A stretch of 53,965 nucleotides of DNA from Magnetococcales bacterium (lineage in GTDB: Bacteria; Pseudomonadota; Magnetococcia; Magnetococcales; Magnetaquicoccaceae), in contig JADGAY010000002.1 in the NCBI GenBank assembly GCA_015231775.1, positions 1 to 53,965 on the forward strand. Direction: 5' to 3'. Both the position numbers and the translations under genes were made by a program. The notes under the pieces were generated by a model. It saw nothing but the letters and a program-made list of their open reading frames with translations. It made no database searches and was not told where the DNA came from. Positions 1 to 53,965 of this stretch are shown here, piece by piece; position 1 is the first letter of the stretch; the number at the start of each line of letters is the position of its first letter.

Positions 1-214
1 CAGGGAGATTGTCCTTATCGAGCACGCCGCCCGCCCGCTTATATTCACGCAGGTACAGCGTTGCCGCTGCCTCCATGAATTGACTGAGGGAGCGCAGCCG
101 CGAATCCGCGTGTGCAATCCCCTCCGCCTGTTCCTTAATGGCGGGATCAATGGACGCGCGGATGAGCCCGAATTTGGCCCGTCCGATGCCTGGTCTCCCC
201 ACCTTGTTCACCAT
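1..214 (-). CDS. Ribbon-helix-helix regulator, partial (runs off left edge)
   Basis: Reading the minus strand from ATG at 214 gives 71 open codons to the window edge with no stop. The protein starts MVNKVGRPGIGRAKFGLIRA. A basic strand (KFGLIRASID) followed by two helices (PAIKEQAEGIAHAD and LRSLSQFMEAAATLYL) fits the RHH fold of small phage repressors, which bind DNA as dimers. An AGGAG sits about 12 bases upstream of the ATG. It is divergent from the gene at 344, so it may repress its own and the early promoter (inference). The ORF on the opposite strand here is a shadow. The C-terminus is not in the window. Confidence 0.6.
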   Translation of the reverse strand, partial: MVNKVGRPGIGRAKFGLIRASIDPAIKEQAEGIAHADSRLRSLSQFMEAAATLYLREYKRAGGVLDKDNLP

Positions 215-343
215 GCGCGCATTGTGCTCCTGAAATGTTTTTGCCGTCAAGAACTATTTTCTGTTGACAGGAAAGTGCGATCCTGGTAATTAGTGAATCA
301 TTAAAGATCGTTCATAGCAGTTTATGAAGCGAAAGGGGCCTTT
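215..343. promoter_or_regulatory. Divergent control region between two RHH-like genes
   Basis: This 129-base gap is AT-rich compared with its surroundings. It holds a perfect 4-bp inverted repeat CTGT-TG-ACAG at 261-270 that overlaps a -35-like box, and a wider imperfect one (TCAAGAA...TTCTGTTGA). A third symmetric stretch, TGAA...TTCA, lies around 294-314. RHH proteins usually bind paired short inverted repeats, so these are operator candidates. Which gene product binds them is inference. Confidence 0.45.
264..292 (+). promoter_or_regulatory. Candidate sigma70-type early promoter
   Basis: TTGACA at 264-269 is a perfect -35 box, followed after 17 bases by TAATTA at 287-292, a moderate -10 match. 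It faces the plus-strand early module, whose first start codon is at 344. The -35 box lies inside the CTGTTGACAG palindrome, so a bound repressor would block it. Confidence 0.5.
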
Positions 344-529
344 ATGAAAGCGAAGCAGGGCAGGGTGAGGGCGGGGCGACCGTCAAAAGATCGCAAGGTA
401 CTCCTCAATACGCGCGTGAAGGAAGCCACGAAAGACCGGCTCTTGGCGTACTGCGGAGCCGATCGCATCATGTGTGAGGTGGTCGATTTGGCCGTCAATC
501 AACACATCGACCGGGAGGGCAGGCCGTGA
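344..529 (+). CDS. Small RHH-like DNA-binding protein
   Basis: Sixty-one residues. A basic N-terminus (KAKQGRVRAGRPSKDRK) leads to a strand-like segment (VLLNTRVKE) and two short helices (ATKDRLLAYCG, CEVVDLAVNQHID), as in Arc/CopG-type proteins. GAAAGGGG precedes the ATG. It is the first gene of the plus-strand module and overlaps the next start by four bases. Role as an early transcription regulator is inferred from fold and place; the sequence is short, so the family call is moderate. Confidence 0.5.
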   Translation: MKAKQGRVRAGRPSKDRKVLLNTRVKEATKDRLLAYCGADRIMCEVVDLAVNQHIDREGRP

Positions 530-729
530 GCGACGAGCCGCTCGACATCATCACGGGGAAGCAAGTCGCGGCCCTCTTGCGCGTCAGCTATCGGCACGTC
601 ACTGGACTGGCGAAGCGGGGCGGCTTGCCGGTGATTCGCGTCGGCCATGTCTTGCGGTTCAACCGTCCGGACATCCTGGCCTGGGTGCGCGACCAGCGAC
701 AGAAGGAGGTGCCTAGTGGACGCCTGTGA
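526..729 (+). CDS. Excisionase/MerR-type helix-turn-helix protein
   Basis: Sixty-seven residues from GTG at 526, in a GTGA overlap with the previous stop. The segment ITGKQVAALLRVSYRHVTGL is a typical HTH_17 start; it is followed by RVGHVLRFNRPDILAWV, the wing and the R-F-x-x-x-D-I-x-x-W pattern of excisionase-like DNA-binding proteins. Such proteins bend DNA in excision or act as small phage regulators. No integrase is in the window, so regulation is as likely as excision. Confidence 0.75.
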   Translation: MSDEPLDIITGKQVAALLRVSYRHVTGLAKRGGLPVIRVGHVLRFNRPDILAWVRDQRQKEVPSGRL

Positions 730-874
730 TTATTGCCACGGGCTCGACGCGGTGGAGTGGGACGAGGAGGCGGGCGACATCTGCAAGTATTGCCTCAAGG
801 ACCGCAAGGACAGCAAGGCCCGCGAGGCGGATGAACGTGAGCAGGCCGAACAAGAGGAAAGGTGGGCGCGATGA
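716..874 (+). CDS. Small zinc-ribbon-like protein
   Basis: Fifty-two residues from GTG at 716, chosen because GAAGGAGGT lies just upstream. Two CxxC knuckles (CDYC and CKYC) about 20 residues apart could bind one zinc ion, followed by a highly charged Lys/Glu/Arg-rich helix. It overlaps the HTH gene by 14 bases and the next gene by 4, so it is probably translationally coupled. Function unknown; small zinc-ribbon proteins are common in early phage regions. Confidence 0.6.
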   Translation: MDACDYCHGLDAVEWDEEAGDICKYCLKDRKDSKAREADEREQAEQEERWAR

Positions 875-1041
875 ATCATATTGGAACAGTGCTCTTTCAG
901 ACGTTTCTCGTGTTTGCCGTGTGTGCGGTGGGGATCGTCATGGCCTGCGAAGCCTGGAACGACTGGCAGGCGGGGCGCGCGGCGCGAGCGGAATGGCTGC
1001 GCCGGTTGTGCGCCTCCGGCTTGCTGTGGAGGACGCGCTAA
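871..1041 (+). CDS. Small membrane protein
   Basis: Fifty-six residues from ATG at 871, overlapping the previous stop (ATGA) and ending in TAATG with the next gene. One hydrophobic span, VLFQTFLVFAVCAVGIVMAC, is followed by an Arg/Trp-rich tail, which suggests a single-pass inner-membrane protein with a cytoplasmic C-terminus. The tight overlaps at both ends support it as real. Function unknown. Confidence 0.55.
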   Translation: MNHIGTVLFQTFLVFAVCAVGIVMACEAWNDWQAGRAARAEWLRRLCASGLLWRTR

Positions 1042-1463
1042 TGCTCGCCAACGGGAAGCTCCATGCCGGAAAGCAGAACACGTACACCCAGCTCGATATT
1101 CGGACATCCGTGTGGCGGGTGTTCACCTTGCTGGGCCGGTGCGGGGTGCGCGATTACCGCAAACATCGGCTGCCGGGAGAAATCAGCGTGGACGGCATTC
1201 TGTACCGATTCGATGGGCGGTGGAATTGGATGCTGGGTTCCTTTGGGATTCCGGCTCAGCACGTCGGGCGCCCGCCACGGAGAGCCACACCCAGCTATCC
1301 CGTATCTCGGCGGAGGAACATCATGCGCGCGCCTGCCGTGATCGAGAAGCCGAGGGAGCGAACCTGTCTCAGGTGTCCGACTGTGTTCGTGTCCGTGCAT
1401 TTCACTTGCCCACCATGTCGGGCCAAGAATCAGCAATATTCGGATGAGTTTGCGTGTCTGTAA
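1041..1463 (+). CDS. Phage protein with C-terminal zinc ribbon, unknown function
   Basis: One hundred and forty residues. The start at 1041 overlaps the TAA of the membrane gene. The first 75 residues form a mixed globular region (SVWRVFTLLGRCGVRDYRKH). An Arg/Pro-rich linker follows, then a CLRC...CPPC pair near the C-terminus that could hold zinc. No family recognised. The Cys pairs suggest nucleic acid or protein binding. Confidence 0.5.
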   Translation: MLANGKLHAGKQNTYTQLDIRTSVWRVFTLLGRCGVRDYRKHRLPGEISVDGILYRFDGRWNWMLGSFGIPAQHVGRPPRRATPSYPVSRRRNIMRAPAVIEKPRERTCLRCPTVFVSVHFTCPPCRAKNQQYSDEFACL

Positions 1464-1479
1464 CCAAAGGAGGGGGATC

Positions 1480-2397
1480 ATGAGCGAAACAGCGATCGAG
1501 ACAGAGCCGAACTACGAAGCCACCACGGAGGAGGAGCCGAACTACGAGACGCTGGTAGAGCTGCCGCGCCTCATTATCGACCCGTTCGATAAGGAGAAGG
1601 CGGCGAAGGCCCTTGAGGAGATCGAGGACGCCGACAAGCTCGCGGACATCATGAAGGCCTACGAGACGGAGGCCGCAGACTTGACGGCGCACGACAACAT
1701 TTCTTTGTTGCGGTGCGCGGCTTTTGTCGAAACCTGCAAGGTGGCTCAGGCTCATGCGGCCAAGCGGCGCGAGGGCTTAGTGGGCCCGCTCAATGCGCAA
1801 GTCAAAAAGCATAACGCGGTGTGGATGCCGCTCGAAAAGGGGTTCGATGCGGCCTGGCGCAAGGCGTTAGGCACGGCAAACCGCTACATCGCGGAGCGGG
1901 ATGCCGCGATTGAGGCCGAACAGCGGCGACTCGCGGCGGAAGCGGCGGCAGCACAAGCCCTGATCGATCAACAGCAGCGCGAAGCCGAGGAGGCCGCGAA
2001 GAAGGCGGCGGAAGAGGGGGATTTCGTGGCCGCCGTCGAATTGGAATCGAAGGCCGAGGAATTGCGCGTGCAGGCGGCGGAGATCGTGCCGGAAGTGGTG
2101 CCGCAGGAATCGAACAAGGTGCAGCTCGACAGCGGCGCAACCTTGTCACTCGGCGGGAAGGGCAAGCGGATATGGGTGCTCCCAGGCTGGGACAAAAAGA
2201 AGGCCCTCCCGGCTCTTGATGAGAAATTCGCCGGACTGGTCGGCGACATCACCAAGTTGCCGGAAGGCGTGCAGTTCCTCTTGAGCGTATGCGACGTGAA
2301 CCCCGTTCACCTGAACGCCAAATGGAAAGCGCCGGGCGCGAAGTTCCCGAGGCCGTTCATCGATGCGCCGGACTATAGCAAGGGCTCATTGCGATGA
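1480..2397 (+). CDS. Coiled-coil phage protein beside nuclease (DUF1351-like architecture)
   Basis: Three hundred and five residues. ATG at 1480 is preferred over an in-frame ATG at 1444 because AAAGGAGGGGG directly precedes it. An acidic N-terminus is followed by helices and a long Ala/Glu coiled coil at about residues 145-210 (EQRRLAAEAAAAQAL), then a small C-terminal domain (KGKRIWVLPGWDKKKALPAL). This layout matches a broad group of phage proteins found next to single-strand annealing proteins and exonucleases. Its stop overlaps the nuclease start (ATGA), so a role as partner in DNA recombination is plausible but unproven. Confidence 0.5.
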   Translation: MSETAIETEPNYEATTEEEPNYETLVELPRLIIDPFDKEKAAKALEEIEDADKLADIMKAYETEAADLTAHDNISLLRCAAFVETCKVAQAHAAKRREGLVGPLNAQVKKHNAVWMPLEKGFDAAWRKALGTANRYIAERDAAIEAEQRRLAAEAAAAQALIDQQQREAEEAAKKAAEEGDFVAAVELESKAEELRVQAAEIVPEVVPQESNKVQLDSGATLSLGGKGKRIWVLPGWDKKKALPALDEKFAGLVGDITKLPEGVQFLLSVCDVNPVHLNAKWKAPGAKFPRPFIDAPDYSKGSLR

Positions 2398-2999
2398 AGC
2401 TCATCACGAGAAGGGGCGAGCCGTTCGAATATTTCGAGGAGACGGAGCGGCTTGACCTCTTCTCGGTCAGTCAGGGACGGAAGGAGGCCTTCAACTCTTT
2501 CCGTGGGGTGCAACCAGACATTTTGGAGGCCGCGCGGGTGCGAGGCACCATCCTCCACAAGCGGTTTTTCTTTGCGATGGCCCATTGTGCCGGGCTGTGC
2601 GAGTACCCGAAGCGAATCGAACTGTACGGCGGGTATTGCGACAGCATGGACCGATGGATTGATGAGGCCAAGCCGAAGCCGGTGAAGCTGGAGGCCGCAG
2701 GGCTCAATCGGCGGTACCTGTACGCAGGGACCAGGGACGCGGACATTCTCTACATGGGGAGCGACCTCACCATTATGGACCTCAAGAGTGGTGTCCCGAC
2801 CTGTACGGATGAAATGCAGTTGATCGCCTACGACCATATGGACGGGTGCAAGGCGGAGCGACACCTTGATGTGTACTTAGACAAGAACGGCGGGCGCGCG
2901 AAAGAGGCATGGGTAGAACGATCCGAGATGGCGGCGCACTGGGCGGGGTTCCTCAATGCGTTGTCGATGCTGCGATGGAGGATGAAGTATGGACGCTGA
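2394..2999 (+). CDS. RecB/Cas4-like PD-(D/E)XK exonuclease
   Basis: Two hundred and one residues. The motifs of the RecB-type nuclease core can be read in order: H55 in RGTILHKRF, D117 in GTRDADILY, D129-L-K131 in MDLKSG, and Q142/Y146 in MQLIAYDHM. These correspond to the metal-binding and catalytic residues of phage exonucleases that resect DNA ends for recombination. It sits between a coiled-coil partner and SSB-linked genes, which fits a recombination/replication cassette. Confidence 0.8.
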   Translation: MKLITRRGEPFEYFEETERLDLFSVSQGRKEAFNSFRGVQPDILEAARVRGTILHKRFFFAMAHCAGLCEYPKRIELYGGYCDSMDRWIDEAKPKPVKLEAAGLNRRYLYAGTRDADILYMGSDLTIMDLKSGVPTCTDEMQLIAYDHMDGCKAERHLDVYLDKNGGRAKEAWVERSEMAAHWAGFLNALSMLRWRMKYGR

Positions 3000-3294
3000 G
3001 ACGAAAGCCTTGCGGGATCATTTCGCAGGGCAGGCCATGGCCGGGATCTTGACGACGCCGATTGACGGGGAAGTTGACCCCAAGGTGTTGGCGTCGATGG
3101 CCTACGAGTATGCCGACGCCATGCTGGCCGAGCGTAGCAAGGCGGATGAGCAGGCCTATCAGGACCGGCTGAAACGGGGGAAGTTGAACGCGAAGAATGA
3201 ACAGGTGCGGCAGAAGGCAGCAGCCGAGGCCGCGAAACGTGAGGGGGAATCACTTACCGGAGGGAAGAAAGATGGACGCAATCAAGTCCGCTGA
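2989..3294 (+). CDS. Hypothetical early phage protein
   Basis: One hundred and one residues, overlapping the nuclease by 11 bases and the next gene by 23. The first 55 residues look helical; the C-terminal half is Lys/Ala/Glu-rich and probably extended or coiled coil (RLKRGKLNAKNEQVRQKAAA). No domain recognised. Position suggests an accessory role in recombination. Confidence 0.55.
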   Translation: MDAETKALRDHFAGQAMAGILTTPIDGEVDPKVLASMAYEYADAMLAERSKADEQAYQDRLKRGKLNAKNEQVRQKAAAEAAKREGESLTGGKKDGRNQVR

Positions 3295-4462
3295 ACGGAT
3301 GAAATTCACGCGCATCAAGGGGGATTACAGCGAAGTGCGCCGGTTGCCACGGCTGGGGAAAATCCGGCTGGGGGTTAAGCGGCAGACGCAGGGCGGGAAG
3401 CAGTACCCGTCAGAAACGGAGCATTTCGTGTGCCCGTCAGAAGTGGAAGCCGTGTACGGGCCCACGCCGACCGAGCTGGACGTGATGCTGCCGCTTGAAG
3501 ATCCGGAGCAGGTACTTGTCCAGAAATTCGCCCGCTATGGGGCGAGTGCCGGGCTCAAGTGCCACGGCAACGGGGAACAGGCCGAGCAGCTGAACGAGCA
3601 AACGAAGCAATGGGAGCCCAGGACATGCCCGTGTCCGGCCCTCAAGAGCGAAAAGAACCCCAAGGGCGATTGCACGCCACAGACGCACCTCCTCGTGCTT
3701 CTGCCGAAGGTGTCCATGGGAGGCTGCTACCAAATCACCACGCGCAGCTTTCACTCAACGGTGGGGCTGAACTCCTCTCTCGACTATACCCGTGGACTCG
3801 CAGGGCGCATCGCGCTCTTGCCTATGAAGCTGCGACGGGTGCCACAGGAAACCCACCACGACGGGAAGAAACAGGTGCATTACATCTTGAGCCTGGTCCT
3901 GGATGCGACCTTGCCGCAGATCGCGGATATTCGCAGCAATCCCGAAAGCCTCCTCATCCCGTCGCGGTACCAGATCGAGGGACCACAGGATGAAAACCCG
4001 CTCATGGACCCGGTAGACATCATTGACGCGCCCTTGTCTATCGAGGCCTCCGACTTGGCCGACATGAGCGATGAGAAGATGGAGGAGATTCAGGCCAAGC
4101 TGAATGCGACGATGGCCACGAATACGCTGCCGGCCGCCGAGCCCCTCAAGGCCCAGACCACCATCGTTGACCCTGCCGAGAAGAAGCCAGACCCACCGAA
4201 GGCGGAGCCGCCGAAGGCCGCGGCGCCCGCTCCCTCACGCACCTGGACCGAATCGGTATGGGTAGACATCTGCCTGTACTTTGCCGATTCCCCGCAGCTG
4301 GTCGAGCTGCGCGACCACATCTTGCGCGGCATGAAATACGTCAACAAGCAGACCGGGCAGTTGAACGACTTGCGGCAGATCAACGCCATCGGGCGAGACG
4401 TCTTTATGCGGCGCGTCGCCATCGAGGCCGAGCGTCGCAATATCACATTGGGGGTGAAGTAA
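3272..4462 (+). CDS. Gp3-like recombination directionality factor family protein
   Basis: Three hundred and ninety-six residues from ATG 3272; GGAGG at 3259-3263 decides this start over an upstream in-frame one. Residues 20-210 carry the hallmarks of the family: GKIRLGVK, ETEHFVCPSEV, PTELDVMLPLEDPE, YQITTRSFHS and PMKLRRVPQET. Cys97, Cys119, Cys121 and Cys134 could form a zinc site. The C-terminal third is Pro/Ala-rich with a final helical domain. Family members include phiC31 gp3, which steers serine integrases, but most lie, as here, beside SSB and nuclease genes. A general DNA-recombination role is therefore at least as likely. Confidence 0.75.
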   Translation: MDAIKSAERMKFTRIKGDYSEVRRLPRLGKIRLGVKRQTQGGKQYPSETEHFVCPSEVEAVYGPTPTELDVMLPLEDPEQVLVQKFARYGASAGLKCHGNGEQAEQLNEQTKQWEPRTCPCPALKSEKNPKGDCTPQTHLLVLLPKVSMGGCYQITTRSFHSTVGLNSSLDYTRGLAGRIALLPMKLRRVPQETHHDGKKQVHYILSLVLDATLPQIADIRSNPESLLIPSRYQIEGPQDENPLMDPVDIIDAPLSIEASDLADMSDEKMEEIQAKLNATMATNTLPAAEPLKAQTTIVDPAEKKPDPPKAEPPKAAAPAPSRTWTESVWVDICLYFADSPQLVELRDHILRGMKYVNKQTGQLNDLRQINAIGRDVFMRRVAIEAERRNITLGVK

Positions 4463-4464
4463 CC

Positions 4465-4842
4465 ATGAATCTCGTTGTCATGATCGGCAATCTCACGCGG
4501 AATCCGGAGCTTAGATACACGCCGAGCGGCACGCCCGTCGCCACGTTCGGGCTGGCCTGCAATCGGCGGTTCAAGCAGGGCGATGAACTGAAAGAGGAGG
4601 TGACATTTATCGACGTGGTGGCGTTCGGGAAGATGGCCGAATCCGTCGCGCAGTACAAGCAGAAGGGCGACAAGGTGGGCGTCACGGCACGGCTCCAACA
4701 ACAACGCTGGGAGACGGAGGACGGGCAAAAGCGCAGCAAGCACCAGCTCGTCGCCAATAGCATCGAGTTTGTCGGGGCGAAAAAGGATGGGGGCGGCGGA
4801 GATCCAGGCGACCCCGAGAGCGGCGATCCGGATTACAGCTAG
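4465..4842 (+). CDS. ssb: Single-stranded DNA-binding protein
   Basis: One hundred and twenty-five residues, starting two bases after the previous stop. The N-terminus MNLVVMIGNLTRNPELRYTP and later FIDVVAFGKMAE are diagnostic of the bacterial SSB OB-fold (residues 1-105). The C-terminal tail is short and acidic (GDPGDPESGDPDYS) but lacks the usual DDDIPF-type tip that recruits host repair proteins. This may mean reduced docking of host partners. It coats single-stranded DNA during phage replication and recombination. Confidence 0.93.
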   Translation: MNLVVMIGNLTRNPELRYTPSGTPVATFGLACNRRFKQGDELKEEVTFIDVVAFGKMAESVAQYKQKGDKVGVTARLQQQRWETEDGQKRSKHQLVANSIEFVGAKKDGGGGDPGDPESGDPDYS

Positions 4843-4872
4843 GGCAGTTCATTCATTACCAAGGAGGCACCC

Positions 4873-5238
4873 GTGAATTGGTTAAAGGTCGATATTGCCA
4901 CCATCGCCAACGGTGGCGTGAACCAGCTCTTTAATCAAGAGCTGGAAGAGATCATGCGGAACATTCGGGACATCAATATGGAGCACAAGCCAACCCGGCG
5001 CATCACGCTCCAATTTGATTTTTCCGCCGACGAGGACCGGACCAACATTACGTGTCGATTCAGGCCGATTCGCAAGATTGCGCCCATGCGTGCCGTGAAA
5101 AGCACCATGGTACTTACGGAAGAGAACGGCCAGTTGCAGGCCCATACCCTGGACATCGAGCAGCCAGGGCTCTTTACCCCCAATTCGGGCCCGCAAGGCC
5201 TGGTCGTGGTGGGCGGGATCGTCACAGGCGGCAAGTAA
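4873..5238 (+). CDS. Phage 'replication terminator protein' family
   Basis: One hundred and twenty-one residues from GTG 4873, with AAGGAGG just upstream. The pattern IATIANGGVNQLFNQELEEI, then RRITLQFDFSADEDR and IRKIAPM, matches a small conserved phage family that databases label replication terminator protein. The label has little experimental backing. It is followed by its usual neighbour (next gene), supporting the assignment. Confidence 0.65.
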   Translation: MNWLKVDIATIANGGVNQLFNQELEEIMRNIRDINMEHKPTRRITLQFDFSADEDRTNITCRFRPIRKIAPMRAVKSTMVLTEENGQLQAHTLDIEQPGLFTPNSGPQGLVVVGGIVTGGK

Positions 5239-5279
5239 GCCGCTGCCATCGTGCCAACAACAGAAGGGACTACAGACAG

Positions 5280-6002
5280 ATGATTAGAGAAGCTATTCAG
5301 GAAATCGAGAAACTCGCCAAGCCTACCGTCCAAGAGTTCGGCGGCCTCACCTACACGAATCGTCCATTCATCCCGGTCAAGGACCCCATGCCGGACGGTG
5401 AAAACGTCACCACCCTGAGCGGGCTCGTTGAGCTGGTACGGGCGAAGCTGAACGGGCTCGACGTGGCAAGGGCCTATGCGCTCGTCGAATCCCCTACGCG
5501 CGTCACGGTCAGCATGTTGCTGTGCAACGTCTGGGGCGACCGGCAGACCCATATCACTTGCGAGCTGCCCAGCTATGGCGCGTTCCCGTTCGGCAGGTAC
5601 ATGGAGCAAGAGGAATTTATGATCGGCCTGCAAGCGTTTTTCGTGCGGGGCGAAGAAGAAGCGGACTCCTCCTACGTGGTGGAGATTGCCGGGAAGTTGA
5701 CCGCGAGTGATGTGAAGCAGTCGAACGACGACGGCATTTCTCAGAACGTGGTGATTAAGAAAGGGCCTGTGTTGCAGGCCGATGTGGTCGTCAAGAAACT
5801 CGTCAAGCTCCGGCCCTATCGGACCTTCCGCGAGATCGTGCAGCCCGCCAGCGAGTTTGTGTTTCGTATGCGCAGCCGACAGAACGAAGTCCCAGCGCTG
5901 GCCCTGCATGTCGCCGACGCGGAGATGTGGCAACCGGAAGCCATGCGAACCATTAAGGCGTTCATTGAAAAGGAACTGCCGGACTTGACGGTTGTTGCGT
6001 AG
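5280..6002 (+). CDS. Conserved phage protein of unknown function
   Basis: Two hundred and forty residues. ATG 5280 is chosen because AGAAGGGA precedes it; the longer open frame upstream is covered by the previous gene. Recognisable family features are NVTTLSGLVELV, PSYGAFPFGRYMEQEEFMIG, DDGISQNVVIKKG and LRPYRTFREIVQPASEFVFR. Proteins of this type follow the 'replication terminator' family in many phages. Probably cytoplasmic; no catalytic motif is evident. Confidence 0.6.
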   Translation: MIREAIQEIEKLAKPTVQEFGGLTYTNRPFIPVKDPMPDGENVTTLSGLVELVRAKLNGLDVARAYALVESPTRVTVSMLLCNVWGDRQTHITCELPSYGAFPFGRYMEQEEFMIGLQAFFVRGEEEADSSYVVEIAGKLTASDVKQSNDDGISQNVVIKKGPVLQADVVVKKLVKLRPYRTFREIVQPASEFVFRMRSRQNEVPALALHVADAEMWQPEAMRTIKAFIEKELPDLTVVA

Positions 6003-6488
6003 ATGCGAACCAATCTCGGCAACCTGCCCATCACGATTGATCCCGTGACCGGGCAGGCAAGGGTAGTGCGAGGTAGCTCAAAATCGCGGCATATCAAAAC
6101 CGCGGCGGAGGCATCCGTGGGGAGAGCAAAGCCTGGCAAGGCGAAAGATGCCGGTTCGATTCCGGCCCTCGCACCTACCTTTGACTCTCAGCTGGAGGCC
6201 GACCGGGCGAACTACCTGTTCGGCCTTCAGCTTGGGGGGAACATCGTGCGGTACGTGCATCACCCGTTTTCGGTCGAGATCGGGCCGGGCCGATGGTACA
6301 CGCCGGACTTCCTCGTGGAGTGGATCGACGGCTCCATCACCATCGAAGAAATCAAGGGGAGCCTCAAGCAGAAGAACGCCAGGGACAGCGAAACGCGGTT
6401 TCTCGCCGCAGCGGGGAAGTTGCCCATGTTTCAGTGGCAGCTGCTTACGCGAGTCAAACGGATATGGATTGCCAAAAGGAGCTTGTGA
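6003..6488 (+). CDS. DUF1064-like phage nuclease/resolvase
   Basis: One hundred and sixty-one residues, abutting the previous stop. From about residue 59 the DUF1064 pattern is clear: TFDSQLEADRANYLFGLQ, then HHPFSVEI, RWYTPDFLVEW and TIEEIKGSLKQK. The E...D...E-x-K set fits a PD-(D/E)XK fold, proposed to cut branched DNA. The first 58 residues are not part of the domain: they are encoded largely by a tRNA-like sequence (6067-6175) and contain the peptide AGSIPAL, typical of translated tRNA T-arms. Reading continues in frame with no start codon after the tRNA-like part. Confidence 0.7.
   Translation: MRTNLGNLPITIDPVTGQARVVRGSSKSRHIKTAAEASVGRAKPGKAKDAGSIPALAPTFDSQLEADRANYLFGLQLGGNIVRYVHHPFSVEIGPGRWYTPDFLVEWIDGSITIEEIKGSLKQKNARDSETRFLAAAGKLPMFQWQLLTRVKRIWIAKRSL
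6067..6175 (+). other. tRNA-like sequence inside the DUF1064-like gene
   Basis: TGCGAGG at 6067-6073 pairs fully with CCTCGCA at 6167-6173. TAGCTCA follows at once (tRNA positions 8-14), and GAGC at 6124-6127 pairs with GCTC at 6076-6079 like a D stem. GCCGG-TTCGATT-CCGGC at 6150-6166 is a perfect T arm. The D loop is much too long, with its own hairpins (CGCGG/CCGCG and CGGA/TCCG), and the expected anticodon stem does not pair. It is therefore probably a degenerate or non-canonical tRNA, not a working one. Confidence 0.5.
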
Positions 6489-6817
6489 TGGACGTATTTA
6501 CGGCAGCGCAATCGAGGACGCTCCGAGACGAGGCGATTGAATCGGTGATGAAGCGCGCCGGGCAGGACTTCATGGATCGGGCCGAGGCCTATATCCTCGA
6601 CTATCTCAGGGCGCATGGGGCGACGGCAGGGGAGCAGTTGACGCGCGCCTGCCTATCGGCGGGCATCGAGCCGCACGATGATCGGGCATTCGGGCCCGTC
6701 TATATGCGCCTATCCAGGCGAGGGGTGATTGAAAAGTGCGGGTTTGTGCCTCGACTGCGCGGGCATATGACCAGCGGCGGGAACGTGTGGCGGCTCAAGA
6801 TCGGGGGTAACGCATGA
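6488..6817 (+). CDS. Winged-helix-like phage protein
   Basis: One hundred and nine residues, overlapping the previous stop by one base (TGATG). Residues 30-100 resemble the small winged-helix domain often found in phage replication regions: YILDYLRAHGATAGEQLTRA, then PVYMRLSRRGVIEKCGFVPR and a closing wing (GNVWRL). DNA binding is likely; target unknown. Confidence 0.55.
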   Translation: MDVFTAAQSRTLRDEAIESVMKRAGQDFMDRAEAYILDYLRAHGATAGEQLTRACLSAGIEPHDDRAFGPVYMRLSRRGVIEKCGFVPRLRGHMTSGGNVWRLKIGGNA

Positions 6818-7428
6818 CCAAGTATCCACTCACATGGCCGACCGGCTGGAGGCGCACGGAATCCTATCGGCGCGACCAGGCCTCATTCTCCAAGGCGAAG
6901 CGGCAGCTGTCCGTGCATGACGGCACGCAGCGCATCATTGACGAAATGCGGCGGTTTTACGTGCACGAGAACAACGTCATTATTTCCACCAACGTCAGGC
7001 TCCGGCTGGACGGGTTGCCATTGTCGAACCAGGCCGAGCCGCACGATCCAGGGGTAGCGGTGTACTGGAAGAAGCAGGGGAAAGACCAAGTGATGGCGAG
7101 CGATCGATATACCCGCGTCGCCGACAACCTCGCCGCGATTGCCGCGACCCTCGAAGCCATGCGGGCGATTGAGCGGCACGGCGGCGCGCAGATTTTGGAG
7201 CGGGCCTTTCTCGGGTTCACGGCTCTGCCGGAGCCGAAGAACTGGCGGGACACGTTCAGGATGCACGGGCTCGACCCGCATATGTCGCGCGGGGAGGTGC
7301 TGAGCAATGCCAGGGACATCTACAAGCGCATGGCCATGGAGCACCACCCAGACAGGGGCGGCGATCCAGAGAAGATGGCCGAAATCAATCGCGCGTGGAG
7401 CGATGCGCAACGGGAGTTAGGCGCATGA
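6814..7428 (+). CDS. J-domain (DnaJ-like) phage protein
   Basis: Two hundred and four residues. The C-terminal 45 residues hold a J domain with the invariant HPD at 178-180 (EHHPDRGGDPEKMAEINRAW), which would stimulate host DnaK. The N-terminal 150 residues are a conserved phage region with no enzyme motif (TDRYTRVADNLAAIAATLEA-like helix at about 98-115). Similar proteins occur in replication modules of many phages and may help remodel replication complexes. The start overlaps the previous stop (ATGA). Confidence 0.8.
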   Translation: MTKYPLTWPTGWRRTESYRRDQASFSKAKRQLSVHDGTQRIIDEMRRFYVHENNVIISTNVRLRLDGLPLSNQAEPHDPGVAVYWKKQGKDQVMASDRYTRVADNLAAIAATLEAMRAIERHGGAQILERAFLGFTALPEPKNWRDTFRMHGLDPHMSRGEVLSNARDIYKRMAMEHHPDRGGDPEKMAEINRAWSDAQRELGA

Positions 7429-7619
7429 AGCCCTGTCCCGTCAAGCACTGTAACCAGTTCACGCACGGCGACACGCTGGCCTGTCAATCCCATTGGGCCA
7501 TGGTCCCGAAGGAAATCCGCGAGGAGTTCCATCGTGCCTGTCGCCGGGCGCCGGGAACGCCAAGCCACGTTGCAGCCGTCAAGACCGTCGAAGAGTACCT
7601 CTCACGGAGAGCGTGCTAG
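7425..7619 (+). CDS. Small Cys/His-containing phage protein
   Basis: Sixty-four residues from ATG 7425 in an ATGA overlap. The N-terminus PCPVKHCNQFTHG with later C-x2-H (CQSH) offers a CxxxxC...C..H set that may bind zinc. The rest is one helix pair (KEIREEFHRACRR, HVAAVKTVEEYL). Related small proteins are common in phage replication regions; function unknown. Confidence 0.55.
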   Translation: MKPCPVKHCNQFTHGDTLACQSHWAMVPKEIREEFHRACRRAPGTPSHVAAVKTVEEYLSRRAC

Positions 7620-7631
7620 GAAGGGGAACCG

Positions 7632-7751
7632 ATGCAGATGATTTGGGACACGATCGACAAGGGCGGGCCGATGGTAGACAGCATGATTCTCGCGGCGTGC
7701 CTCCTGATTATTCTGGCCTGCATGTTCTGGCCGGCCAAGAGGGGATTATGA
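7632..7751 (+). CDS. Tiny membrane protein
   Basis: Thirty-nine residues from ATG 7632, preceded by GGAAGGGGA. A single hydrophobic span near the C-terminus (MILAACLLIILACMFW) is flanked by Asp before and Lys/Arg after. Its stop overlaps the next ATG (ATGA), which supports translation. Function unknown; such mini-proteins may act on host envelope or transport complexes. Confidence 0.5.
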   Translation: MQMIWDTIDKGGPMVDSMILAACLLIILACMFWPAKRGL

Positions 7752-8011
7752 GCGAGGGCATTCCATACAGCGACTTGGTACTGGTGCGGCGGGCGGTAGT
7801 GCACCCCACGAATCGGCTCGCAGGCGACATGCCGCGGTGGGCGGTGGTGAAAGTGGTGTTCTGCACGGGCTCGACCGTGGCGCGGGAACTGTGCCGACGG
7901 TTCAATGTGAACCCCGACGATATGGTGAAGGGCGTCAAGCCCGATGACGAATCGTATGAACAAGGACTTGCCGACGGACGGGCCAGCATGTCCGTCATGG
8001 AAAGGACGTGA
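7748..8011 (+). CDS. Hypothetical phage protein
   Basis: Eighty-seven residues from ATG 7748 in an ATGA overlap with the tiny membrane gene. It reads as a compact mixed alpha/beta protein (WAVVKVVFCTGSTVARELCR, then FNVNPDDMVKG). No known domain is recognised. Coupling on the upstream side supports expression. Confidence 0.5.
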   Translation: MSEGIPYSDLVLVRRAVVHPTNRLAGDMPRWAVVKVVFCTGSTVARELCRRFNVNPDDMVKGVKPDDESYEQGLADGRASMSVMERT

Positions 8012-8015
8012 CGCA

Positions 8016-8309
8016 ATGCCTAGACGGGCAGGTGAAACCACCAAGATCATTCAGTCTCTCCGGAATGGCGGCATCTTCATATGGTGCAACAAGATACTGG
8101 CCTACCCGAAACATCTAGCCGCATCCGTCGGGCGAGCAGACGTCAAGGTAGTCGGGCCGGAATGGCTGGAGGAGCGGCGATACAGGGGGGTGGAGCTGTC
8201 AGATATTGCGATCGACCATTCCGCCAAGCTGACAGATAACCAATGGAATGAATACCTCCACGCCAAGACGCGCGTGCGAAACCGGGGAACCGCGGAAAGG
8301 ACAGCATGA
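8016..8309 (+). CDS. Hypothetical phage protein
   Basis: Ninety-seven residues from ATG 8016, five bases after the previous stop, overlapping the next start (ATGA). The core (IIQSLRNGGIFIWCNKILAY, VKVVGPEWLEERR) looks like a small alpha/beta fold. The C-terminal third is polar and helical. No family recognised. Confidence 0.5.
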   Translation: MPRRAGETTKIIQSLRNGGIFIWCNKILAYPKHLAASVGRADVKVVGPEWLEERRYRGVELSDIAIDHSAKLTDNQWNEYLHAKTRVRNRGTAERTA

Positions 8310-8938
8310 AACGACTCAGAGAGATGTGGGATTTCTTGACCAAGTTTCCGGCCCTTCACCGGGCCATCGTGAGCGAGTTCGATTCGCACAATGACCAGGT
8401 GGCGGAGCTACAGCGGCAGCTTGCCGAGGCACGGGCAGCCCGGCGACATGCCCAGTCTGTGAGTAGCGAGCTGGTCAAGGAGAAGCGGGAACTAGAGGCC
8501 CAGCTTGCGCAGCGGTTCGACCAGTTGCCGGAAGGCATGGAGGAATGCACGATTCTGTTCAAAGAGTGCGAGAAGGGCCATGGCCGGTTAACCGCCACGA
8601 ACTGGCTCGATCACGGCTGCCAGACGTGCGCTATCGCATCGATCCAAGCAGCGGAAACGGTTGAGTCAGTCACGCTCTGGGCCAACCAGTCGTTCGGGCA
8701 CGCGACGATACGCGCACAAGTCGAGCGGGCCATGAGTGAAGTCTCAGAGCTGGCCCTAGCGGTATTGACTGGTACCGACGAGAAAATTGCCGAAGAAGCC
8801 GCCGACGTGTGCATCTGCCTGTATCGAGTAATGGGCACCTTAGACCGGGATGCAATCAACAAGAAGATGGCCAGGAACCGCGTGCGCAAGTGGAATGTGG
8901 CCGCCAACGGCTGCGCCCAGCATGTGAGTGAGGGGTAG
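8306..8938 (+). CDS. MazG-like nucleotide pyrophosphohydrolase with coiled coil and Cys motif
   Basis: Two hundred and ten residues in three parts. Residues 25-72 are a coiled coil; residues 81-108 hold C81, C88, H92, C105 and C108, a possible zinc site. Residues 120-200 are a MazG-type helical domain with E145-x2-E148 and E164-x2-D167, the metal-binding ExxE...ExxD pattern. MazG proteins hydrolyse (d)NTPs to monophosphates; in phages this may adjust nucleotide pools or lower (p)ppGpp signals. The fusion with a Cys motif is uncommon. Confidence 0.65.
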   Translation: MKRLREMWDFLTKFPALHRAIVSEFDSHNDQVAELQRQLAEARAARRHAQSVSSELVKEKRELEAQLAQRFDQLPEGMEECTILFKECEKGHGRLTATNWLDHGCQTCAIASIQAAETVESVTLWANQSFGHATIRAQVERAMSEVSELALAVLTGTDEKIAEEAADVCICLYRVMGTLDRDAINKKMARNRVRKWNVAANGCAQHVSEG

Positions 8939-8942
8939 GACG

Positions 8943-9530
8943 ATGGAGCGATATGAATGCACAGATAAGGGAATGGAGTTAAGCGAGAATGGGGAGTGGG
9001 TGAATTATGCCGACGCGCAACAGGCTCTCAACGAAGTTAAGCGGGAACGGGATAATTACAGAGCGGTACTGGAAGGGGCTCAGTATGAAGATATTGACAC
9101 CATCGGCACTCAGGCCCGTGATCTGTGTCTAGTGGTAGGTAAAGAAGCGGCTAAGTGGTCATGGAAGATACTAGCAGAACGTAACATAGCGCAGGCCACG
9201 GTGGCGGCGTTGCAGGCGCAGCACAAAGATCTGGTCCTCCGCAATAAGATCCTTCGTGACCGGCTAGACCTGCCTGCTGAACGATGTGCGTTCCATGAGC
9301 AAGTGGAGGCGTTGCAGCGAGAGCGGGATGGCTTGGAGGCTAAATGCCTTGAGGAACACGTTACAACTGAACAGGCACAAGCCGCCCTCGACGCCGAGCG
9401 GGAGAAGGTGAAGGGGTTGGAACGCGAACTTGCTAGTTATAAGGCTGGGATAGATGGTGAATACGGGGATCGTATCCGCGCCGCCCTGGGCGCCACGACG
9501 CCAGCGAGGAAAGGAGGCGACGGTGAGTGA
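8943..9530 (+). CDS. Coiled-coil phage protein
   Basis: One hundred and ninety-five residues from ATG 8943. It is helical almost throughout with heptad-like Glu/Lys/Leu repeats at 25-45 and 115-170 (EQVEALQRERDGLEAKCLEE). Lower GC and different codon choice at 8960-9200 set it apart slightly from its neighbours. No enzymatic motif. Probably a structural or scaffold-like accessory protein of the early region. Confidence 0.55.
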   Translation: MERYECTDKGMELSENGEWVNYADAQQALNEVKRERDNYRAVLEGAQYEDIDTIGTQARDLCLVVGKEAAKWSWKILAERNIAQATVAALQAQHKDLVLRNKILRDRLDLPAERCAFHEQVEALQRERDGLEAKCLEEHVTTEQAQAALDAEREKVKGLERELASYKAGIDGEYGDRIRAALGATTPARKGGDGE

Positions 9531-10011
9531 GCGCATCGAGTGCCGAACGTGCAATGCGCAGTCGTTTCTAGGGCCTGCGGTAGAGATTATCTGCGGCAAA
9601 TGCCTCCAAACCCTCCGCGACGAGCGGGACCGGCTGCGGGAGGCGTTACAGCCATTCGCCGAGCGATGGGAATATTTCGAGCGCACAAAGCATCCGTCAG
9701 GCGGGGAGTGGCCTGAAGATTTGGAGTATGCCGACGATGAGCCAAGCACGATCTACTTAGGACAGCTTAGAGCAGCCAAAGCCGCCTTGACGCCAGCGGG
9801 CCAGCGGTGGACGCGCAGCAAGCCGACAGAGCCGGGGTGGTACTGGCATAAAAGCGGGACCGTTATCACGCTAGTCCGACTGATTGCGAGGGGAGGAGCG
9901 TTATTGCTGTGGGTGCCTGACAATGAGCCGCGATCAGCCGCAGCTACGTTTGACCCGTATCCTGATGTTGAATGGCAAGGCCCCCTCACCCCAAACGAGG
10001 CGACGGCATGA
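9523..10011 (+). CDS. Hypothetical phage protein with CxxC pairs
   Basis: One hundred and sixty-two residues from GTG 9523, chosen because AAAGGAGGCGAC lies just upstream inside the end of the previous gene. An N-terminal C-x2-C...C-x2-C zinc ribbon (CRTCNA, CGKC) leads into a charged helix. The C-terminal half contains KPTEPGWYWHK, a pattern seen in small phage DUF551-like domains. Function unknown. Confidence 0.55.
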   Translation: MSERIECRTCNAQSFLGPAVEIICGKCLQTLRDERDRLREALQPFAERWEYFERTKHPSGGEWPEDLEYADDEPSTIYLGQLRAAKAALTPAGQRWTRSKPTEPGWYWHKSGTVITLVRLIARGGALLLWVPDNEPRSAAATFDPYPDVEWQGPLTPNEATA

Positions 10012-10280
10012 ACGTGCAGGAGTGGAAGAGTCGAGTTGCTGAACTGGGCTGTATTCTGTGCTGGATGAACGACCAGGCCGGCACGCCTGCCAGCTTGCAC
10101 CATGTCAGGGAGGGGCAAGGCATGTCGCAACGGTCAAGCGACTGGCTCGTAACCCCGCTCTGCAAAGAACATCACCAAGGGAAAACCGGGATTCACGGGG
10201 CGATTTTCTACCATAAATGGAAGCTCGACGAGATGGACCTATTGGCCATGACGATTCAACAAGTGATGAAATCAGTATAG
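10008..10280 (+). CDS. HNH nuclease, Ref-like
   Basis: Ninety residues. C15 and C18 (GCILCWM), H31-H32 (LHHVREGQGMSQRSSDW), C52, H55-H56 (PLCKEHHQGKTGIHG) and H63 match the Ref recombination-enhancement nuclease subfamily. In phage P1, Ref is a RecA-dependent HNH endonuclease. Here it is shorter than P1 Ref and holds only the nuclease core. It sits just before the replication protein gene and overlaps the previous stop (ATGA). Confidence 0.75.
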   Translation: MNVQEWKSRVAELGCILCWMNDQAGTPASLHHVREGQGMSQRSSDWLVTPLCKEHHQGKTGIHGAIFYHKWKLDEMDLLAMTIQQVMKSV

Positions 10281-10294
10281 AAAGGGGGGCACGG

Positions 10295-11143
10295 ATGCCC
10301 AGCAGGATCATTCACGACAAGTGCCGCAAAAGCCGAACCCTCAACGCCCTGTCTGCCGAGGCAGAACGCCTCTTCTGGCGGCTCACGACGGCCGCCGACG
10401 ATTACGGACGGTTTGACGCCGACCCACGGGTACTACTGGGCGAATGTTTCCCCTACAAAATCGAAATCTTCAAGTCGGCCCAGGTGGAGAAGTGGCGCGA
10501 TGAGTTGACCGTGGCCGGAGATCCGGACGAGGAGCCGCTTGTGCGGCTCTACTCCCTGAAGGGGCGCATCTATGGTTGCTTCGTGAAGTGGACGGACTAC
10601 CAGCGCGACCGATCGAAGGAGAAGAACCCGCCAAAACCGAAGTTCCCGGCGCCCGAGGATGGCGTGCCGGTGGACGTGGTAACTGCCGCGCTGATCGGCA
10701 ACGCGCCGCAGCCTGCCGCAGAGAAGTCACCCGCCAAGGCCGTCACGCCTGCCTCACCATCGGCGGCAGAAATGCGGTTCGATCAATTCTGGGCGGTCTA
10801 TCCAGATCGAGGCGGCAAGAAGGTGGGCAAGCAGGCCGCGCGCATCCTGTTCTTGAAGCTCACCGACGAGGAGCAGGCCCAAATCATCCCCGCCACCAAG
10901 GCCTACGCGAAGTATTGCAAGGACCAGGAGCGCACCCCGCGCGATGCCCAGCGGTTCATTAAGGGCGGAGACGGGGAGCCGTGGCGCGACTTCATCCCCG
11001 GGCCATCGGCACCCGTGCGTCGGCCCATGTCAGCGGTGCAGGCGCCACAACCGGCCAGGCCTCCCGCTGGCGAGGACATGCCGGAGGAGTTGGTGCGGCG
11101 ATTCCTGGGCAAGGATATGTCAATGCGGGGCGAGGCCTACTAG
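10295..11143 (+). CDS. Phage replication initiation-like protein
   Basis: Two hundred and eighty-two residues from ATG 10295 with AAAGGGGGG upstream. The N-terminal domain (RIIHDKCRKSRTLNALSAEA, then AERLFWRLTTAADDYGRFDA) is a conserved winged-helix-type region of phage replication proteins. A Pro/Ala linker follows, then a C-terminal FDQFWAVYPDRGGKKVGKQA motif that often recruits the helicase loader or primosome. Like O-type proteins, it probably marks the origin. No helicase or primase gene follows in this window. Confidence 0.65.
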   Translation: MPSRIIHDKCRKSRTLNALSAEAERLFWRLTTAADDYGRFDADPRVLLGECFPYKIEIFKSAQVEKWRDELTVAGDPDEEPLVRLYSLKGRIYGCFVKWTDYQRDRSKEKNPPKPKFPAPEDGVPVDVVTAALIGNAPQPAAEKSPAKAVTPASPSAAEMRFDQFWAVYPDRGGKKVGKQAARILFLKLTDEEQAQIIPATKAYAKYCKDQERTPRDAQRFIKGGDGEPWRDFIPGPSAPVRRPMSAVQAPQPARPPAGEDMPEELVRRFLGKDMSMRGEAY

Positions 11144-11144
11144 T

Positions 11145-11489
11145 ATGCAGGGGGTTGAAGAAGGCCGCGACAAGGCGCATAGTGATGGCCCTATGCCACG
11201 TATTACGGGACATTTCTACGTGGCCGCTGCGATCATGGCGGCGCTGTTCGCCCTGATGGGATGCGAGCAGCCGGACGGCGCGCAGCAGGAGGCCACGGGG
11301 CGCACGATTGTGATGGCGGCCAGGGGTTGGCAGGAGTGGCCAACCGAGGCCGCCCTGCCAGCCTGCGAGTGGGATCGGACGGGCAGCTTTCACCTCGTCA
11401 CGCCCTGCGAAGAAGAGGGCGGCCTGGTATACTACCGCAATCCTTGGGTGCCAAAGCGCTGGACAGCGACGCAGCGGAGGGAGTTATGA
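11145..11489 (+). CDS. Putative lipoprotein or membrane-anchored phage protein
   Basis: One hundred and fourteen residues from ATG 11145; an in-frame ATG at 11193 would start just before the hydrophobic stretch. The segment YVAAAIMAALFALMGCEQPD ends in a lipobox-like ALMGC, so the protein may be acylated at Cys and held at the outer or inner membrane. The rest is small, with three more Cys residues. Function unknown; it may be a surface (superinfection) factor, which is inference. Confidence 0.5.
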   Translation: MQGVEEGRDKAHSDGPMPRITGHFYVAAAIMAALFALMGCEQPDGAQQEATGRTIVMAARGWQEWPTEAALPACEWDRTGSFHLVTPCEEEGGLVYYRNPWVPKRWTATQRREL

Positions 11490-11758
11490 CGGAGACGGTC
11501 ATTGCAGGGATGGACCTGGCCCAGCCTGGAAGCGACAAGACGGTAGTGATGCTGGCGCGAAAATGTGGCAAGCGCATCATCGTACTCAGCCCCGAAATGG
11601 CCGGATTCGCTGGACGATTCGCGCCAGACGGATCGACATTTATCAGCCCCATGGCCTTCTATGCGGAGCCACCACCAGAGGTCACGACAGTGGCAGAGCC
11701 GCCACGCAACCGCAAGGAACGACGCCAACAAGCCGCCGAACAAAGGAGGAGATCATGA
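11486..11758 (+). CDS. Hypothetical phage protein
   Basis: Ninety residues from ATG 11486 in an ATGA overlap. The N-terminus (VIAGMDLAQPGSDKTVVMLA) resembles short phage proteins with a DLA-x-GSDKT start; the C-terminus is a basic Arg/Lys/Gln helix (RNRKERRQQAAEQRRRS) that may touch nucleic acid. No family assigned. Confidence 0.5.
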   Translation: MTETVIAGMDLAQPGSDKTVVMLARKCGKRIIVLSPEMAGFAGRFAPDGSTFISPMAFYAEPPPEVTTVAEPPRNRKERRQQAAEQRRRS

Positions 11759-12105
11759 ACCGCCTATTTGTCGCCCTGTTCTTCGTGTCGCTCATGGCCA
11801 TGCCGGCAGCCGCGCAAACGGTATGCGCCCAATTCGGCGCCTTCACGGATTGCAGCGGTTCGAATAACCGCAGCGCGACTATCGTGGACCTTGGGAACAA
11901 TCAGGGGGTGATCATCACGGACCAGTCAACGGAGCCCTATACGATCCTGCGCGCGCCGTCGGCCCATTCGGTGCCGACCGTGCCGACCATCGAAAGCGTC
12001 CCTATGTTGGAGGCGCCGAGCCAGACCGGAGGCGTGGACTCGCTCATGCTCGTGCCAGGCGGAGACAGCGGCATGGGCACCATGTTCATGATGGGCGGCC
12101 AATGA
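11755..12105 (+). CDS. Exported protein with Sec signal peptide
   Basis: One hundred and sixteen residues; ATG 11755 has AAAGGAGGAGATC upstream. The first 20 residues (NRLFVALFFVSLMAMPAAAQ) form a classical signal peptide with an AAA cleavage site. The mature part has two Cys residues close together (CAQFGAFTDC), which could form a disulfide, and a Pro/Ser/Met-rich C-terminus ending MFMMGGQ. No known domain. It would act in the periplasm or outside. Confidence 0.6.
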   Translation: MNRLFVALFFVSLMAMPAAAQTVCAQFGAFTDCSGSNNRSATIVDLGNNQGVIITDQSTEPYTILRAPSAHSVPTVPTIESVPMLEAPSQTGGVDSLMLVPGGDSGMGTMFMMGGQ

Positions 12106-12344
12106 TCAAGTGGGCATTGATCTTCACCAGGTACCATATTATAAATGGCGGCACGTTTATGAGCACGGGCATTACTCCGCCCGTGCCGTTCGCCGATGAG
12201 CAAGAATGCCGCACGGCCGAGAGAAGCCATAACGACTCATTGATGAACGGCGACCACTGGAACACGGACGGGAGCGGCACCTACACGAGGGCGGCCTGCG
12301 TTGAGGCTAAACACTTAGGAGTAGGATGGAACAGCCAGAGATAG
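12102..12344 (+). CDS. Hypothetical phage protein
   Basis: Eighty residues from ATG 12102, overlapping the previous stop by four bases. The start MIKWALIFTRYHII is mildly hydrophobic; an internal ATG (residue 20) is an alternative start. Two Cys residues and many polar residues follow. It overlaps the next ORF by 19 bases. No family recognised. Confidence 0.4.
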   Translation: MIKWALIFTRYHIINGGTFMSTGITPPVPFADEQECRTAERSHNDSLMNGDHWNTDGSGTYTRAACVEAKHLGVGWNSQR

Positions 12345-12529
12345 CCAAACGTCAGGAAGATTGCACAGTAACGATTTGCAGCAGCTTCGACGAGGATTGC
12401 TTTTCAATGACGGACGACCAGCATGAGATGTGCGCCAAGAGTCTGCCCATGGTCTGCATGACCACAGGCATTGATCCTGGCGACGTGTTCGAGCCGAAGG
12501 ATGGGCATTGCCCATTTGAGAAGCCGTAG
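12326..12529 (+). CDS. Cys-rich hypothetical phage protein
   Basis: Sixty-seven residues from ATG 12326, with AGGAGTAGG just upstream. It has six Cys residues (CTVTICSSFDEDC, MCAKSLPMVC, HCPF), enough for zinc binding or disulfides, and an acidic character. No known family. The ribosome binding site and place in a coupled run support expression. Confidence 0.5.
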   Translation: MEQPEIAKRQEDCTVTICSSFDEDCFSMTDDQHEMCAKSLPMVCMTTGIDPGDVFEPKDGHCPFEKP

Positions 12530-12638
12530 GGGCAGCTGCGTGTTCTTTTGCCCCTGGTGCGGAAGCAAGCTGCCAACCGCACAGGAGTTAAAGGCTGAAC
12601 ACGAAAGGCTTGTCGTGAGCATGGGGAGCCAGAAATGA
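12501..12638 (+). CDS. Small zinc-ribbon protein, last gene of early module
   Basis: Forty-five residues from ATG 12501, overlapping the end of the previous gene by 29 bases in another frame. CVFFCPWCGSKLPTAQE carries the CPWCG knuckle of zinc ribbons with one more Cys four residues earlier; a helix (LKAEHERLVV) follows. A downstream GTG is an alternative start. It ends 11 bases before the stop of the convergent giant gene. Confidence 0.4.
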   Translation: MGIAHLRSRRGSCVFFCPWCGSKLPTAQELKAEHERLVVSMGSQK

Positions 12639-12649
12639 ATAGCTCCGTA

Positions 12650-15600
12650 TTATCGAGCCGCCTGCATCTCCTTCACCCGCTCATTGAATCGATCCATCAC
12701 CCTGTCAATTTGCATGTCGATGAGCCGGACGCGCTCGCTACTCGCGTCACCTCGTAACAAGTCCCGCTTGCGACGGTTCAGATCCTGAACTTGGCGCTCT
12801 GCCTGCCCGGCGTACACACTGAGCCGGGCGTCAGGGTGCTCCTTCAGGTAGCCCGAGGCGTCCTCGTGGTGCTTCCGTCGGCCTTCCACTTCCTCCCCGT
12901 GCATCGACACTTCCTTGAGGTTGTCATAGAAGGCATTCCGCCGTGCCGCCACGTCGGAGGCGGAGCCGACCAGTCGGCCCACCAGCGGAATCTTGTGCAT
13001 CGGCACCTCTTCACCCGTCGCCAGGCCGGTCAAGGCTTGTGAGGCCTTCGAGGTTTCGCGTCCGACTCCACCCGTCAGCTGCGCCACCAGGTAATCAATC
13101 GAGTCCGGAGTCGGGGAGAAGTGGCCGGGCGTGTACTCCGTGCCACCCGTGGCCCAGTTGATGGCTTCCGCCAGGCCCTTCGCCCAGGGGCTTGCGGTAT
13201 CCTTCGCGCGCGTCATGCCGGGCGTCGGCTTTAGGGCGTTGAAGTCCTCGCGGTAGATCTTCCGGCCCGTCCAGTCCTTGTTTTCCGACAGGGCCACGAA
13301 GGGATCGACGGCCGTAGGGGCCAGGAATTGGCTCATGGTCGAGGCGCCGCCGACAGGCGAAAACGCATCCACCACGGTGCTGATGAACTGATAGGCCCGC
13401 TCGATCGGCTTGCCGTGGATGAGGCTTTCCGCCACCAGCCGGCCGAAATTCGGCAGCACGTTGAACCCGAGCGGCATGGGGATGGAGACATAGCCACGGT
13501 CGGTGCCAGGCACAGGGATAATCAGGCTCCTCGACTTCATCCATTCCGGTGGTTCCTCGTCCTCGAATCCTGCCATGGACAGGGCGAAGGCTTGAAGCGC
13601 GCCGAGGGCGGTGCCGCCCTGGACGATCTTCTTGCCGAGGTCACTCAGCACCCCGAACTTGCCCTTTTCGAAGAGGGTTTCTGCAATGCGCGCCGTGCCC
13701 TGGACGGAGGCGTTGAAGAAGGCGTAGAGGGCGCCGACTTGCGTGGTAATCTGGCCCTTCTTATTGAAGTTGACGGTGATGTTTTTCGCCGCGCTGGCGG
13801 CCTGTTCGTCACTCATGCCGCTTTCGAGGCCCACCTGGAACACGCCCAGGCGTACCGCATTTTCCATGGCCTGGTTGTAATCCGAGAGCCATTCAAAGAG
13901 GGGCTTTGCGGCCTTGTCGAGAATGGCCTGCTCGATACCGGACAACCGGCCGCCCGCCGTGAGGATCTTGCCGCCGATGGTCTGTTGCCACCAGTCCGGA
14001 TTCAGCATGTGCTCGATGGCCTTCGCCCGATCGTTGCTGCCGCGGAACATATCGCGGTAGCCGGTCGGCCCACCGACTCGCTGAAACCGCTCCCAGAGCT
14101 GCGCAACCGGCGACGTCGGGTGCTCGCCGCGTCGAATGGCCCGGGCGTCCTGATAGATACCCTTGATGGCCTTGAACGTGGCATTCCGGACTTCCGTGCG
14201 TTTGCCGGCCAACGGCGTGGTGCCGAGCGTCAGCATGGCGAATTGAATATCACGGATGAAGTTGACCACCCCAAACACGGGGTTGAATTGGGTATTGATC
14301 GACGCCAGGTAGCGCGTGGCTGGGGCGACGGAGGCCAGGAGGGTATTCAGCTGGCCCACATCCAGGTCCTTCAGGGCCCGCGCCATCTGTACGGCCCGGT
14401 CGTTATGTTCGTTGAACACAATGGCATGATCGACGCCAGCCAGGCGGAAATTCACCACGTTATCCCGGCCCTTGTAGGTGGGATCCGGCCGAAACTCCAC
14501 CTCGCCGGACTTCCGGTTGATGCCCTTGATCATCGGCACGCGATACTCGCCAATGTCGCCCGGCACGCGCTCGAGGAGGCCGGTGTCCGGGTTCGTATAG
14601 GTAATGTCGGCCGGTTTCGTGAGGGTTGCCAGGTCGCTATTCGGATGCTGTTGCAGGAGGGCGGCCAAGGCAATCACGGGGCGCATCTTCTCGCCGCGCA
14701 CAATGGCCTTTTCCCGGTCCATCGCCACGTTGGCGAGGATGTTCGTGACTTTCAGATTGGAGCCGGTACGAGACTTCGACTGTGGCCCTCGTACGGAGCG
14801 GCCTTGTCCGGTCCCGGGCGTGCCGTCCTCGTAGCCTTCCCGATGCAGCGGCACGTAGGCGCTGTATTGATTGATCCAGGTGTTGACCGTGCTTTGCGAC
14901 TCGAGCCCGTAATCGACCAGCAGCCGGCGCGTGCGCGACAGAATCGAATCCACCCGGGCGGCCAAGCGGTCCATCTTTGGACGATCGGCCTCCGCCAGGA
15001 TGCGGCGCGCCTCCTCGTTCGTCATGCCCGACAAGGCTTCATTGTCCTCACGGTCGGGGTTGATTTCCCGTAAATGGGCGTTGGCTTCTTCGGCGTGGCG
15101 GGCGTGGAGGTATTCGTCAAGCTGTTCCATCGACACCTTATTGAGGCGCATCGAGTCGACCAGTGGGCGAAGCTCGTCGGTCAAGAAGTCCTGCGTATGC
15201 TTCGACACCCGGCCCAGGTATAACTCCTCTTTCAGGACGGGGTTGAGATCGTCGTGGACAGCATGGCCCGCCTCTTTGATCGTATCGACCAGCCGCACGA
15301 GGTCGATATTCTTATCCTGCATCGTGCGAATCACATCGTCCATCTTCGACATGGCGGGCAGCTGATAGCCGAGATCGCCCTGTGTCTGGATGAGGGATTG
15401 CTGTGGTCCGGCCACCGTGGCAGGCACAAAGGGCGTTTCCGTCAGGCTGGGGAGGTCGCTTTGCGTGTCGGCGGCCCGGCGCTGAAAGAGGATGTTGGAG
15501 CTACCAGGGTCGAAGGTTCCCCGGTTGCCGATGGCGGACTTAATTTGAGTCTCGCCTTTGAGCGGGACGATGATCGACAACTTCCTGTCTGCAATGGCGT

Positions 15601-18600
15601 CGTACCCTCTAGCGATCAGATCGGCCTTGTCGAAGTTGTAATCGGTGACATCGTTCTTGTCGGCAGGCTGATAGATGTTCTCGGCCTTGATATAGACGGC
15701 GACCGTTGATCCACTGTGCGCCCCCTGCCACATCGAATAGGAGCTGGCATATTCAGGGCTATCTGTGAAGTATCGGCCGGAGAGAGGCAGGCCGTCGAAG
15801 TCTCCATTTTGCCCGCGGTACATCACCTTCGGGGATCCGTCCGCGTTCACTACCTTGCTATTCCCAAACCACTTCTTGAAGGCGTCGCCTCGCTGGAACA
15901 GGGGTTGCCCTTCCCGCATCACGGACTCTTTCATTGCGGCCGTGATAGGGAGGGCGTGGACGGAGGTTTCGACCTCATCCTCATACCCAAAGCTCTCTTC
16001 TTCGTTGGCATCTGGCGCGGCCGACGTGGCGATATTCAGCGTACCTACCTTCGCGCCCCACTTCTTCCCGTACTTGTTCAGGAAGGCCGGGAGGATCTTG
16101 TCATAGAAACCCTCCATCCCTTCGCCGCCTACCTTGAGGTCGAGGCCGGAGAAGTAGCGCAGGCTTCCCGCCTTGGTGCCTTCGCCTTTTTGCATCTTGT
16201 CGGCAAGCTCTTTACCGATAGTGTCCTCTACTTGCTGCAAGGTGGCCGATTGGTTCTGCCATAGTTGCTGCCCGTCCTTGCCCCACACGGTTACATTGTA
16301 GAGGTCGCCGCGCTTCTGGTACCCGATGTCCTCAACGTGCTTGCTCAGGTCGTACCGGTCGGCCTGTTGCGCGCCCGTCGTCCAGGCCAGCGAATCGTAG
16401 CCGTGCTCGGCCGCGTAGCGCAGCATCCGCTTGAGGGCCAGCTCATGCCAGGTCTTTTTGAAGGGGGCGTCGGGGACAGCGTAATCCGATGCTTCGCCTG
16501 TGTCTCGTGCGCCTACGGCAAGATGCGCCCGATTGCCAGCAGTAGCCCTCCATGACGCGAGCGCGTCAGCTTCCGTGGCCCCAGATCCGCTTCCAATTCC
16601 TTCGCCTGATTCATTAAGGATCGTCCATCGCTGCACGGACCGCGCATCGCCACGATACCCCTTCTTCCTTCCCGCCTGGTGCCAGTCGCTTTGCACCTCC
16701 TCAAGGAGCAGCACTTTCTTGCCGTCTACCGTGCGGTCGTTGAAGCGCACATGGGCCAGGATGTTCGGCTCGCTGAAGTGGGAGGAGGTGAAGGTCGCAG
16801 TATCGTGCATGGGCAAGCCATACTTCTCCGCCATCTCGCGCGTATTCCATGCCGAAGGTTTCCCCTCAAAAGCCTGAACATATTCACCATTAGCCAGTTT
16901 GATTGCGAACATATGGGGCTGCGTCGGATGCACTACAATCTCAGCGCCGCGTTCCCTCGGCAGCGTCAACAGCAGCTCCCGGTAGTTCTGCCCGCCCGGG
17001 AGTTGGTAGGCGGAGAATTTCGTCTCGCCGCCACGGCGCACATCCCGAGCCGTTTGATACGCCGCGACTCCTGCATCGTAGACTTCACCTGGAAGCTCGA
17101 TTCCTGCGGCCTCGGCCCGGTCATGCAAGACAGCGTAAGACGTCCGCTCCCCAGCTGCCACCTCTTCGGCAATCGCCCCAGCCTGAATACCGAAAGGTTC
17201 GTCTAGCAGTTCGTAGAGCCGGTTATACGCAGCATCGGCGCGCTCGTAGGTGCCCTTCCCCTTCTCTACCTCTTCAACTTGCACCTCGTTCTGCCGGATG
17301 AAGTCGAGCACGTCCTGTTTCGTGAAGGTGCCCTTCGTGCCCAGGTAGTCGTCCAGCCCGAGCCATTTCAGTTCGTCGGGCTTTACCCCGTTAGTCGGGG
17401 AGAGGATGGCGCGCACCTGATCGGCCGCCGCCTTGTTCGGCATTTTCCGCTCCACCACGAGGGCCGCCTGCGAGTAGAACGTCGGATGCGCCGCCGTGGA
17501 CTGGAAGTAGGGCCGGTCCCCTTGGGCCTTCAGCGTCCCGTGCGTCGATCGTGCCCGCTCGAGCAGATGCAACAGGTCGGATTCCGTCACCCGGGAGAGG
17601 CTTGCGAGTCCATGGTCCCGGAGCCATTGACGGATGGCCCCGAAAAAGGCCTTGATCTTCTGCAGCGCCGTCGGGTTGATACTCCTCGAACCCATTTCCG
17701 CGAGCAGTTCGTTGACCACGGCGGCAGTTTTTTCGCGCCGGCTGAGATCCGCTCGCTTCGCGTAGGACTGCATGACGGCCCGGGCTTCCCGCCATTGGTA
17801 GGTGTCGGCCAGGCGGAGCACGGATTCCGGCCCGCCCATGCGGTCGAACATGGCGTTCAGATCGTCCTGCATGGAGCTTCCCAAATGCCCCGCAATCCAT
17901 TTATGATACAGCTCATGAAAGACAGCTTCCTCCGCGTCAGCCTCCGACTCGAAACGATCCTCAACCAGATATACCGTGCCCCGGTCGTACACGGCGCGAA
18001 TCTCGTCAGCCGGTGCGCCCAGCTTCGCCGCTTCCTCTTTGATCCGGTTCGGCAGCGCGTCGAACGACGAGACGACTATTCGTGTGTCTCCCGCGTCGAT
18101 CCGCCCGGCGAGGGCCCGCATTTCCGGTGCGCCAAGCCCCGGGCTCCCGTCCCGCCGCTGGAATGATGGCCCAGATCCGCCGCCGTCAGGGCCCTTCTCC
18201 GGTCCTTTCCCGTGGATCTTGAGAATCGGGCGGTGCTTGACGATCTTCTCAATGATCGGCTTGGGGTTCTCTGTCGGGATGAATACGCGCGGCTCGTAGC
18301 GGATGGACTCGACGAAGGCGCCATAGCCTTTCAATTCCTCACGGAATCCATAGACGTTGTAGCCCATCACCTCAATGCGGTCCTCGCCATTCACGCGGCG
18401 CGTGCCCAGCTTCCAGCCGTTCGCCAGCTCGACCGTGCCGCCGTTCTCGATCGCATCCAGGGCCGTATCCAGGGAGGGCGCGGCGGCCTTGTCGGCCTTC
18501 ACCCCCAGCCGTTCCAACGTGGGCGCCAGCGCTTCAGAATCAATCACCCGTCCGACCGTGCGTTGTCCGTCGTCCGTGGTCACGCGATAGACGCGCGTGG

Positions 18601-21600
18601 AGCCGCCGATGCGGTCCCAAATCCCCAGCATGGCGCCGGAGAGAATATGCACCGTTTCATTGCGGGTTTGCGGCGATTTATCAATCGCCTCCTTCCAGGC
18701 CTTCTCCGCTTCCTTGCCGGAAATCTTGCGATAGTTCTTCGTGAAGGTGCTATCGCCGACCATCCGCACCTTGTCGACGTCGGGCTCGAGCAGCTTGACT
18801 TGCTCCTCCACCTTGCCGTCCTTGGCGGTATGCTGATAGCCACCCTTCAGGGCCGCGTAGATTTTTCCGGTTTTCTGCCCGATGTAAAAGCCATGGAATT
18901 TCTGTCGCTGCGTCAGTCCTTTGTACTCATGGAACTCTAGGCGATGCTTCGCCTCGAACGTCATGAGCCTGGTCTTGGACTTGGTTTCAGGGTTCTCGTA
19001 GACGACTTGCTGTTTTTTCAGTTCGATCGAATCGGCCCGATAGTCCTGCATCCCAGAATCAAACTGGCCGTTCGCTTTCGCCATCTCAATGGCCGCCTCC
19101 ATGCGGTCAAAGAAGGCGTCAAACACGTCGTTCTGATCGGCATACTCGAGTGACAGGATGCGGTTGAGGAATTGCGGCACATCCGGCAGCTTGTCCTGAA
19201 TGATATTGCCGTTCTTGTCGACGATGTTATTGAGCCCCAGCTTTTCGAGGAGGTCGGCCCAGCCTTGGCCCTTCACGTCACCACGTTTCAGGGCCCGAAA
19301 GAAGGCTTCCAGGGCGCCCGCGGCGTAGGCGTTCTCGAGGTTATCCGCCTCGCTAAATAAGCCCTGGCTCGAGGTCTGCCGCTGCCCGCGCGTGAGGGCG
19401 CCGAGCTGGGCCAGCCGTCGGGCAATCGTGGAGATAAAGCGCTTATGGCCCTTCAGGTCGGTGGACACCAGGACGTAATGCGGGGCCGAGGCCTGATTCG
19501 TCCGATGCGTGCGCCCGAGCCCTTGCATGGCTGCGTCAGCCCTCCAGCCAGGCTGAATCACGTAATGCATCCGGCGCCGCGTGTTCTTGGCCGTATTCGA
19601 GGCATGGTAGCTCTGCCCGGTGCCTCCCGCGTCAGAGAACACGAGGATTTGCCGCTTGTCGTCCATAAACTCCGCGGCTTCCTTATTGCGGACGTTCTTG
19701 GTCCGGCCAGTCTGCGTAACAGTGGTCCGCTTACCGTTCTTGTCCACCTTACGCACCACGCGCTGATTGCGCCCAGTGACTTCCGCCACCGATTCCGCGC
19801 CAAAGGTGTTAATGATGAGGTCCAGCGGATTTTCCGGGGTGCGCAAGGAGCCGAGCCGCCGCAACAGATCGTCGCGCATCTCGACGGCTTCCTTGTTCAG
19901 CACAGGGGCCCCATTGCTGTCCACGACGGGGCGAGATCGTTCATTGCCGTTCTCGTCCGTGTATGTCTCGAACTCCTGGACAGGAAACCCTTGTTCGATG
20001 TAGCTCAAGAAGCCTTCTCTGGGCGTCAAGTCCAGGTCGTCCAGGTCGCCACCTTCCTGCTTCTTGATCTTAATTTGCCGGTCCTGTTGCGCGGCGTTCG
20101 TTTTCGTCAGCTGAATGACAACTGCATGGCCGGCCTCGAGGTCCTTCTCCATTCGCGCAATCACGGTCGGCATCTGCAGCGACGTCAAGACTTGTTCGTA
20201 GAACCGTTGATGCGTGCCCCAGAATAGCGAGCGGGCCGAGGATTTCGCCGCGCCGTTCTTGTCGGCGCCGGTCACTTCCATGATCCGGTTGAGGTTTTGC
20301 AGGGCAATCTGCCAGCCCTTCGCCATCTCATCGTACATTTCCCGCTGATCCGTCGTCAGGGCGTGCTCGAGGCGGTCGTAGGTCACGTCGTCATACGACA
20401 GGGAGCGGGAGGTATAGAGTCCGTTCGCCTTGAGATCCTGCGACACCAGCTCCATCGCGGCCAGGCCGCCACTCTGAATTTCGCCCACAAAGCGCATTTT
20501 GTTGGCAAATGGCGTGCCGTTGCCCCACATGCCGAGCCGTTCCGCATAGCCAAAGTCTGACACCTCAATGCCGCCAGTGGCCGAGAAGTAGGCAATGCGG
20601 GCCTTGGGGAATCGCTTCTGCAGTTCGATCCCGGCCAAGGCCTTCATGGCGGGCTTCTTGTCGCCACGCCCTCCGGACGTCTGCATGTTGTTCCGCATTT
20701 CGTGGGCTTCGTCGAACACAATCACGCCATCAAAATCCGTCCCGAGCCACTTCACCATCTGATCCAAGCGGGTTTGCGTCGGGGCCTTCTTGAGGTTGCC
20801 CTTGCGGTCAACGGCGCCCTCTTTCGGCTTTTTCATCTGCAGCTTGCCGTCAACGGACAAGTCCAGCCCATCGCCGAGCAGCAGGTAATTCGAGAACAGA
20901 ATGCCATCCTTGCGCGAAATGGTTTCGCCGAGATCCATATCGCCCTGCGAAAACAATTCTTTCCCGTCCGTTCCGGACACGTCTTTCCAGTCGCGGACAG
21001 CCGAGGAGAAGAGGTCGCTATTCTTGCTCAACCACACGGCTTTCTTGCGGCCCTGCTTCAAATTGTCGAGGAGGATCCCGGCGATTTCTCGCCCCTTGCC
21101 GACTCCCGTGCCGTCGCCATCGAAGAACCCGCGCCGGCTGCCATCCGGCAACAACTGTTCATGCGCCTGCCCTGAATACACGATCGGCTCGAGCTGGGCG
21201 CCAGAGAGTCGGCCTTCGTCAATGACGGCTTTCGGGAGAGAGGGCTTGTAGGTGGCGTCCGGTGGATCGATTGCCGACATGGCGGAGCTTTCCACCAGCT
21301 TGCCGGGGTGCGGCTTCGCGCCCTTCACCTTGACTTTCTTGGGGGTATAGGACTCGAAAATGGCGTCGGCGTTCTCGTTGCGATTGACCGGTGCCGACGG
21401 AGCGGAGGTGTCTGCCTCAACCGTCAGTCGTTCAGGTAGTTCTGATCCATTGTCGGGTCCGCGCTCACCAGATCGCTCAGGCTGTCCAGGGCTCGCATCG
21501 CTGCGTCCGCTGGATCCTGCGCGTTCTCCAGACTGTGCAGGCTCAGGTGTGGCGGGTCGTTCGGCTTCCCGCTCCGGCCGTGCAGGAGATAATTCTGTAC

Positions 21601-24600
21601 CGCTGTCTTGTCCGGCTCGCTCAGGAGACTGTTGACGATCGGGAGTAGGCGCGCCTTCAGTTCCCGATGGCTGTCTGGCGTCAAGTCCAGATCGCTCTCC
21701 TCGAGCCCCCACAGTTGCAGCTGCAGGAGGTACGGTTGACTGGGATCCATCTCGGCGCCCGCCTTCTGTAGCCACTTCCTGGCTTCCAGATTGAGCGGAT
21801 GCTGATTGATTTTCTCGAGTGGGGGCGGTGCGTGCATTGCGAACCTCCGATAACAGGGGGAGCGCTTCAAAAACATCCGCCACATTGGCGTTGATGGGCG
21901 CGACACCATCCGGCTTGATTTTATCAAAGATGAGGATTTGATTATTGTAGGTCGTGCCGTACTTCTTATAGCCCTCTCCGGAGAGGCCAATGCGCCCACG
22001 GTAGGCGTGCTTCATGCCCGCGAGCTTCTTCCATTCTTCCAGAAATTGGGCGTCTTTCCCGTCGCGGCCCTGCCCGATCAACGCCACCAGCCGGCCGCCC
22101 GGCTCGAGGCGCGCTAGGGCCTGGTCGAGATGGCGGAGCACATTGCGGCTACTGCGTTCGCCCGTCTTGCGTCCAGCCGTCGACGAGAACGGCGGGTTCA
22201 TCACAATGACGGTGGGGCGCGTCGTGTCCGGCAGGATGTTATTCAGCTGTTCGGCGTTCTCCTGATAGACCGGCCCGATGCTCAGCTGGCGCAGCACGTC
22301 GGCCCGTTGGCCATGGTACTCATTCATCACCACCCGGGCGCCCGTCACCTTGGCGAATACGGCAATGCCGCCAATCCCGGCCGATGGCTCGAGCATCGTG
22401 TCGGCACTCGTCACATGCGCGGCCCAGTTCATCACATAGGCCAAGTCGGGCGGCGTTGAGAATTGCTGGAACTCGTTTTGATCTTCCGTCCGGTTGGCCT
22501 TCTGCGTCGGGATCCGGTCGAGGATCCTGGCGCGAATGTCTTGCACGGCCAGACGCGCCTTAACCAGAGAGGCCGATCCGTCATAGGTGCCGTCCTGAAC
22601 GCCTTCCTTGATATGGTTCAGAATGAACCGATTGATGCCCAACTCCAGGGCGTCATAGGCTTCCTTTTGTGCGTACATGCCGCTGGCGCGCGTGCCGCCA
22701 AACGCCTGGTCGGCTTGCACGAAAAGCTGTGCCTCCGTGAAGGCTTCGCCATTCTTGAGCTTATCCGCTACATAGTCGGCCAGCTTGTCGGCGCCCTGAG
22801 TTTTCGCATTGGTAGCGGTCGGCTTCTCTTTGGCGGCTTCTTTGGTGTCCGGCTTGCCGATCTTCAGCACGTTGCGCCCCAGCTCGAGCAGTTCCTTGCC
22901 CTTCAGGGTTTTGGTGCGATTGACGACCAGGCGCGGGGTCTTTCCGCCGTACATATCAATGTGGAGATTGTCGAACATTCCGCCACCACGCACACCAAAC
23001 TCATCGCTGATGGCTTCCATGAGCTCCGCATCGGTCAAGCCTTTCCCGCGCCGGTTCTCCCATCGAGTCTCAGCGTTCGCAAACCCGTGAGTGGCTTTCA
23101 GGAAAGCCTTCGCAATGTCGGCGTCCGTAGGCGGCCCCGGTTCCGGCCCTTCGAGGATCTTGCCGATAACCTCAGACATGGCGGGATATTGCTGGTAGGT
23201 ATTCTTTTCCAGCTGCAGCAGTCTGTCACGGGCGGCCTCTGTTTCACCTTCCCTGATAAGGCGAATCGCGTCGTGGATTTCGGTCGCATACATCCGGCCT
23301 TCTTGCGTGCCGTTCCTTGCAAACCCGTCGGCCACTTGGCGGAGTCGCGGTAGGTCGATCTCCGTGGATTCGACGGCCTTCTCTTCCGGCTTCTGCGCCA
23401 GCTCCAGCAATCGGTTCGCATCGCGCATTGCCAGGTCGAGCATGTTATTCAACTGGAATGGGACAGGGCGAATCTTGCCGGACTGGATGCCTTCACGGAC
23501 AAACCGCAGGGCATCATTCAGCGAGACAAACCGGCCGCTCCCCAGCATCACATCGCCAGGGGCTTCCTTGTCATGGGCCAGGGCTCGCAGTTCTTGCGTG
23601 GCCTGGTTCATGCCCTGATCATTTTGCGCGAATCGATCCTCCGGCAACTTCGTCTGTTCGGCGTCCGGCTCTTGCGCGCCCTTCGAGAACAGGGGCGTTT
23701 CTGATAATGGCGCTTCCGGTCGGATAATCGGGCGCTCGCCAATGGTCGGCGGCGGCACGGCAATCTCTTGCTGCCCGGGCTTCTCTACCGTCGGCGCCTT
23801 CTTCTCCTGCAGCTTGGCCTTTTGTTCGGCAATCCGGTCTTGTTCGTCCCCGGCTGGCTGCGTGGTGTCGCCCGTCGCCAGCCAGTCCTTGAAACCCTGC
23901 ATGGTGAAGGCTTTAATTGACTGTATGCCGTTCCAGTCCTTCGCGTAATTTTCCTTATAGCGGGCCCGGGCTTCGTCGATCGAATCGTAGCCCATCATCA
24001 CTTTATGCTCGTCGAATTTGCCGTTCGCCTTCTTCTGGTCGACGACAAAGACGGGGCCGCTATAGTCGCGTGGCGTGTTCGGCTTTACAAAGACGTCTAT
24101 TTTCTCCTTGTCCGCGCCCGTGGTCCCACGGATGTAGCCATAGTGGGATTTCATGGTGACGGACCAGGGCTTGCCGTTCGGGTCTTTGCCCGATCGCGTG
24201 GAGCCTTCAGGATTCTGGATGCTGATATTCAGCCCGGCAATCCGATCGTGGCCTACCTCGTAGTTCTCGGCGTCCTTCTGCGCCTGAGTCGGCTCCTTCT
24301 TGTCATTTTTCGGCGAGGTAGCCGCTTCGTGGGCGCGGTCGTCGATGGTGGACGGGGTAGCCGCCTCAACGGATTGGGCTGGTGGTGTCGTTCCCTCTTG
24401 AGTAGGGGAGGCCGACGGGTTCGCCAAAGATGGCGTAGGCCCAGATTGAGGCGGCGTGTACCCTTCCGGTTTCGGGATCCAGGCGGGCCAGTCGCCGCGC
24501 ATGATGGCGTCAGCATCCTCTCCCCACGGAGACGTGCGAAATTCACGATCGCTCAGTAAGGCCTCTTTCACGCGCTCCACGGCGGCGCCGACGTCGACTC

Positions 24601-27097
24601 CATCATCCTGAATGATCTTCTGAATGGCCGTTTCAATCTGATCGCGCTTGAGCGGGTTCCGGCCCTTCGTCAGCTCCTTGTACCAGGGCGCCGTTGCCGA
24701 CTTGAGGCCGCGCACTTCTGGCGTGCTGCCGTGCCCGTCCTGATCCATAAAGTACCGGCCGCCTCGCTCACTTCCAGCGGCGCCCATGTCGGCTTGCGCT
24801 TTTTCTGCACGCAGCAGCATGTCCGCACTATGCTCCGGCGATAGCTCGCCTCTCGGCACGGTAGCGGCAGCGGTCGGTGCGGCATGCGGGGCGGCCGGTG
24901 CGGTGTCTGCATTGGAAGCTGGAGGGGCGGGCTTCGAGGCGTCACCCATCCCTACACGGCCCAGCTTCGCCGCGAGCTTGTCGCGTTCGGCCGGCGTGAG
25001 GTCGTCAAGGCGCGCTTTCCCCGTCACCATCTTGGTGTATTCCTTGAAGATGGAGGTATCGGGGTCGAGGCCTTTCGCCTTCGCTAATGCGTGAAGTTCG
25101 GGAATGGTCGCGTAGGCCTGGTCGACGGCGGAGGGAATCGGCGCAGCTTCGGCGCTAGGCGGCGCCACTTGCGGCGCAACTTCCCGAGAGGACTCTCCGG
25201 CAAGCGGGCGAGCCCGCGCCTTCATCGCGTCGCTGGTCGTAAAGAACTCATCGGGCCCATTATGGCCCTGAGCGAACGCAATCATGTCTTTCGCTGAAAC
25301 ATCCACATATTGCACATTGCCATAGAGGGCGGCCTTGCTCTTGTCGGTCGTGAACCAGCCACCTCCCTTTTCATTATCTGCAGACTCCCCGCGATACAGG
25401 CGTGTCGATCCTTCTGCGACTGGCGGCTCTCCAGTGGGCGCAGCGGCAGCGGGCTTGTTCGCCTTCATGGCAACCATCTTGGCGCGTTCCGCCGCGATGG
25501 ACTGCCGCGCATCTTCCGCGCTTGGCTGTCTGGGCGTAAACGTCGACGCGACTTCCACGCCAGGCGTGATAGCCTCATCCATCCATAGGCGCGAGGGATT
25601 CGGCAGCGGCATGGTGTTCGCCGGGGCAGGATCCGCACCCGGGAGAATAGGAATGCCTTTCCCGACGGGCGGAATCGTCACATCCGGAGAAGGGCCGGCC
25701 GCGGCGCGTTCAGCCTGCAGCTGTGCCGCGTAGGCGTTATGCTCTTGCGCAACCGTATCCTCATGCAGCAAGTCCCAAGCGGCCTTAATGCTTTCGTCCA
25801 GTCCGACGTCAGGGTTGTTGAGGCCGATCGACTCCGGCACTTTAGCCAGGTCGACGGCGCCCGTGTCTTTCTTTGGTCCCGGCAGCGCGAGAGGGTTCGG
25901 TTGGGCGCGTTGCAGAATGCCGCCTGCGCCACCCATCGAGGCCCCACCCACGGCGCCCATGGCGGAGGCGTCAATCGCTTGCCGCACACTCGCATCACTG
26001 AATGGATCGTTGCCCTTCCCGGCCTCCTCGACCAGGGTTTGCGCGAACTCCGTCGCTCCTTCGGCTACGGCGCCAGAGGTCCCGGCCAGCGTGCCGCGTG
26101 CGACGCGCCCCGTCATGCCAGGGGCAGAGGCCGCGAGGCCTGCCGCTTTCGACTTGCCAAGGACGAGATCGAGGCCGATCTTGTCGCCGACAAACTCGAG
26201 CGCGCCCGCGCCAAGTGTGGCCCCAAAGCCTTTCGCCAGTTCCTCCCCTGAAAGCGTGCGGTTCTCTTCGACGGATTTCTTAGCGAGGTCGCCGCCGATT
26301 TCTCCGCCTTCCATGCCGGTAGCTTGGAGGGCGAGGGCGGTCTTTTGTCCGATGTTGCGCGCGACGTTGGCCGTAGCGAGCTTGGTCAATTCCTCTGAGG
26401 CGAGTCCGGCCGCGGCTTCGGTTGCGGCGAGGCGTGAGGATTCTTTCGCCACCAACTTCTCAACGAAGGTTTTCGCCAGCGGGCCCAGGAGGGCCTTACC
26501 TCCGGCGACAACGGCCGGTCCAGCAGGCCCGCCCATGAGGTAGGTCGAGAGCGCTTGAACCCCTTGCGCGCCCGCGTGTCCAAGGCTGTATTGCGCCCAG
26601 TCGACGAGGGATCCGAGATCGCCCTCTTTCGCCCGATCGTAGGCGTAATTGAAGGAGTCGGACGGCTTCGATTCGGCGGCAATCTCCTTGCCCTTCTCCT
26701 CGTAGCCCTTGACGCCAAACTTCTTGATGCCGGTGGCAATCCCGCCTTCGCCCACGACAGACTCGGCCGCCGCGCCAGCAGCCCCGACCAGGCCATAGCC
26801 CAGCTGTGGCAACTGCTTGAAATCGTCCTTGAATCCCCGGGCGACGTCGCCCTGTGTCGATTCTTTCTCTCTTGCCCCATGCGCCCCATACTTCGACTGC
26901 CAGTAATCCGTCAGGGCGGTATCATCCGCTTCCGGGTTCGCCTTGCGGGCTTGCGGCAGCCAGGACTGCAATGTGGGGAGCGAGGACGGCGGAGGCCCGT
27001 ACTTCTGTTCGTAGTAACTGGTCAACGCCTCGTCAGAGACGGACGGGTTCGCTTCCTTCGCTTGCGGCAGCCAAGTCTCCAGCGTGGGGCTCGCCAT
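12650..27097 (-). CDS. Giant polyvalent protein: methyltransferase, SNO-type helicase, ART-like and protease domains
   Basis: 4815 residues; ATG abuts the previous stop. Two 31-residue N-terminal repeats (4-34, 41-71) precede Gly/Ala-rich hydrophobic helices (about 95-400). Then: an ART-like YRGE...GGGWFTTD segment (about 563-593); a pyrophosphatase-like polyvalent domain (about 945-1075); an N6-adenine methyltransferase (EPSAGIGG about 1567, NPPF about 1634); a strawberry-notch-type helicase (GDGTGVGKGR about 1995, DEAH about 2128, SAT about 2170, GLGRTHR about 2525); a HELYH zincin motif (about 3061); an LPD-type region with EVQSDWHQ (about 3466); a second ART-like domain (about 3738-3872); and a helical LPD38-like C-terminus. 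Such proteins (P1 DarB is the best-known relative) are packed in the head and injected to protect phage DNA. Injection here is inferred from the neighbouring internal virion genes. Confidence 0.85.
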   Translation of the reverse strand: MASPTLETWLPQAKEANPSVSDEALTSYYEQKYGPPPSSLPTLQSWLPQARKANPEADDTALTDYWQSKYGAHGAREKESTQGDVARGFKDDFKQLPQLGYGLVGAAGAAAESVVGEGGIATGIKKFGVKGYEEKGKEIAAESKPSDSFNYAYDRAKEGDLGSLVDWAQYSLGHAGAQGVQALSTYLMGGPAGPAVVAGGKALLGPLAKTFVEKLVAKESSRLAATEAAAGLASEELTKLATANVARNIGQKTALALQATGMEGGEIGGDLAKKSVEENRTLSGEELAKGFGATLGAGALEFVGDKIGLDLVLGKSKAAGLAASAPGMTGRVARGTLAGTSGAVAEGATEFAQTLVEEAGKGNDPFSDASVRQAIDASAMGAVGGASMGGAGGILQRAQPNPLALPGPKKDTGAVDLAKVPESIGLNNPDVGLDESIKAAWDLLHEDTVAQEHNAYAAQLQAERAAAGPSPDVTIPPVGKGIPILPGADPAPANTMPLPNPSRLWMDEAITPGVEVASTFTPRQPSAEDARQSIAAERAKMVAMKANKPAAAAPTGEPPVAEGSTRLYRGESADNEKGGGWFTTDKSKAALYGNVQYVDVSAKDMIAFAQGHNGPDEFFTTSDAMKARARPLAGESSREVAPQVAPPSAEAAPIPSAVDQAYATIPELHALAKAKGLDPDTSIFKEYTKMVTGKARLDDLTPAERDKLAAKLGRVGMGDASKPAPPASNADTAPAAPHAAPTAAATVPRGELSPEHSADMLLRAEKAQADMGAAGSERGGRYFMDQDGHGSTPEVRGLKSATAPWYKELTKGRNPLKRDQIETAIQKIIQDDGVDVGAAVERVKEALLSDREFRTSPWGEDADAIMRGDWPAWIPKPEGYTPPQSGPTPSLANPSASPTQEGTTPPAQSVEAATPSTIDDRAHEAATSPKNDKKEPTQAQKDAENYEVGHDRIAGLNISIQNPEGSTRSGKDPNGKPWSVTMKSHYGYIRGTTGADKEKIDVFVKPNTPRDYSGPVFVVDQKKANGKFDEHKVMMGYDSIDEARARYKENYAKDWNGIQSIKAFTMQGFKDWLATGDTTQPAGDEQDRIAEQKAKLQEKKAPTVEKPGQQEIAVPPPTIGERPIIRPEAPLSETPLFSKGAQEPDAEQTKLPEDRFAQNDQGMNQATQELRALAHDKEAPGDVMLGSGRFVSLNDALRFVREGIQSGKIRPVPFQLNNMLDLAMRDANRLLELAQKPEEKAVESTEIDLPRLRQVADGFARNGTQEGRMYATEIHDAIRLIREGETEAARDRLLQLEKNTYQQYPAMSEVIGKILEGPEPGPPTDADIAKAFLKATHGFANAETRWENRRGKGLTDAELMEAISDEFGVRGGGMFDNLHIDMYGGKTPRLVVNRTKTLKGKELLELGRNVLKIGKPDTKEAAKEKPTATNAKTQGADKLADYVADKLKNGEAFTEAQLFVQADQAFGGTRASGMYAQKEAYDALELGINRFILNHIKEGVQDGTYDGSASLVKARLAVQDIRARILDRIPTQKANRTEDQNEFQQFSTPPDLAYVMNWAAHVTSADTMLEPSAGIGGIAVFAKVTGARVVMNEYHGQRADVLRQLSIGPVYQENAEQLNNILPDTTRPTVIVMNPPFSSTAGRKTGERSSRNVLRHLDQALARLEPGGRLVALIGQGRDGKDAQFLEEWKKLAGMKHAYRGRIGLSGEGYKKYGTTYNNQILIFDKIKPDGVAPINANVADVFEALPLLSEVRNARTAPTRENQSASAQSGSQEVATEGGRRDGSQSTVPPAAATVGARGERSGLDARQPSGTEGAPTPDRQQSPERAGQDSGTELSPARPEREAERPATPEPAQSGERAGSSGRSDASPGQPERSGERGPDNGSELPERLTVEADTSAPSAPVNRNENADAIFESYTPKKVKVKGAKPHPGKLVESSAMSAIDPPDATYKPSLPKAVIDEGRLSGAQLEPIVYSGQAHEQLLPDGSRRGFFDGDGTGVGKGREIAGILLDNLKQGRKKAVWLSKNSDLFSSAVRDWKDVSGTDGKELFSQGDMDLGETISRKDGILFSNYLLLGDGLDLSVDGKLQMKKPKEGAVDRKGNLKKAPTQTRLDQMVKWLGTDFDGVIVFDEAHEMRNNMQTSGGRGDKKPAMKALAGIELQKRFPKARIAYFSATGGIEVSDFGYAERLGMWGNGTPFANKMRFVGEIQSGGLAAMELVSQDLKANGLYTSRSLSYDDVTYDRLEHALTTDQREMYDEMAKGWQIALQNLNRIMEVTGADKNGAAKSSARSLFWGTHQRFYEQVLTSLQMPTVIARMEKDLEAGHAVVIQLTKTNAAQQDRQIKIKKQEGGDLDDLDLTPREGFLSYIEQGFPVQEFETYTDENGNERSRPVVDSNGAPVLNKEAVEMRDDLLRRLGSLRTPENPLDLIINTFGAESVAEVTGRNQRVVRKVDKNGKRTTVTQTGRTKNVRNKEAAEFMDDKRQILVFSDAGGTGQSYHASNTAKNTRRRMHYVIQPGWRADAAMQGLGRTHRTNQASAPHYVLVSTDLKGHKRFISTIARRLAQLGALTRGQRQTSSQGLFSEADNLENAYAAGALEAFFRALKRGDVKGQGWADLLEKLGLNNIVDKNGNIIQDKLPDVPQFLNRILSLEYADQNDVFDAFFDRMEAAIEMAKANGQFDSGMQDYRADSIELKKQQVVYENPETKSKTRLMTFEAKHRLEFHEYKGLTQRQKFHGFYIGQKTGKIYAALKGGYQHTAKDGKVEEQVKLLEPDVDKVRMVGDSTFTKNYRKISGKEAEKAWKEAIDKSPQTRNETVHILSGAMLGIWDRIGGSTRVYRVTTDDGQRTVGRVIDSEALAPTLERLGVKADKAAAPSLDTALDAIENGGTVELANGWKLGTRRVNGEDRIEVMGYNVYGFREELKGYGAFVESIRYEPRVFIPTENPKPIIEKIVKHRPILKIHGKGPEKGPDGGGSGPSFQRRDGSPGLGAPEMRALAGRIDAGDTRIVVSSFDALPNRIKEEAAKLGAPADEIRAVYDRGTVYLVEDRFESEADAEEAVFHELYHKWIAGHLGSSMQDDLNAMFDRMGGPESVLRLADTYQWREARAVMQSYAKRADLSRREKTAAVVNELLAEMGSRSINPTALQKIKAFFGAIRQWLRDHGLASLSRVTESDLLHLLERARSTHGTLKAQGDRPYFQSTAAHPTFYSQAALVVERKMPNKAAADQVRAILSPTNGVKPDELKWLGLDDYLGTKGTFTKQDVLDFIRQNEVQVEEVEKGKGTYERADAAYNRLYELLDEPFGIQAGAIAEEVAAGERTSYAVLHDRAEAAGIELPGEVYDAGVAAYQTARDVRRGGETKFSAYQLPGGQNYRELLLTLPRERGAEIVVHPTQPHMFAIKLANGEYVQAFEGKPSAWNTREMAEKYGLPMHDTATFTSSHFSEPNILAHVRFNDRTVDGKKVLLLEEVQSDWHQAGRKKGYRGDARSVQRWTILNESGEGIGSGSGATEADALASWRATAGNRAHLAVGARDTGEASDYAVPDAPFKKTWHELALKRMLRYAAEHGYDSLAWTTGAQQADRYDLSKHVEDIGYQKRGDLYNVTVWGKDGQQLWQNQSATLQQVEDTIGKELADKMQKGEGTKAGSLRYFSGLDLKVGGEGMEGFYDKILPAFLNKYGKKWGAKVGTLNIATSAAPDANEEESFGYEDEVETSVHALPITAAMKESVMREGQPLFQRGDAFKKWFGNSKVVNADGSPKVMYRGQNGDFDGLPLSGRYFTDSPEYASSYSMWQGAHSGSTVAVYIKAENIYQPADKNDVTDYNFDKADLIARGYDAIADRKLSIIVPLKGETQIKSAIGNRGTFDPGSSNILFQRRAADTQSDLPSLTETPFVPATVAGPQQSLIQTQGDLGYQLPAMSKMDDVIRTMQDKNIDLVRLVDTIKEAGHAVHDDLNPVLKEELYLGRVSKHTQDFLTDELRPLVDSMRLNKVSMEQLDEYLHARHAEEANAHLREINPDREDNEALSGMTNEEARRILAEADRPKMDRLAARVDSILSRTRRLLVDYGLESQSTVNTWINQYSAYVPLHREGYEDGTPGTGQGRSVRGPQSKSRTGSNLKVTNILANVAMDREKAIVRGEKMRPVIALAALLQQHPNSDLATLTKPADITYTNPDTGLLERVPGDIGEYRVPMIKGINRKSGEVEFRPDPTYKGRDNVVNFRLAGVDHAIVFNEHNDRAVQMARALKDLDVGQLNTLLASVAPATRYLASINTQFNPVFGVVNFIRDIQFAMLTLGTTPLAGKRTEVRNATFKAIKGIYQDARAIRRGEHPTSPVAQLWERFQRVGGPTGYRDMFRGSNDRAKAIEHMLNPDWWQQTIGGKILTAGGRLSGIEQAILDKAAKPLFEWLSDYNQAMENAVRLGVFQVGLESGMSDEQAASAAKNITVNFNKKGQITTQVGALYAFFNASVQGTARIAETLFEKGKFGVLSDLGKKIVQGGTALGALQAFALSMAGFEDEEPPEWMKSRSLIIPVPGTDRGYVSIPMPLGFNVLPNFGRLVAESLIHGKPIERAYQFISTVVDAFSPVGGASTMSQFLAPTAVDPFVALSENKDWTGRKIYREDFNALKPTPGMTRAKDTASPWAKGLAEAINWATGGTEYTPGHFSPTPDSIDYLVAQLTGGVGRETSKASQALTGLATGEEVPMHKIPLVGRLVGSASDVAARRNAFYDNLKEVSMHGEEVEGRRKHHEDASGYLKEHPDARLSVYAGQAERQVQDLNRRKRDLLRGDASSERVRLIDMQIDRVMDRFNERVKEMQAAR

Positions 27098-28810
27098 CTA
27101 CTTTCGGTCCTTTCGCTTCGTGCGCTCAGGCAGCATGGTGTCCATAAGTGAATCAATATTCTCCACTAATTCGGCCGGAGTATACCCGCTTTTCTGTAAA
27201 ATAGGGCCATAAATTTCAATCAACAGGCTTCGGAATCGTTGCTCCGTCGCCGGCTGAACCTTAACGCCGTCGCTCCGGACGCGCTTCTGCATGTCGACAA
27301 TCTTTTCCTTCTGCTCGATCGTGAGCAACTTGATGAGGTCGCTTTGCGTCAGCTGCTTACCAGTAGGGTTCGCGGCAGGCTTGAGCCCGGCAGGCCTATC
27401 CACGGGAGGCCCATCGGGGTCCGTCATCGGAGGTTCGGCTATCGGCTTCTTCGAGGCGGCCAGCAATCCACTCGGCGGCGCGGCGCGTTCCAGTTCGCGC
27501 GGGAGGGTTGCAGGCTTGTCGGTCGCCAGGGGGTCCGGTGGTCCGTTCGGGTCGATAATGTCCGGCTCCGCCATCGGCGGCTTGCCAGCCACAGCAGGAG
27601 GCGGCGCGGCAGCTCGCGGCAATTCGCGGGGAAGCGCGGCAGTTTGCGGCGGTGCGGGAGGTGGCGGCTGTGGCGGTCGCGCGGCGGCGGCCATGAGTCC
27701 GGACGGTGGACTCGGCTCGCCCGGTTGCTGCATGGTCGGACGCTGGCGTTCCATCTTGGCGACTTGTGGCGGGGCGGCCGGAGTCGACGGAGGAGCCTGT
27801 TCAGGCATGGGGGCAGTCGAGGCCACGGCGCCAGGGTTTTCCGCGTCCATCGCGGCCTGTCCGGCCTGTTGAGTCGCCCCTTTCAAGGCAGCCGTTCGCT
27901 GGTCCGCTTCCTGCCGTTTCTGCGCAAGGTACTCGTCGGCGCCTGGTGCCGGCTTGGCCGGTCCACCCTTCGCCGTGAGCGTATCCGGCGCCGTGATCGT
28001 GGCGGCCGGGTCAATAATCTGTGTCGCGCCAGACTTCACGGGCGCCCGTCCCAGCAGGGTCTCAATGTCGCCCTTGAGGCGCGTCATTTCTGCGTTGATG
28101 ACGCTCCGCTCCTCCGGCAGCAAGCTGGTATTCTTGAGCTGTTCACCCTTCTGTTGGATCATCACCTTATTGACTTCGACGAGGAGCTTCGTGGTGGCGG
28201 GCAGATCCTTCGTGCCAGCCAGCGGCTTGCCAGTGTCGGGATCCAGGGCCTTGCCGACCACTTCGCCCTGCGCGTTGACACGGTAAATCGTGCCGTCCGA
28301 CATGGGCATGAGCGTGGATTTCTCTTTCGCCGCGTCAATCTGGGCCTGCGCAATCTTGATCGTCGCCGCGTGGTGCTCCTTGTCGGCCTTCAGGCGTTCG
28401 TCGCCTTGCGCCAGGGTCAAGTTAGCGATCTCCATGGCTTGCGACCGATCGGCCTTATGCTCGCCGCGTGTCTTGTCGTTCTCTTCCCGGGTGAAGCCTT
28501 GCGTCCGGTCGAGCGTGGTGTCGGCGTGCGCCAGGGTCTTGTCTTGCGACCGGTCAGCGTGCGCAATCGTCTCCCGCTGCATGGCGCGCGCATTGGCCTG
28601 GGCGTCAGTGGCGAGCTTTTCGCTATGGGCATAGCCGCGCTGTTCGCGCGCAGCGGCGTTGCCTTCCATCAGCTCCATGCGGCGCAGCTCCATCTTTTCG
28701 CGCTGTTCCTGCAGGGCGGATGCGCTCAGAAAGGTGCCTGCCGTCGCGGCGGCCTTCCCGAGGCCGTCGCCCATGCCGGACACCACGCCTGCGAGTGCAA
28801 GTAATCCCAT
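27098..28810 (-). CDS. Coiled-coil internal virion (ejection) protein candidate
   Basis: Five hundred and seventy residues; its stop touches the start of the giant gene. A short hydrophobic N-terminus (GLLALAGVVSGMGDGLGKAA) leads into a long charged coiled coil (about 30-165) with repeats of the type HADRSQDKT / HADTTLDRT. A long Pro/Ala-rich disordered region (about 285-490) precedes a helical C-terminus. Length, coiled coil and site before a giant ejection-type protein fit podovirus internal core proteins. No enzyme motif. Confidence 0.55.
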   Translation of the reverse strand: MGLLALAGVVSGMGDGLGKAAATAGTFLSASALQEQREKMELRRMELMEGNAAAREQRGYAHSEKLATDAQANARAMQRETIAHADRSQDKTLAHADTTLDRTQGFTREENDKTRGEHKADRSQAMEIANLTLAQGDERLKADKEHHAATIKIAQAQIDAAKEKSTLMPMSDGTIYRVNAQGEVVGKALDPDTGKPLAGTKDLPATTKLLVEVNKVMIQQKGEQLKNTSLLPEERSVINAEMTRLKGDIETLLGRAPVKSGATQIIDPAATITAPDTLTAKGGPAKPAPGADEYLAQKRQEADQRTAALKGATQQAGQAAMDAENPGAVASTAPMPEQAPPSTPAAPPQVAKMERQRPTMQQPGEPSPPSGLMAAAARPPQPPPPAPPQTAALPRELPRAAAPPPAVAGKPPMAEPDIIDPNGPPDPLATDKPATLPRELERAAPPSGLLAASKKPIAEPPMTDPDGPPVDRPAGLKPAANPTGKQLTQSDLIKLLTIEQKEKIVDMQKRVRSDGVKVQPATEQRFRSLLIEIYGPILQKSGYTPAELVENIDSLMDTMLPERTKRKDRK

Positions 28811-28813
28811 GGG

Positions 28814-29377
28814 CTAAACTCCTGTGGGCGGCGCCGTCGGCGGGGCCTCTTCTTCAGGTGGAGGGGCTTGCGGAGCGGTGGCCGCTTCCGGCGCGGCCTC
28901 TGCCTGCTTGGTCCCGGGCTGGGCGCCGTTGCGCTTCTTGAGGGCTTCTACCGTTTCGTTCGTAATGCCAAAGAGCGAGAAAATGCCTTGCGTGATCAGG
29001 TGCGTCGTTTGCGCCACCATCTCAGGCGTGACGTCCTGCCTGGACTTCTTTTCGATATACTCGAGCACTTGGGCCATGAGGACAATCGCCGCAGGCACGG
29101 CGGCCGGAATCGGCTGCTTCGAACTCACTTCGTTCTGAATCATCGAAATGACTTTGACGATACCCTTCGCCACCTTGGTCGGAATGTCTTGCGGGCCCTG
29201 GATGGTGTTCAGGAGCGTTTCCCGTTCCGAGTCGAATTTCTCCGACCAGATCAACGTCATGCCGGCCGCGACGGTCGAATCATAGGAGGCGCGCGTGCGC
29301 GGGTTCAGGGAGCGCTCGACGTTCGCCACGGTCTGGCGCAAGAGCGGGTCACGGACTTTTGCCATAATGCCCGGCAT
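28814..29377 (-). CDS. Small internal virion protein candidate
   Basis: One hundred and eighty-seven residues. Residues 10-145 are helical with an amphipathic middle (AAVPAAIVLMAQVLEYIEKK) that could pack against membrane; the last 40 are Pro/Glu/Ala-rich and probably disordered. It lies three bases before the next gene and within the ejection-protein cluster. Family not recognised; role inferred from neighbours. Confidence 0.5.
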   Translation of the reverse strand: MPGIMAKVRDPLLRQTVANVERSLNPRTRASYDSTVAAGMTLIWSEKFDSERETLLNTIQGPQDIPTKVAKGIVKVISMIQNEVSSKQPIPAAVPAAIVLMAQVLEYIEKKSRQDVTPEMVAQTTHLITQGIFSLFGITNETVEALKKRNGAQPGTKQAEAAPEAATAPQAPPPEEEAPPTAPPTGV

Positions 29378-29379
29378 GG

Positions 29380-30285
29380 TTATACCCTCCTCAGAATGCC
29401 ACTCGGCCGTGGCCCGGGATCCTTAAACGACACCAGCGGCGCATAGGCCCCATTGTTTTGCTGAAAGTTCATCTGTTGCTTTTCGAGGGCGGTGCGACTC
29501 TCCAGCGCTTGTTTTTCGAGCTTCAGCTTTTCCTCGGCCGACTGCCCGGCAAAGAGCCCGCTCATGCCGCCCGCCACAGTTTGCGCGCCAGCGGTAGCCA
29601 TATAGGCTTTCGCGTTGGGATCCAGCGAGGACCACCAGCTTTTTTCTCCCACGGGCGTGTTGCCCGCCACAGTCGGCGCGGCAATCGTCGGCGCGTTCGG
29701 CGTCTGGACGGTCGGAGCGACCGGAGGCGCCACGGGAGGCGGGGCGGCAGCTCCAAGCAGGCCTTGTGGTTGGGGGGCTAATTCTTGAGCAATCGTGCTG
29801 GCGCCTTCGATCGCCGAAGGAACCGCGCCCGCCATGCCGCCCGTCGCCGCTTGTGCGGCAGGGGCAAGGACTCCAGAACCGGCCGCGCCACCCGCAGCCG
29901 ATCCAGCGCTATTGATGGCCGCCGTGACACTGGCGCCCACTTCTGGCGCAATCATGGTCGAGGCCCCAGCGGCTTGCGTGCCAGCCGTTCCGGCCGCACC
30001 AGCCGGAGCCGAGGCGGAAATCGCGGTCGAGGTGGCGGCGGCGGTTCCGCCCGCCATGGCGCCAGCCGCAAACCCGCCGACTCCGCCAGCCAGGGCGACA
30101 AAGCCCATGATCTTGCCGGCCGTCATGAGGTCTTTATTCTTCGTCAGCATCCCGACGGCGCTCACAGCGAGGCCGGCCGCGCCAATGACGACCGATACCG
30201 CGACAGCGGCGGCGGCCACTGTGGCGACGGTCGTTGTTGCGATGGCAGCCGCAACGGCAACGACGGCGGTGGTTACGATGGGCAT
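29380..30285 (-). CDS. Ala/Gly-rich membrane-active virion protein candidate
   Basis: Three hundred and one residues. The first 80 residues are almost entirely Ala/Val/Thr/Gly hydrophobic helices (VVAVAAAIATTTVATVAAAA; later IMGFVALAGGVGGFAAGAMA), able to insert in membranes. A Pro/Ala-rich middle follows, then a charged C-terminal coiled coil (LKLEKQALESRTALEKQQM). The layout recalls small podovirus ejection proteins that form a channel through the envelope. Function is inferred. Confidence 0.5.
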   Translation of the reverse strand: MPIVTTAVVAVAAAIATTTVATVAAAAVAVSVVIGAAGLAVSAVGMLTKNKDLMTAGKIMGFVALAGGVGGFAAGAMAGGTAAATSTAISASAPAGAAGTAGTQAAGASTMIAPEVGASVTAAINSAGSAAGGAAGSGVLAPAAQAATGGMAGAVPSAIEGASTIAQELAPQPQGLLGAAAPPPVAPPVAPTVQTPNAPTIAAPTVAGNTPVGEKSWWSSLDPNAKAYMATAGAQTVAGGMSGLFAGQSAEEKLKLEKQALESRTALEKQQMNFQQNNGAYAPLVSFKDPGPRPSGILRRV

Positions 30286-30758
30286 GGGCGACCTCCATTC
30301 GACTTGATATAACTGACTTCCAGGGCCCGGTATTTCCGGCGCTTATAGATGGGGGCCAACTTCACCGTGGCAGGGCTCTCGCCCGGCATGAGCATATGGG
30401 CGAGGCGAAACTCCACGGCGCCCTTGCTATCGCCCCAGGCCTCAAACTCGTCGACCAGCTTGAACGCGCCGAGCCCGTGGCGCGCTTGCGGCTTCAGATA
30501 CCAAAACATTTCAGTGGCCGTCAGGCGGCCGTCGAACAGGTCCGGGGTAATCATCGCGCCCAGTCCGCCGAGGAGGTCCGGCCCATCCCAGAGCGTGAGA
30601 ATCGTGGCCTGGTACTGCGTCAAGAACGCGGTCCAGTTCTGAATAAATGTCTCCATCGAGAACGTGCCCGGCAGCTTCTTTTCCTCGAAGAACCCGCGCG
30701 CGAAGGATTCGCATAGGGGCAGTTCGGCAATGGTGAGGGGGCGTATGGTCAAGTTCAT
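30273..30758 (-). CDS. GNAT acetyltransferase-like protein
   Basis: One hundred and sixty-one residues. The start LTIRPLTIAELPLCESFARG and the order of strands and helices suggest a GNAT fold, with LLGGLGAMI and AMFWYLKP-like strands (beta 4-5) and a later helix. The usual Q/RxxGxG/A acetyl-CoA loop is not obvious (ARHGLGAFKL is nearest). Members of this type occur among internal virion genes of other podoviruses. Whether it acetylates anything is uncertain. It overlaps both neighbours. Confidence 0.5.
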   Translation of the reverse strand: MNLTIRPLTIAELPLCESFARGFFEEKKLPGTFSMETFIQNWTAFLTQYQATILTLWDGPDLLGGLGAMITPDLFDGRLTATEMFWYLKPQARHGLGAFKLVDEFEAWGDSKGAVEFRLAHMLMPGESPATVKLAPIYKRRKYRALEVSYIKSNGGRPCPS

Positions 30759-31834
30759 GATGCGAGCGGATAGGCCTTAAACCCGTTATAGCGTCCGTAG
30801 GTATTGAAGTGGAGCCAGGCGTTGACCACATCGGGGTGCTCTTGGATGTACCGTTCGCGGTCCATGTTCTGGATCGTCACGAGGCCGTTGGCGTTCGTGT
30901 CGGCGATGAGATCGGCGGCGTTGTAGTAGGAACTGAGGTCGAGACTGGCGACGTCGCCCGTCTGCCGCAGCCCTTCCTTGAGCATGTTGAGCTGCGTTTC
31001 GATGGCGGCCTTCTTGGCTTCCGGCGTGAGGTTCGTCTGAATGGAGATGTTCGCCATGGCCGTCGCGGCGGCGTTATACATATTCGCGGCGTTCTGGTTC
31101 GCCTGCAGCAAGGTCTTATTGCGCGCCTCAATGTCCGTCAGGACGGCCCGGGAATTGACATCCAGCTGCGTCGTGAGGATCCGCGTGCGGGCGTCAATGT
31201 CGGCGGCACTGAGGCGCGTCGTCGCGTCCAGCTGGCCGAGTGACAGCCTGGTGTCGGTGTCTTGCTGGGCGAGCTTCGTGCGCGTCTCTGCGTCCAGCTT
31301 GGCAATGGCGGCGGCGTTGGCGTCGCGCGCGGCATTGGCACTGGCTTCGTTGCCGGAAGCGGCGTTGAATTTGTTGACGTCCGTGCCGAGCTGGGCGTTG
31401 GCGAGGGAGGCCTGGTTGTCCGCGTTCGCGCCGAAATTGAGGGCGGCGTTTTCGGCGTCAGCCGTTTTCGTCTTGGCGGTAAAGTAGGTACTCGCGTCCT
31501 GCTGGGCGATCGGGAGCGCTTGGGCAATCACGCCCTGCTGCGCGTGCCCAATAGCCAGGCTGGAATTGAGGAGGCCGCGAGGGGCCATCTCCTCGCGCGC
31601 GCGCCGCTCCGCCTGCTTCATGAGCGGGGAGTCGGAGCCCGTAATTTTCAGGACTTGGCCCTGAACGGTATCGTTATCGCCGACGGCTACCCCTTTGGCG
31701 TCGTAACCTTTCGCGGTCGCGGTCGCGGCGGTGGCGGTAGTCGGCTTGTAGCCCGTCACCGATTCGCCAGGCTTGGAGGCGGCGCCGAGCAGGCCGGTTT
31801 TCGGTTCAGTCGAGAGCGGATTCGTGTCGGGCAT
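30755..31834 (-). CDS. Helical internal virion protein candidate
   Basis: Three hundred and fifty-nine residues. Residues 75-270 are Ala/Asn/Asp/Thr-rich helices with heptad-like repeats (RTKLAQQDTDTRLSLGQLDA and two similar units), suggesting a long alpha-helical rod. The C-terminus carries REYIQEHPDV-type then NTYGRYNGFKAYP, a short motif of Trp/Tyr/Gly seen at ends of some surface or virion proteins. It is first in the internal-protein group downstream of the lysis genes. Function inferred. Confidence 0.5.
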   Translation of the reverse strand: MPDTNPLSTEPKTGLLGAASKPGESVTGYKPTTATAATATAKGYDAKGVAVGDNDTVQGQVLKITGSDSPLMKQAERRAREEMAPRGLLNSSLAIGHAQQGVIAQALPIAQQDASTYFTAKTKTADAENAALNFGANADNQASLANAQLGTDVNKFNAASGNEASANAARDANAAAIAKLDAETRTKLAQQDTDTRLSLGQLDATTRLSAADIDARTRILTTQLDVNSRAVLTDIEARNKTLLQANQNAANMYNAAATAMANISIQTNLTPEAKKAAIETQLNMLKEGLRQTGDVASLDLSSYYNAADLIADTNANGLVTIQNMDRERYIQEHPDVVNAWLHFNTYGRYNGFKAYPLAS

Positions 31835-31837
31835 GGG

Positions 31838-32068
31838 CTACTTCCTTTTCTGGTCCATTGCGGCGTGGCATTCCTTGATGAGTTCGCTCATCATGCCGTC
31901 AGAATAGGCCCGGTAGCCCACCAGCTCCGCCCCGTCCTTATCGAACACAGGGCTTCGCGGTAGCTCGCTACTTTGCAGCACCTTCGTGCCGCAGCCGGTC
32001 ACGGACACGATGCAGCTCAAGAGCCACATCCTCATCACTCCCGGCCATCGATAGGCCGATTTGCGCAT
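31838..32068 (-). CDS. Small lipoprotein, possible outer-membrane spanin
   Basis: Seventy-six residues. An N-terminal basic stretch and WLLSCIVSVTGC form a lipoprotein signal with VTGC as lipobox; Cys26 would be acylated. The mature part is about 50 polar residues. It overlaps the upstream small membrane gene by 101 bases in a different frame, the arrangement typical of Rz/Rz1 spanin pairs, and sits in the lysis region. It lacks the Pro-rich feature of many Rz1 proteins. Confidence 0.45.
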   Translation of the reverse strand: MRKSAYRWPGVMRMWLLSCIVSVTGCGTKVLQSSELPRSPVFDKDGAELVGYRAYSDGMMSELIKECHAAMDQKRK

Positions 32069-32177
32069 CGCGGTCCTTCTGTGATTGCTGAGGGTCGGGC
32101 GGATGCCGCTGCAGGATCTCGAGGACCAGCTGCAACAGCATCATCGCCACTCCGCCAAAGATGGCGACGGTACTCAA
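31968..32177 (-). CDS. Small membrane protein, possible inner-membrane spanin
   Basis: Sixty-nine residues if read from TTG 32177, which overlaps the TGA of the holin-like gene; ATG codons about 10 residues on are alternatives. An N-terminal span (STVAIFGGVAMMLLQLVLEI) is followed by a charged region (QRHPPDPQQSQKDRD) and a helix (DVALELHRVRDRLRHEG). Overlap with the following lipoprotein gene in another frame suggests an i-spanin/o-spanin pair. It is short for that role. Confidence 0.35.
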   Translation of the reverse strand: MSTVAIFGGVAMMLLQLVLEILQRHPPDPQQSQKDRDAQIGLSMAGSDEDVALELHRVRDRLRHEGAAK

Positions 32178-32395
32178 AAGGACACAGAGACGCCCACCTC
32201 GCGCTTCGCCCGTCGCCAGGCCATGAAGCCCAGGACGATCAAGACAAAGCCGCGAACGAGCATCACCCATTCCTGGGTATTGGTCCCGTCCTTCAGGAGC
32301 GCGTCAATCGCTTCAAAAATCTGATCGAGCCCGAGGCCTCCGCCGATGCCCGTTGCGCCCATATCTAACGCTTTATCTTTGTCGACCGTTGCCAT
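32174..32395 (-). CDS. Holin-like small membrane protein
   Basis: Seventy-three residues. A Gly/Asp N-terminal half is followed by a transmembrane span (WVMLVRGFVLIVLGFMAW) and a basic tail (RRAKREVG). Size, single span and place beside an endolysin fit a small holin, which opens the inner membrane at lysis time. GGAGG lies 8-12 bases upstream of the ATG. No family could be matched, so the role is inferred. Confidence 0.45.
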   Translation of the reverse strand: MATVDKDKALDMGATGIGGGLGLDQIFEAIDALLKDGTNTQEWVMLVRGFVLIVLGFMAWRRAKREVGVSVSF

Positions 32396-32471
32396 GGGGG
32401 AGTCCTCCAGCCTGTATGTACGTGTACGTAATCTGTGCGCCTGAGCCGAAAATCTTTCAATATGCGCCTAA
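32396..32471 (-). promoter_or_regulatory. Intergenic control region with repeated TATGCGCCTAAT motif
   Basis: The 12-mer TATGCGCCTAAT at 32461-32472 is identical to one at 39629-39640. A looser direct copy (TGTGCGCCTGA) lies at 32434-32444, 27 bases away. On the minus strand the motif reads ATTAGGCGCATA and points to the holin-like and downstream genes. A run of alternating CGTA/TGTA steps occupies 32414-32430. It may be a late promoter or an operator. Confidence 0.4.
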
Positions 32472-32819
32472 TTACTTCTTGCCTTGACCGGCCAAATTCA
32501 CCAAGATTTCCATCTGCTTGCGGTTCTCGCGCGTCAGCTCCTTCGTCATATCGACTAGCTCCGTCAGGCGCCGCTCCGAATTTTCCACATGGGCCTCGAG
32601 CTTGATGAACCGATTGCCGTTTTCGCTATGGGCCTTATCCATCGCCACGACATGGTTATCGACTTTGGTACGCAAGGCCGCCACCTCCAAGAGGATCTTG
32701 TCGCGCTGCTTCGTAAACCAGCGCATGACTAGAAGCGCGCCCGTTCCGATGCCACCCGCGAAGGTGACAAGATTGGCTCCGATGCTGGACAGCCCGCTAA
32801 CCCCGTACTCATCCGACAT
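32472..32819 (-). CDS. Membrane-anchored coiled-coil protein of lysis region
   Basis: One hundred and fifteen residues: a glycine-rich transmembrane helix at about 12-33 (GANLVTFAGGIGTGALLVMR) followed by a coiled coil (about 38-105; IKLEAHVENSERRLTELVDM). One membrane helix plus a coiled coil resembles inner-membrane spanins (Rz type) and antiholin-like phage proteins. It lies between endolysin and holin-like genes. Which of these roles it plays cannot be told. Confidence 0.5.
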   Translation of the reverse strand: MSDEYGVSGLSSIGANLVTFAGGIGTGALLVMRWFTKQRDKILLEVAALRTKVDNHVVAMDKAHSENGNRFIKLEAHVENSERRLTELVDMTKELTRENRKQMEILVNLAGQGKK

Positions 32820-32897
32820 GCGCTACACCTTTCCTTTCCGCTTCGGGCCAGTATGCGCATAGACGTCTCCGCACTTGGCGCCACGAGAGCGGGCGCG

Positions 32898-33341
32898 TCA
32901 TGCCTTCGACTTGAGCGCCATGAGTTCCAGGCTATAGAAATGGAAGGCGCCGACGGTCCCGAGAAACTTGTCGGGATGCTTGGCCGCCCACCAGGGCGCC
33001 GGGATACTCTCGTCAAAATAGTGGTCAGCACCCGGCAGTATGGGAATCAGGCGCCCATCGGCGGCGCCGTCGACAAGATCCATGCAATCCAGAAACGACG
33101 GGTCGCCACAGGTCGGCCAGCGCCGCAAATTCGGGTCGTTCGTCTTGGTGTTCATGGACGTGAATTGTTCCGGCTTCGTGCAGACGTCGATGAGGTTCTT
33201 GCCCCACCATCGGGGATGGTTCGCCCGGTTCTTGATCACAAGGGCGACTTCAGCCTTGGCCTCAAACGACTGGTTGCTGGCTTCGCGCCAGACCGTGAGG
33301 GCCCAGACGAAACGCTCGTAGCGCTCCCACCTGGACATCAT
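32898..33341 (-). CDS. Endolysin, SleB-type cell wall hydrolase
   Basis: One hundred and forty-seven residues. ALTVWREASNQSFEAKAEVA with catalytic-type E20, then LVIKNRANHPRW and CTKPEQFTSMN, are the signature of the Hydrolase_2/SleB family of peptidoglycan-cleaving enzymes (lytic transglycosylase-like). No signal peptide, so a holin is needed for release. Its start overlaps the stop of the tail gene (TGATG). A 78-base gap without a gene separates it from the next ORF. Confidence 0.8.
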   Translation of the reverse strand: MMSRWERYERFVWALTVWREASNQSFEAKAEVALVIKNRANHPRWWGKNLIDVCTKPEQFTSMNTKTNDPNLRRWPTCGDPSFLDCMDLVDGAADGRLIPILPGADHYFDESIPAPWWAAKHPDKFLGTVGAFHFYSLELMALKSKA

Positions 33342-35365
33342 CGTGTCACCACCAGCTGTCGCGGAGGTTTCGGGCAGGTATAGACCACCGGCAGCGCCAA
33401 TCCGTTCGGTTTACTGCAAATCACGGGCACATCCAGAATCGTGCCCTGCGTGGTCACGGTTGCGATATTGCTGATGTTGCCATACACGGCGTCGACATCG
33501 ATTGTCCCCTTATAAGGGACCAGCTGAATGTCGTATTGCGTGCCCACAGTCAGCCCGGTCACGGTGCAGGTCACGACCGTATTGATGGCGGCCGGCGCAT
33601 AGGGGGTCGAACAGGTTCCGCTAGCCACAGACGACGCATCGCCCCAGGAAATAACACCAGTCGCAATGCGTACGTCATGCTTGGCCGCCGCTCCAGCCCC
33701 ATCGGATAGCGCGGTAAACGTCACCTCCACACTGGTTTGTCCGGTCGCATGCGCAACCAGATCCGTCACATCCTCGACGGCGCCACTCAGCGGGACCGTG
33801 AAATTGCCGGCACTCGTGCCGGTCCCTTCCACCGTCGTCACTTTGACCGTGCCGGTGATGGCATGCGGAGGAACGGTCGCCGTAATCGACGTGGCCGAGG
33901 CCGACGTCACGCTCGCGGCGATGTTCGAAAAGGTCACGGCATTCCCAGCGAGGGAAGGCACAAAATTCGTGCCGGAAATCACGACCGACGTGCCTGGCGC
34001 TCCACTCGTAGGGGAGAATCCTGAGACGGTCGGCGCCGATCCAGAGGTAGGCGCCCAGGCAATCGACGGGTTGAGGGCGGCGCTATCGCAGCTATTACCA
34101 GCATTGGGCGTAACGATAAAATCAATGATCTGTCCCGTCGTCACAGCTTGCGAGACGTTGTACGGGTAGGCGTTCGCATCCGCCGTGCCGATCGCCTGAG
34201 AAAAGAGCGTCGTTGAGCCGTTGTATTTCACCTCGAATGTGACGCCATCGCCACAGGCGAGATCGTACCGTTGCGCCGTGCCGGTAATGGTCGCGGTCCC
34301 GCCTTCTGGCGCCGTCCATCGGAGGACGGTGCCGTTTGAGGTACCAGGATGAAACCCGTTCGACCAGATGCCTTGGTACGACTGAATGCCGTTCCAGATG
34401 GTGCCTGCGACGCTATAGGTCAGCAGGTTCCCAGCCGTATCCCGGTAGCTCCATTGGCTCGAGCCTTGCGTCCCTGAAAACTGGGACTGGTAGACATAAT
34501 CACCAGACGACGGCGGAGGAGGTGGCGGCGAGGGCGGTGGAGGCGGCGGAGACGTGCCTCCCGTGGACGTGCAGCCAGCCGGACAGTTGGGGATAGAAAC
34601 GTGCAGATGGTCAATGTAGTGGCTCCATGGCGTCGTGACCGTGAAGTTGGGAGTCCCGTCCCACGTTTCAGCCCACACCCACTCATTGAGGCCAAGGCAG
34701 GCATAATTCAGGTTGGTGTAATTCCCAACCAGCACACCATTGATCCACCAGCGAACAATGCCGTCCCGTGAGGTGCAGGTCGTGCTTTTCTTGATGTATG
34801 CCTCGAGTTTCGTCCAGGTCCCCACCACCAAGCTTGGTCCGCCAGAGTTCGGGAAGCAGGCCAGGCCCATATCCAGAGAGCACACATGGCTATTATCCAG
34901 CCCTCCGCCCGTATTGTGCGCGAAGATCATCGGCCCTGTGCCGGCACTCAAGGCATCATTGCCGAAGAGGAAGACCCCGTTACTGCCTGGCCCGCGCATG
35001 AAAAAGGTCTTGTTCCCCTGCGGGCGCCCCTCGAATCCGGCATTGGTGCGCCAGATGAGCCCCACGTACATCTCGTTATACGTGGTGCCTCCGGGACCGA
35101 TCACATAATTGAGCTGCATGCCTCCGGAGTTCTGCCCGGCCTGAATCGTCGACCGAACAACGCCGGACGGGGACACGGTGGCTGTGGCATCCGAATCGCG
35201 AAGGCTGCTCGAATACGCGTCCAGGATGCCGCAAGCGCCTGGCGTGCTCGAGAAATTACAGTCGAGCACTTGACTTGCGCCTGCCGGCTCATTCGTCCAT
35301 TGCGCCCAGCTTGCCGACGGCAGGAGCAGGGCGACGAGGAGCGCTATCTTTCCGAAGAGATTCAT
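33338..35365 (-). CDS. Exported multidomain protein: LamG-like, Pro linker, TIG and FN3 domains
   Basis: Six hundred and seventy-five residues. A signal peptide (LFGKIALLVALLLPSASWAQ) is followed by a jelly-roll/LamG-like domain (about 25-265), a polyproline linker (PPPPPPSPPPPPPSSG), a second carbohydrate-binding-like domain (about 290-440), an IPT/TIG domain (GFSPTSGAPGTSVVISGTNF) and an FN3-like domain (about 540-645). The 14 Cys residues are an even number, as expected for disulfides outside the cytoplasm. Adhesion or glycan binding is likely. Signal peptides are unusual for tail proteins. Confidence 0.7.
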   Translation of the reverse strand: MNLFGKIALLVALLLPSASWAQWTNEPAGASQVLDCNFSSTPGACGILDAYSSSLRDSDATATVSPSGVVRSTIQAGQNSGGMQLNYVIGPGGTTYNEMYVGLIWRTNAGFEGRPQGNKTFFMRGPGSNGVFLFGNDALSAGTGPMIFAHNTGGGLDNSHVCSLDMGLACFPNSGGPSLVVGTWTKLEAYIKKSTTCTSRDGIVRWWINGVLVGNYTNLNYACLGLNEWVWAETWDGTPNFTVTTPWSHYIDHLHVSIPNCPAGCTSTGGTSPPPPPPSPPPPPPSSGDYVYQSQFSGTQGSSQWSYRDTAGNLLTYSVAGTIWNGIQSYQGIWSNGFHPGTSNGTVLRWTAPEGGTATITGTAQRYDLACGDGVTFEVKYNGSTTLFSQAIGTADANAYPYNVSQAVTTGQIIDFIVTPNAGNSCDSAALNPSIAWAPTSGSAPTVSGFSPTSGAPGTSVVISGTNFVPSLAGNAVTFSNIAASVTSASATSITATVPPHAITGTVKVTTVEGTGTSAGNFTVPLSGAVEDVTDLVAHATGQTSVEVTFTALSDGAGAAAKHDVRIATGVISWGDASSVASGTCSTPYAPAAINTVVTCTVTGLTVGTQYDIQLVPYKGTIDVDAVYGNISNIATVTTQGTILDVPVICSKPNGLALPVVYTCPKPPRQLVVTR

Positions 35366-35931
35366 GGGTTCACCTTTCCAATCGCATCATCAAGGGCTTT
35401 CATGCAGGCCGTGTGCGCCAGCTTGCCCTTGAGGCAGGTTGCGAGTCCGGATTTCAGCGCATCCCTCAACGTCACGGCCGGCACGGGAGGCACAGGAGGA
35501 ACAGGAGGCAGCACAACGGGCGGCGGTACGACCGGAGGCGGCACAATCGGAGGAATTTGCGCGTTGCTCTCGTGCGGAGACGCAGGCAGCGGGTGTTCTG
35601 ACTGCCCGCCAGGGTTGCCGATAGGAGACACGGGAATCGTGATCCAGGCTTCCGGGCTAGGCGTCGAATAGTGTCCGGAGTCATTGCCAGAAAAGACGCG
35701 GTAGCGCTTGCGGCCAGGCGTCAGGTAGCGCGCGTCGGGGTACTGAATGGATTCGCAGCCGTCGATATGCTCGATCGTGGCGACCACGCCCCAGGCATAG
35801 GACGGTTCAGCGGCATACTCCACTCGATAGTCCTTCATGTCGGATTCGACATTGCAGGGCCATTCGAGCGTCACGGCCTGCGCCGGGATCGCCGCCAGAA
35901 CGAAAAGGAACAGGATCGCCAAGAGGATCAT
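35362..35931 (-). CDS. Exported FN3-like protein with Pro-rich stalk
   Basis: One hundred and eighty-nine residues. ILLAILFLFVLAAIPAQA is a signal peptide ending AQA. Residues 20-105 resemble one FN3 domain (LEWPCNVESDMKDYRVEY, YRVFSGNDSGHYS). A long Pro/Val stalk (about 125-155) leads to a C-terminal helical piece with two Cys. The mature protein has four Cys. Coupled to both neighbours by ATGA overlaps. Probably surface- or periplasm-located. Confidence 0.6.
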   Translation of the reverse strand: MILLAILFLFVLAAIPAQAVTLEWPCNVESDMKDYRVEYAAEPSYAWGVVATIEHIDGCESIQYPDARYLTPGRKRYRVFSGNDSGHYSTPSPEAWITIPVSPIGNPGGQSEHPLPASPHESNAQIPPIVPPPVVPPPVVLPPVPPVPPVPAVTLRDALKSGLATCLKGKLAHTACMKALDDAIGKVNP

Positions 35932-36698
35932 CGCCCCACCCCCATCAGCATCAGGCCGCGCAAGTTGGGGCAGGCGTCTGGTGCGCTGCCCTCGCCGGTG
36001 CCGGTCAATGTGGCATCGTAACCGTTACCGCTGGTATCGGGCTCAGGCGAGGCAGTCCCATTCAGCACGTAGGCTGCGTCTGTGCCAGTCGGGATTGTCC
36101 CGTTGCAGGCCCAGGCAATCAGGTCTGCGTCTGTCGTCGCCGTGCCCGCGACAATCAGAGCTTTCGCAAGGCTCCCGCCGAATGGGTATTGGAGAAACCC
36201 AGCTTGCCGTCCGCCGATCACCAAGTCATGGGTGCCAGAAGGGGTTTCATTCCAGCAAAAAGTTCCATCTTCCGTAGCCGTTGCTCCTGTGCTCATCGTG
36301 TAGCGCAGTAAGTGGATCGCCGCGCTGCAGTCGGTGCCGTTAGCCCTGAACGCGATGAGGTACCATGTGCCTGCGGCAATGGCCGTGGTGGACGATCCGG
36401 TAAACGTATCAGACCCGTTGCTCTCCACTTGAAGATTGCCGCTGGTGTTGACGATACGTAACTCTGCGCCATTGCTCCCCGCCGAGGTAATGCGGGAGAG
36501 CGGGACTTGGAGCGCCCCAGTCGTGATACTGGTCGCCTTGGCGACAATTGCCATCGTGTAGAGCGCGTCGAGGCCTGCATTGGCCGTGGCTCCTGCTCGC
36601 GCCTGGTCGGTGCTGCCGTTGAATGTGCGGGAGCCAGCCGCCCAAGCCTGCGAAGAGAGCAGCATCAGCGTGAGTGCAACACTCAGTAGTCTAATCAT
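35928..36698 (-). CDS. Exported LamG/concanavalin-like protein
   Basis: Two hundred and fifty-six residues. ATG 36698 is chosen over a longer frame because it overlaps the previous stop (ATGA) and starts a clean signal peptide (IRLLSVALTLMLLSSQAWAA). The rest has the pattern of a LamG-type jelly roll (SRTFNGSTDQARAG, YTMAIVAKATS, WYLIAFRANGTDC, ALIVAGTATTDADLI), a fold that binds sugars. Four Cys in the mature part. Confidence 0.65.
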   Translation of the reverse strand: MIRLLSVALTLMLLSSQAWAAGSRTFNGSTDQARAGATANAGLDALYTMAIVAKATSITTGALQVPLSRITSAGSNGAELRIVNTSGNLQVESNGSDTFTGSSTTAIAAGTWYLIAFRANGTDCSAAIHLLRYTMSTGATATEDGTFCWNETPSGTHDLVIGGRQAGFLQYPFGGSLAKALIVAGTATTDADLIAWACNGTIPTGTDAAYVLNGTASPEPDTSGNGYDATLTGTGEGSAPDACPNLRGLMLMGVGR

Positions 36699-38020
36699 GT
36701 CGTGCTGGCCGCTTGGATGCACACGATGAATCCATCGTGGCGTCCGCTGGCGCTCCCCCAATTGCTGCTAAAGTTAACGAACTTGCCATCACGCGAGATG
36801 CTAGCGAACGGACTATCGTAGTATTCGTTGAACACGCTTCGATGGTGCGCGATTCTACGCACCCGTCCGCTGCCATCGGTCGCGACTTGCATAATCTCGT
36901 TGTCGAAGGCGTTGGTCACGCCGCTCCCGCTCGTATGGTAGCGAGAGGCGAGCGCCCACAGGTCATTACTGGCTTGCATGCTGAAATGATCTTGCTGGCT
37001 GCTATAGCTCCATGGCGTGGTCATGCCTGGTAACAGGTCCGTGATCGTTGTGGGGGCCGCGCATGTGCGATACCCAAGACTGGTGTTGGCGGGCCTGTGA
37101 GTGAAAATCCCGCCATTGGTAAACCCGCACTTGCCCGCGTCGCGGTGATTAAACCCGTTGTTGCCGGTGAGGTCGGTGCCAACCTGCGTCGCCGTGGCCA
37201 GCGTCCAGACCTCTGCGGTGCCGCCCGCGTACATGATGAGGCCGTATGTGCCGCTCTTATCAACCGCCACTTCATCGAGACTAGTCACATTGGCGGATGA
37301 CATCAGCACGGTGTCGGTACTACGCTTCCAAAATACGTAGCCTGACCCAGACGGGGTGCCTCCCTGAAAGAGCATCCCAAACACGTCAGCATCGTCGCTC
37401 ATGCTCATCTGCGTCACGTAGCCGCCAGAGTGCCCGAGGCCAGTAAACGTCTTGAGCGTGCTGCTGGTGCCTGCTGGCACAGTGATTTCGTAGAGGTTAT
37501 AGTTGCCAACTCCATAGATAATGTCTGGGTCCGTGGCGCTCCACGTCATCCCATATTCTTGGAGGCCCGCAGGAGAACTACTTAGCAGGTAGCCAGTCGT
37601 GTTGACCGTACAAGAGCCAGGCGTGAAATCGTAGAACCGCGCCCGCTGGTAACTGGAATGCACCAGGAAGAGCACGCGAGAATTGTCGCTATTGAAGGCT
37701 TGCTGGGTGCTGTAGCTATTGAGCACACCCTTGTGCCCGCCCGTGTCAGGCTCCGTCGTGGCGTCGGTCACGCGGAGGATGGTCGTCCCAAAGGTCGGAT
37801 CTTCGATTGTAGACCCAGCCGCGCCGAGTGTCGGCAACGTCGGCTCGGTGTGGACGTTGGTGTCAGTCAGGAGGGTTTCAACAAATCCACCCTCACCAAT
37901 TGCGGCAGGCGTTGCGAACCCGCCACTTAATGTTATATCCAGGCGTCCACCCAGACCATATACGTAGGCTGGCAGACCCAGCATAGCCACGAACAGCGCG
38001 AGACTTCGATAACGTGTCAT
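36695..38020 (-). CDS. Exported beta-propeller-like protein
   Basis: Four hundred and forty-one residues from ATG 38020, in ATGA overlap with the upstream stop and followed by a signal peptide (YRSLALFVAMLGLPAYVYG). Repeated blades can be read: NSDNSRVLFLV, MTWSATDPDIIYGVG, MSMSDDADVFGMLF, VAVDKSGTYGLIMYAG and SISRDGKFVNFSSNWG, each with the D-G/T-x-x strand pattern of propellers. Four mature Cys. Possible glycan or protein binder; enzyme activity not evident. Confidence 0.65.
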   Translation of the reverse strand: MTRYRSLALFVAMLGLPAYVYGLGGRLDITLSGGFATPAAIGEGGFVETLLTDTNVHTEPTLPTLGAAGSTIEDPTFGTTILRVTDATTEPDTGGHKGVLNSYSTQQAFNSDNSRVLFLVHSSYQRARFYDFTPGSCTVNTTGYLLSSSPAGLQEYGMTWSATDPDIIYGVGNYNLYEITVPAGTSSTLKTFTGLGHSGGYVTQMSMSDDADVFGMLFQGGTPSGSGYVFWKRSTDTVLMSSANVTSLDEVAVDKSGTYGLIMYAGGTAEVWTLATATQVGTDLTGNNGFNHRDAGKCGFTNGGIFTHRPANTSLGYRTCAAPTTITDLLPGMTTPWSYSSQQDHFSMQASNDLWALASRYHTSGSGVTNAFDNEIMQVATDGSGRVRRIAHHRSVFNEYYDSPFASISRDGKFVNFSSNWGSASGRHDGFIVCIQAASTT

Positions 38021-38808
38021 AGCGTCGACTTGAATCCCACGGCAGAAATTGTCACGGTTGAGGCCGCTGCCGATGGGTCTGCGGCAAAGATCGTATTGGC
38101 CGATGTGCACAGTGGCACAGCTAGTGGGATGACACCACCACCCATGTTTGCAGCAGCGGGAATGGTCATCAGCACAGAACCCGCCGTGCCGTCTCGAATG
38201 TCCACGGTCACGTTGGTGGCGCTGGAATTACTGACCACGATGGTAGTCGCACAAAACCGTGTGCTCGCCCCTTGTGCCGCCACAACAGATGTAGAAGAGC
38301 CATCGGTAATGCCAGCGACACCAGACACGCGATTCGTCAATTGCGCGTGAGGGCGAACCGTCTGAATACCATCCGTATCCGCCGTGGCCTTGGTCATGCG
38401 ATCCCAGTTAGAACTGGCGCTGTCCCATACTTTCGGGTAGGTCGCGATCTTACTCAACGTCGGGTTGGACTCGTCATCCGCCATCGCAGCGGTTGATGCC
38501 AGCTTGGTATTCAATGCGTCGAGCAGCGAGGTCAGCAAACGGAGCTTGGCTGACACCGTGCCGGTACTGCCAGCCGTGGCCGCAGCGTCCGTGGTCGCCC
38601 CAAGTGCAACGTCTGCCCCATCGGCAATAGTGCCGCCGCCACCTCCACCGCCGCAGGCCTCGAAGGCCGTTCCGGCTGTATTGACGCAGCGAATCGCTAC
38701 CGCATTGGGCGTGGCGCCCGTCGGCCATGAACCCGCCAGCCCTTCGCTTGCGCACAGCAGGGCGAGGAGGAGTAGGCTACCCGTAATAGATAAAATGGAT
38801 TTCGCCAT
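38017..38808 (-). CDS. Exported protein of unknown function
   Basis: Two hundred and sixty-three residues. Signal peptide (ILSITGSLLLLALLCASEGL) cut near AGS. A poly-Gly run (GGGGGGG) after the first 30 mature residues may be a hinge. The C-terminal half is a beta-rich domain (STSVVAAQGASTRFCATTIV, VTVDIRDGTAGSVLMTIPA) like domains of phage baseplate or neck fibres that sense conserved sugars. Four mature Cys. It overlaps the gene before it by 32 bases. Confidence 0.55.
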   Translation of the reverse strand: MAKSILSITGSLLLLALLCASEGLAGSWPTGATPNAVAIRCVNTAGTAFEACGGGGGGGTIADGADVALGATTDAAATAGSTGTVSAKLRLLTSLLDALNTKLASTAAMADDESNPTLSKIATYPKVWDSASSNWDRMTKATADTDGIQTVRPHAQLTNRVSGVAGITDGSSTSVVAAQGASTRFCATTIVVSNSSATNVTVDIRDGTAGSVLMTIPAAANMGGGVIPLAVPLCTSANTIFAADPSAAASTVTISAVGFKSTL

Positions 38809-39082
38809 CGACCGAGCCCTCCCTAATGAACCGCACCCGATTCAACTCCGCCACCGACATATAGTTTTCGTAGCCGTCACCAATCGGCACCCCAAAGACG
38901 GTCGTGGGATCCTCGCCGTGCTTGGTCATGCGCACCAGCCCGCCCCGGAAAAAGACCTCCGCCATCCGCGTGCCGGGCGGCACGGTCGGCACGCGCACGG
39001 TGCCGTCGACGGTCAAGGCCTGGTAGGCGAGCGGCTTGTAATACCTGGAAGGATCCGCGCTACTCTGTGGTTGAACAATCAT
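38777..39082 (-). CDS. Small virion-type protein, not exported
   Basis: One hundred and one residues with no signal peptide. Two segments stand out: YYKPLAYQALTVDGTVRVPT and VPPGTRMAEVFFRGGLVRMT, beta strands typical of small head or tail-surface proteins, and a C-terminal GEIHFIYYG. Both ends overlap neighbours (ATGA upstream). Function unknown. Confidence 0.5.
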   Translation of the reverse strand: MIVQPQSSADPSRYYKPLAYQALTVDGTVRVPTVPPGTRMAEVFFRGGLVRMTKHGEDPTTVFGVPIGDGYENYMSVAELNRVRFIREGSVDGEIHFIYYG

Positions 39083-39249
39083 CCGTGCAGCTCCATATGG
39101 CGCTGAAGCGCGCCCTTCCGTTGTGGCGCTAGCGTGCGTGGACGCGGAGTGAGGCGCCTCTCGAGCGAGGCCGTTGCCATGGTGACAAGCAGCACCCCCA
39201 CCAGCCCGACGACGATCGCGGCGAGAGTGAGGATCCAGCCGACTATCAC
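39079..39249 (-). CDS. Small membrane protein
   Basis: Fifty-six residues from GTG 39249, in a GTGA overlap with the gene before and an ATGA overlap with the gene after. An N-terminal span (ILTLAAIVVGLVGVLLVTMA) is followed by a basic tail (ERRLTPRPRTLAPQRKGALQ). It would sit in the inner membrane with a cytoplasmic tail. Its overlaps at both ends are strong signs of translation. Function unknown. Confidence 0.55.
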   Translation of the reverse strand: MIVGWILTLAAIVVGLVGVLLVTMATASLERRLTPRPRTLAPQRKGALQRHMELHG

Positions 39250-39521
39250 GGCTTCACTTCTTCCTTGGGTTTCAGGGCGGCCAGTTCGTCGGACAACTTT
39301 TTGTTCTGGGCCGACAACTTTTCCGCCAACGCGCTCAATTCACGATTCCCTCGAATCGCTTGAGCGAGACGCAGTTCCGTCTGTTCGCGCGATTGCGAGA
39401 CAAGCGCGGCATGGGTATTGGCTTCGTCGAGCTGTGCCGGGCAGGACGGCTCCGCAGCCAACAGGACCGATGGAACCAGCGTCAGGAGGGAGAGGGCGAG
39501 GAGTGTTCGAATCGAACGCAT
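39246..39521 (-). CDS. Exported coiled-coil protein
   Basis: Ninety-one residues. Signal peptide (RSIRTLLALSLLTLVPSVLL, AAE cut) followed by a coiled coil (EQTELRLAQAIRGNRELSAL, KLSAQNKKLSDELAALK) ending in Lys/Glu. A periplasmic coiled coil recalls i-spanins, but there is no membrane anchor if cleaved. Its GGAGG ribosome site lies within the perfect palindrome GGAGGCCTCC at 39522-39531, right before the ATG. Confidence 0.6.
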   Translation of the reverse strand: MRSIRTLLALSLLTLVPSVLLAAEPSCPAQLDEANTHAALVSQSREQTELRLAQAIRGNRELSALAEKLSAQNKKLSDELAALKPKEEVKP

Positions 39522-39657
39522 GGAGGCCTCCGATAACGTGACGTGTGAAGGGTGGCCCCCTTGCGAGGGCCACCAGACTCAGACCAGTAATGAAAGCCTA
39601 TGATCCACTAAGCGCATTTGTTGGTATATATGCGCCTAATGTGGGGAGGAAATATTT
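39522..39657 (-). promoter_or_regulatory. Intergenic control region: repeated motif, hairpin and palindromic ribosome site
   Basis: One hundred and thirty-six bases without a gene. TATGCGCCTAAT (39629-39640) matches the motif at 32461 exactly, and an inverted near-copy (CTAAGCGCAT, 39608-39617) lies 11 bases away. Downstream on the minus strand is an 8-bp stem GGTGGCCC/GGGCCACC (39551-39574) without a U-run on either side, so more a leader hairpin than a terminator. The last element is the palindrome over the ribosome site of the 39521 gene. Confidence 0.45.
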
Positions 39658-40197
39658 TTACTGTTTACCGATCCACGGCGGCACGGTCACGGCATTGGTA
39701 TAGGCTGTGCTCGCGCTCACAGGAACCGACTGCACGACATTCTGACTGACATTGGTCGTCGCTCGAGGCATGACGGCGCCAAGTGTCCCGGCCCCGGCCA
39801 CATAGCCCGCCATGTTCATGAGCCCAGGGCCCACGACGCGAAAGGGTGCGTCCTGCCATGTCACTCCGATCGGCTGCCAGCTTTCCAGGTGAATCTGGCT
39901 ACGGGCATCCATATTCGGGTCTGGGCAGGCGAGAAAGAACTGGCTGGGCTTGTCCTTCGAGAACCACTTGTCTGCTCGATACCACGGCCATGTTTGATCT
40001 TCGAGGTGACGGTATTCCTTCACCATCGAAATGGGGCATTGGTTCGGCAGGACCTTCGGGGTGTCCCGCATGAACTCAATTTCAAAATTCGTCCAGGAGA
40101 CGCCCGTGCCGCCAACCTGTTGGAACTTCTGTTTCGCCGCACATCCGGTACACAGCACCAGCATACCCAGCCCTAATGCGAGAGACTTCAGTTGCAT
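39658..40197 (-). CDS. Lipoprotein of the late operon
   Basis: One hundred and seventy-nine residues from ATG 40197, chosen because AAGGAGGATCT precedes it and a lipoprotein signal starts there (LKSLALGLGMLVLCTGCAAK; lipobox CTGC, Cys19 acylated). The mature part is a globular domain with YRHLEDQTWPWYRADKWF and LESWQPIGVTWQDAPFRVVG, then a Gly/Ala stretch and a disordered end. No family recognised. It would be anchored at the periplasmic face of a membrane. Confidence 0.6.
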   Translation of the reverse strand: MQLKSLALGLGMLVLCTGCAAKQKFQQVGGTGVSWTNFEIEFMRDTPKVLPNQCPISMVKEYRHLEDQTWPWYRADKWFSKDKPSQFFLACPDPNMDARSQIHLESWQPIGVTWQDAPFRVVGPGLMNMAGYVAGAGTLGAVMPRATTNVSQNVVQSVPVSASTAYTNAVTVPPWIGKQ

Positions 40198-40210
40198 AGA
40201 TCCTCCTTGA

Positions 40211-41854
40211 TTAACGGGCCACTCGCGACCCTGCCAGATCGCCGGCCCCATATTCATACGGCCCAATGGTTGGCCGGCCTCCCATGTAAAAACGTCGCCC
40301 TCTCGCATCACGCGCCCCCTGCGCATGCTTTCCAGCGTGGTACATGGGCGAGGTCAGCGCCACGAACAGATTCGAGGCTGGCCAGTTGGCAGTGTTGATA
40401 CTCGGCAATTGCGGGTCCACTTCCACCGTATTGGCATCCTGACTGCTGGTCGATTTCCAGTTCGCAAACGTGTACTCCGTTGCCCCCCACTTGCCCCATG
40501 TGGCCCCAGCCGTCACGCCATACGCATCATTCCAGTTCATTGAAAAGCCAGACTGCGCCGAGGCATCCACATTGATGACCTTGGAGACCGTATGAAAAAT
40601 GTTGTTCTGCACAACCCCGTTTGTGGCATTGGTGTGGAACCGTACCGCCCAGCGCCCGTTCTGCCCGTAGAAAATATTGTGCAGCACGCGAGTCCCGGCA
40701 ATGTCCTGGAGAAACATCGCATCCGTCGTATTGACCACTCCAGCCATGTTGATGAAATTGGCAGAAATCACGACACCGCTGCCGCGCGTCTTGGTGTAGA
40801 TCGGATTTCCGGCGAAGGTGCCGTACACCCAATTCCCATAAAACCTCACTTGCTCCACGTCATAGAATTGGATGGCTTGGTTTGAACTGAGTGAATCGTG
40901 TAGGCGGTTTCCGTAGATCTTTGTCCGCAAGACTTGATGGGCCCCGTCTACGCCGTGGATGGTCAACAAGCCGGAGTTTGTATCGGTCGTGCCGCCGTAG
41001 ATGTCATTATCGCGGATGATGTTATCCGCACAGGTCACGGTCGCGACGTTCTGCTGAAACACTGAAATCACCAGCGTGCCCCAGGTGTCGTAGAGCGTGC
41101 TGTTCTGGACAATGTTCCTGTTGCCGTTGATACCTGTCTCGGAGAGGATCTGCGCGGCATGGCGCCTGTGGTTGTGCGATTCCACATACTCCACGATGTT
41201 GTCACTGCCGGAGACGACAATCCCGCCGTAGGTGGTGTCATCACCACTCGTGCGGATCGTGTGCAGATTGCGAATCTTGATGAAGTCCTTCCCATTGGTG
41301 TAGACGTTTCGATGCCGCCCTGGAACCTCATACACCTTGCCATTCGTAACGATATTCGACCCGTCGCGTGCGCTCACGTAGAGCGTGGAGCCGGTAAGAT
41401 AAAAACTGCCAGGGTTGGCCTGCACCAAGGCCTGAGAGGCGCGACTGGTCAGCCGCACGCCGTCCTCCCATACCATCATGGAGCCGTTCGCGATGAGGGT
41501 GTAGGAGGTGCTGTAGGCGTACCCGCTGTCAGCCGTGAAGGCCGAGTTCGCTTTGATATCCGCCCCTGAAATGATCGGAAGTGCGCCTGATCCATACGCA
41601 TCAAATGTCACATACCCACTACTCGATCCGCTTGACGGTGCAACCAATCCCTCTCGCCACGTCTCGCCGCGAGCAAAATAGATCGTGTCTCCAGCAGAGA
41701 AACTTGATGCGTTTACTTTTGCAATCGTCTGCCATGCCTCACCAATAGAGGTGCCTGCACTCGAATCGTTCCCAGTCGTCGCATTGACATAATAGGAGGT
41801 CGCGCCAGCCACGGCGGGGAGCGCGAGAATTGCGATGAGCAGCAGCGCCAGCAT
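40211..41854 (-). CDS. Exported right-handed beta-helix (pectate-lyase-like) protein
   Basis: Five hundred and forty-seven residues. Signal peptide (LALLLIAILALPAVAGATS). The start YYVNATTGNDSSAGTS then AWQTIAKVNASSFSAGDTIY is the usual entry to a parallel beta-helix. Coils follow (GIVVSGSDNIVEYVESHNHR, NIIRDNDIYGG, VQNNIFHTVSKVINV). Such proteins are often tail spikes or polysaccharide-cleaving enzymes. Here it begins with a Sec signal and overlaps the upstream stop (TAATG). The catalytic residues could not be located. Confidence 0.7.
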   Translation of the reverse strand: MLALLLIAILALPAVAGATSYYVNATTGNDSSAGTSIGEAWQTIAKVNASSFSAGDTIYFARGETWREGLVAPSSGSSSGYVTFDAYGSGALPIISGADIKANSAFTADSGYAYSTSYTLIANGSMMVWEDGVRLTSRASQALVQANPGSFYLTGSTLYVSARDGSNIVTNGKVYEVPGRHRNVYTNGKDFIKIRNLHTIRTSGDDTTYGGIVVSGSDNIVEYVESHNHRRHAAQILSETGINGNRNIVQNSTLYDTWGTLVISVFQQNVATVTCADNIIRDNDIYGGTTDTNSGLLTIHGVDGAHQVLRTKIYGNRLHDSLSSNQAIQFYDVEQVRFYGNWVYGTFAGNPIYTKTRGSGVVISANFINMAGVVNTTDAMFLQDIAGTRVLHNIFYGQNGRWAVRFHTNATNGVVQNNIFHTVSKVINVDASAQSGFSMNWNDAYGVTAGATWGKWGATEYTFANWKSTSSQDANTVEVDPQLPSINTANWPASNLFVALTSPMYHAGKHAQGARDARGRRFYMGGRPTIGPYEYGAGDLAGSRVAR

Positions 41855-42342
41855 TAGCTAAACCTCCCACTCACTTTACAGGTGGTATTCGTGCCGGTCG
41901 TCACGCTCCACGCTCCGTTGACGGACACCCAATCGAGCGGAGGACTATCGAGAATCGCTGCGGCGCTTTGCGCCAGAAAGATCGTGAATGCGGAACCGGC
42001 TCCGTCCTTGACGGTCACAGCCCCGACAGACGCCGCCGAGGTGAAGCACTTCACCGCGTGCAGCAAGTCGCCAGCCGCCCCAGTCGCGCCCATGGCCTGA
42101 TCGGTCTGCGAGGCCGCCACATCCTCATATTCCCATTGGGACTCAATGCGCAGCGTATCGTTGCCCACATCTTCGCCCGCCATCTTCGTGGTCATATGGA
42201 ACTTGGCGGAGTCTCCGACCCCGCCAAGCTTCCTATGCCCGCCATCGCTTTGCGGCAGGCTGATTTCATCCGCGGCATAGGCCGGCACGCACCCCATCAC
42301 CAACATGAGAGCCAGGATCGCCAAGAAACCCAATCGTGACAT
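41854..42342 (-). CDS. Exported small protein
   Basis: One hundred and sixty-two residues from ATG 42342; AAGGAG lies 6-11 bases upstream, inside what a longer GTG frame would read. The signal (RLGFLAILALMLVMGCVPAY) could be cut after AYA or, less likely, treated as a lipoprotein (LVMGC). The mature part is beta-rich (KFHMTTKMAGEDVGNDTLRI, GAVTVKDGAGSAFTIFLAQ) and resembles a small virion-surface domain. Two mature Cys. Confidence 0.55.
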   Translation of the reverse strand: MSRLGFLAILALMLVMGCVPAYAADEISLPQSDGGHRKLGGVGDSAKFHMTTKMAGEDVGNDTLRIESQWEYEDVAASQTDQAMGATGAAGDLLHAVKCFTSAASVGAVTVKDGAGSAFTIFLAQSAAAILDSPPLDWVSVNGAWSVTTGTNTTCKVSGRFS

Positions 42343-42357
42343 TGCGTACTCCTTCAC

Positions 42358-43785
42358 TTAGGCCGCCTGTGCCAGCGCGGGGTTATAGTCGATCGTGCGC
42401 CACGGTCGGATATTTCTGACCTTGCACTTAATCATGGCGCGAGTGTTCGTCGCGTAGTTCGTCAGGTTCGGGACATTAAATGTCGTGCTTCCGTCTCCGG
42501 CCCCTGCGGTCGTTCCGATGCTGGCGAAGAGCGCAGAGTAGGTCGTTCGACTGACCGCAGATCCATCCGCCAGGAGCCAGCCGGACGGCGCCACCGCAGA
42601 AGATTTGTAGTAAAAGGCCACGGTCCCGGGTGGGACAATGCCGACGTTCTCGCGTGCCAGCGTCACGGCGTTTCCTGTCGGGAAGCGCACCGCCAGCACC
42701 GTGTTGCCGGAGCCGTCGTCTTGCGAGTAGAGAATCAGGCTGTTCGATGGCGGCGCCGATGGTTGAGAGATCTCCGCCATCTTGACCCCTCCGGCCAGGG
42801 CAATCCCTCCAGCCGTCAGGGAGGTCACGTCGGTGGTACCGATCGCCGCAATGCCGTCAGTCGTCACACGCATCTTCTCGCTCAAGCCTGGCGAGAAGGT
42901 CACAAGTCCGAGATTGTTGAAGTTCAGCGACCCGGCCGCCATCTGCATATAGGCGTCAGAGGTGCCATCGTTGAGGCGGATGTAGGGATTCAGGCTGCCG
43001 TCCACGCGGAAGGTGCCACCAGAGAACAGCGCCGGTCCATCCACAGCCAGCGCATAATTGTTCGTGGCTTCCGTGGGAGTGCTGGCAATCCGCACCGTTG
43101 CGGCGTTGGTGATGGTCGCACTGCCGCCCGTGATCGCAGGCGCGCTCACTTCCAGCGACGATACCCAGTCGTGCGCGCCACTTGCCGCTTCCGTGAAGGC
43201 CGGCCAAATCACCACGCCAGAGGCGTCTTGCCCGGCCTGCCCCGTGATCGCCGTGCGGATAGAGAGGGCCGAGCCCCATGATCCGCCTCCAGGCGCAAAG
43301 GTGCCACTCAGCAAGAGCTGATGCTGTCCGCTCGTTGCGGCGCCGATCGCATGGGGACCTGCACTACTCAGTGTCGCCGATCCGGTGATGGTCGGCGCGG
43401 CAATGGTCTTGTTGGATAGGCTTTCCGTCCCGGCCAGTGTGGCCAGCGTCCCGGAGGTCGGCAAGGTCACGCCCGTCGTACCGGAGAGTGACAGCGTTAG
43501 TCCGTATGCCCCGGAGATGGCAAAACTTTGCGGGATAGTGATGGTGCCCGTCGTCGTCGTCATGCCGCTACCGGAGCCGTTGATAACGACCAGCTTATTC
43601 GCATTCCCGGCCAGAGCAGGAAGCTTGTCGAATCCGGCCGTGATCGTATCCAGCTCGGCGCGCAATCCAGCCGAACTCCCGGCCGATCCTGGCGCCGGAT
43701 AGCTGCCATGCGTGTAGTATTCGTTGGCCATCGACGGCGCGACCATCCACAGGAGCATGAGCAGAGCGAGTGTTAGACGTGCCAT
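42358..43785 (-). CDS. Tail fibre with collar domain and N-terminal signal peptide
   Basis: Four hundred and seventy-five residues. An apparent signal peptide (ARLTLALLMLLWMVAPSMAN) precedes fibre-like beta repeats (SNKTIAAPTITGSATLSSAG). The C-terminus at about 395-437 is a phage collar domain (APSGWLLADGSAVSRTTYSA, FASIG, TTFNVPNL), common at the end of short tail fibres. Tail fibres are normally assembled in the cytoplasm, so the signal is unexpected. TAATG overlaps the gene before. Confidence is high for fibre, moderate for export. Confidence 0.75.
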   Translation of the reverse strand: MARLTLALLMLLWMVAPSMANEYYTHGSYPAPGSAGSSAGLRAELDTITAGFDKLPALAGNANKLVVINGSGSGMTTTTGTITIPQSFAISGAYGLTLSLSGTTGVTLPTSGTLATLAGTESLSNKTIAAPTITGSATLSSAGPHAIGAATSGQHQLLLSGTFAPGGGSWGSALSIRTAITGQAGQDASGVVIWPAFTEAASGAHDWVSSLEVSAPAITGGSATITNAATVRIASTPTEATNNYALAVDGPALFSGGTFRVDGSLNPYIRLNDGTSDAYMQMAAGSLNFNNLGLVTFSPGLSEKMRVTTDGIAAIGTTDVTSLTAGGIALAGGVKMAEISQPSAPPSNSLILYSQDDGSGNTVLAVRFPTGNAVTLARENVGIVPPGTVAFYYKSSAVAPSGWLLADGSAVSRTTYSALFASIGTTAGAGDGSTTFNVPNLTNYATNTRAMIKCKVRNIRPWRTIDYNPALAQAA

Positions 43786-45869
43786 TAGCGCAACCCCCTC
43801 CCAAATGAGTAATGGAGAATCAGCGAGTTGATGGTGAACGGGTAGATGTAATCCGTGTTCGAGGCGAACGTGACTTGGATATTCTCGGCTCGCCCCTTGA
43901 CGTCTACCTCAACGGGCGACAGCGTGCGGCCGTCCCAATAAAAGGCGTCCCAGGTGAAGCCGTCCCAATTCCCTGACCCGCCCAGCTCCGTGTCGTATTC
44001 CTCCGCCACGTCCTGCGCGATCTCCGTCGAGTTGTAGCCCAGGGTGTAGCCGAACAGGATCGCTGCATAGTGCGAACTCTGCACTTCGATGCTGCCGCGA
44101 CGATAGCGCTTGCGCGTGCGAGGAGACTTCTGATTGTTATGATTGAGGGTGATGGTGGCCTCGATGGCGTCCCCGTCGAACGAAGAACCTCGATCCAGCT
44201 CATAGACATACCCGCTGCCATACGCTCCCGCATAAGACACGTCGCTGCCGTTGGCCGATTCGCCATTCCATGCGCAATTGAACGGATGCGAGACGAGGCC
44301 AACCAGGGCCCCAATGAATTTGCCGTTGGAGATCGTCGCGTAGAGATAACTGCCGTCCGCGAAGAAGGCCCGGTACTGGCTCTTGTCCTTACTGACGCAG
44401 GAGCAGAGCGCATTCGCCTGCTTTTCCTGGATAAAGGTATGCATGTTCTGCGTGAGCGAGGCCTGGAGGAAGTTACCGAACTCTTGCGCGGCCTTGAGGC
44501 TGATAAGCCCGCGGTCGTCCAGCATGTAGCTGGAGTCCAGGTTTTGCGACATGTAGGCAATGGCGCCGGTCGACGACTTGAAGGCCACATATTTGAACGT
44601 GCTCAGGCTCGTGCCGTAGAGCATGCCGGTCCCGTTCCGAGACAGCACCGCCATGGTCGCCGTGTCGGCACTGCCGGGCTGAATCAGGAATCCCGTAATG
44701 GTGTCGCCCACCGTAATTTCGTTGCCTCCCGCCGAGGCCGTGAATTGATAGGGCTCCCCGATGCCGGAGTGCATGATGGAGCCGCCGATAGACACAAACA
44801 GGTGGAAGTGATGCACCTTGATATGCTTCGGGGTGTCGACCGTCGCGCCCGTGTTGATCGGGACCAGCGTGACGCCATCCCACTCAAAGCACCGGTTAAT
44901 ACCGTCGGCGCCGTAAATCTTGCGTGTCGAGAGCTGTCCGGAGAAATTGTTGATGTCGAACTCGAAGCGTCCACCGGGCAGCAAGACGATCGCCGTTTGC
45001 GCGCCGGATAACGTGACGTTCACGGCGCCAACCACAGCCGCACCGGCCGCCAGATTGCCAGGGGCAGGGGTCGTGACAATGAACCGTCCTGCGGCGGTTC
45101 CGGCTGCCCAGCTACCGGATTCCAGCACCACGCGCATGATCGTCGCCGTATTGGCGCCTTGCGTGAGCACGTCGCCATCGGCCGGCGTGGAGGCGCCTCC
45201 AGCCGTAAAATACACCTCGTTGAAGAAGGTCATTTGCGACCATCCGGACACCGTGGCCCTGAACATATGGCAGGCCGTGGCCCCAGCGTTGTCGCGGAAC
45301 ACATAGAGCTGATGGACCCCTCCTACCAGGTGCGACACAATGCCGCGCACCGGCCCAGATCCAGGCAACGGCTGAATCAGCGCCCGATACACATCGGCCG
45401 CGAGATTGAGGTATTGCGCGTTCAGGAGAGGCGTCAGAACGGAGGTGAGTGCCGTCGTTGTCCCAATCGTCGTTGCGCCGACCTTGACCACCTCACTAGC
45501 AGAGAAGGTGCCGACAATCTTCGTGACGGCCAGGTATTTCTCGTCGTCCTCGTCGACGATGGCGATAATCACGCCCGTAGCCAGCGACGTGTCACCGGTC
45601 AGGGTTTGCCCGACCGTCGGCGTGTTCGTGAAGGCCACCAGCTGAATAATGCCGTAGGTGGCGTCGGACGGCTTGGCCCGTCCATCGAATCGCTCATACC
45701 CACCCACACGGGCATAGCCACCGGTCACGGCACACTCGAAATTGGAGGATTCCCGGGCAAATCCGGCGGGTAAGTCCAGCGTCGGGGTGAGCTGATCCAG
45801 TCCGCCCTTAAGGCGCGTGACGTCGTACTTGATCGGCGAGGATGGCAGGGGTTTCGGCTTGCGTCCCAC
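43785..45869 (-). CDS. Large tail protein (stopper/tail-tube-like)
   Basis: Six hundred and ninety-four residues from GTG 45869, overlapping the previous stop (TAGTG); a longer frame upstream lies in the adaptor gene. Start GRKPKPLPSSPIKYDVTRLK, then LKGGLDQLTPTLDLPAGFA and ESSNFECAVTGGYARVGGYE, is a conserved phage tail pattern. A beta-rich body follows (HHFHLFVSIGGSIMHSGIGE). It sits between adaptor and fibre, so it is likely the nozzle/tail tube of a short tail. Confidence 0.55.
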   Translation of the reverse strand: MGRKPKPLPSSPIKYDVTRLKGGLDQLTPTLDLPAGFARESSNFECAVTGGYARVGGYERFDGRAKPSDATYGIIQLVAFTNTPTVGQTLTGDTSLATGVIIAIVDEDDEKYLAVTKIVGTFSASEVVKVGATTIGTTTALTSVLTPLLNAQYLNLAADVYRALIQPLPGSGPVRGIVSHLVGGVHQLYVFRDNAGATACHMFRATVSGWSQMTFFNEVYFTAGGASTPADGDVLTQGANTATIMRVVLESGSWAAGTAAGRFIVTTPAPGNLAAGAAVVGAVNVTLSGAQTAIVLLPGGRFEFDINNFSGQLSTRKIYGADGINRCFEWDGVTLVPINTGATVDTPKHIKVHHFHLFVSIGGSIMHSGIGEPYQFTASAGGNEITVGDTITGFLIQPGSADTATMAVLSRNGTGMLYGTSLSTFKYVAFKSSTGAIAYMSQNLDSSYMLDDRGLISLKAAQEFGNFLQASLTQNMHTFIQEKQANALCSCVSKDKSQYRAFFADGSYLYATISNGKFIGALVGLVSHPFNCAWNGESANGSDVSYAGAYGSGYVYELDRGSSFDGDAIEATITLNHNNQKSPRTRKRYRRGSIEVQSSHYAAILFGYTLGYNSTEIAQDVAEEYDTELGGSGNWDGFTWDAFYWDGRTLSPVEVDVKGRAENIQVTFASNTDYIYPFTINSLILHYSFGRGLR

Positions 45870-46555
45870 TAGCAGAGCGTCCCTTGCAGCGTGATTTCTT
45901 CCAGCTGGCCGACTTCCAGGCGGCAAAGCAGTGGCGTATAGCCGCGCTCCCCTTCTGCATAGACTTCTGCCGACGATTCGTAGGCGGCATACTTCATCAT
46001 GGCCGCATACACGATAATCATGTGGCTGAAGCCTGGCGGCAGGGCAGGCACGTCGGCATTGAGGGTCAACGTCACGGGCGCCTTGTAATAGTCTCCCGTC
46101 ATGGTGTAGCCCACGGGAGGCTTCGGGCCGAGCACGAGAGACTGATCCGGCGCGACGGCAAACTCACGGGGCGGGCCCGCATGGTCGCGCAGGCCGCCAA
46201 GGTTGTATTGCCGGCGCCAGCGGTCATAGGGCATGTAGTAGACCGGCATTTCCGAGCGCAGCCCGGCCGCCGTGTTGTACTGCCGCATCTCATGGCGCAC
46301 CCACGCGCCGAACGTATCGGCCGCAATGCCACATTGCAGCGGCGTATAGGCGTATTGGTCGGCGATGGTGGCCCAGGAGGTGGACGTGCGCAGGAATTTC
46401 CAGTCCGGACGAAGGCCCTGGATCTCCAGCCACGCCTCCACGATCCAATCGACGAGACGCTTGTACTCGCCGACTTGGGCTATCGTGGTGACGGGCCCGG
46501 TCCCACTCACGCCACACTCTTGACGCAACCGCTGGACAAGCTGCAGAAATGTCAC
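45869..46555 (-). CDS. Head-tail adaptor-like protein
   Basis: Two hundred and twenty-eight residues from GTG 46555, with GCGAGG upstream; the longer frame ahead is in the next gene. The N-terminal helix (TFLQLVQRLRQECGVSG) and AQVGEYKRLVDWIVEAWLEI, followed by a beta region (YMPYDRWRRQYNLGG), match the adaptor proteins that bind the portal and start the tail in podoviruses. Neighbours fit. Function inferred from pattern and order. Confidence 0.6.
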   Translation of the reverse strand: MTFLQLVQRLRQECGVSGTGPVTTIAQVGEYKRLVDWIVEAWLEIQGLRPDWKFLRTSTSWATIADQYAYTPLQCGIAADTFGAWVRHEMRQYNTAAGLRSEMPVYYMPYDRWRRQYNLGGLRDHAGPPREFAVAPDQSLVLGPKPPVGYTMTGDYYKAPVTLTLNADVPALPPGFSHMIIVYAAMMKYAAYESSAEVYAEGERGYTPLLCRLEVGQLEEITLQGTLC

Positions 46556-46568
46556 GGGGCCTCGCTGG

Positions 46569-47117
46569 TTAGTTCGTGTAGAGCAACCGCCGCAACCACT
46601 CCGCGCCCTTGGCGTTGCGGTCGTCGAGCACGGAGAACGTCGCCCGCTGACTGGTGCTGCGATGCACAAGGTTTTCAGGGCGTTCGGTATCCCGGCCCAC
46701 GATTTCCGTACTCACGTCGTCGCGCTTGCTTCTCGCCAGCACTTCGACATACTTCCGCCGTGTGATGATGGGGCGGCCCACCGGCAGGGCACCGTAGGCG
46801 TACCATCGCTGATCGTGCATATCGAACACTTCCGCCCCTTTGCCGTTCACCCAGCAGTCGACGCACCGAGGCGCGTTCTTCTCGCTGGACGGCTCAATGC
46901 GAATCATGATGGGCTCCTCGTTGAAGGCGAGGGCGGCCATGCGATCCTTGATGAGCTGCTTTTCAGGGATGATTTCTTTCTCTTGGTCATGGTCAAGCGC
47001 TTCGTCCAGGCCAGGTACGAGAATGTCGTCCTTCTGCCGAATCTCCATGTCGCCGGTATGGAGTTCACGCTTGCGCGTGCTGGACTTCTGCGGGGCGGTC
47101 GCTACGGGAGATTCCAT
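46569..47117 (-). CDS. Virion-associated protein of unknown function
   Basis: One hundred and eighty-two residues. A Lys/Asp-rich N-terminus (MEIRQKDDILVPGLDEALDH) is followed by a beta region (EEPIMIRIEPSSEKNAPRCV, WVNGKGAEVFDMHDQRWYAY). The C-terminus DDVSTEIVGRDTERPENLVH is basic/acidic. Related proteins lie between capsid and tail genes of podoviruses. No known enzyme motif. Confidence 0.5.
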   Translation of the reverse strand: MESPVATAPQKSSTRKRELHTGDMEIRQKDDILVPGLDEALDHDQEKEIIPEKQLIKDRMAALAFNEEPIMIRIEPSSEKNAPRCVDCWVNGKGAEVFDMHDQRWYAYGALPVGRPIITRRKYVEVLARSKRDDVSTEIVGRDTERPENLVHRSTSQRATFSVLDDRNAKGAEWLRRLLYTN

Positions 47118-47141
47118 GAATGCCTCCGTCGGGAAGGTCGA

Positions 47142-47157
47142 GGGCCCCTGTGGGCCC
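47142..47157 (-). terminator. GC hairpin between decoration-like and head genes
   Basis: A six-pair GGGCCC/GGGCCC stem with a four-base CTGT loop lies in the gap 47118-47178. No U-run follows, so it may only slow transcription or stabilise RNA inside the late operon. Confidence 0.25.
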
Positions 47158-47178
47158 CCGATGGGTGAATGGTTAGGG

Positions 47179-47664
47179 TTACGAGATTTGCGGACGTGCC
47201 GGCAGAGTCACGACGTCCACAAAGGTGTACGTCATGCCCGTGACACTGGAGAGGTTGGAGCTGCCGAATCGGAAGGTGCCGACCAGGGTAGACCCACCCT
47301 TCAGCACGATGTAGCCGATCGGGCACATCGTATCCGGGATGTGTGCCGGGAACTGTGGAGCCCGGACGAAGGAGCCGGACGAATCCAGATCCTCAATCGA
47401 GCCCTGACAGGCCTTGATGTTGCCGTCCTTATCCAGGCCAATCACGACCACTGTGCCCTGGTTGGCGCTGATCGTCGGGAAGGCCGCGGCTGTCCCGGCG
47501 TCCGTCGTCGGCGTCGCACCGTTGGAGATGGCGGCCTTGGAATAGGCCTTGCCCTTGATGGCGAATACCGTGGTGCCGGTATTGCTGATCGTCGTCGTCG
47601 TCCCGGCTGCGAGGGTCACTTTCCCTAAGCAGAGGGTGAGCGGAATTTGCGTAAGCGAGTCCAT
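47179..47664 (-). CDS. Head decoration-like protein A
   Basis: One hundred and sixty-one residues, mostly beta strands (TTTTISNTGTTVFAIKGKAY) and an acidic middle. The closing part IGYIVLKGGSTLVGTFRFGS resembles the same part of the next gene (IGFIIVNPTGTGDFVGGTTV), indicating a duplicated pair. Position next to the major capsid gene suggests a capsid decoration role, as in small stabilising proteins. Two Cys. Confidence 0.5.
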   Translation of the reverse strand: MDSLTQIPLTLCLGKVTLAAGTTTTISNTGTTVFAIKGKAYSKAAISNGATPTTDAGTAAAFPTISANQGTVVVIGLDKDGNIKACQGSIEDLDSSGSFVRAPQFPAHIPDTMCPIGYIVLKGGSTLVGTFRFGSSNLSSVTGMTYTFVDVVTLPARPQIS

Positions 47665-47698
47665 AGTGCTGTCTCCTCTAGGTCGTCACGGTCGTGAG

Positions 47699-48214
47699 TT
47701 ACAGAATTACCGTCGGGTCGAAAGGCCCGTCCGCGTTGACATAGACCACGTTCGGCACCACCGTGGCGTCATCCAGCACGGTCGTCCCGCCGACGAAATC
47801 GCCGGTTCCCGTGGGGTTGACGATGATGAAGCCAATCAGGGCTTTCTTCTCCGGGATGGGCGGGAACTTGACGGCGGCCAAGGTGGCGCCCGCCGTGCCC
47901 ATGGCGACGGTCACGGTTCCCGCGACGTCGACGAAGAAGCAAAAGACGTTGAAGGCCGCGTTAGACACCGTGCCAGCGAGCGCTGGCATATCGGTGGCTG
48001 CCGCTTTCTTCACGAGCTTGCCCTGGACGGAGGCGTAATAATCCGCCGCCCCGATCTTCACGAGCGTGCTGCCGCCCGCCTTAATGGCGAGGCCAGCCGT
48101 CCGCAAGGATCGCGTGGAATACCGGTCGGCGAGGGGAAACAAGGCCTTGCGCAAAATGCCGCGCAGGATGTCTCCCGGCACGTCGACCAGGAATCGAGTG
48201 AGTGTGTCGTTCAT
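47699..48214 (-). CDS. Head decoration-like protein B
   Basis: One hundred and seventy-one residues. The N-terminal 35 residues (RFLVDVPGDILRGILRKALF) are extra relative to protein A; the rest aligns in order (GGSTLVKIGAADYYASVQGK, PEKKALIGFIIVNPTGTGDF). GAAGGAGGAGG precedes the ATG. It lies directly after the major capsid gene. Likely a paralogous head surface protein. Confidence 0.5.
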   Translation of the reverse strand: MNDTLTRFLVDVPGDILRGILRKALFPLADRYSTRSLRTAGLAIKAGGSTLVKIGAADYYASVQGKLVKKAAATDMPALAGTVSNAAFNVFCFFVDVAGTVTVAMGTAGATLAAVKFPPIPEKKALIGFIIVNPTGTGDFVGGTTVLDDATVVPNVVYVNADGPFDPTVIL

Positions 48215-48255
48215 GAAATGCCTCCTCCTTCTTCAGCCGTCAGCCGGCCAGCGGC

Positions 48256-49326
48256 TTACGCCAGGTTTTTAGATCCGACGTAGGCAAGGGCCATCCAGCC
48301 ATGGTTTTCGACCATCACGGCCTTGCGCCAGATCGTTCCGGCATACCCGCGCTGTCCGTGCGGGTCCGACTTGTCCTTATGCCCAGGAGGCAAGAACGTC
48401 GGATTGAGGCTTTCGAGCCCGCGCACCGCGACCTGGCTCCAGGCCTCTTGCGCGCAGACGATGATGGGGTACACGTCGATGCTGGTTCCGGACGTCGTGT
48501 AGAGGTCCGTGCTCCCGATCGCGGCACCCGCGTCCTGCAACTCCGGCAAATCCGGGGAGGTGATGAAACGGAAGGTTTCGACCTTGCCGATTTCGTTCGG
48601 CATGGGCGTCCCGCTGGCGTACTTCTCGACCGGCACGAAGCCCGGGAGGTCCCGAATGTCGGGCTCCAGGTTCGTGTGGCAGTAGACGAAGTACCCGGCT
48701 GCGACGGCGCTGGTATCGAACAAGGCCGAGGCCTTGAGGATCTTCGTCACCATCTTGCCGTGGTTGGCCTTGAGGTTTTTCGTAATGCGCCGCACCATGC
48801 CCAGCGTCGGCCCGCCGTTGACCGTGGCGATGGACGTGCCCGATCCGGCGTAATAGACGTTGGTGCAAGAGCGGAGGGCGCCATAGACGATCATCTCGTT
48901 GACGAGGCTCACGCGCTCGCCAATCTGTTCCGTCATGGCCTTGGGGATGTTGTCCTCATACAGGTCATAGGTCTTGTTCGTGTACCCGTAGAGGCAGGAA
49001 TACTCCTGAATCACACAGGTCACGTCCTGCGGCACGATGCTCTCCGGCAGTGCCGTGACGCCTTCCTGCGTCTGGTGGGCAATCACCATCGCGTTGCCGC
49101 GGTCGCCCGTTCCGTCCTGAAAGAACCTGTTCTGCGTGTTGCGGTCGGTGGTCGCGGCGCCATACGGCAAAAACCGGCGCGCCGAATAGGTGTCGCTCTC
49201 GTTCTTCGGCATCATCACCTGGCGGCCCTGCTTCTGCAGGACTTCCTCGGCAACGGCGTGCTTGAGGATTTGTCCCTTAAACTTGTTGATCCGGCCCGGA
49301 GTGAGTGCGAATGTGTGCATTGCCAT
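48256..49326 (-). CDS. Major capsid protein, N4-gp56 family
   Basis: Three hundred and fifty-six residues. FALTPGRINKFKGQILKHAV, then PKNESDTYSARRFLPYGAAT, IQEYSCLYGYTNKTYDLYED and LVNEMIVYGALRSCTNVYY follow the pattern of N4 gp56-type major capsid proteins. These form the HK97-fold shell. The scaffold gene lies just upstream, as usual. Good confidence in family; assembly details not visible. Confidence 0.85.
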   Translation of the reverse strand: MAMHTFALTPGRINKFKGQILKHAVAEEVLQKQGRQVMMPKNESDTYSARRFLPYGAATTDRNTQNRFFQDGTGDRGNAMVIAHQTQEGVTALPESIVPQDVTCVIQEYSCLYGYTNKTYDLYEDNIPKAMTEQIGERVSLVNEMIVYGALRSCTNVYYAGSGTSIATVNGGPTLGMVRRITKNLKANHGKMVTKILKASALFDTSAVAAGYFVYCHTNLEPDIRDLPGFVPVEKYASGTPMPNEIGKVETFRFITSPDLPELQDAGAAIGSTDLYTTSGTSIDVYPIIVCAQEAWSQVAVRGLESLNPTFLPPGHKDKSDPHGQRGYAGTIWRKAVMVENHGWMALAYVGSKNLA

Positions 49327-49352
49327 GGTGTCGATCGCTCCCTAACCCGTGA

Positions 49353-50210
49353 CTAACTGTTGAACCCTTCGAGGAATTGGTCCGTCGCGGTCTTGGTCTG
49401 GGCGCCTCCGCCTCCAGCACTCGGCGCGACAACCGCCGCCTCCATCCTCTGGCGTCGCAGCGCGGCGGGGTCCGCGGCTGGGGCCTTTGGCTTGGGTTTC
49501 GCGGCCTGTGCCGCCGCAAATGATTTGAGTGATCGCTTAATGTCCGAGGGTTTCTCGGTCGAGTTCATGAGGGCTTGGTAGTCGGCAGGTTGCGCGCCCA
49601 GCCAGCCCTTGTAGTCGTCGCTATTGACAGTCTCCCGCCAGCCCTCAACGTCGGCGTCGAGCATGTCGAGGGCCAATTCCTCGCGGATGGAGGCGCGAAT
49701 GGCGGACGCATCAACAGCGGGGGCGCTCCCGGCTTTCGTCGAGGCCCGTTTGACCCCGGCAATCACCATCTCTGCTACTTCAGGGAAGTTGTCGGCCAAC
49801 TCCTTGAAGTCCTCCGCAGACACATCGACGGCCTGCCCGCGCGGCGTCTCCTGAATCTGCTTCAGCGTCCGCTGTAGCTCGCCCATCTTCCCGAAGGCCT
49901 TACCTTCCAGCTGCCCCAGTGCGGCCCTGATAGCCGCCGCATCGTCGAGCATCTGCTTGTGTTCGGCTTTCGTGAGTTGGACAAACTCAGGCTCAACGGC
50001 AACGGATTCCGCTACCGGCTCTGGCGTCGATTCCAACGGGTCGATGATTTCCGCAACCGGCAGGCTCTCGCCCGTGGGCTCCGTCGTCACCGCTCCGGAC
50101 TCGTCACCAAACCCGGCCGCAAGCTCCGCCTCAGCTTCCGCCGAGGTGGATTCCGCCACCTGTTCCGCCACTTCTTCGACTACTGGCCCGTCTACGACTT
50201 CCGTTCCCAT
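49353..50210 (-). CDS. Scaffold-like protein
   Basis: Two hundred and eighty-five residues. Very acidic Glu/Ala/Val-rich N-terminal third (VVEEVAEQVAESTSAEAEAE), helical centre (HKQMLDDAAAIRAALGQLEG), Lys/Ala/Pro-rich region and a C-terminus ending DQFLEGFNS. This make-up and the place upstream of the capsid gene are typical of internal scaffolding proteins that bind the capsid subunits during assembly. Confidence 0.7.
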   Translation of the reverse strand: MGTEVVDGPVVEEVAEQVAESTSAEAEAELAAGFGDESGAVTTEPTGESLPVAEIIDPLESTPEPVAESVAVEPEFVQLTKAEHKQMLDDAAAIRAALGQLEGKAFGKMGELQRTLKQIQETPRGQAVDVSAEDFKELADNFPEVAEMVIAGVKRASTKAGSAPAVDASAIRASIREELALDMLDADVEGWRETVNSDDYKGWLGAQPADYQALMNSTEKPSDIKRSLKSFAAAQAAKPKPKAPAADPAALRRQRMEAAVVAPSAGGGGAQTKTATDQFLEGFNS

Positions 50211-50250
50211 GCACGTTCTCCTTCTCGCTGGCGCTTGCGCGTAAGCGATT

Positions 50251-50514
50251 TCATCTCGCCGTGTCGGGTAATCCGAGGCGGCTCATGTCCAAACCTGGAA
50301 TGGTCCCTGCGCCGTCCTTCCCGAAGGACAACAGGAATTTCACCTCCGCAATCCGGCCCACCAGCTGGCAGCGGTCAGGCTCCAGCCTCATGCCGTCGTT
50401 GGATTCGCGTAACTCTTGAAGGCGACCGTTCAGGTACGCCTCAAGACGCCTCCACAGCGGCGTGGACTTCTCTTCGTTGGTGAGAGGAAAACGGGAGGGT
50501 GACGGCGCATTCAT
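50251..50514 (-). CDS. Small head-region protein
   Basis: Eighty-seven residues. A mostly helical protein with charged faces (PLWRRLEAYLNGRLQELRES, CQLVGRIAEVKFLLSFGKDG). Similar small proteins occur between portal and capsid genes of podoviruses. It is the first gene after a minus-strand terminator and the promoter-like region. Function unknown. Confidence 0.55.
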   Translation of the reverse strand: MNAPSPSRFPLTNEEKSTPLWRRLEAYLNGRLQELRESNDGMRLEPDRCQLVGRIAEVKFLLSFGKDGAGTIPGLDMSRLGLPDTAR

Positions 50515-50600
50515 GATTCATCTCTAATCTTGAATCAGAATCCGCACAATATGCTGATATATGGGTCTAATCTATTCTCAACAAATAAGTCTGAATAAGA
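50515..50600 (-). promoter_or_regulatory. Promoter-like region ahead of scaffold/capsid genes
   Basis: An AT-rich stretch. TATGGGTCTAAT at 50560-50571 matches the repeated late motif (TATGCGCCTAAT) at 10 of 12 positions. On the minus strand, TTGAGA followed by CATATAT about 15 bases later could act as a weak sigma70-type promoter. It lies between a terminator and the 50514 start, where a promoter is expected. Confidence 0.45.
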
Positions 50601-50603
50601 AAA

Positions 50604-50632
50604 CGCCCCCTGGACTTTTGATCCAGAGGGCG
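50604..50632 (-). terminator. Rho-independent terminator, minus strand
   Basis: Stem CGCCCCCTGGA / TCCAGAGGGCG with a seven-base loop; on the minus strand it is followed by TTTTCTTATT. It lies after the end of the 50661 gene and before the capsid transcription unit. This is the clearest terminator in the window. Confidence 0.75.
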
Positions 50633-50660
50633 ACGGGAAGGGCGCTATGGGCGGAGGGAA

Positions 50661-51125
50661 TTACGCGGCGACGGGCTGAAAGCCCAGCGGGGCAAGAAGG
50701 GCCTGCAGCTGTGCGGGCTCGATGAGGACGGTTGCGGTTCGGCTGCCGCTGGGCATGTCCGGCGTGATTTGCGTCACGATAATAAGAATGCTCTCGCCCG
50801 ACTTCTCCATGCTGGCGTGTCCGTCCGTTACTCGCATCGTGGTCCTTTCGGTTGAAATCTTATGCCCCTTCTTCATGTGCCACTTGCGCACGCCTGCCGC
50901 CACAGCGGCCCGGTGCGCCTCGGAAATCACCCGCTTTTTCTTGCCGCTCTCCGCCGCAGGTTGCGGCGACTCGATTGATCTGCGCGAGACTTCCACCATC
51001 TTGACCTCCTTAATGACAGGGAACCGACCACGCCAGGAACAATAGGGACAGTAGAACGTGAACGGCGGCGCGTTCATGTCACGGTCCGGAAACAGCGGCG
51101 TACCTTGACACTTGCCGCAAATCAT
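50661..51125 (-). CDS. Zinc-ribbon phage protein
   Basis: One hundred and fifty-four residues from ATG 51125, in an ATGA overlap with the previous gene. CGKCQ and CPYCSWRGRF (Cys pairs 24 residues apart) form a zinc ribbon. A basic helix (AHRAAVAAGVRKWHMKKGHK) and a C-terminal beta/alpha region (SILIIVTQITPDMPSGSRTA) follow. The order suggests nucleic acid contact. Function unknown. Confidence 0.55.
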   Translation of the reverse strand: MICGKCQGTPLFPDRDMNAPPFTFYCPYCSWRGRFPVIKEVKMVEVSRRSIESPQPAAESGKKKRVISEAHRAAVAAGVRKWHMKKGHKISTERTTMRVTDGHASMEKSGESILIIVTQITPDMPSGSRTATVLIEPAQLQALLAPLGFQPVAA

Positions 51126-51238
51126 TGGAGGTAGTCCGGTTTCCAGAGCACCATGGCCCATCGCCCCATGAGGATGGCGCCCACCTCACGCGAAAAATGC
51201 ACCCCGATGGCCCAGTGCTCAAGTCTCTCGATCGTCAC
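51122..51238 (-). CDS. Tiny phage protein
   Basis: Thirty-eight residues from GTG 51238; AAGGAGG sits seven bases before it, which decides this start over a longer frame. Trp-rich and mildly hydrophobic (EVGAILMGRWAMVLW). Ends in an ATGA overlap with the zinc-ribbon gene and overlaps the previous gene by 20 bases. Function unknown. Confidence 0.45.
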   Translation of the reverse strand: MTIERLEHWAIGVHFSREVGAILMGRWAMVLWKPDYLQ

Positions 51239-51455
51239 AGCTCGCCCTCCTTCTGTAGCCGTACTCCGTCGTCCATCCCGGCCAGGCGTCCAAGTCGTCG
51301 CCACGGCTCAGGACCGACGAAATTTCCCGCGTCACGTCGTCGCCCCGATCGATCATCCCGAACGAATAGCCGGCGTTCACCGTGTCGAGGCCTTGCCGAG
51401 GCACCGGGCCCGCAATCTCCCCAATCGGACTGCCCCAGCCGTCCCAGCCGTCCAT
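51219..51455 (-). CDS. Small hypothetical phage protein
   Basis: Seventy-eight residues. The ATG at 51455 shares a base with the TAA of the previous gene (TAATG), which supports translation. Acidic, Gly/Asp/Trp-rich (MDGWDGWGSPIGEIAG, GYSFGMIDRGDDVTRE); no domain recognised. Codon pattern is less clear than for its neighbours, so confidence is modest. Confidence 0.4.
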   Translation of the reverse strand: MDGWDGWGSPIGEIAGPVPRQGLDTVNAGYSFGMIDRGDDVTREISSVLSRGDDLDAWPGWTTEYGYRRRASCDDRET

Positions 51456-51634
51456 TAGGCTTTAGCTACCTTGAGGTATCGCGCCGTGAAGCGCTTGGAC
51501 ATCTTCGGGCCAGTCGTGAGCAGCATGTCGGCGGCGTGTCTCAGCCAGCTGGCAATGCGCCTGCGCTCCCGTGCGCCCATGGTCGCGGCGCCGTGAATGG
51601 TGACGGTGGCGATACTTTTCTCTTTGGGTTTCAT
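51455..51634 (-). CDS. Small basic phage protein
   Basis: Fifty-nine residues from ATG 51634, with AAGGGAGGAGCGC just upstream and an ATGA overlap with the gene before; its TAA overlaps the next ATG. Sequence order: strand (KSIATVTIHGAATM), then a basic helix pair (ARERRRIASWLRHAADMLL) and a basic end (KRFTARYLKVAKA). Fits a small nucleic acid binding protein. An ORF in another frame here is a shadow. Confidence 0.55.
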   Translation of the reverse strand: MKPKEKSIATVTIHGAATMGARERRRIASWLRHAADMLLTTGPKMSKRFTARYLKVAKA

Positions 51635-51933
51635 GCGCTCCTCCCTTGCTTATCAATCTGGATGCTCCACTCACGGTCTACCTTCTTCGAGATGCGGAGC
51701 AGTACGTCACCTTCACCGAGGGCCGACCTTCCCCCACCATTCACCCAAATACCGTAGGCCATGCTCTCGTCTGGCTTCTTCGGAAGAAGGTGCTTAATCA
51801 GATCGTTCTCCGCATTGTGCAACTCACACTCCGCCCGGTTCTTGGCTCGCTCAGCCGACTCTAGCGACTGAATCGCGCCCACATACCTACTCACCTTCTC
51901 TTCCGTCTCCCGGCTTGCCCCCTGCATGCTCAT
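51631..51933 (-). CDS. Hypothetical phage protein with coiled coil
   Basis: One hundred residues from ATG 51933; TAGGAGAACGAA precedes it. The first 50 residues are a coiled coil (SLESAERAKNRAECELHNAE), the second half a small beta unit (YGIWVNGGGRSALGEGDVLL, REWSIQID). No family recognised. Overlaps the small basic gene by four bases. Confidence 0.5.
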   Translation of the reverse strand: MSMQGASRETEEKVSRYVGAIQSLESAERAKNRAECELHNAENDLIKHLLPKKPDESMAYGIWVNGGGRSALGEGDVLLRISKKVDREWSIQIDKQGRSA

Positions 51934-51942
51934 TTCGTTCTC

Positions 51943-52140
51943 CTATGATGTGGTGACAGGGCCCACCGCGGCCTCAACGTCATGCAGCTTGATCAGTTCG
52001 TCAGGGATTTCGACCTCGAAGGAAACGCGGGTCGCGTCCTGCGATTTCATGGCCGGGCAGGTATAGGCCATGAGAAACGGCACGGTTGGCGGCGTGACGT
52101 AGAGCGGGCGAAAGAAATCGCAATAGAATCGAACCTTCAT
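51943..52140 (-). CDS. Small conserved-type phage protein
   Basis: Sixty-five residues. The pattern KVRFYCDFFRPLYVTPPTVP, FLMAYTCPAM, then TRVSFEVEIPDE looks like a compact beta protein found next to portal genes in several phages. Start overlaps the previous stop (ATGA). Role unknown. Confidence 0.5.
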   Translation of the reverse strand: MKVRFYCDFFRPLYVTPPTVPFLMAYTCPAMKSQDATRVSFEVEIPDELIKLHDVEAAVGPVTTS

Positions 52141-52385
52141 TTCTTCGGCCTCCTCGCGGGTGTTTTCCAGAGCGGTTTCTGTGGGTAGCGGCGCAGATGG
52201 AACTCCGCAATGTCCTCGACTTGCGTTTGCGCATTGTCGGCGAAGGCATCGACGGCATACTCGTGTGTGCCGATCCGCACGATGAGCGTATGCGGAGGGA
52301 ATGCAGCCTCACCCACACCCAGGCTTGACGGCGCGTGCCGGATGAACGCGGGAGAATCGACATGAAAGCGGCCCAGGTGCCTCAT
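52137..52385 (-). CDS. Small hypothetical phage protein
   Basis: Eighty-two residues, coupled to the portal gene by an ATGA overlap. Centre: HTLIVRIGTHEYAVDAFADN and a helix (VEDIAEFHLRRYP), basic Pro/Lys end. No domain recognised. Location suggests a head-related role. Confidence 0.45.
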   Translation of the reverse strand: MRHLGRFHVDSPAFIRHAPSSLGVGEAAFPPHTLIVRIGTHEYAVDAFADNAQTQVEDIAEFHLRRYPQKPLWKTPARRPKK

Positions 52386-53965
52386 GATTCGTAGCTCTGC
52401 CCAGGTTTCGCCTTGCCGGGCGGCTCAGTCGGTGGCTTCAAGGCTTCGCCTACCCGGTCCTCGTGGGCCAATTCCCGTTGAACCTGGAGCTTCATGGTGG
52501 TCGCAGCCAGTTCCGCCTTGGTCTGTTCCAGGGAAATGCCGCGCTTGTTGCTGTAATCGAGGAGGGCGAGGCGTTCTTTCATGCGCATCTCTTCCATGCG
52601 CGCCTGGTGCTCGTTGCTGGTGCGCTCGCGTTCGGCATCGACATAGACCGTATCGCGGTCGGTATCGAGTTTCGCCAGCTCGCGCTTCAGCCAGGCCTCT
52701 TGCTCTGCCTGCTTGGCCTGCATTTCGAGCTTCATCTTGTCGATTTCGGCCCGGATGAGGGCGGCCTCGACGGCTGGTGCCTTGGGCGGCGGCTGAGAAT
52801 CGATCTTTTCCTGTTCCTCTGGCGTGTTCTGGAACCGGCGCGCATCGAGCCGCTTGGACTGGAGGTATTCTTTCATCCACTTGCGCGGGTTGATCCCAAA
52901 GGCGGGGTCCTTGACCACGCTCGCCAGCTGGGCGATGGTTTCATCCTGAATCGCGCGCTCGACCAGGGCGGTTGAGCCGTGGCAGTTCAGTTTGAAATCG
53001 CCCTTCTCGTTGTTCGGGATATTAGGATCGAGCAGGTTCCACTCGTAGAGCTTCGTGATAAAGGGCTCTGTGATGCAGTCGTCGAAGTTATAGCCCAGCG
53101 AGCGAAGCAGCTGGTTCGCGTTGTTGTTCTGTAACTGGGTTGCGCCCAGGGTTTCCGGCGTCGTCTTGCCGGATTGCCCCTGCGTGATGAGCGGAATGTT
53201 GGTCGATTCCTCGTACAGCTTGAATCCGTACTCGATGAGGGCCATGAGGGCATCGGTGACGTTCGGGAACTCCACCGCGGAAAAGGCCTTGTTCACATCG
53301 TCGCAGTTCGCGCTATCGACCTTACACCACACCTTGTTTCGGGTGATGCGCCACACCCCATCGGCTGGCATGATGCACGTCTTATCGAGCACGATCTGCA
53401 TACCGGAGGAGATACCGGCGTTATCCAGCAGGGCCCGCGTGGCAGAGTTGATGATGCGCTCGGCGACTCGCCCTTGTTCGGGAATGCCGACGCCTACCCA
53501 TGAGCCTTCGCGCCGCCGCCAGGGCATCGTCTGGTAGGGGAACCGCCCGCTATCGAGCGGATTGACCACGGCGCGCACCACCATGTCATTGATGAGCGTC
53601 ACCTGTGCGAAAATATCCTCTTCGCCCTGCGCAAAGACCATCCCGGGGTTGATGGTCTGCATTTCCTCCTTCGTCAGCACTCCGTAGTAATGCCAGACGT
53701 CATAGGAGGAGTCTTTCAGCGTGGTCGGCGCATCGTCCTGTCGTTGGATATTGAGATTCCGCCGCGATGGGCCCAGGGCTATCACGCGGTCAATCTGTTC
53801 AGGGATATAGCCCGGGTCTTTCTTGAGCCGCCGCACCACGCGCTGCGTCATGCGGTCCAATTCGAATGTGTAATCACCTTCCTGGATGTCCTCGCCGCAG
53901 GAGGGATCGGGGTAGAAGCACCAGGGATCGATGCGCTTGGCCCAGGGGGAAATCTTGTCGATCGA
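52382..53965 (-). CDS. Portal protein, partial (N-terminus beyond right edge)
   Basis: The frame stays open to the window end, giving 527 residues without the true start; a TTG at 53860 is only internal. SPWAKRIDPWCFYPDPSCGE, DDAPTTLKDSSYDVWHYYGV, INDMVVRAVVNPLDSGRFPY and LLDNAGISSGMQIVLDKTCI are typical of podovirus portals that form the DNA channel. The C-terminal third is a coiled coil (EIDKMKLEMQAKQAEQEAWL). It is the most upstream late gene seen; the terminase probably lies beyond the edge. Confidence 0.8.
   Translation of the reverse strand, partial: SIDKISPWAKRIDPWCFYPDPSCGEDIQEGDYTFELDRMTQRVVRRLKKDPGYIPEQIDRVIALGPSRRNLNIQRQDDAPTTLKDSSYDVWHYYGVLTKEEMQTINPGMVFAQGEEDIFAQVTLINDMVVRAVVNPLDSGRFPYQTMPWRRREGSWVGVGIPEQGRVAERIINSATRALLDNAGISSGMQIVLDKTCIMPADGVWRITRNKVWCKVDSANCDDVNKAFSAVEFPNVTDALMALIEYGFKLYEESTNIPLITQGQSGKTTPETLGATQLQNNNANQLLRSLGYNFDDCITEPFITKLYEWNLLDPNIPNNEKGDFKLNCHGSTALVERAIQDETIAQLASVVKDPAFGINPRKWMKEYLQSKRLDARRFQNTPEEQEKIDSQPPPKAPAVEAALIRAEIDKMKLEMQAKQAEQEAWLKRELAKLDTDRDTVYVDAERERTSNEHQARMEEMRMKERLALLDYSNKRGISLEQTKAELAATTMKLQVQRELAHEDRVGEALKPPTEPPGKAKPGQSYES

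Follow-up and report, generated by a model that had tools for sequence, protein, structure and literature searches.

A candidate Sec-exported host-recognition module, headed by a tail fibre, in a phage region of a Magnetococcales assembly

The window analysed here, a 53,965-nt stretch (Magnetococcales bacterium, GCA_015231775.1, contig JADGAY010000002.1, positions 1 to 53,965, forward strand), contains a tail hub gene followed by an island of twelve minus-strand genes, all of which open where the initial annotation had placed their starts. The ten predicted exported proteins are numbered S1 to S10; SP stands for signal peptide, and L075, L150 and L155 belong to one related record. The genes are as follows.

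43785..45869, minus strand: gp10-like tail hub/stabilisation protein, no SP; 32% identical to its homologue in MW202426, annotated there as phage stabilization protein
42358..43785, minus strand: S1, tail fibre; SP at residues 1-20, C-terminal Collar domain (Pfam, 2e-16)
41854..42342, minus strand: S2, predicted exported protein; N-terminal 47 residues resemble L075:13521-13994
40211..41854, minus strand: S3, predicted exported protein with a hydrolase-like PHROG (phrog_16653, 1.3e-8); N-terminal 86 residues resemble L150:1523-2947
39658..40197, minus strand: S4, predicted exported protein (SP rule), probable lipoprotein
39246..39521, minus strand: S5, small predicted exported protein; 57% identical to its L075 counterpart (63 aa)
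39079..39249, minus strand: hydrophobic ORF of 56 aa, absent from the initial annotation
38777..39082, minus strand: n101, conserved 101-aa protein without SP; 46% identical to L150:71-379
38017..38808, minus strand: S6, predicted exported protein (SP rule); 4 Cys in the mature part
36695..38020, minus strand: S7, predicted exported protein (SP rule); 4 Cys
35928..36698, minus strand: S8, predicted exported protein (SP rule), LamG/ConA-like (Pfam, below cut-off); 4 Cys
35362..35931, minus strand: S9, predicted exported protein (SP rule); 4 Cys; residues 153-188 resemble the C-terminus of L150:4137-4604
33338..35365, minus strand: S10, predicted exported protein (SP rule) with a TIG and a weak FN3 match (Pfam); mature part with 14 Cys; shares 78% identity with L155
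32898..33341, minus strand: lysin (cell wall hydrolase) without SP; Pfam Hydrolase_2, 3.6e-11; 4-base overlap with S10

The last base of the hub gene is the first base of S1 (43785). At the other end of the island S7, S8, S9, S10 and the lysin gene each overlap the preceding gene by four bases, and this chain suggests that the block is co-expressed with lysis.

Signal peptides were called by a rule combining n-region charge, an uncharged hydrophobic core and a cleavage or lipobox motif. A looser version, with 3/28 false calls on E. coli, was replaced by a strict one, which on a 49-kb stretch of E. coli K-12 called 9/9 exported, 0/28 cytoplasmic and 3/11 membrane proteins, the 0/28 not being an independent test, as the strict thresholds were picked after the looser result. 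In the window the strict rule called 10/12 island genes, exactly the ten that had been thought to start with a signal peptide or lipobox, compared with 1/20 other late genes (Fisher p = 1e-5) and 0/19 genes of the left (early) arm. The lone call among the other late genes is a spanin-like lipoprotein (32068); n101 (39082) and the lysin gene (33341) are the island genes without one. The 56-aa ORF failed the strict rule, with no charged residue before its core. The mature parts show no evident second membrane span, the Kyte-Doolittle average being 1.48 for the most hydrophobic 19-residue stretch in any of them. With n-region, hydrophobic core and cleavage motif found together in 10/12 genes, we regard Sec export of the block proteins as well supported by these rule-based calls. 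S4 (40197) is the only plausible lipoprotein of the block, its lipobox being imperfect on direct reading; L075 has an exported lipoprotein at the matching position, without BLAST similarity to S4. S2 (42342) also matches a lipobox, but was rejected as a lipoprotein: the L075 counterpart, which resembles it in the first 47 residues, lacks Cys at that point and retains a signal-peptidase-I site.

The gene that directly follows the hub in relatives usually encodes a fibre starting M-x-N-x-YYNHG. S1 fits this hub-adjacent family by its position and, in alignments, by its conserved N-terminal domain, and departs from the family's typical SP-less start: aligned with orthologues that have or lack an SP, its residues 1-20 are predicted signal peptide and the domain (NEYYTHGSYP) follows at once. 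Among the 111 distinct fibre N-domains that fit the motif pattern in the analysed loci, an SP immediately precedes the domain in 12; another 90 lack an SP but have an ATG 2-4 residues ahead of YY, and nine show neither feature. The figure of 12/111 is a tally over loci similar to the window and no frequency in nature. Predicted cleavage falls 1-4 residues before YY in 11/12 SP fibres (the twelfth, L178, scored at an internal Cys), and 2-4 residues separate Met from YY in the 90 SP-less fibres. As 99/111 N-domains show no SP, export is not needed for a fibre of this kind. In-frame starts further upstream yielded a strict SP in 0/59 SP-less fibres. Only the window's fibre, among eight SP fibres, has a start codon within eight residues of YY with a non-zero ribosome-binding score. 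This weakly scoring ATG (43731) lies in frame, four residues ahead of YY, and makes an SP-less isoform of S1 possible in the window. The SPs share 21% identity (21 pairs) versus 69% for the first 51 N-domain columns, a divergence beside a stable domain that fits selection on export and not on sequence.

The hub was matched at 126 loci, of which 115 were kept with the window (84 after collapsing at 97% identity); loci were dropped where the match ended before residue 640, no start codon lay near the end, or the hub ORF was under 600 aa. Of at least 581 relatives the 80 best were kept, and 80 were listed with SP-fibre N-termini as query; the records are metagenomic and the phages uncultured. On the hub tree (quick search, SH-aLRT support; L008, L058, L060, L073 and L105 excluded) the fibre SP is clustered, with four changes, three of them forced by starred branches; the tree thus requires three or more gains or losses.

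Predicted export extends beyond the fibre. Downstream genes bear SPs in 25/54 cases in SP-fibre phages versus 11/317 in others (10/234 and 1/83), by gene counts that rest on our own gene callers. L092/L151 and L158 carry exported sets differing from the window's, and island contents turn over while signal peptides stay; L013 (=L093) and the L088/L178/L183 group have the SP fibre and few other exported genes. S2, S3, S5, n101, S9 and S10 have similarities in the L075/L150/L155 record; for S7, searches of viral contigs, phages, the PDB and 47 further genomes of the order gave no relative. For several of S2-S10, L075/L150 offers no similar gene or one that is alike over short stretches only, and S2 and S9 combine conserved ends with variable remainders. 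S10 matched one record among viral contigs and one in the phage collection (residues 339-435, E 2e-4). S1 matched 18 records of that collection, within residues 288-459 or parts thereof, its N-domain being matched by 0/18; as a query it finds a single match in each of seven SP-fibre records (three of 60-64 kb, four fragments under 30 kb).

The domains initially read in the block fared unevenly. The collar of S1 and the TIG domain of S10 (Pfam, 3e-8) stand; LamG-like (S8, 4e-4) and FN3 (S10, 9e-5) matches were seen, both short of the Pfam cut-off. The proposed beta-helix of S3 (41854) has only indirect support, from the hydrolase PHROG of the protein and from a sub-threshold chondroitinase B match in its relative L150:1523-2944. 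The beta-propeller gained no Pfam or PDB match and is unsupported; AlphaFold gave a pLDDT of 30.7 for S7 alone and, for S10 with one relative, of 33.7, both too poor for fold search. Among ten exported proteins of relatives, three passed the Pfam cut-off (Gly-rich, Beta_helix, Laminin_G_3), two matched weakly and five had no match. An adhesive or glycan-acting role of the exported set finds some support in these matches of relatives.

Cys content is 1.88% in 31 exported proteins versus 0.40% in 267 genes from the same region in phages that lack an SP fibre (p 3e-13). The exported set comprises the strict-SP genes (90 aa or longer) that follow the fibre in SP-fibre phages, together with eight genes from L150 and L158; a 372-aa L150 gene of ambiguous start was left out. 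Seven SP-bearing genes of phages without an SP fibre are Cys-rich too (23/963). The window phage's early-gene proteins are equally so (73/3787), and the contrast therefore holds only against same-region genes of relatives. S1 is hardly enriched, SP fibres having 13/3540 Cys versus 94/33404 in other fibres, a count in which one of the eight SP fibres (L063) gains Cys from a start called too early. Even Cys counts were rejected as a discriminator, 22/27 versus 51/75 in controls being not clearly higher.

We propose, with a confidence a little short of an even chance, that the block encodes a host-recognition module which a podovirus-like phage exports through Sec and whose products join virions at lysis. 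Late in infection S1-S10 would be made together with the hub and the lysin, cross the inner membrane via Sec and lose their SPs; folding would take place in the periplasm, with disulfides in several of them. Since the fibre's docking end would become free only after SP removal, outside the cytoplasm, we infer that the fibre docks there; with accessory lectins or depolymerases it would join virions at lysis (or at the envelope), making host recognition the last assembly step. Among the roles first offered for the block, we favour virion parts attached outside the membrane, because the first exported gene is an orthologue of ordinary fibres with its SP directly before the conserved N-terminal domain; S1-S10 are thereby candidate virion proteins. 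Export would also keep the fibre apart from cytoplasmic virions until lysis, which counts against this reading.

A non-virion set of decoys or surface remodellers, which would block or trim receptors and surface glycans of the infected cell so that progeny do not re-adsorb to host or debris and other phages are excluded, is unlikely but deserves the most serious hearing among the alternatives. It draws on identical export evidence (SP calls, downstream SPs, Cys), and it would suit the LamG-like and Beta_helix matches and the weak chondroitinase-B ones seen in exported proteins, as well as the probable lipoprotein S4. S1, however, occupies the position of the relatives' fibre, each of the seven SP-fibre records (four of them fragments) yields a single such gene, and a pure decoy needs neither a conserved N-terminal domain nor a conserved end to it. 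We think it rather improbable that the block is mixed, with S1 a virion fibre that is exported and docked at lysis and S2-S10 free exoenzymes or adhesins that the burst would release and that would open biofilm or capsule to the progeny. The docking-type N-domain of S1 would fit such a division, as would the patchy similarity of S2-S10 to L075/L150 genes. Docked receptor-binding proteins, however, often have conserved ends and variable remainders, as S2 and S9 do.

Lysogenic-conversion cargo, expressed from a prophage and altering the host surface, is very improbable. Exported morons are known from phages close to tail and lysis genes, lambda lom and bor among them, and resemble the block in being SP or lipoprotein genes within a late region. 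A left-arm gene matches the recombination-directionality-factor-like family PF18897 (9.5e-41), which leaves room for site-specific recombination. The lambda morons, however, are one or two extra genes, whereas the window has a fibre and a ten-gene block; the fibre itself bears an SP, overlaps link S7-S10 with one another and with the lysin gene, promoter- and terminator-like sites were not above shuffles in a consensus scan, and integrases numbered 0 among nine left-arm proteins scanned. Equally hard to credit is that the hydrophobic N-termini are uncleaved anchors or hydrophobic virion tips: the rule does fire on some E. coli membrane proteins, but n-region, core and cleavage motif occur together, 99/111 N-domains have no SP and the passengers are Cys-rich.

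The established view is that tailed-phage virions are finished inside the cytoplasm. Slightly more tentatively than for the module itself, we suggest from the sequences that a tailed-phage lineage may have a secreted receptor-recognition module that passes through Sec, is clipped to nearly the N-terminus of its cytoplasmic cousins and finishes the virion only once outside the cytoplasm, with at least three gains or losses. S1 shares with SP-less hub-adjacent fibres its position after the hub gene, the N-domain YYNHG...SSAxxRAELDxI and a variable distal part, and differs in the SP before that domain and in its exported neighbours. If the reading is true, receptor-binding proteins would gain periplasmic folding, disulfides and envelope chaperones, docking-competent fibres would be kept from virions until lysis, and SP and SP-less orthologues side by side would form a natural experiment.

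Exported (SP or SAR) endolysins such as Lys44 of phage fOg44 (PMC6116005) are likewise phage proteins that go through Sec and stay outside the membrane until lysis; they are lytic enzymes, whereas S1 is a putative host-recognition protein. The window's muralytic enzyme, the lysin at 33341, has no SP call. Other accounts describe Bdellovibrio MAT fibres, with a ~130-aa beta-rich domain after the SP, which by description are encoded and used by a predatory bacterium and not a phage (PMC10769870); the esterase gp40 of Xanthomonas phage PBR31, a single gene proposed by its authors as a lysis aid (PMC10975493); SPs in two Bacteroides phages, on two proteins and one (PMC5723332); and phage diversity-retroelement proteins without SPs (PMC6199706). 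Within the accessible open-licence literature we found no tailed phage with an exported fibre in print.

On the side of the host, the hub query matched 1/18 family genomes and the fibre N-terminus 1/299 phylum genomes, in both cases the window's own bin, in which no 16S match was found. An RpoB fragment has its best PDB match in 7ye1, which we take to be Caulobacter (892 bits versus 824 for E. coli), and our guess is a pseudomonadote host. GC agrees between the window (0.608) and the RpoB locus (0.611).

Signal peptides (SPs) were called by a rule combining n-region charge, a run of nine uncharged hydrophobic residues and a cleavage or lipobox motif, with thresholds tightened after a looser version called 3 of 28 cytoplasmic E. 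coli proteins. In its final form the rule recognized all nine exported E. coli proteins, none of the 28 cytoplasmic ones and 3 of 11 membrane proteins. The initial annotation named ten of the twelve genes in the minus-strand island (33338-43785) as beginning with a Sec signal or lipobox; by this rule all ten (S1-S10) carry a good SP and the remaining two carry none, compared with 1/20 other late genes and 0/19 left-arm genes. Applied to every ORF of at least 60 aa, with any start within the first 60 codons allowed and the island counted, the rule called 5/165 on the plus strand and 15/139 on the minus strand. The surrounding phage genes are as follows.

3197-4462, plus strand: Gp3-like protein of a recombination-directionality-factor-like family (strong match to PF18897, 9.5e-41)
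Late series upstream of the island, minus strand: portal/adaptor-type protein
Late series, minus strand: major head protein
Late series, minus strand: SU10-type adaptor (Pfam, 7.8e-14)
Late series, minus strand, followed by the island: gp10-like hub
After the island, minus strand, with further genes before the polyvalent protein: lysin, a cell-wall hydrolase
31838-32068, minus strand: 76-aa lipobox protein of the lysis region, resembling Rz1/spanins in position
12650-27097, minus strand: polyvalent protein of 4815 aa with AAA_34 and Strawberry-notch helicase, inorganic pyrophosphatase and LPD38 domains, and a weak ADP-ribosyltransferase match

Of the 20 late genes outside the island, just the one for the 76-aa lipobox protein received a strict call. 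The polyvalent protein contains no cysteines. The window corresponds to contig C374 in a 389-contig, 3.8-Mb bin; no terminase was found among the proteins scanned from it, and the contig may be incomplete. We infer a podovirus-like phage, whose nearest named relative by head protein, MW202426, was deposited as Myoviridae sp.

Relatives were gathered via the hub and major head protein, and the gene behind the hub was inspected. Where that gene carries the conserved fibre domain, it mostly opens with M-x-N-x-YYNHG, which is how a fibre begins. An SP directly precedes the same domain in S1, the tail fibre of the window, and in L050, L075, L087, L088, L063, L092 and L013 (the same as L093); a further search using SP-fibre N-termini added L158, L178, L183 and L222. 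The 111 distinct fibre N-domains divide into 12 with an SP, 90 with an ATG a short way ahead and no SP, and 9 with neither; as the searches were built around the window, these counts do not represent a natural frequency. Predicted cleavage leaves two residues before the YY in five SP fibres, three in four, four in one and one in one; in the twelfth, L178, the scored site lay 11 residues off, at an internal Cys. The Met-to-YY spacing of SP-less fibres is 2-4 residues (3 in 81/90), and thus a mature SP fibre would begin almost where its SP-less cousin starts. No strict SP was found on an in-frame upstream start in 59 SP-less fibres. Among eight SP fibres examined, only that of the window has an in-frame ATG with a ribosome-binding score, a weak one, at 43731, four residues ahead of the YY; an SP-less S1 isoform could arise from it.

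To account for the eight SP phages, a quickly built tree of 79 hub proteins calls for four changes in fibre SP, at least three of them forced by well-supported branches: L081, which lacks an SP, nests beside L087, L063 and L092, and L093 is placed elsewhere. Gain and loss are indistinguishable on this tree.

Sequence divergence and cysteine content were read as signs of genuine export. Over 21 pairs, the SPs share 21% identity and the adjoining fibre domain 69%. Predicted exported passengers are richer in cysteine (174/9267 residues) than 267 genes from the same region in phages whose fibre, if any, lacks an SP (322/80056; p 3e-13), a contrast that holds against structural-region genes and not the whole proteome, since early genes of the window phage are also Cys-rich (73/3787). 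The seven SP-bearing genes of those comparison phages have 23/963. Even Cys counts are not clearly higher in exported proteins (22/27) than in controls (51/75). Cysteine is hardly raised in the SP fibres themselves (13/3540 vs 94/33404 in others), as might be expected of a fibre converted from a cytoplasmic one.

Within 11.5 kb past the hub, fibre excluded, in an 84-phage set, SPs occur on 25/54 genes in eight SP-fibre phages, 10/234 in 59 phages having an SP-less fibre and 1/83 in 17 without the recognised fibre domain; upstream of the hub, 4/107 genes carry one in nine SP-fibre phages. A 64-kb record (L075, continuing on L150) preserves a large part of the arrangement seen in the window: a fibre, an S2-like protein, two predicted exported proteins, an exported lipoprotein, S5, the 101-aa protein n101 without an SP, more exported proteins, and S10 (78% identity to the window's). 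L092/L151 carries a different SP-bearing set (789, 233, 277, 464, 384 and 932 aa) and L158 yet another (107, 765, 251 and 316 aa). Of ten exported proteins from these three loci, three match Pfam above cut-off (Gly_rich_2, Beta_helix, Laminin_G_3), two weakly (Chondroitinas_B, Laminin_G_3) and five not at all. Gene content changes while predicted export is kept, and the SPs mark a module rather than a single gene. At the minimal end, L013 and the L088/L178/L183 group pair an SP fibre with few further SP-bearing genes.

BLAST similarity is confined to one end both between S9 (35362-35931) and L150:4137-4604 (S9 residues 153-188) and between S2 (41854-42342) and L075:13521-13994 (residues 1-47), a pattern that resembles swapped modules.

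S1 and the hub gene share one base, the first of S1 and the last of the hub; S6 overlaps its preceding gene by 32 bases, and S7, S8, S9, S10 and the lysin each do so by 4; gaps of 13-163 bases precede S2, S4, S5 and n101. These overlaps make joint, late production of most of the set likely. We propose that the fibre precursor would be secreted, clipped at its docking domain and folded in the periplasm, to meet virions at lysis. The main rival is that the S1-S10 set works at the infected cell. With this the retained N-terminal domain and its end fit poorly, as a fibre that never met a virion would have little evident reason to keep them; so does the S1 search, which gave one match apiece in seven SP-fibre records, although four of these are fragments.

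Two related cases are known. Exported endolysins demonstrate that a phage protein is able to wait beyond the membrane until lysis (PMC6116005). Bdellovibrio MAT proteins are phage-fibre-like and SP-bearing but belong to a bacterium (PMC10769870). The open-licence literature searched gave no case of a tailed phage whose fibre is exported.

Further SP-bearing proteins occur among the relatives. L088 and L178 encode one (M-T-R-x-S-F-V...LPALA) upstream of the hub gene. Similar 178-aa proteins with four Cys (L088:8557-9093, L178:13216-13752, L183:11376-11912) are encoded two places or directly ahead of a g359-like gene, in a subgroup whose fibre has an SP but which lacks a large island. A small one, in which MMVARNGD or TMVARRGGD accompanies a DAPC motif (L013:18973-19311, L041:13225-13536, also L043, L045 and L046), occurs both in a phage with an SP fibre and in phages without.
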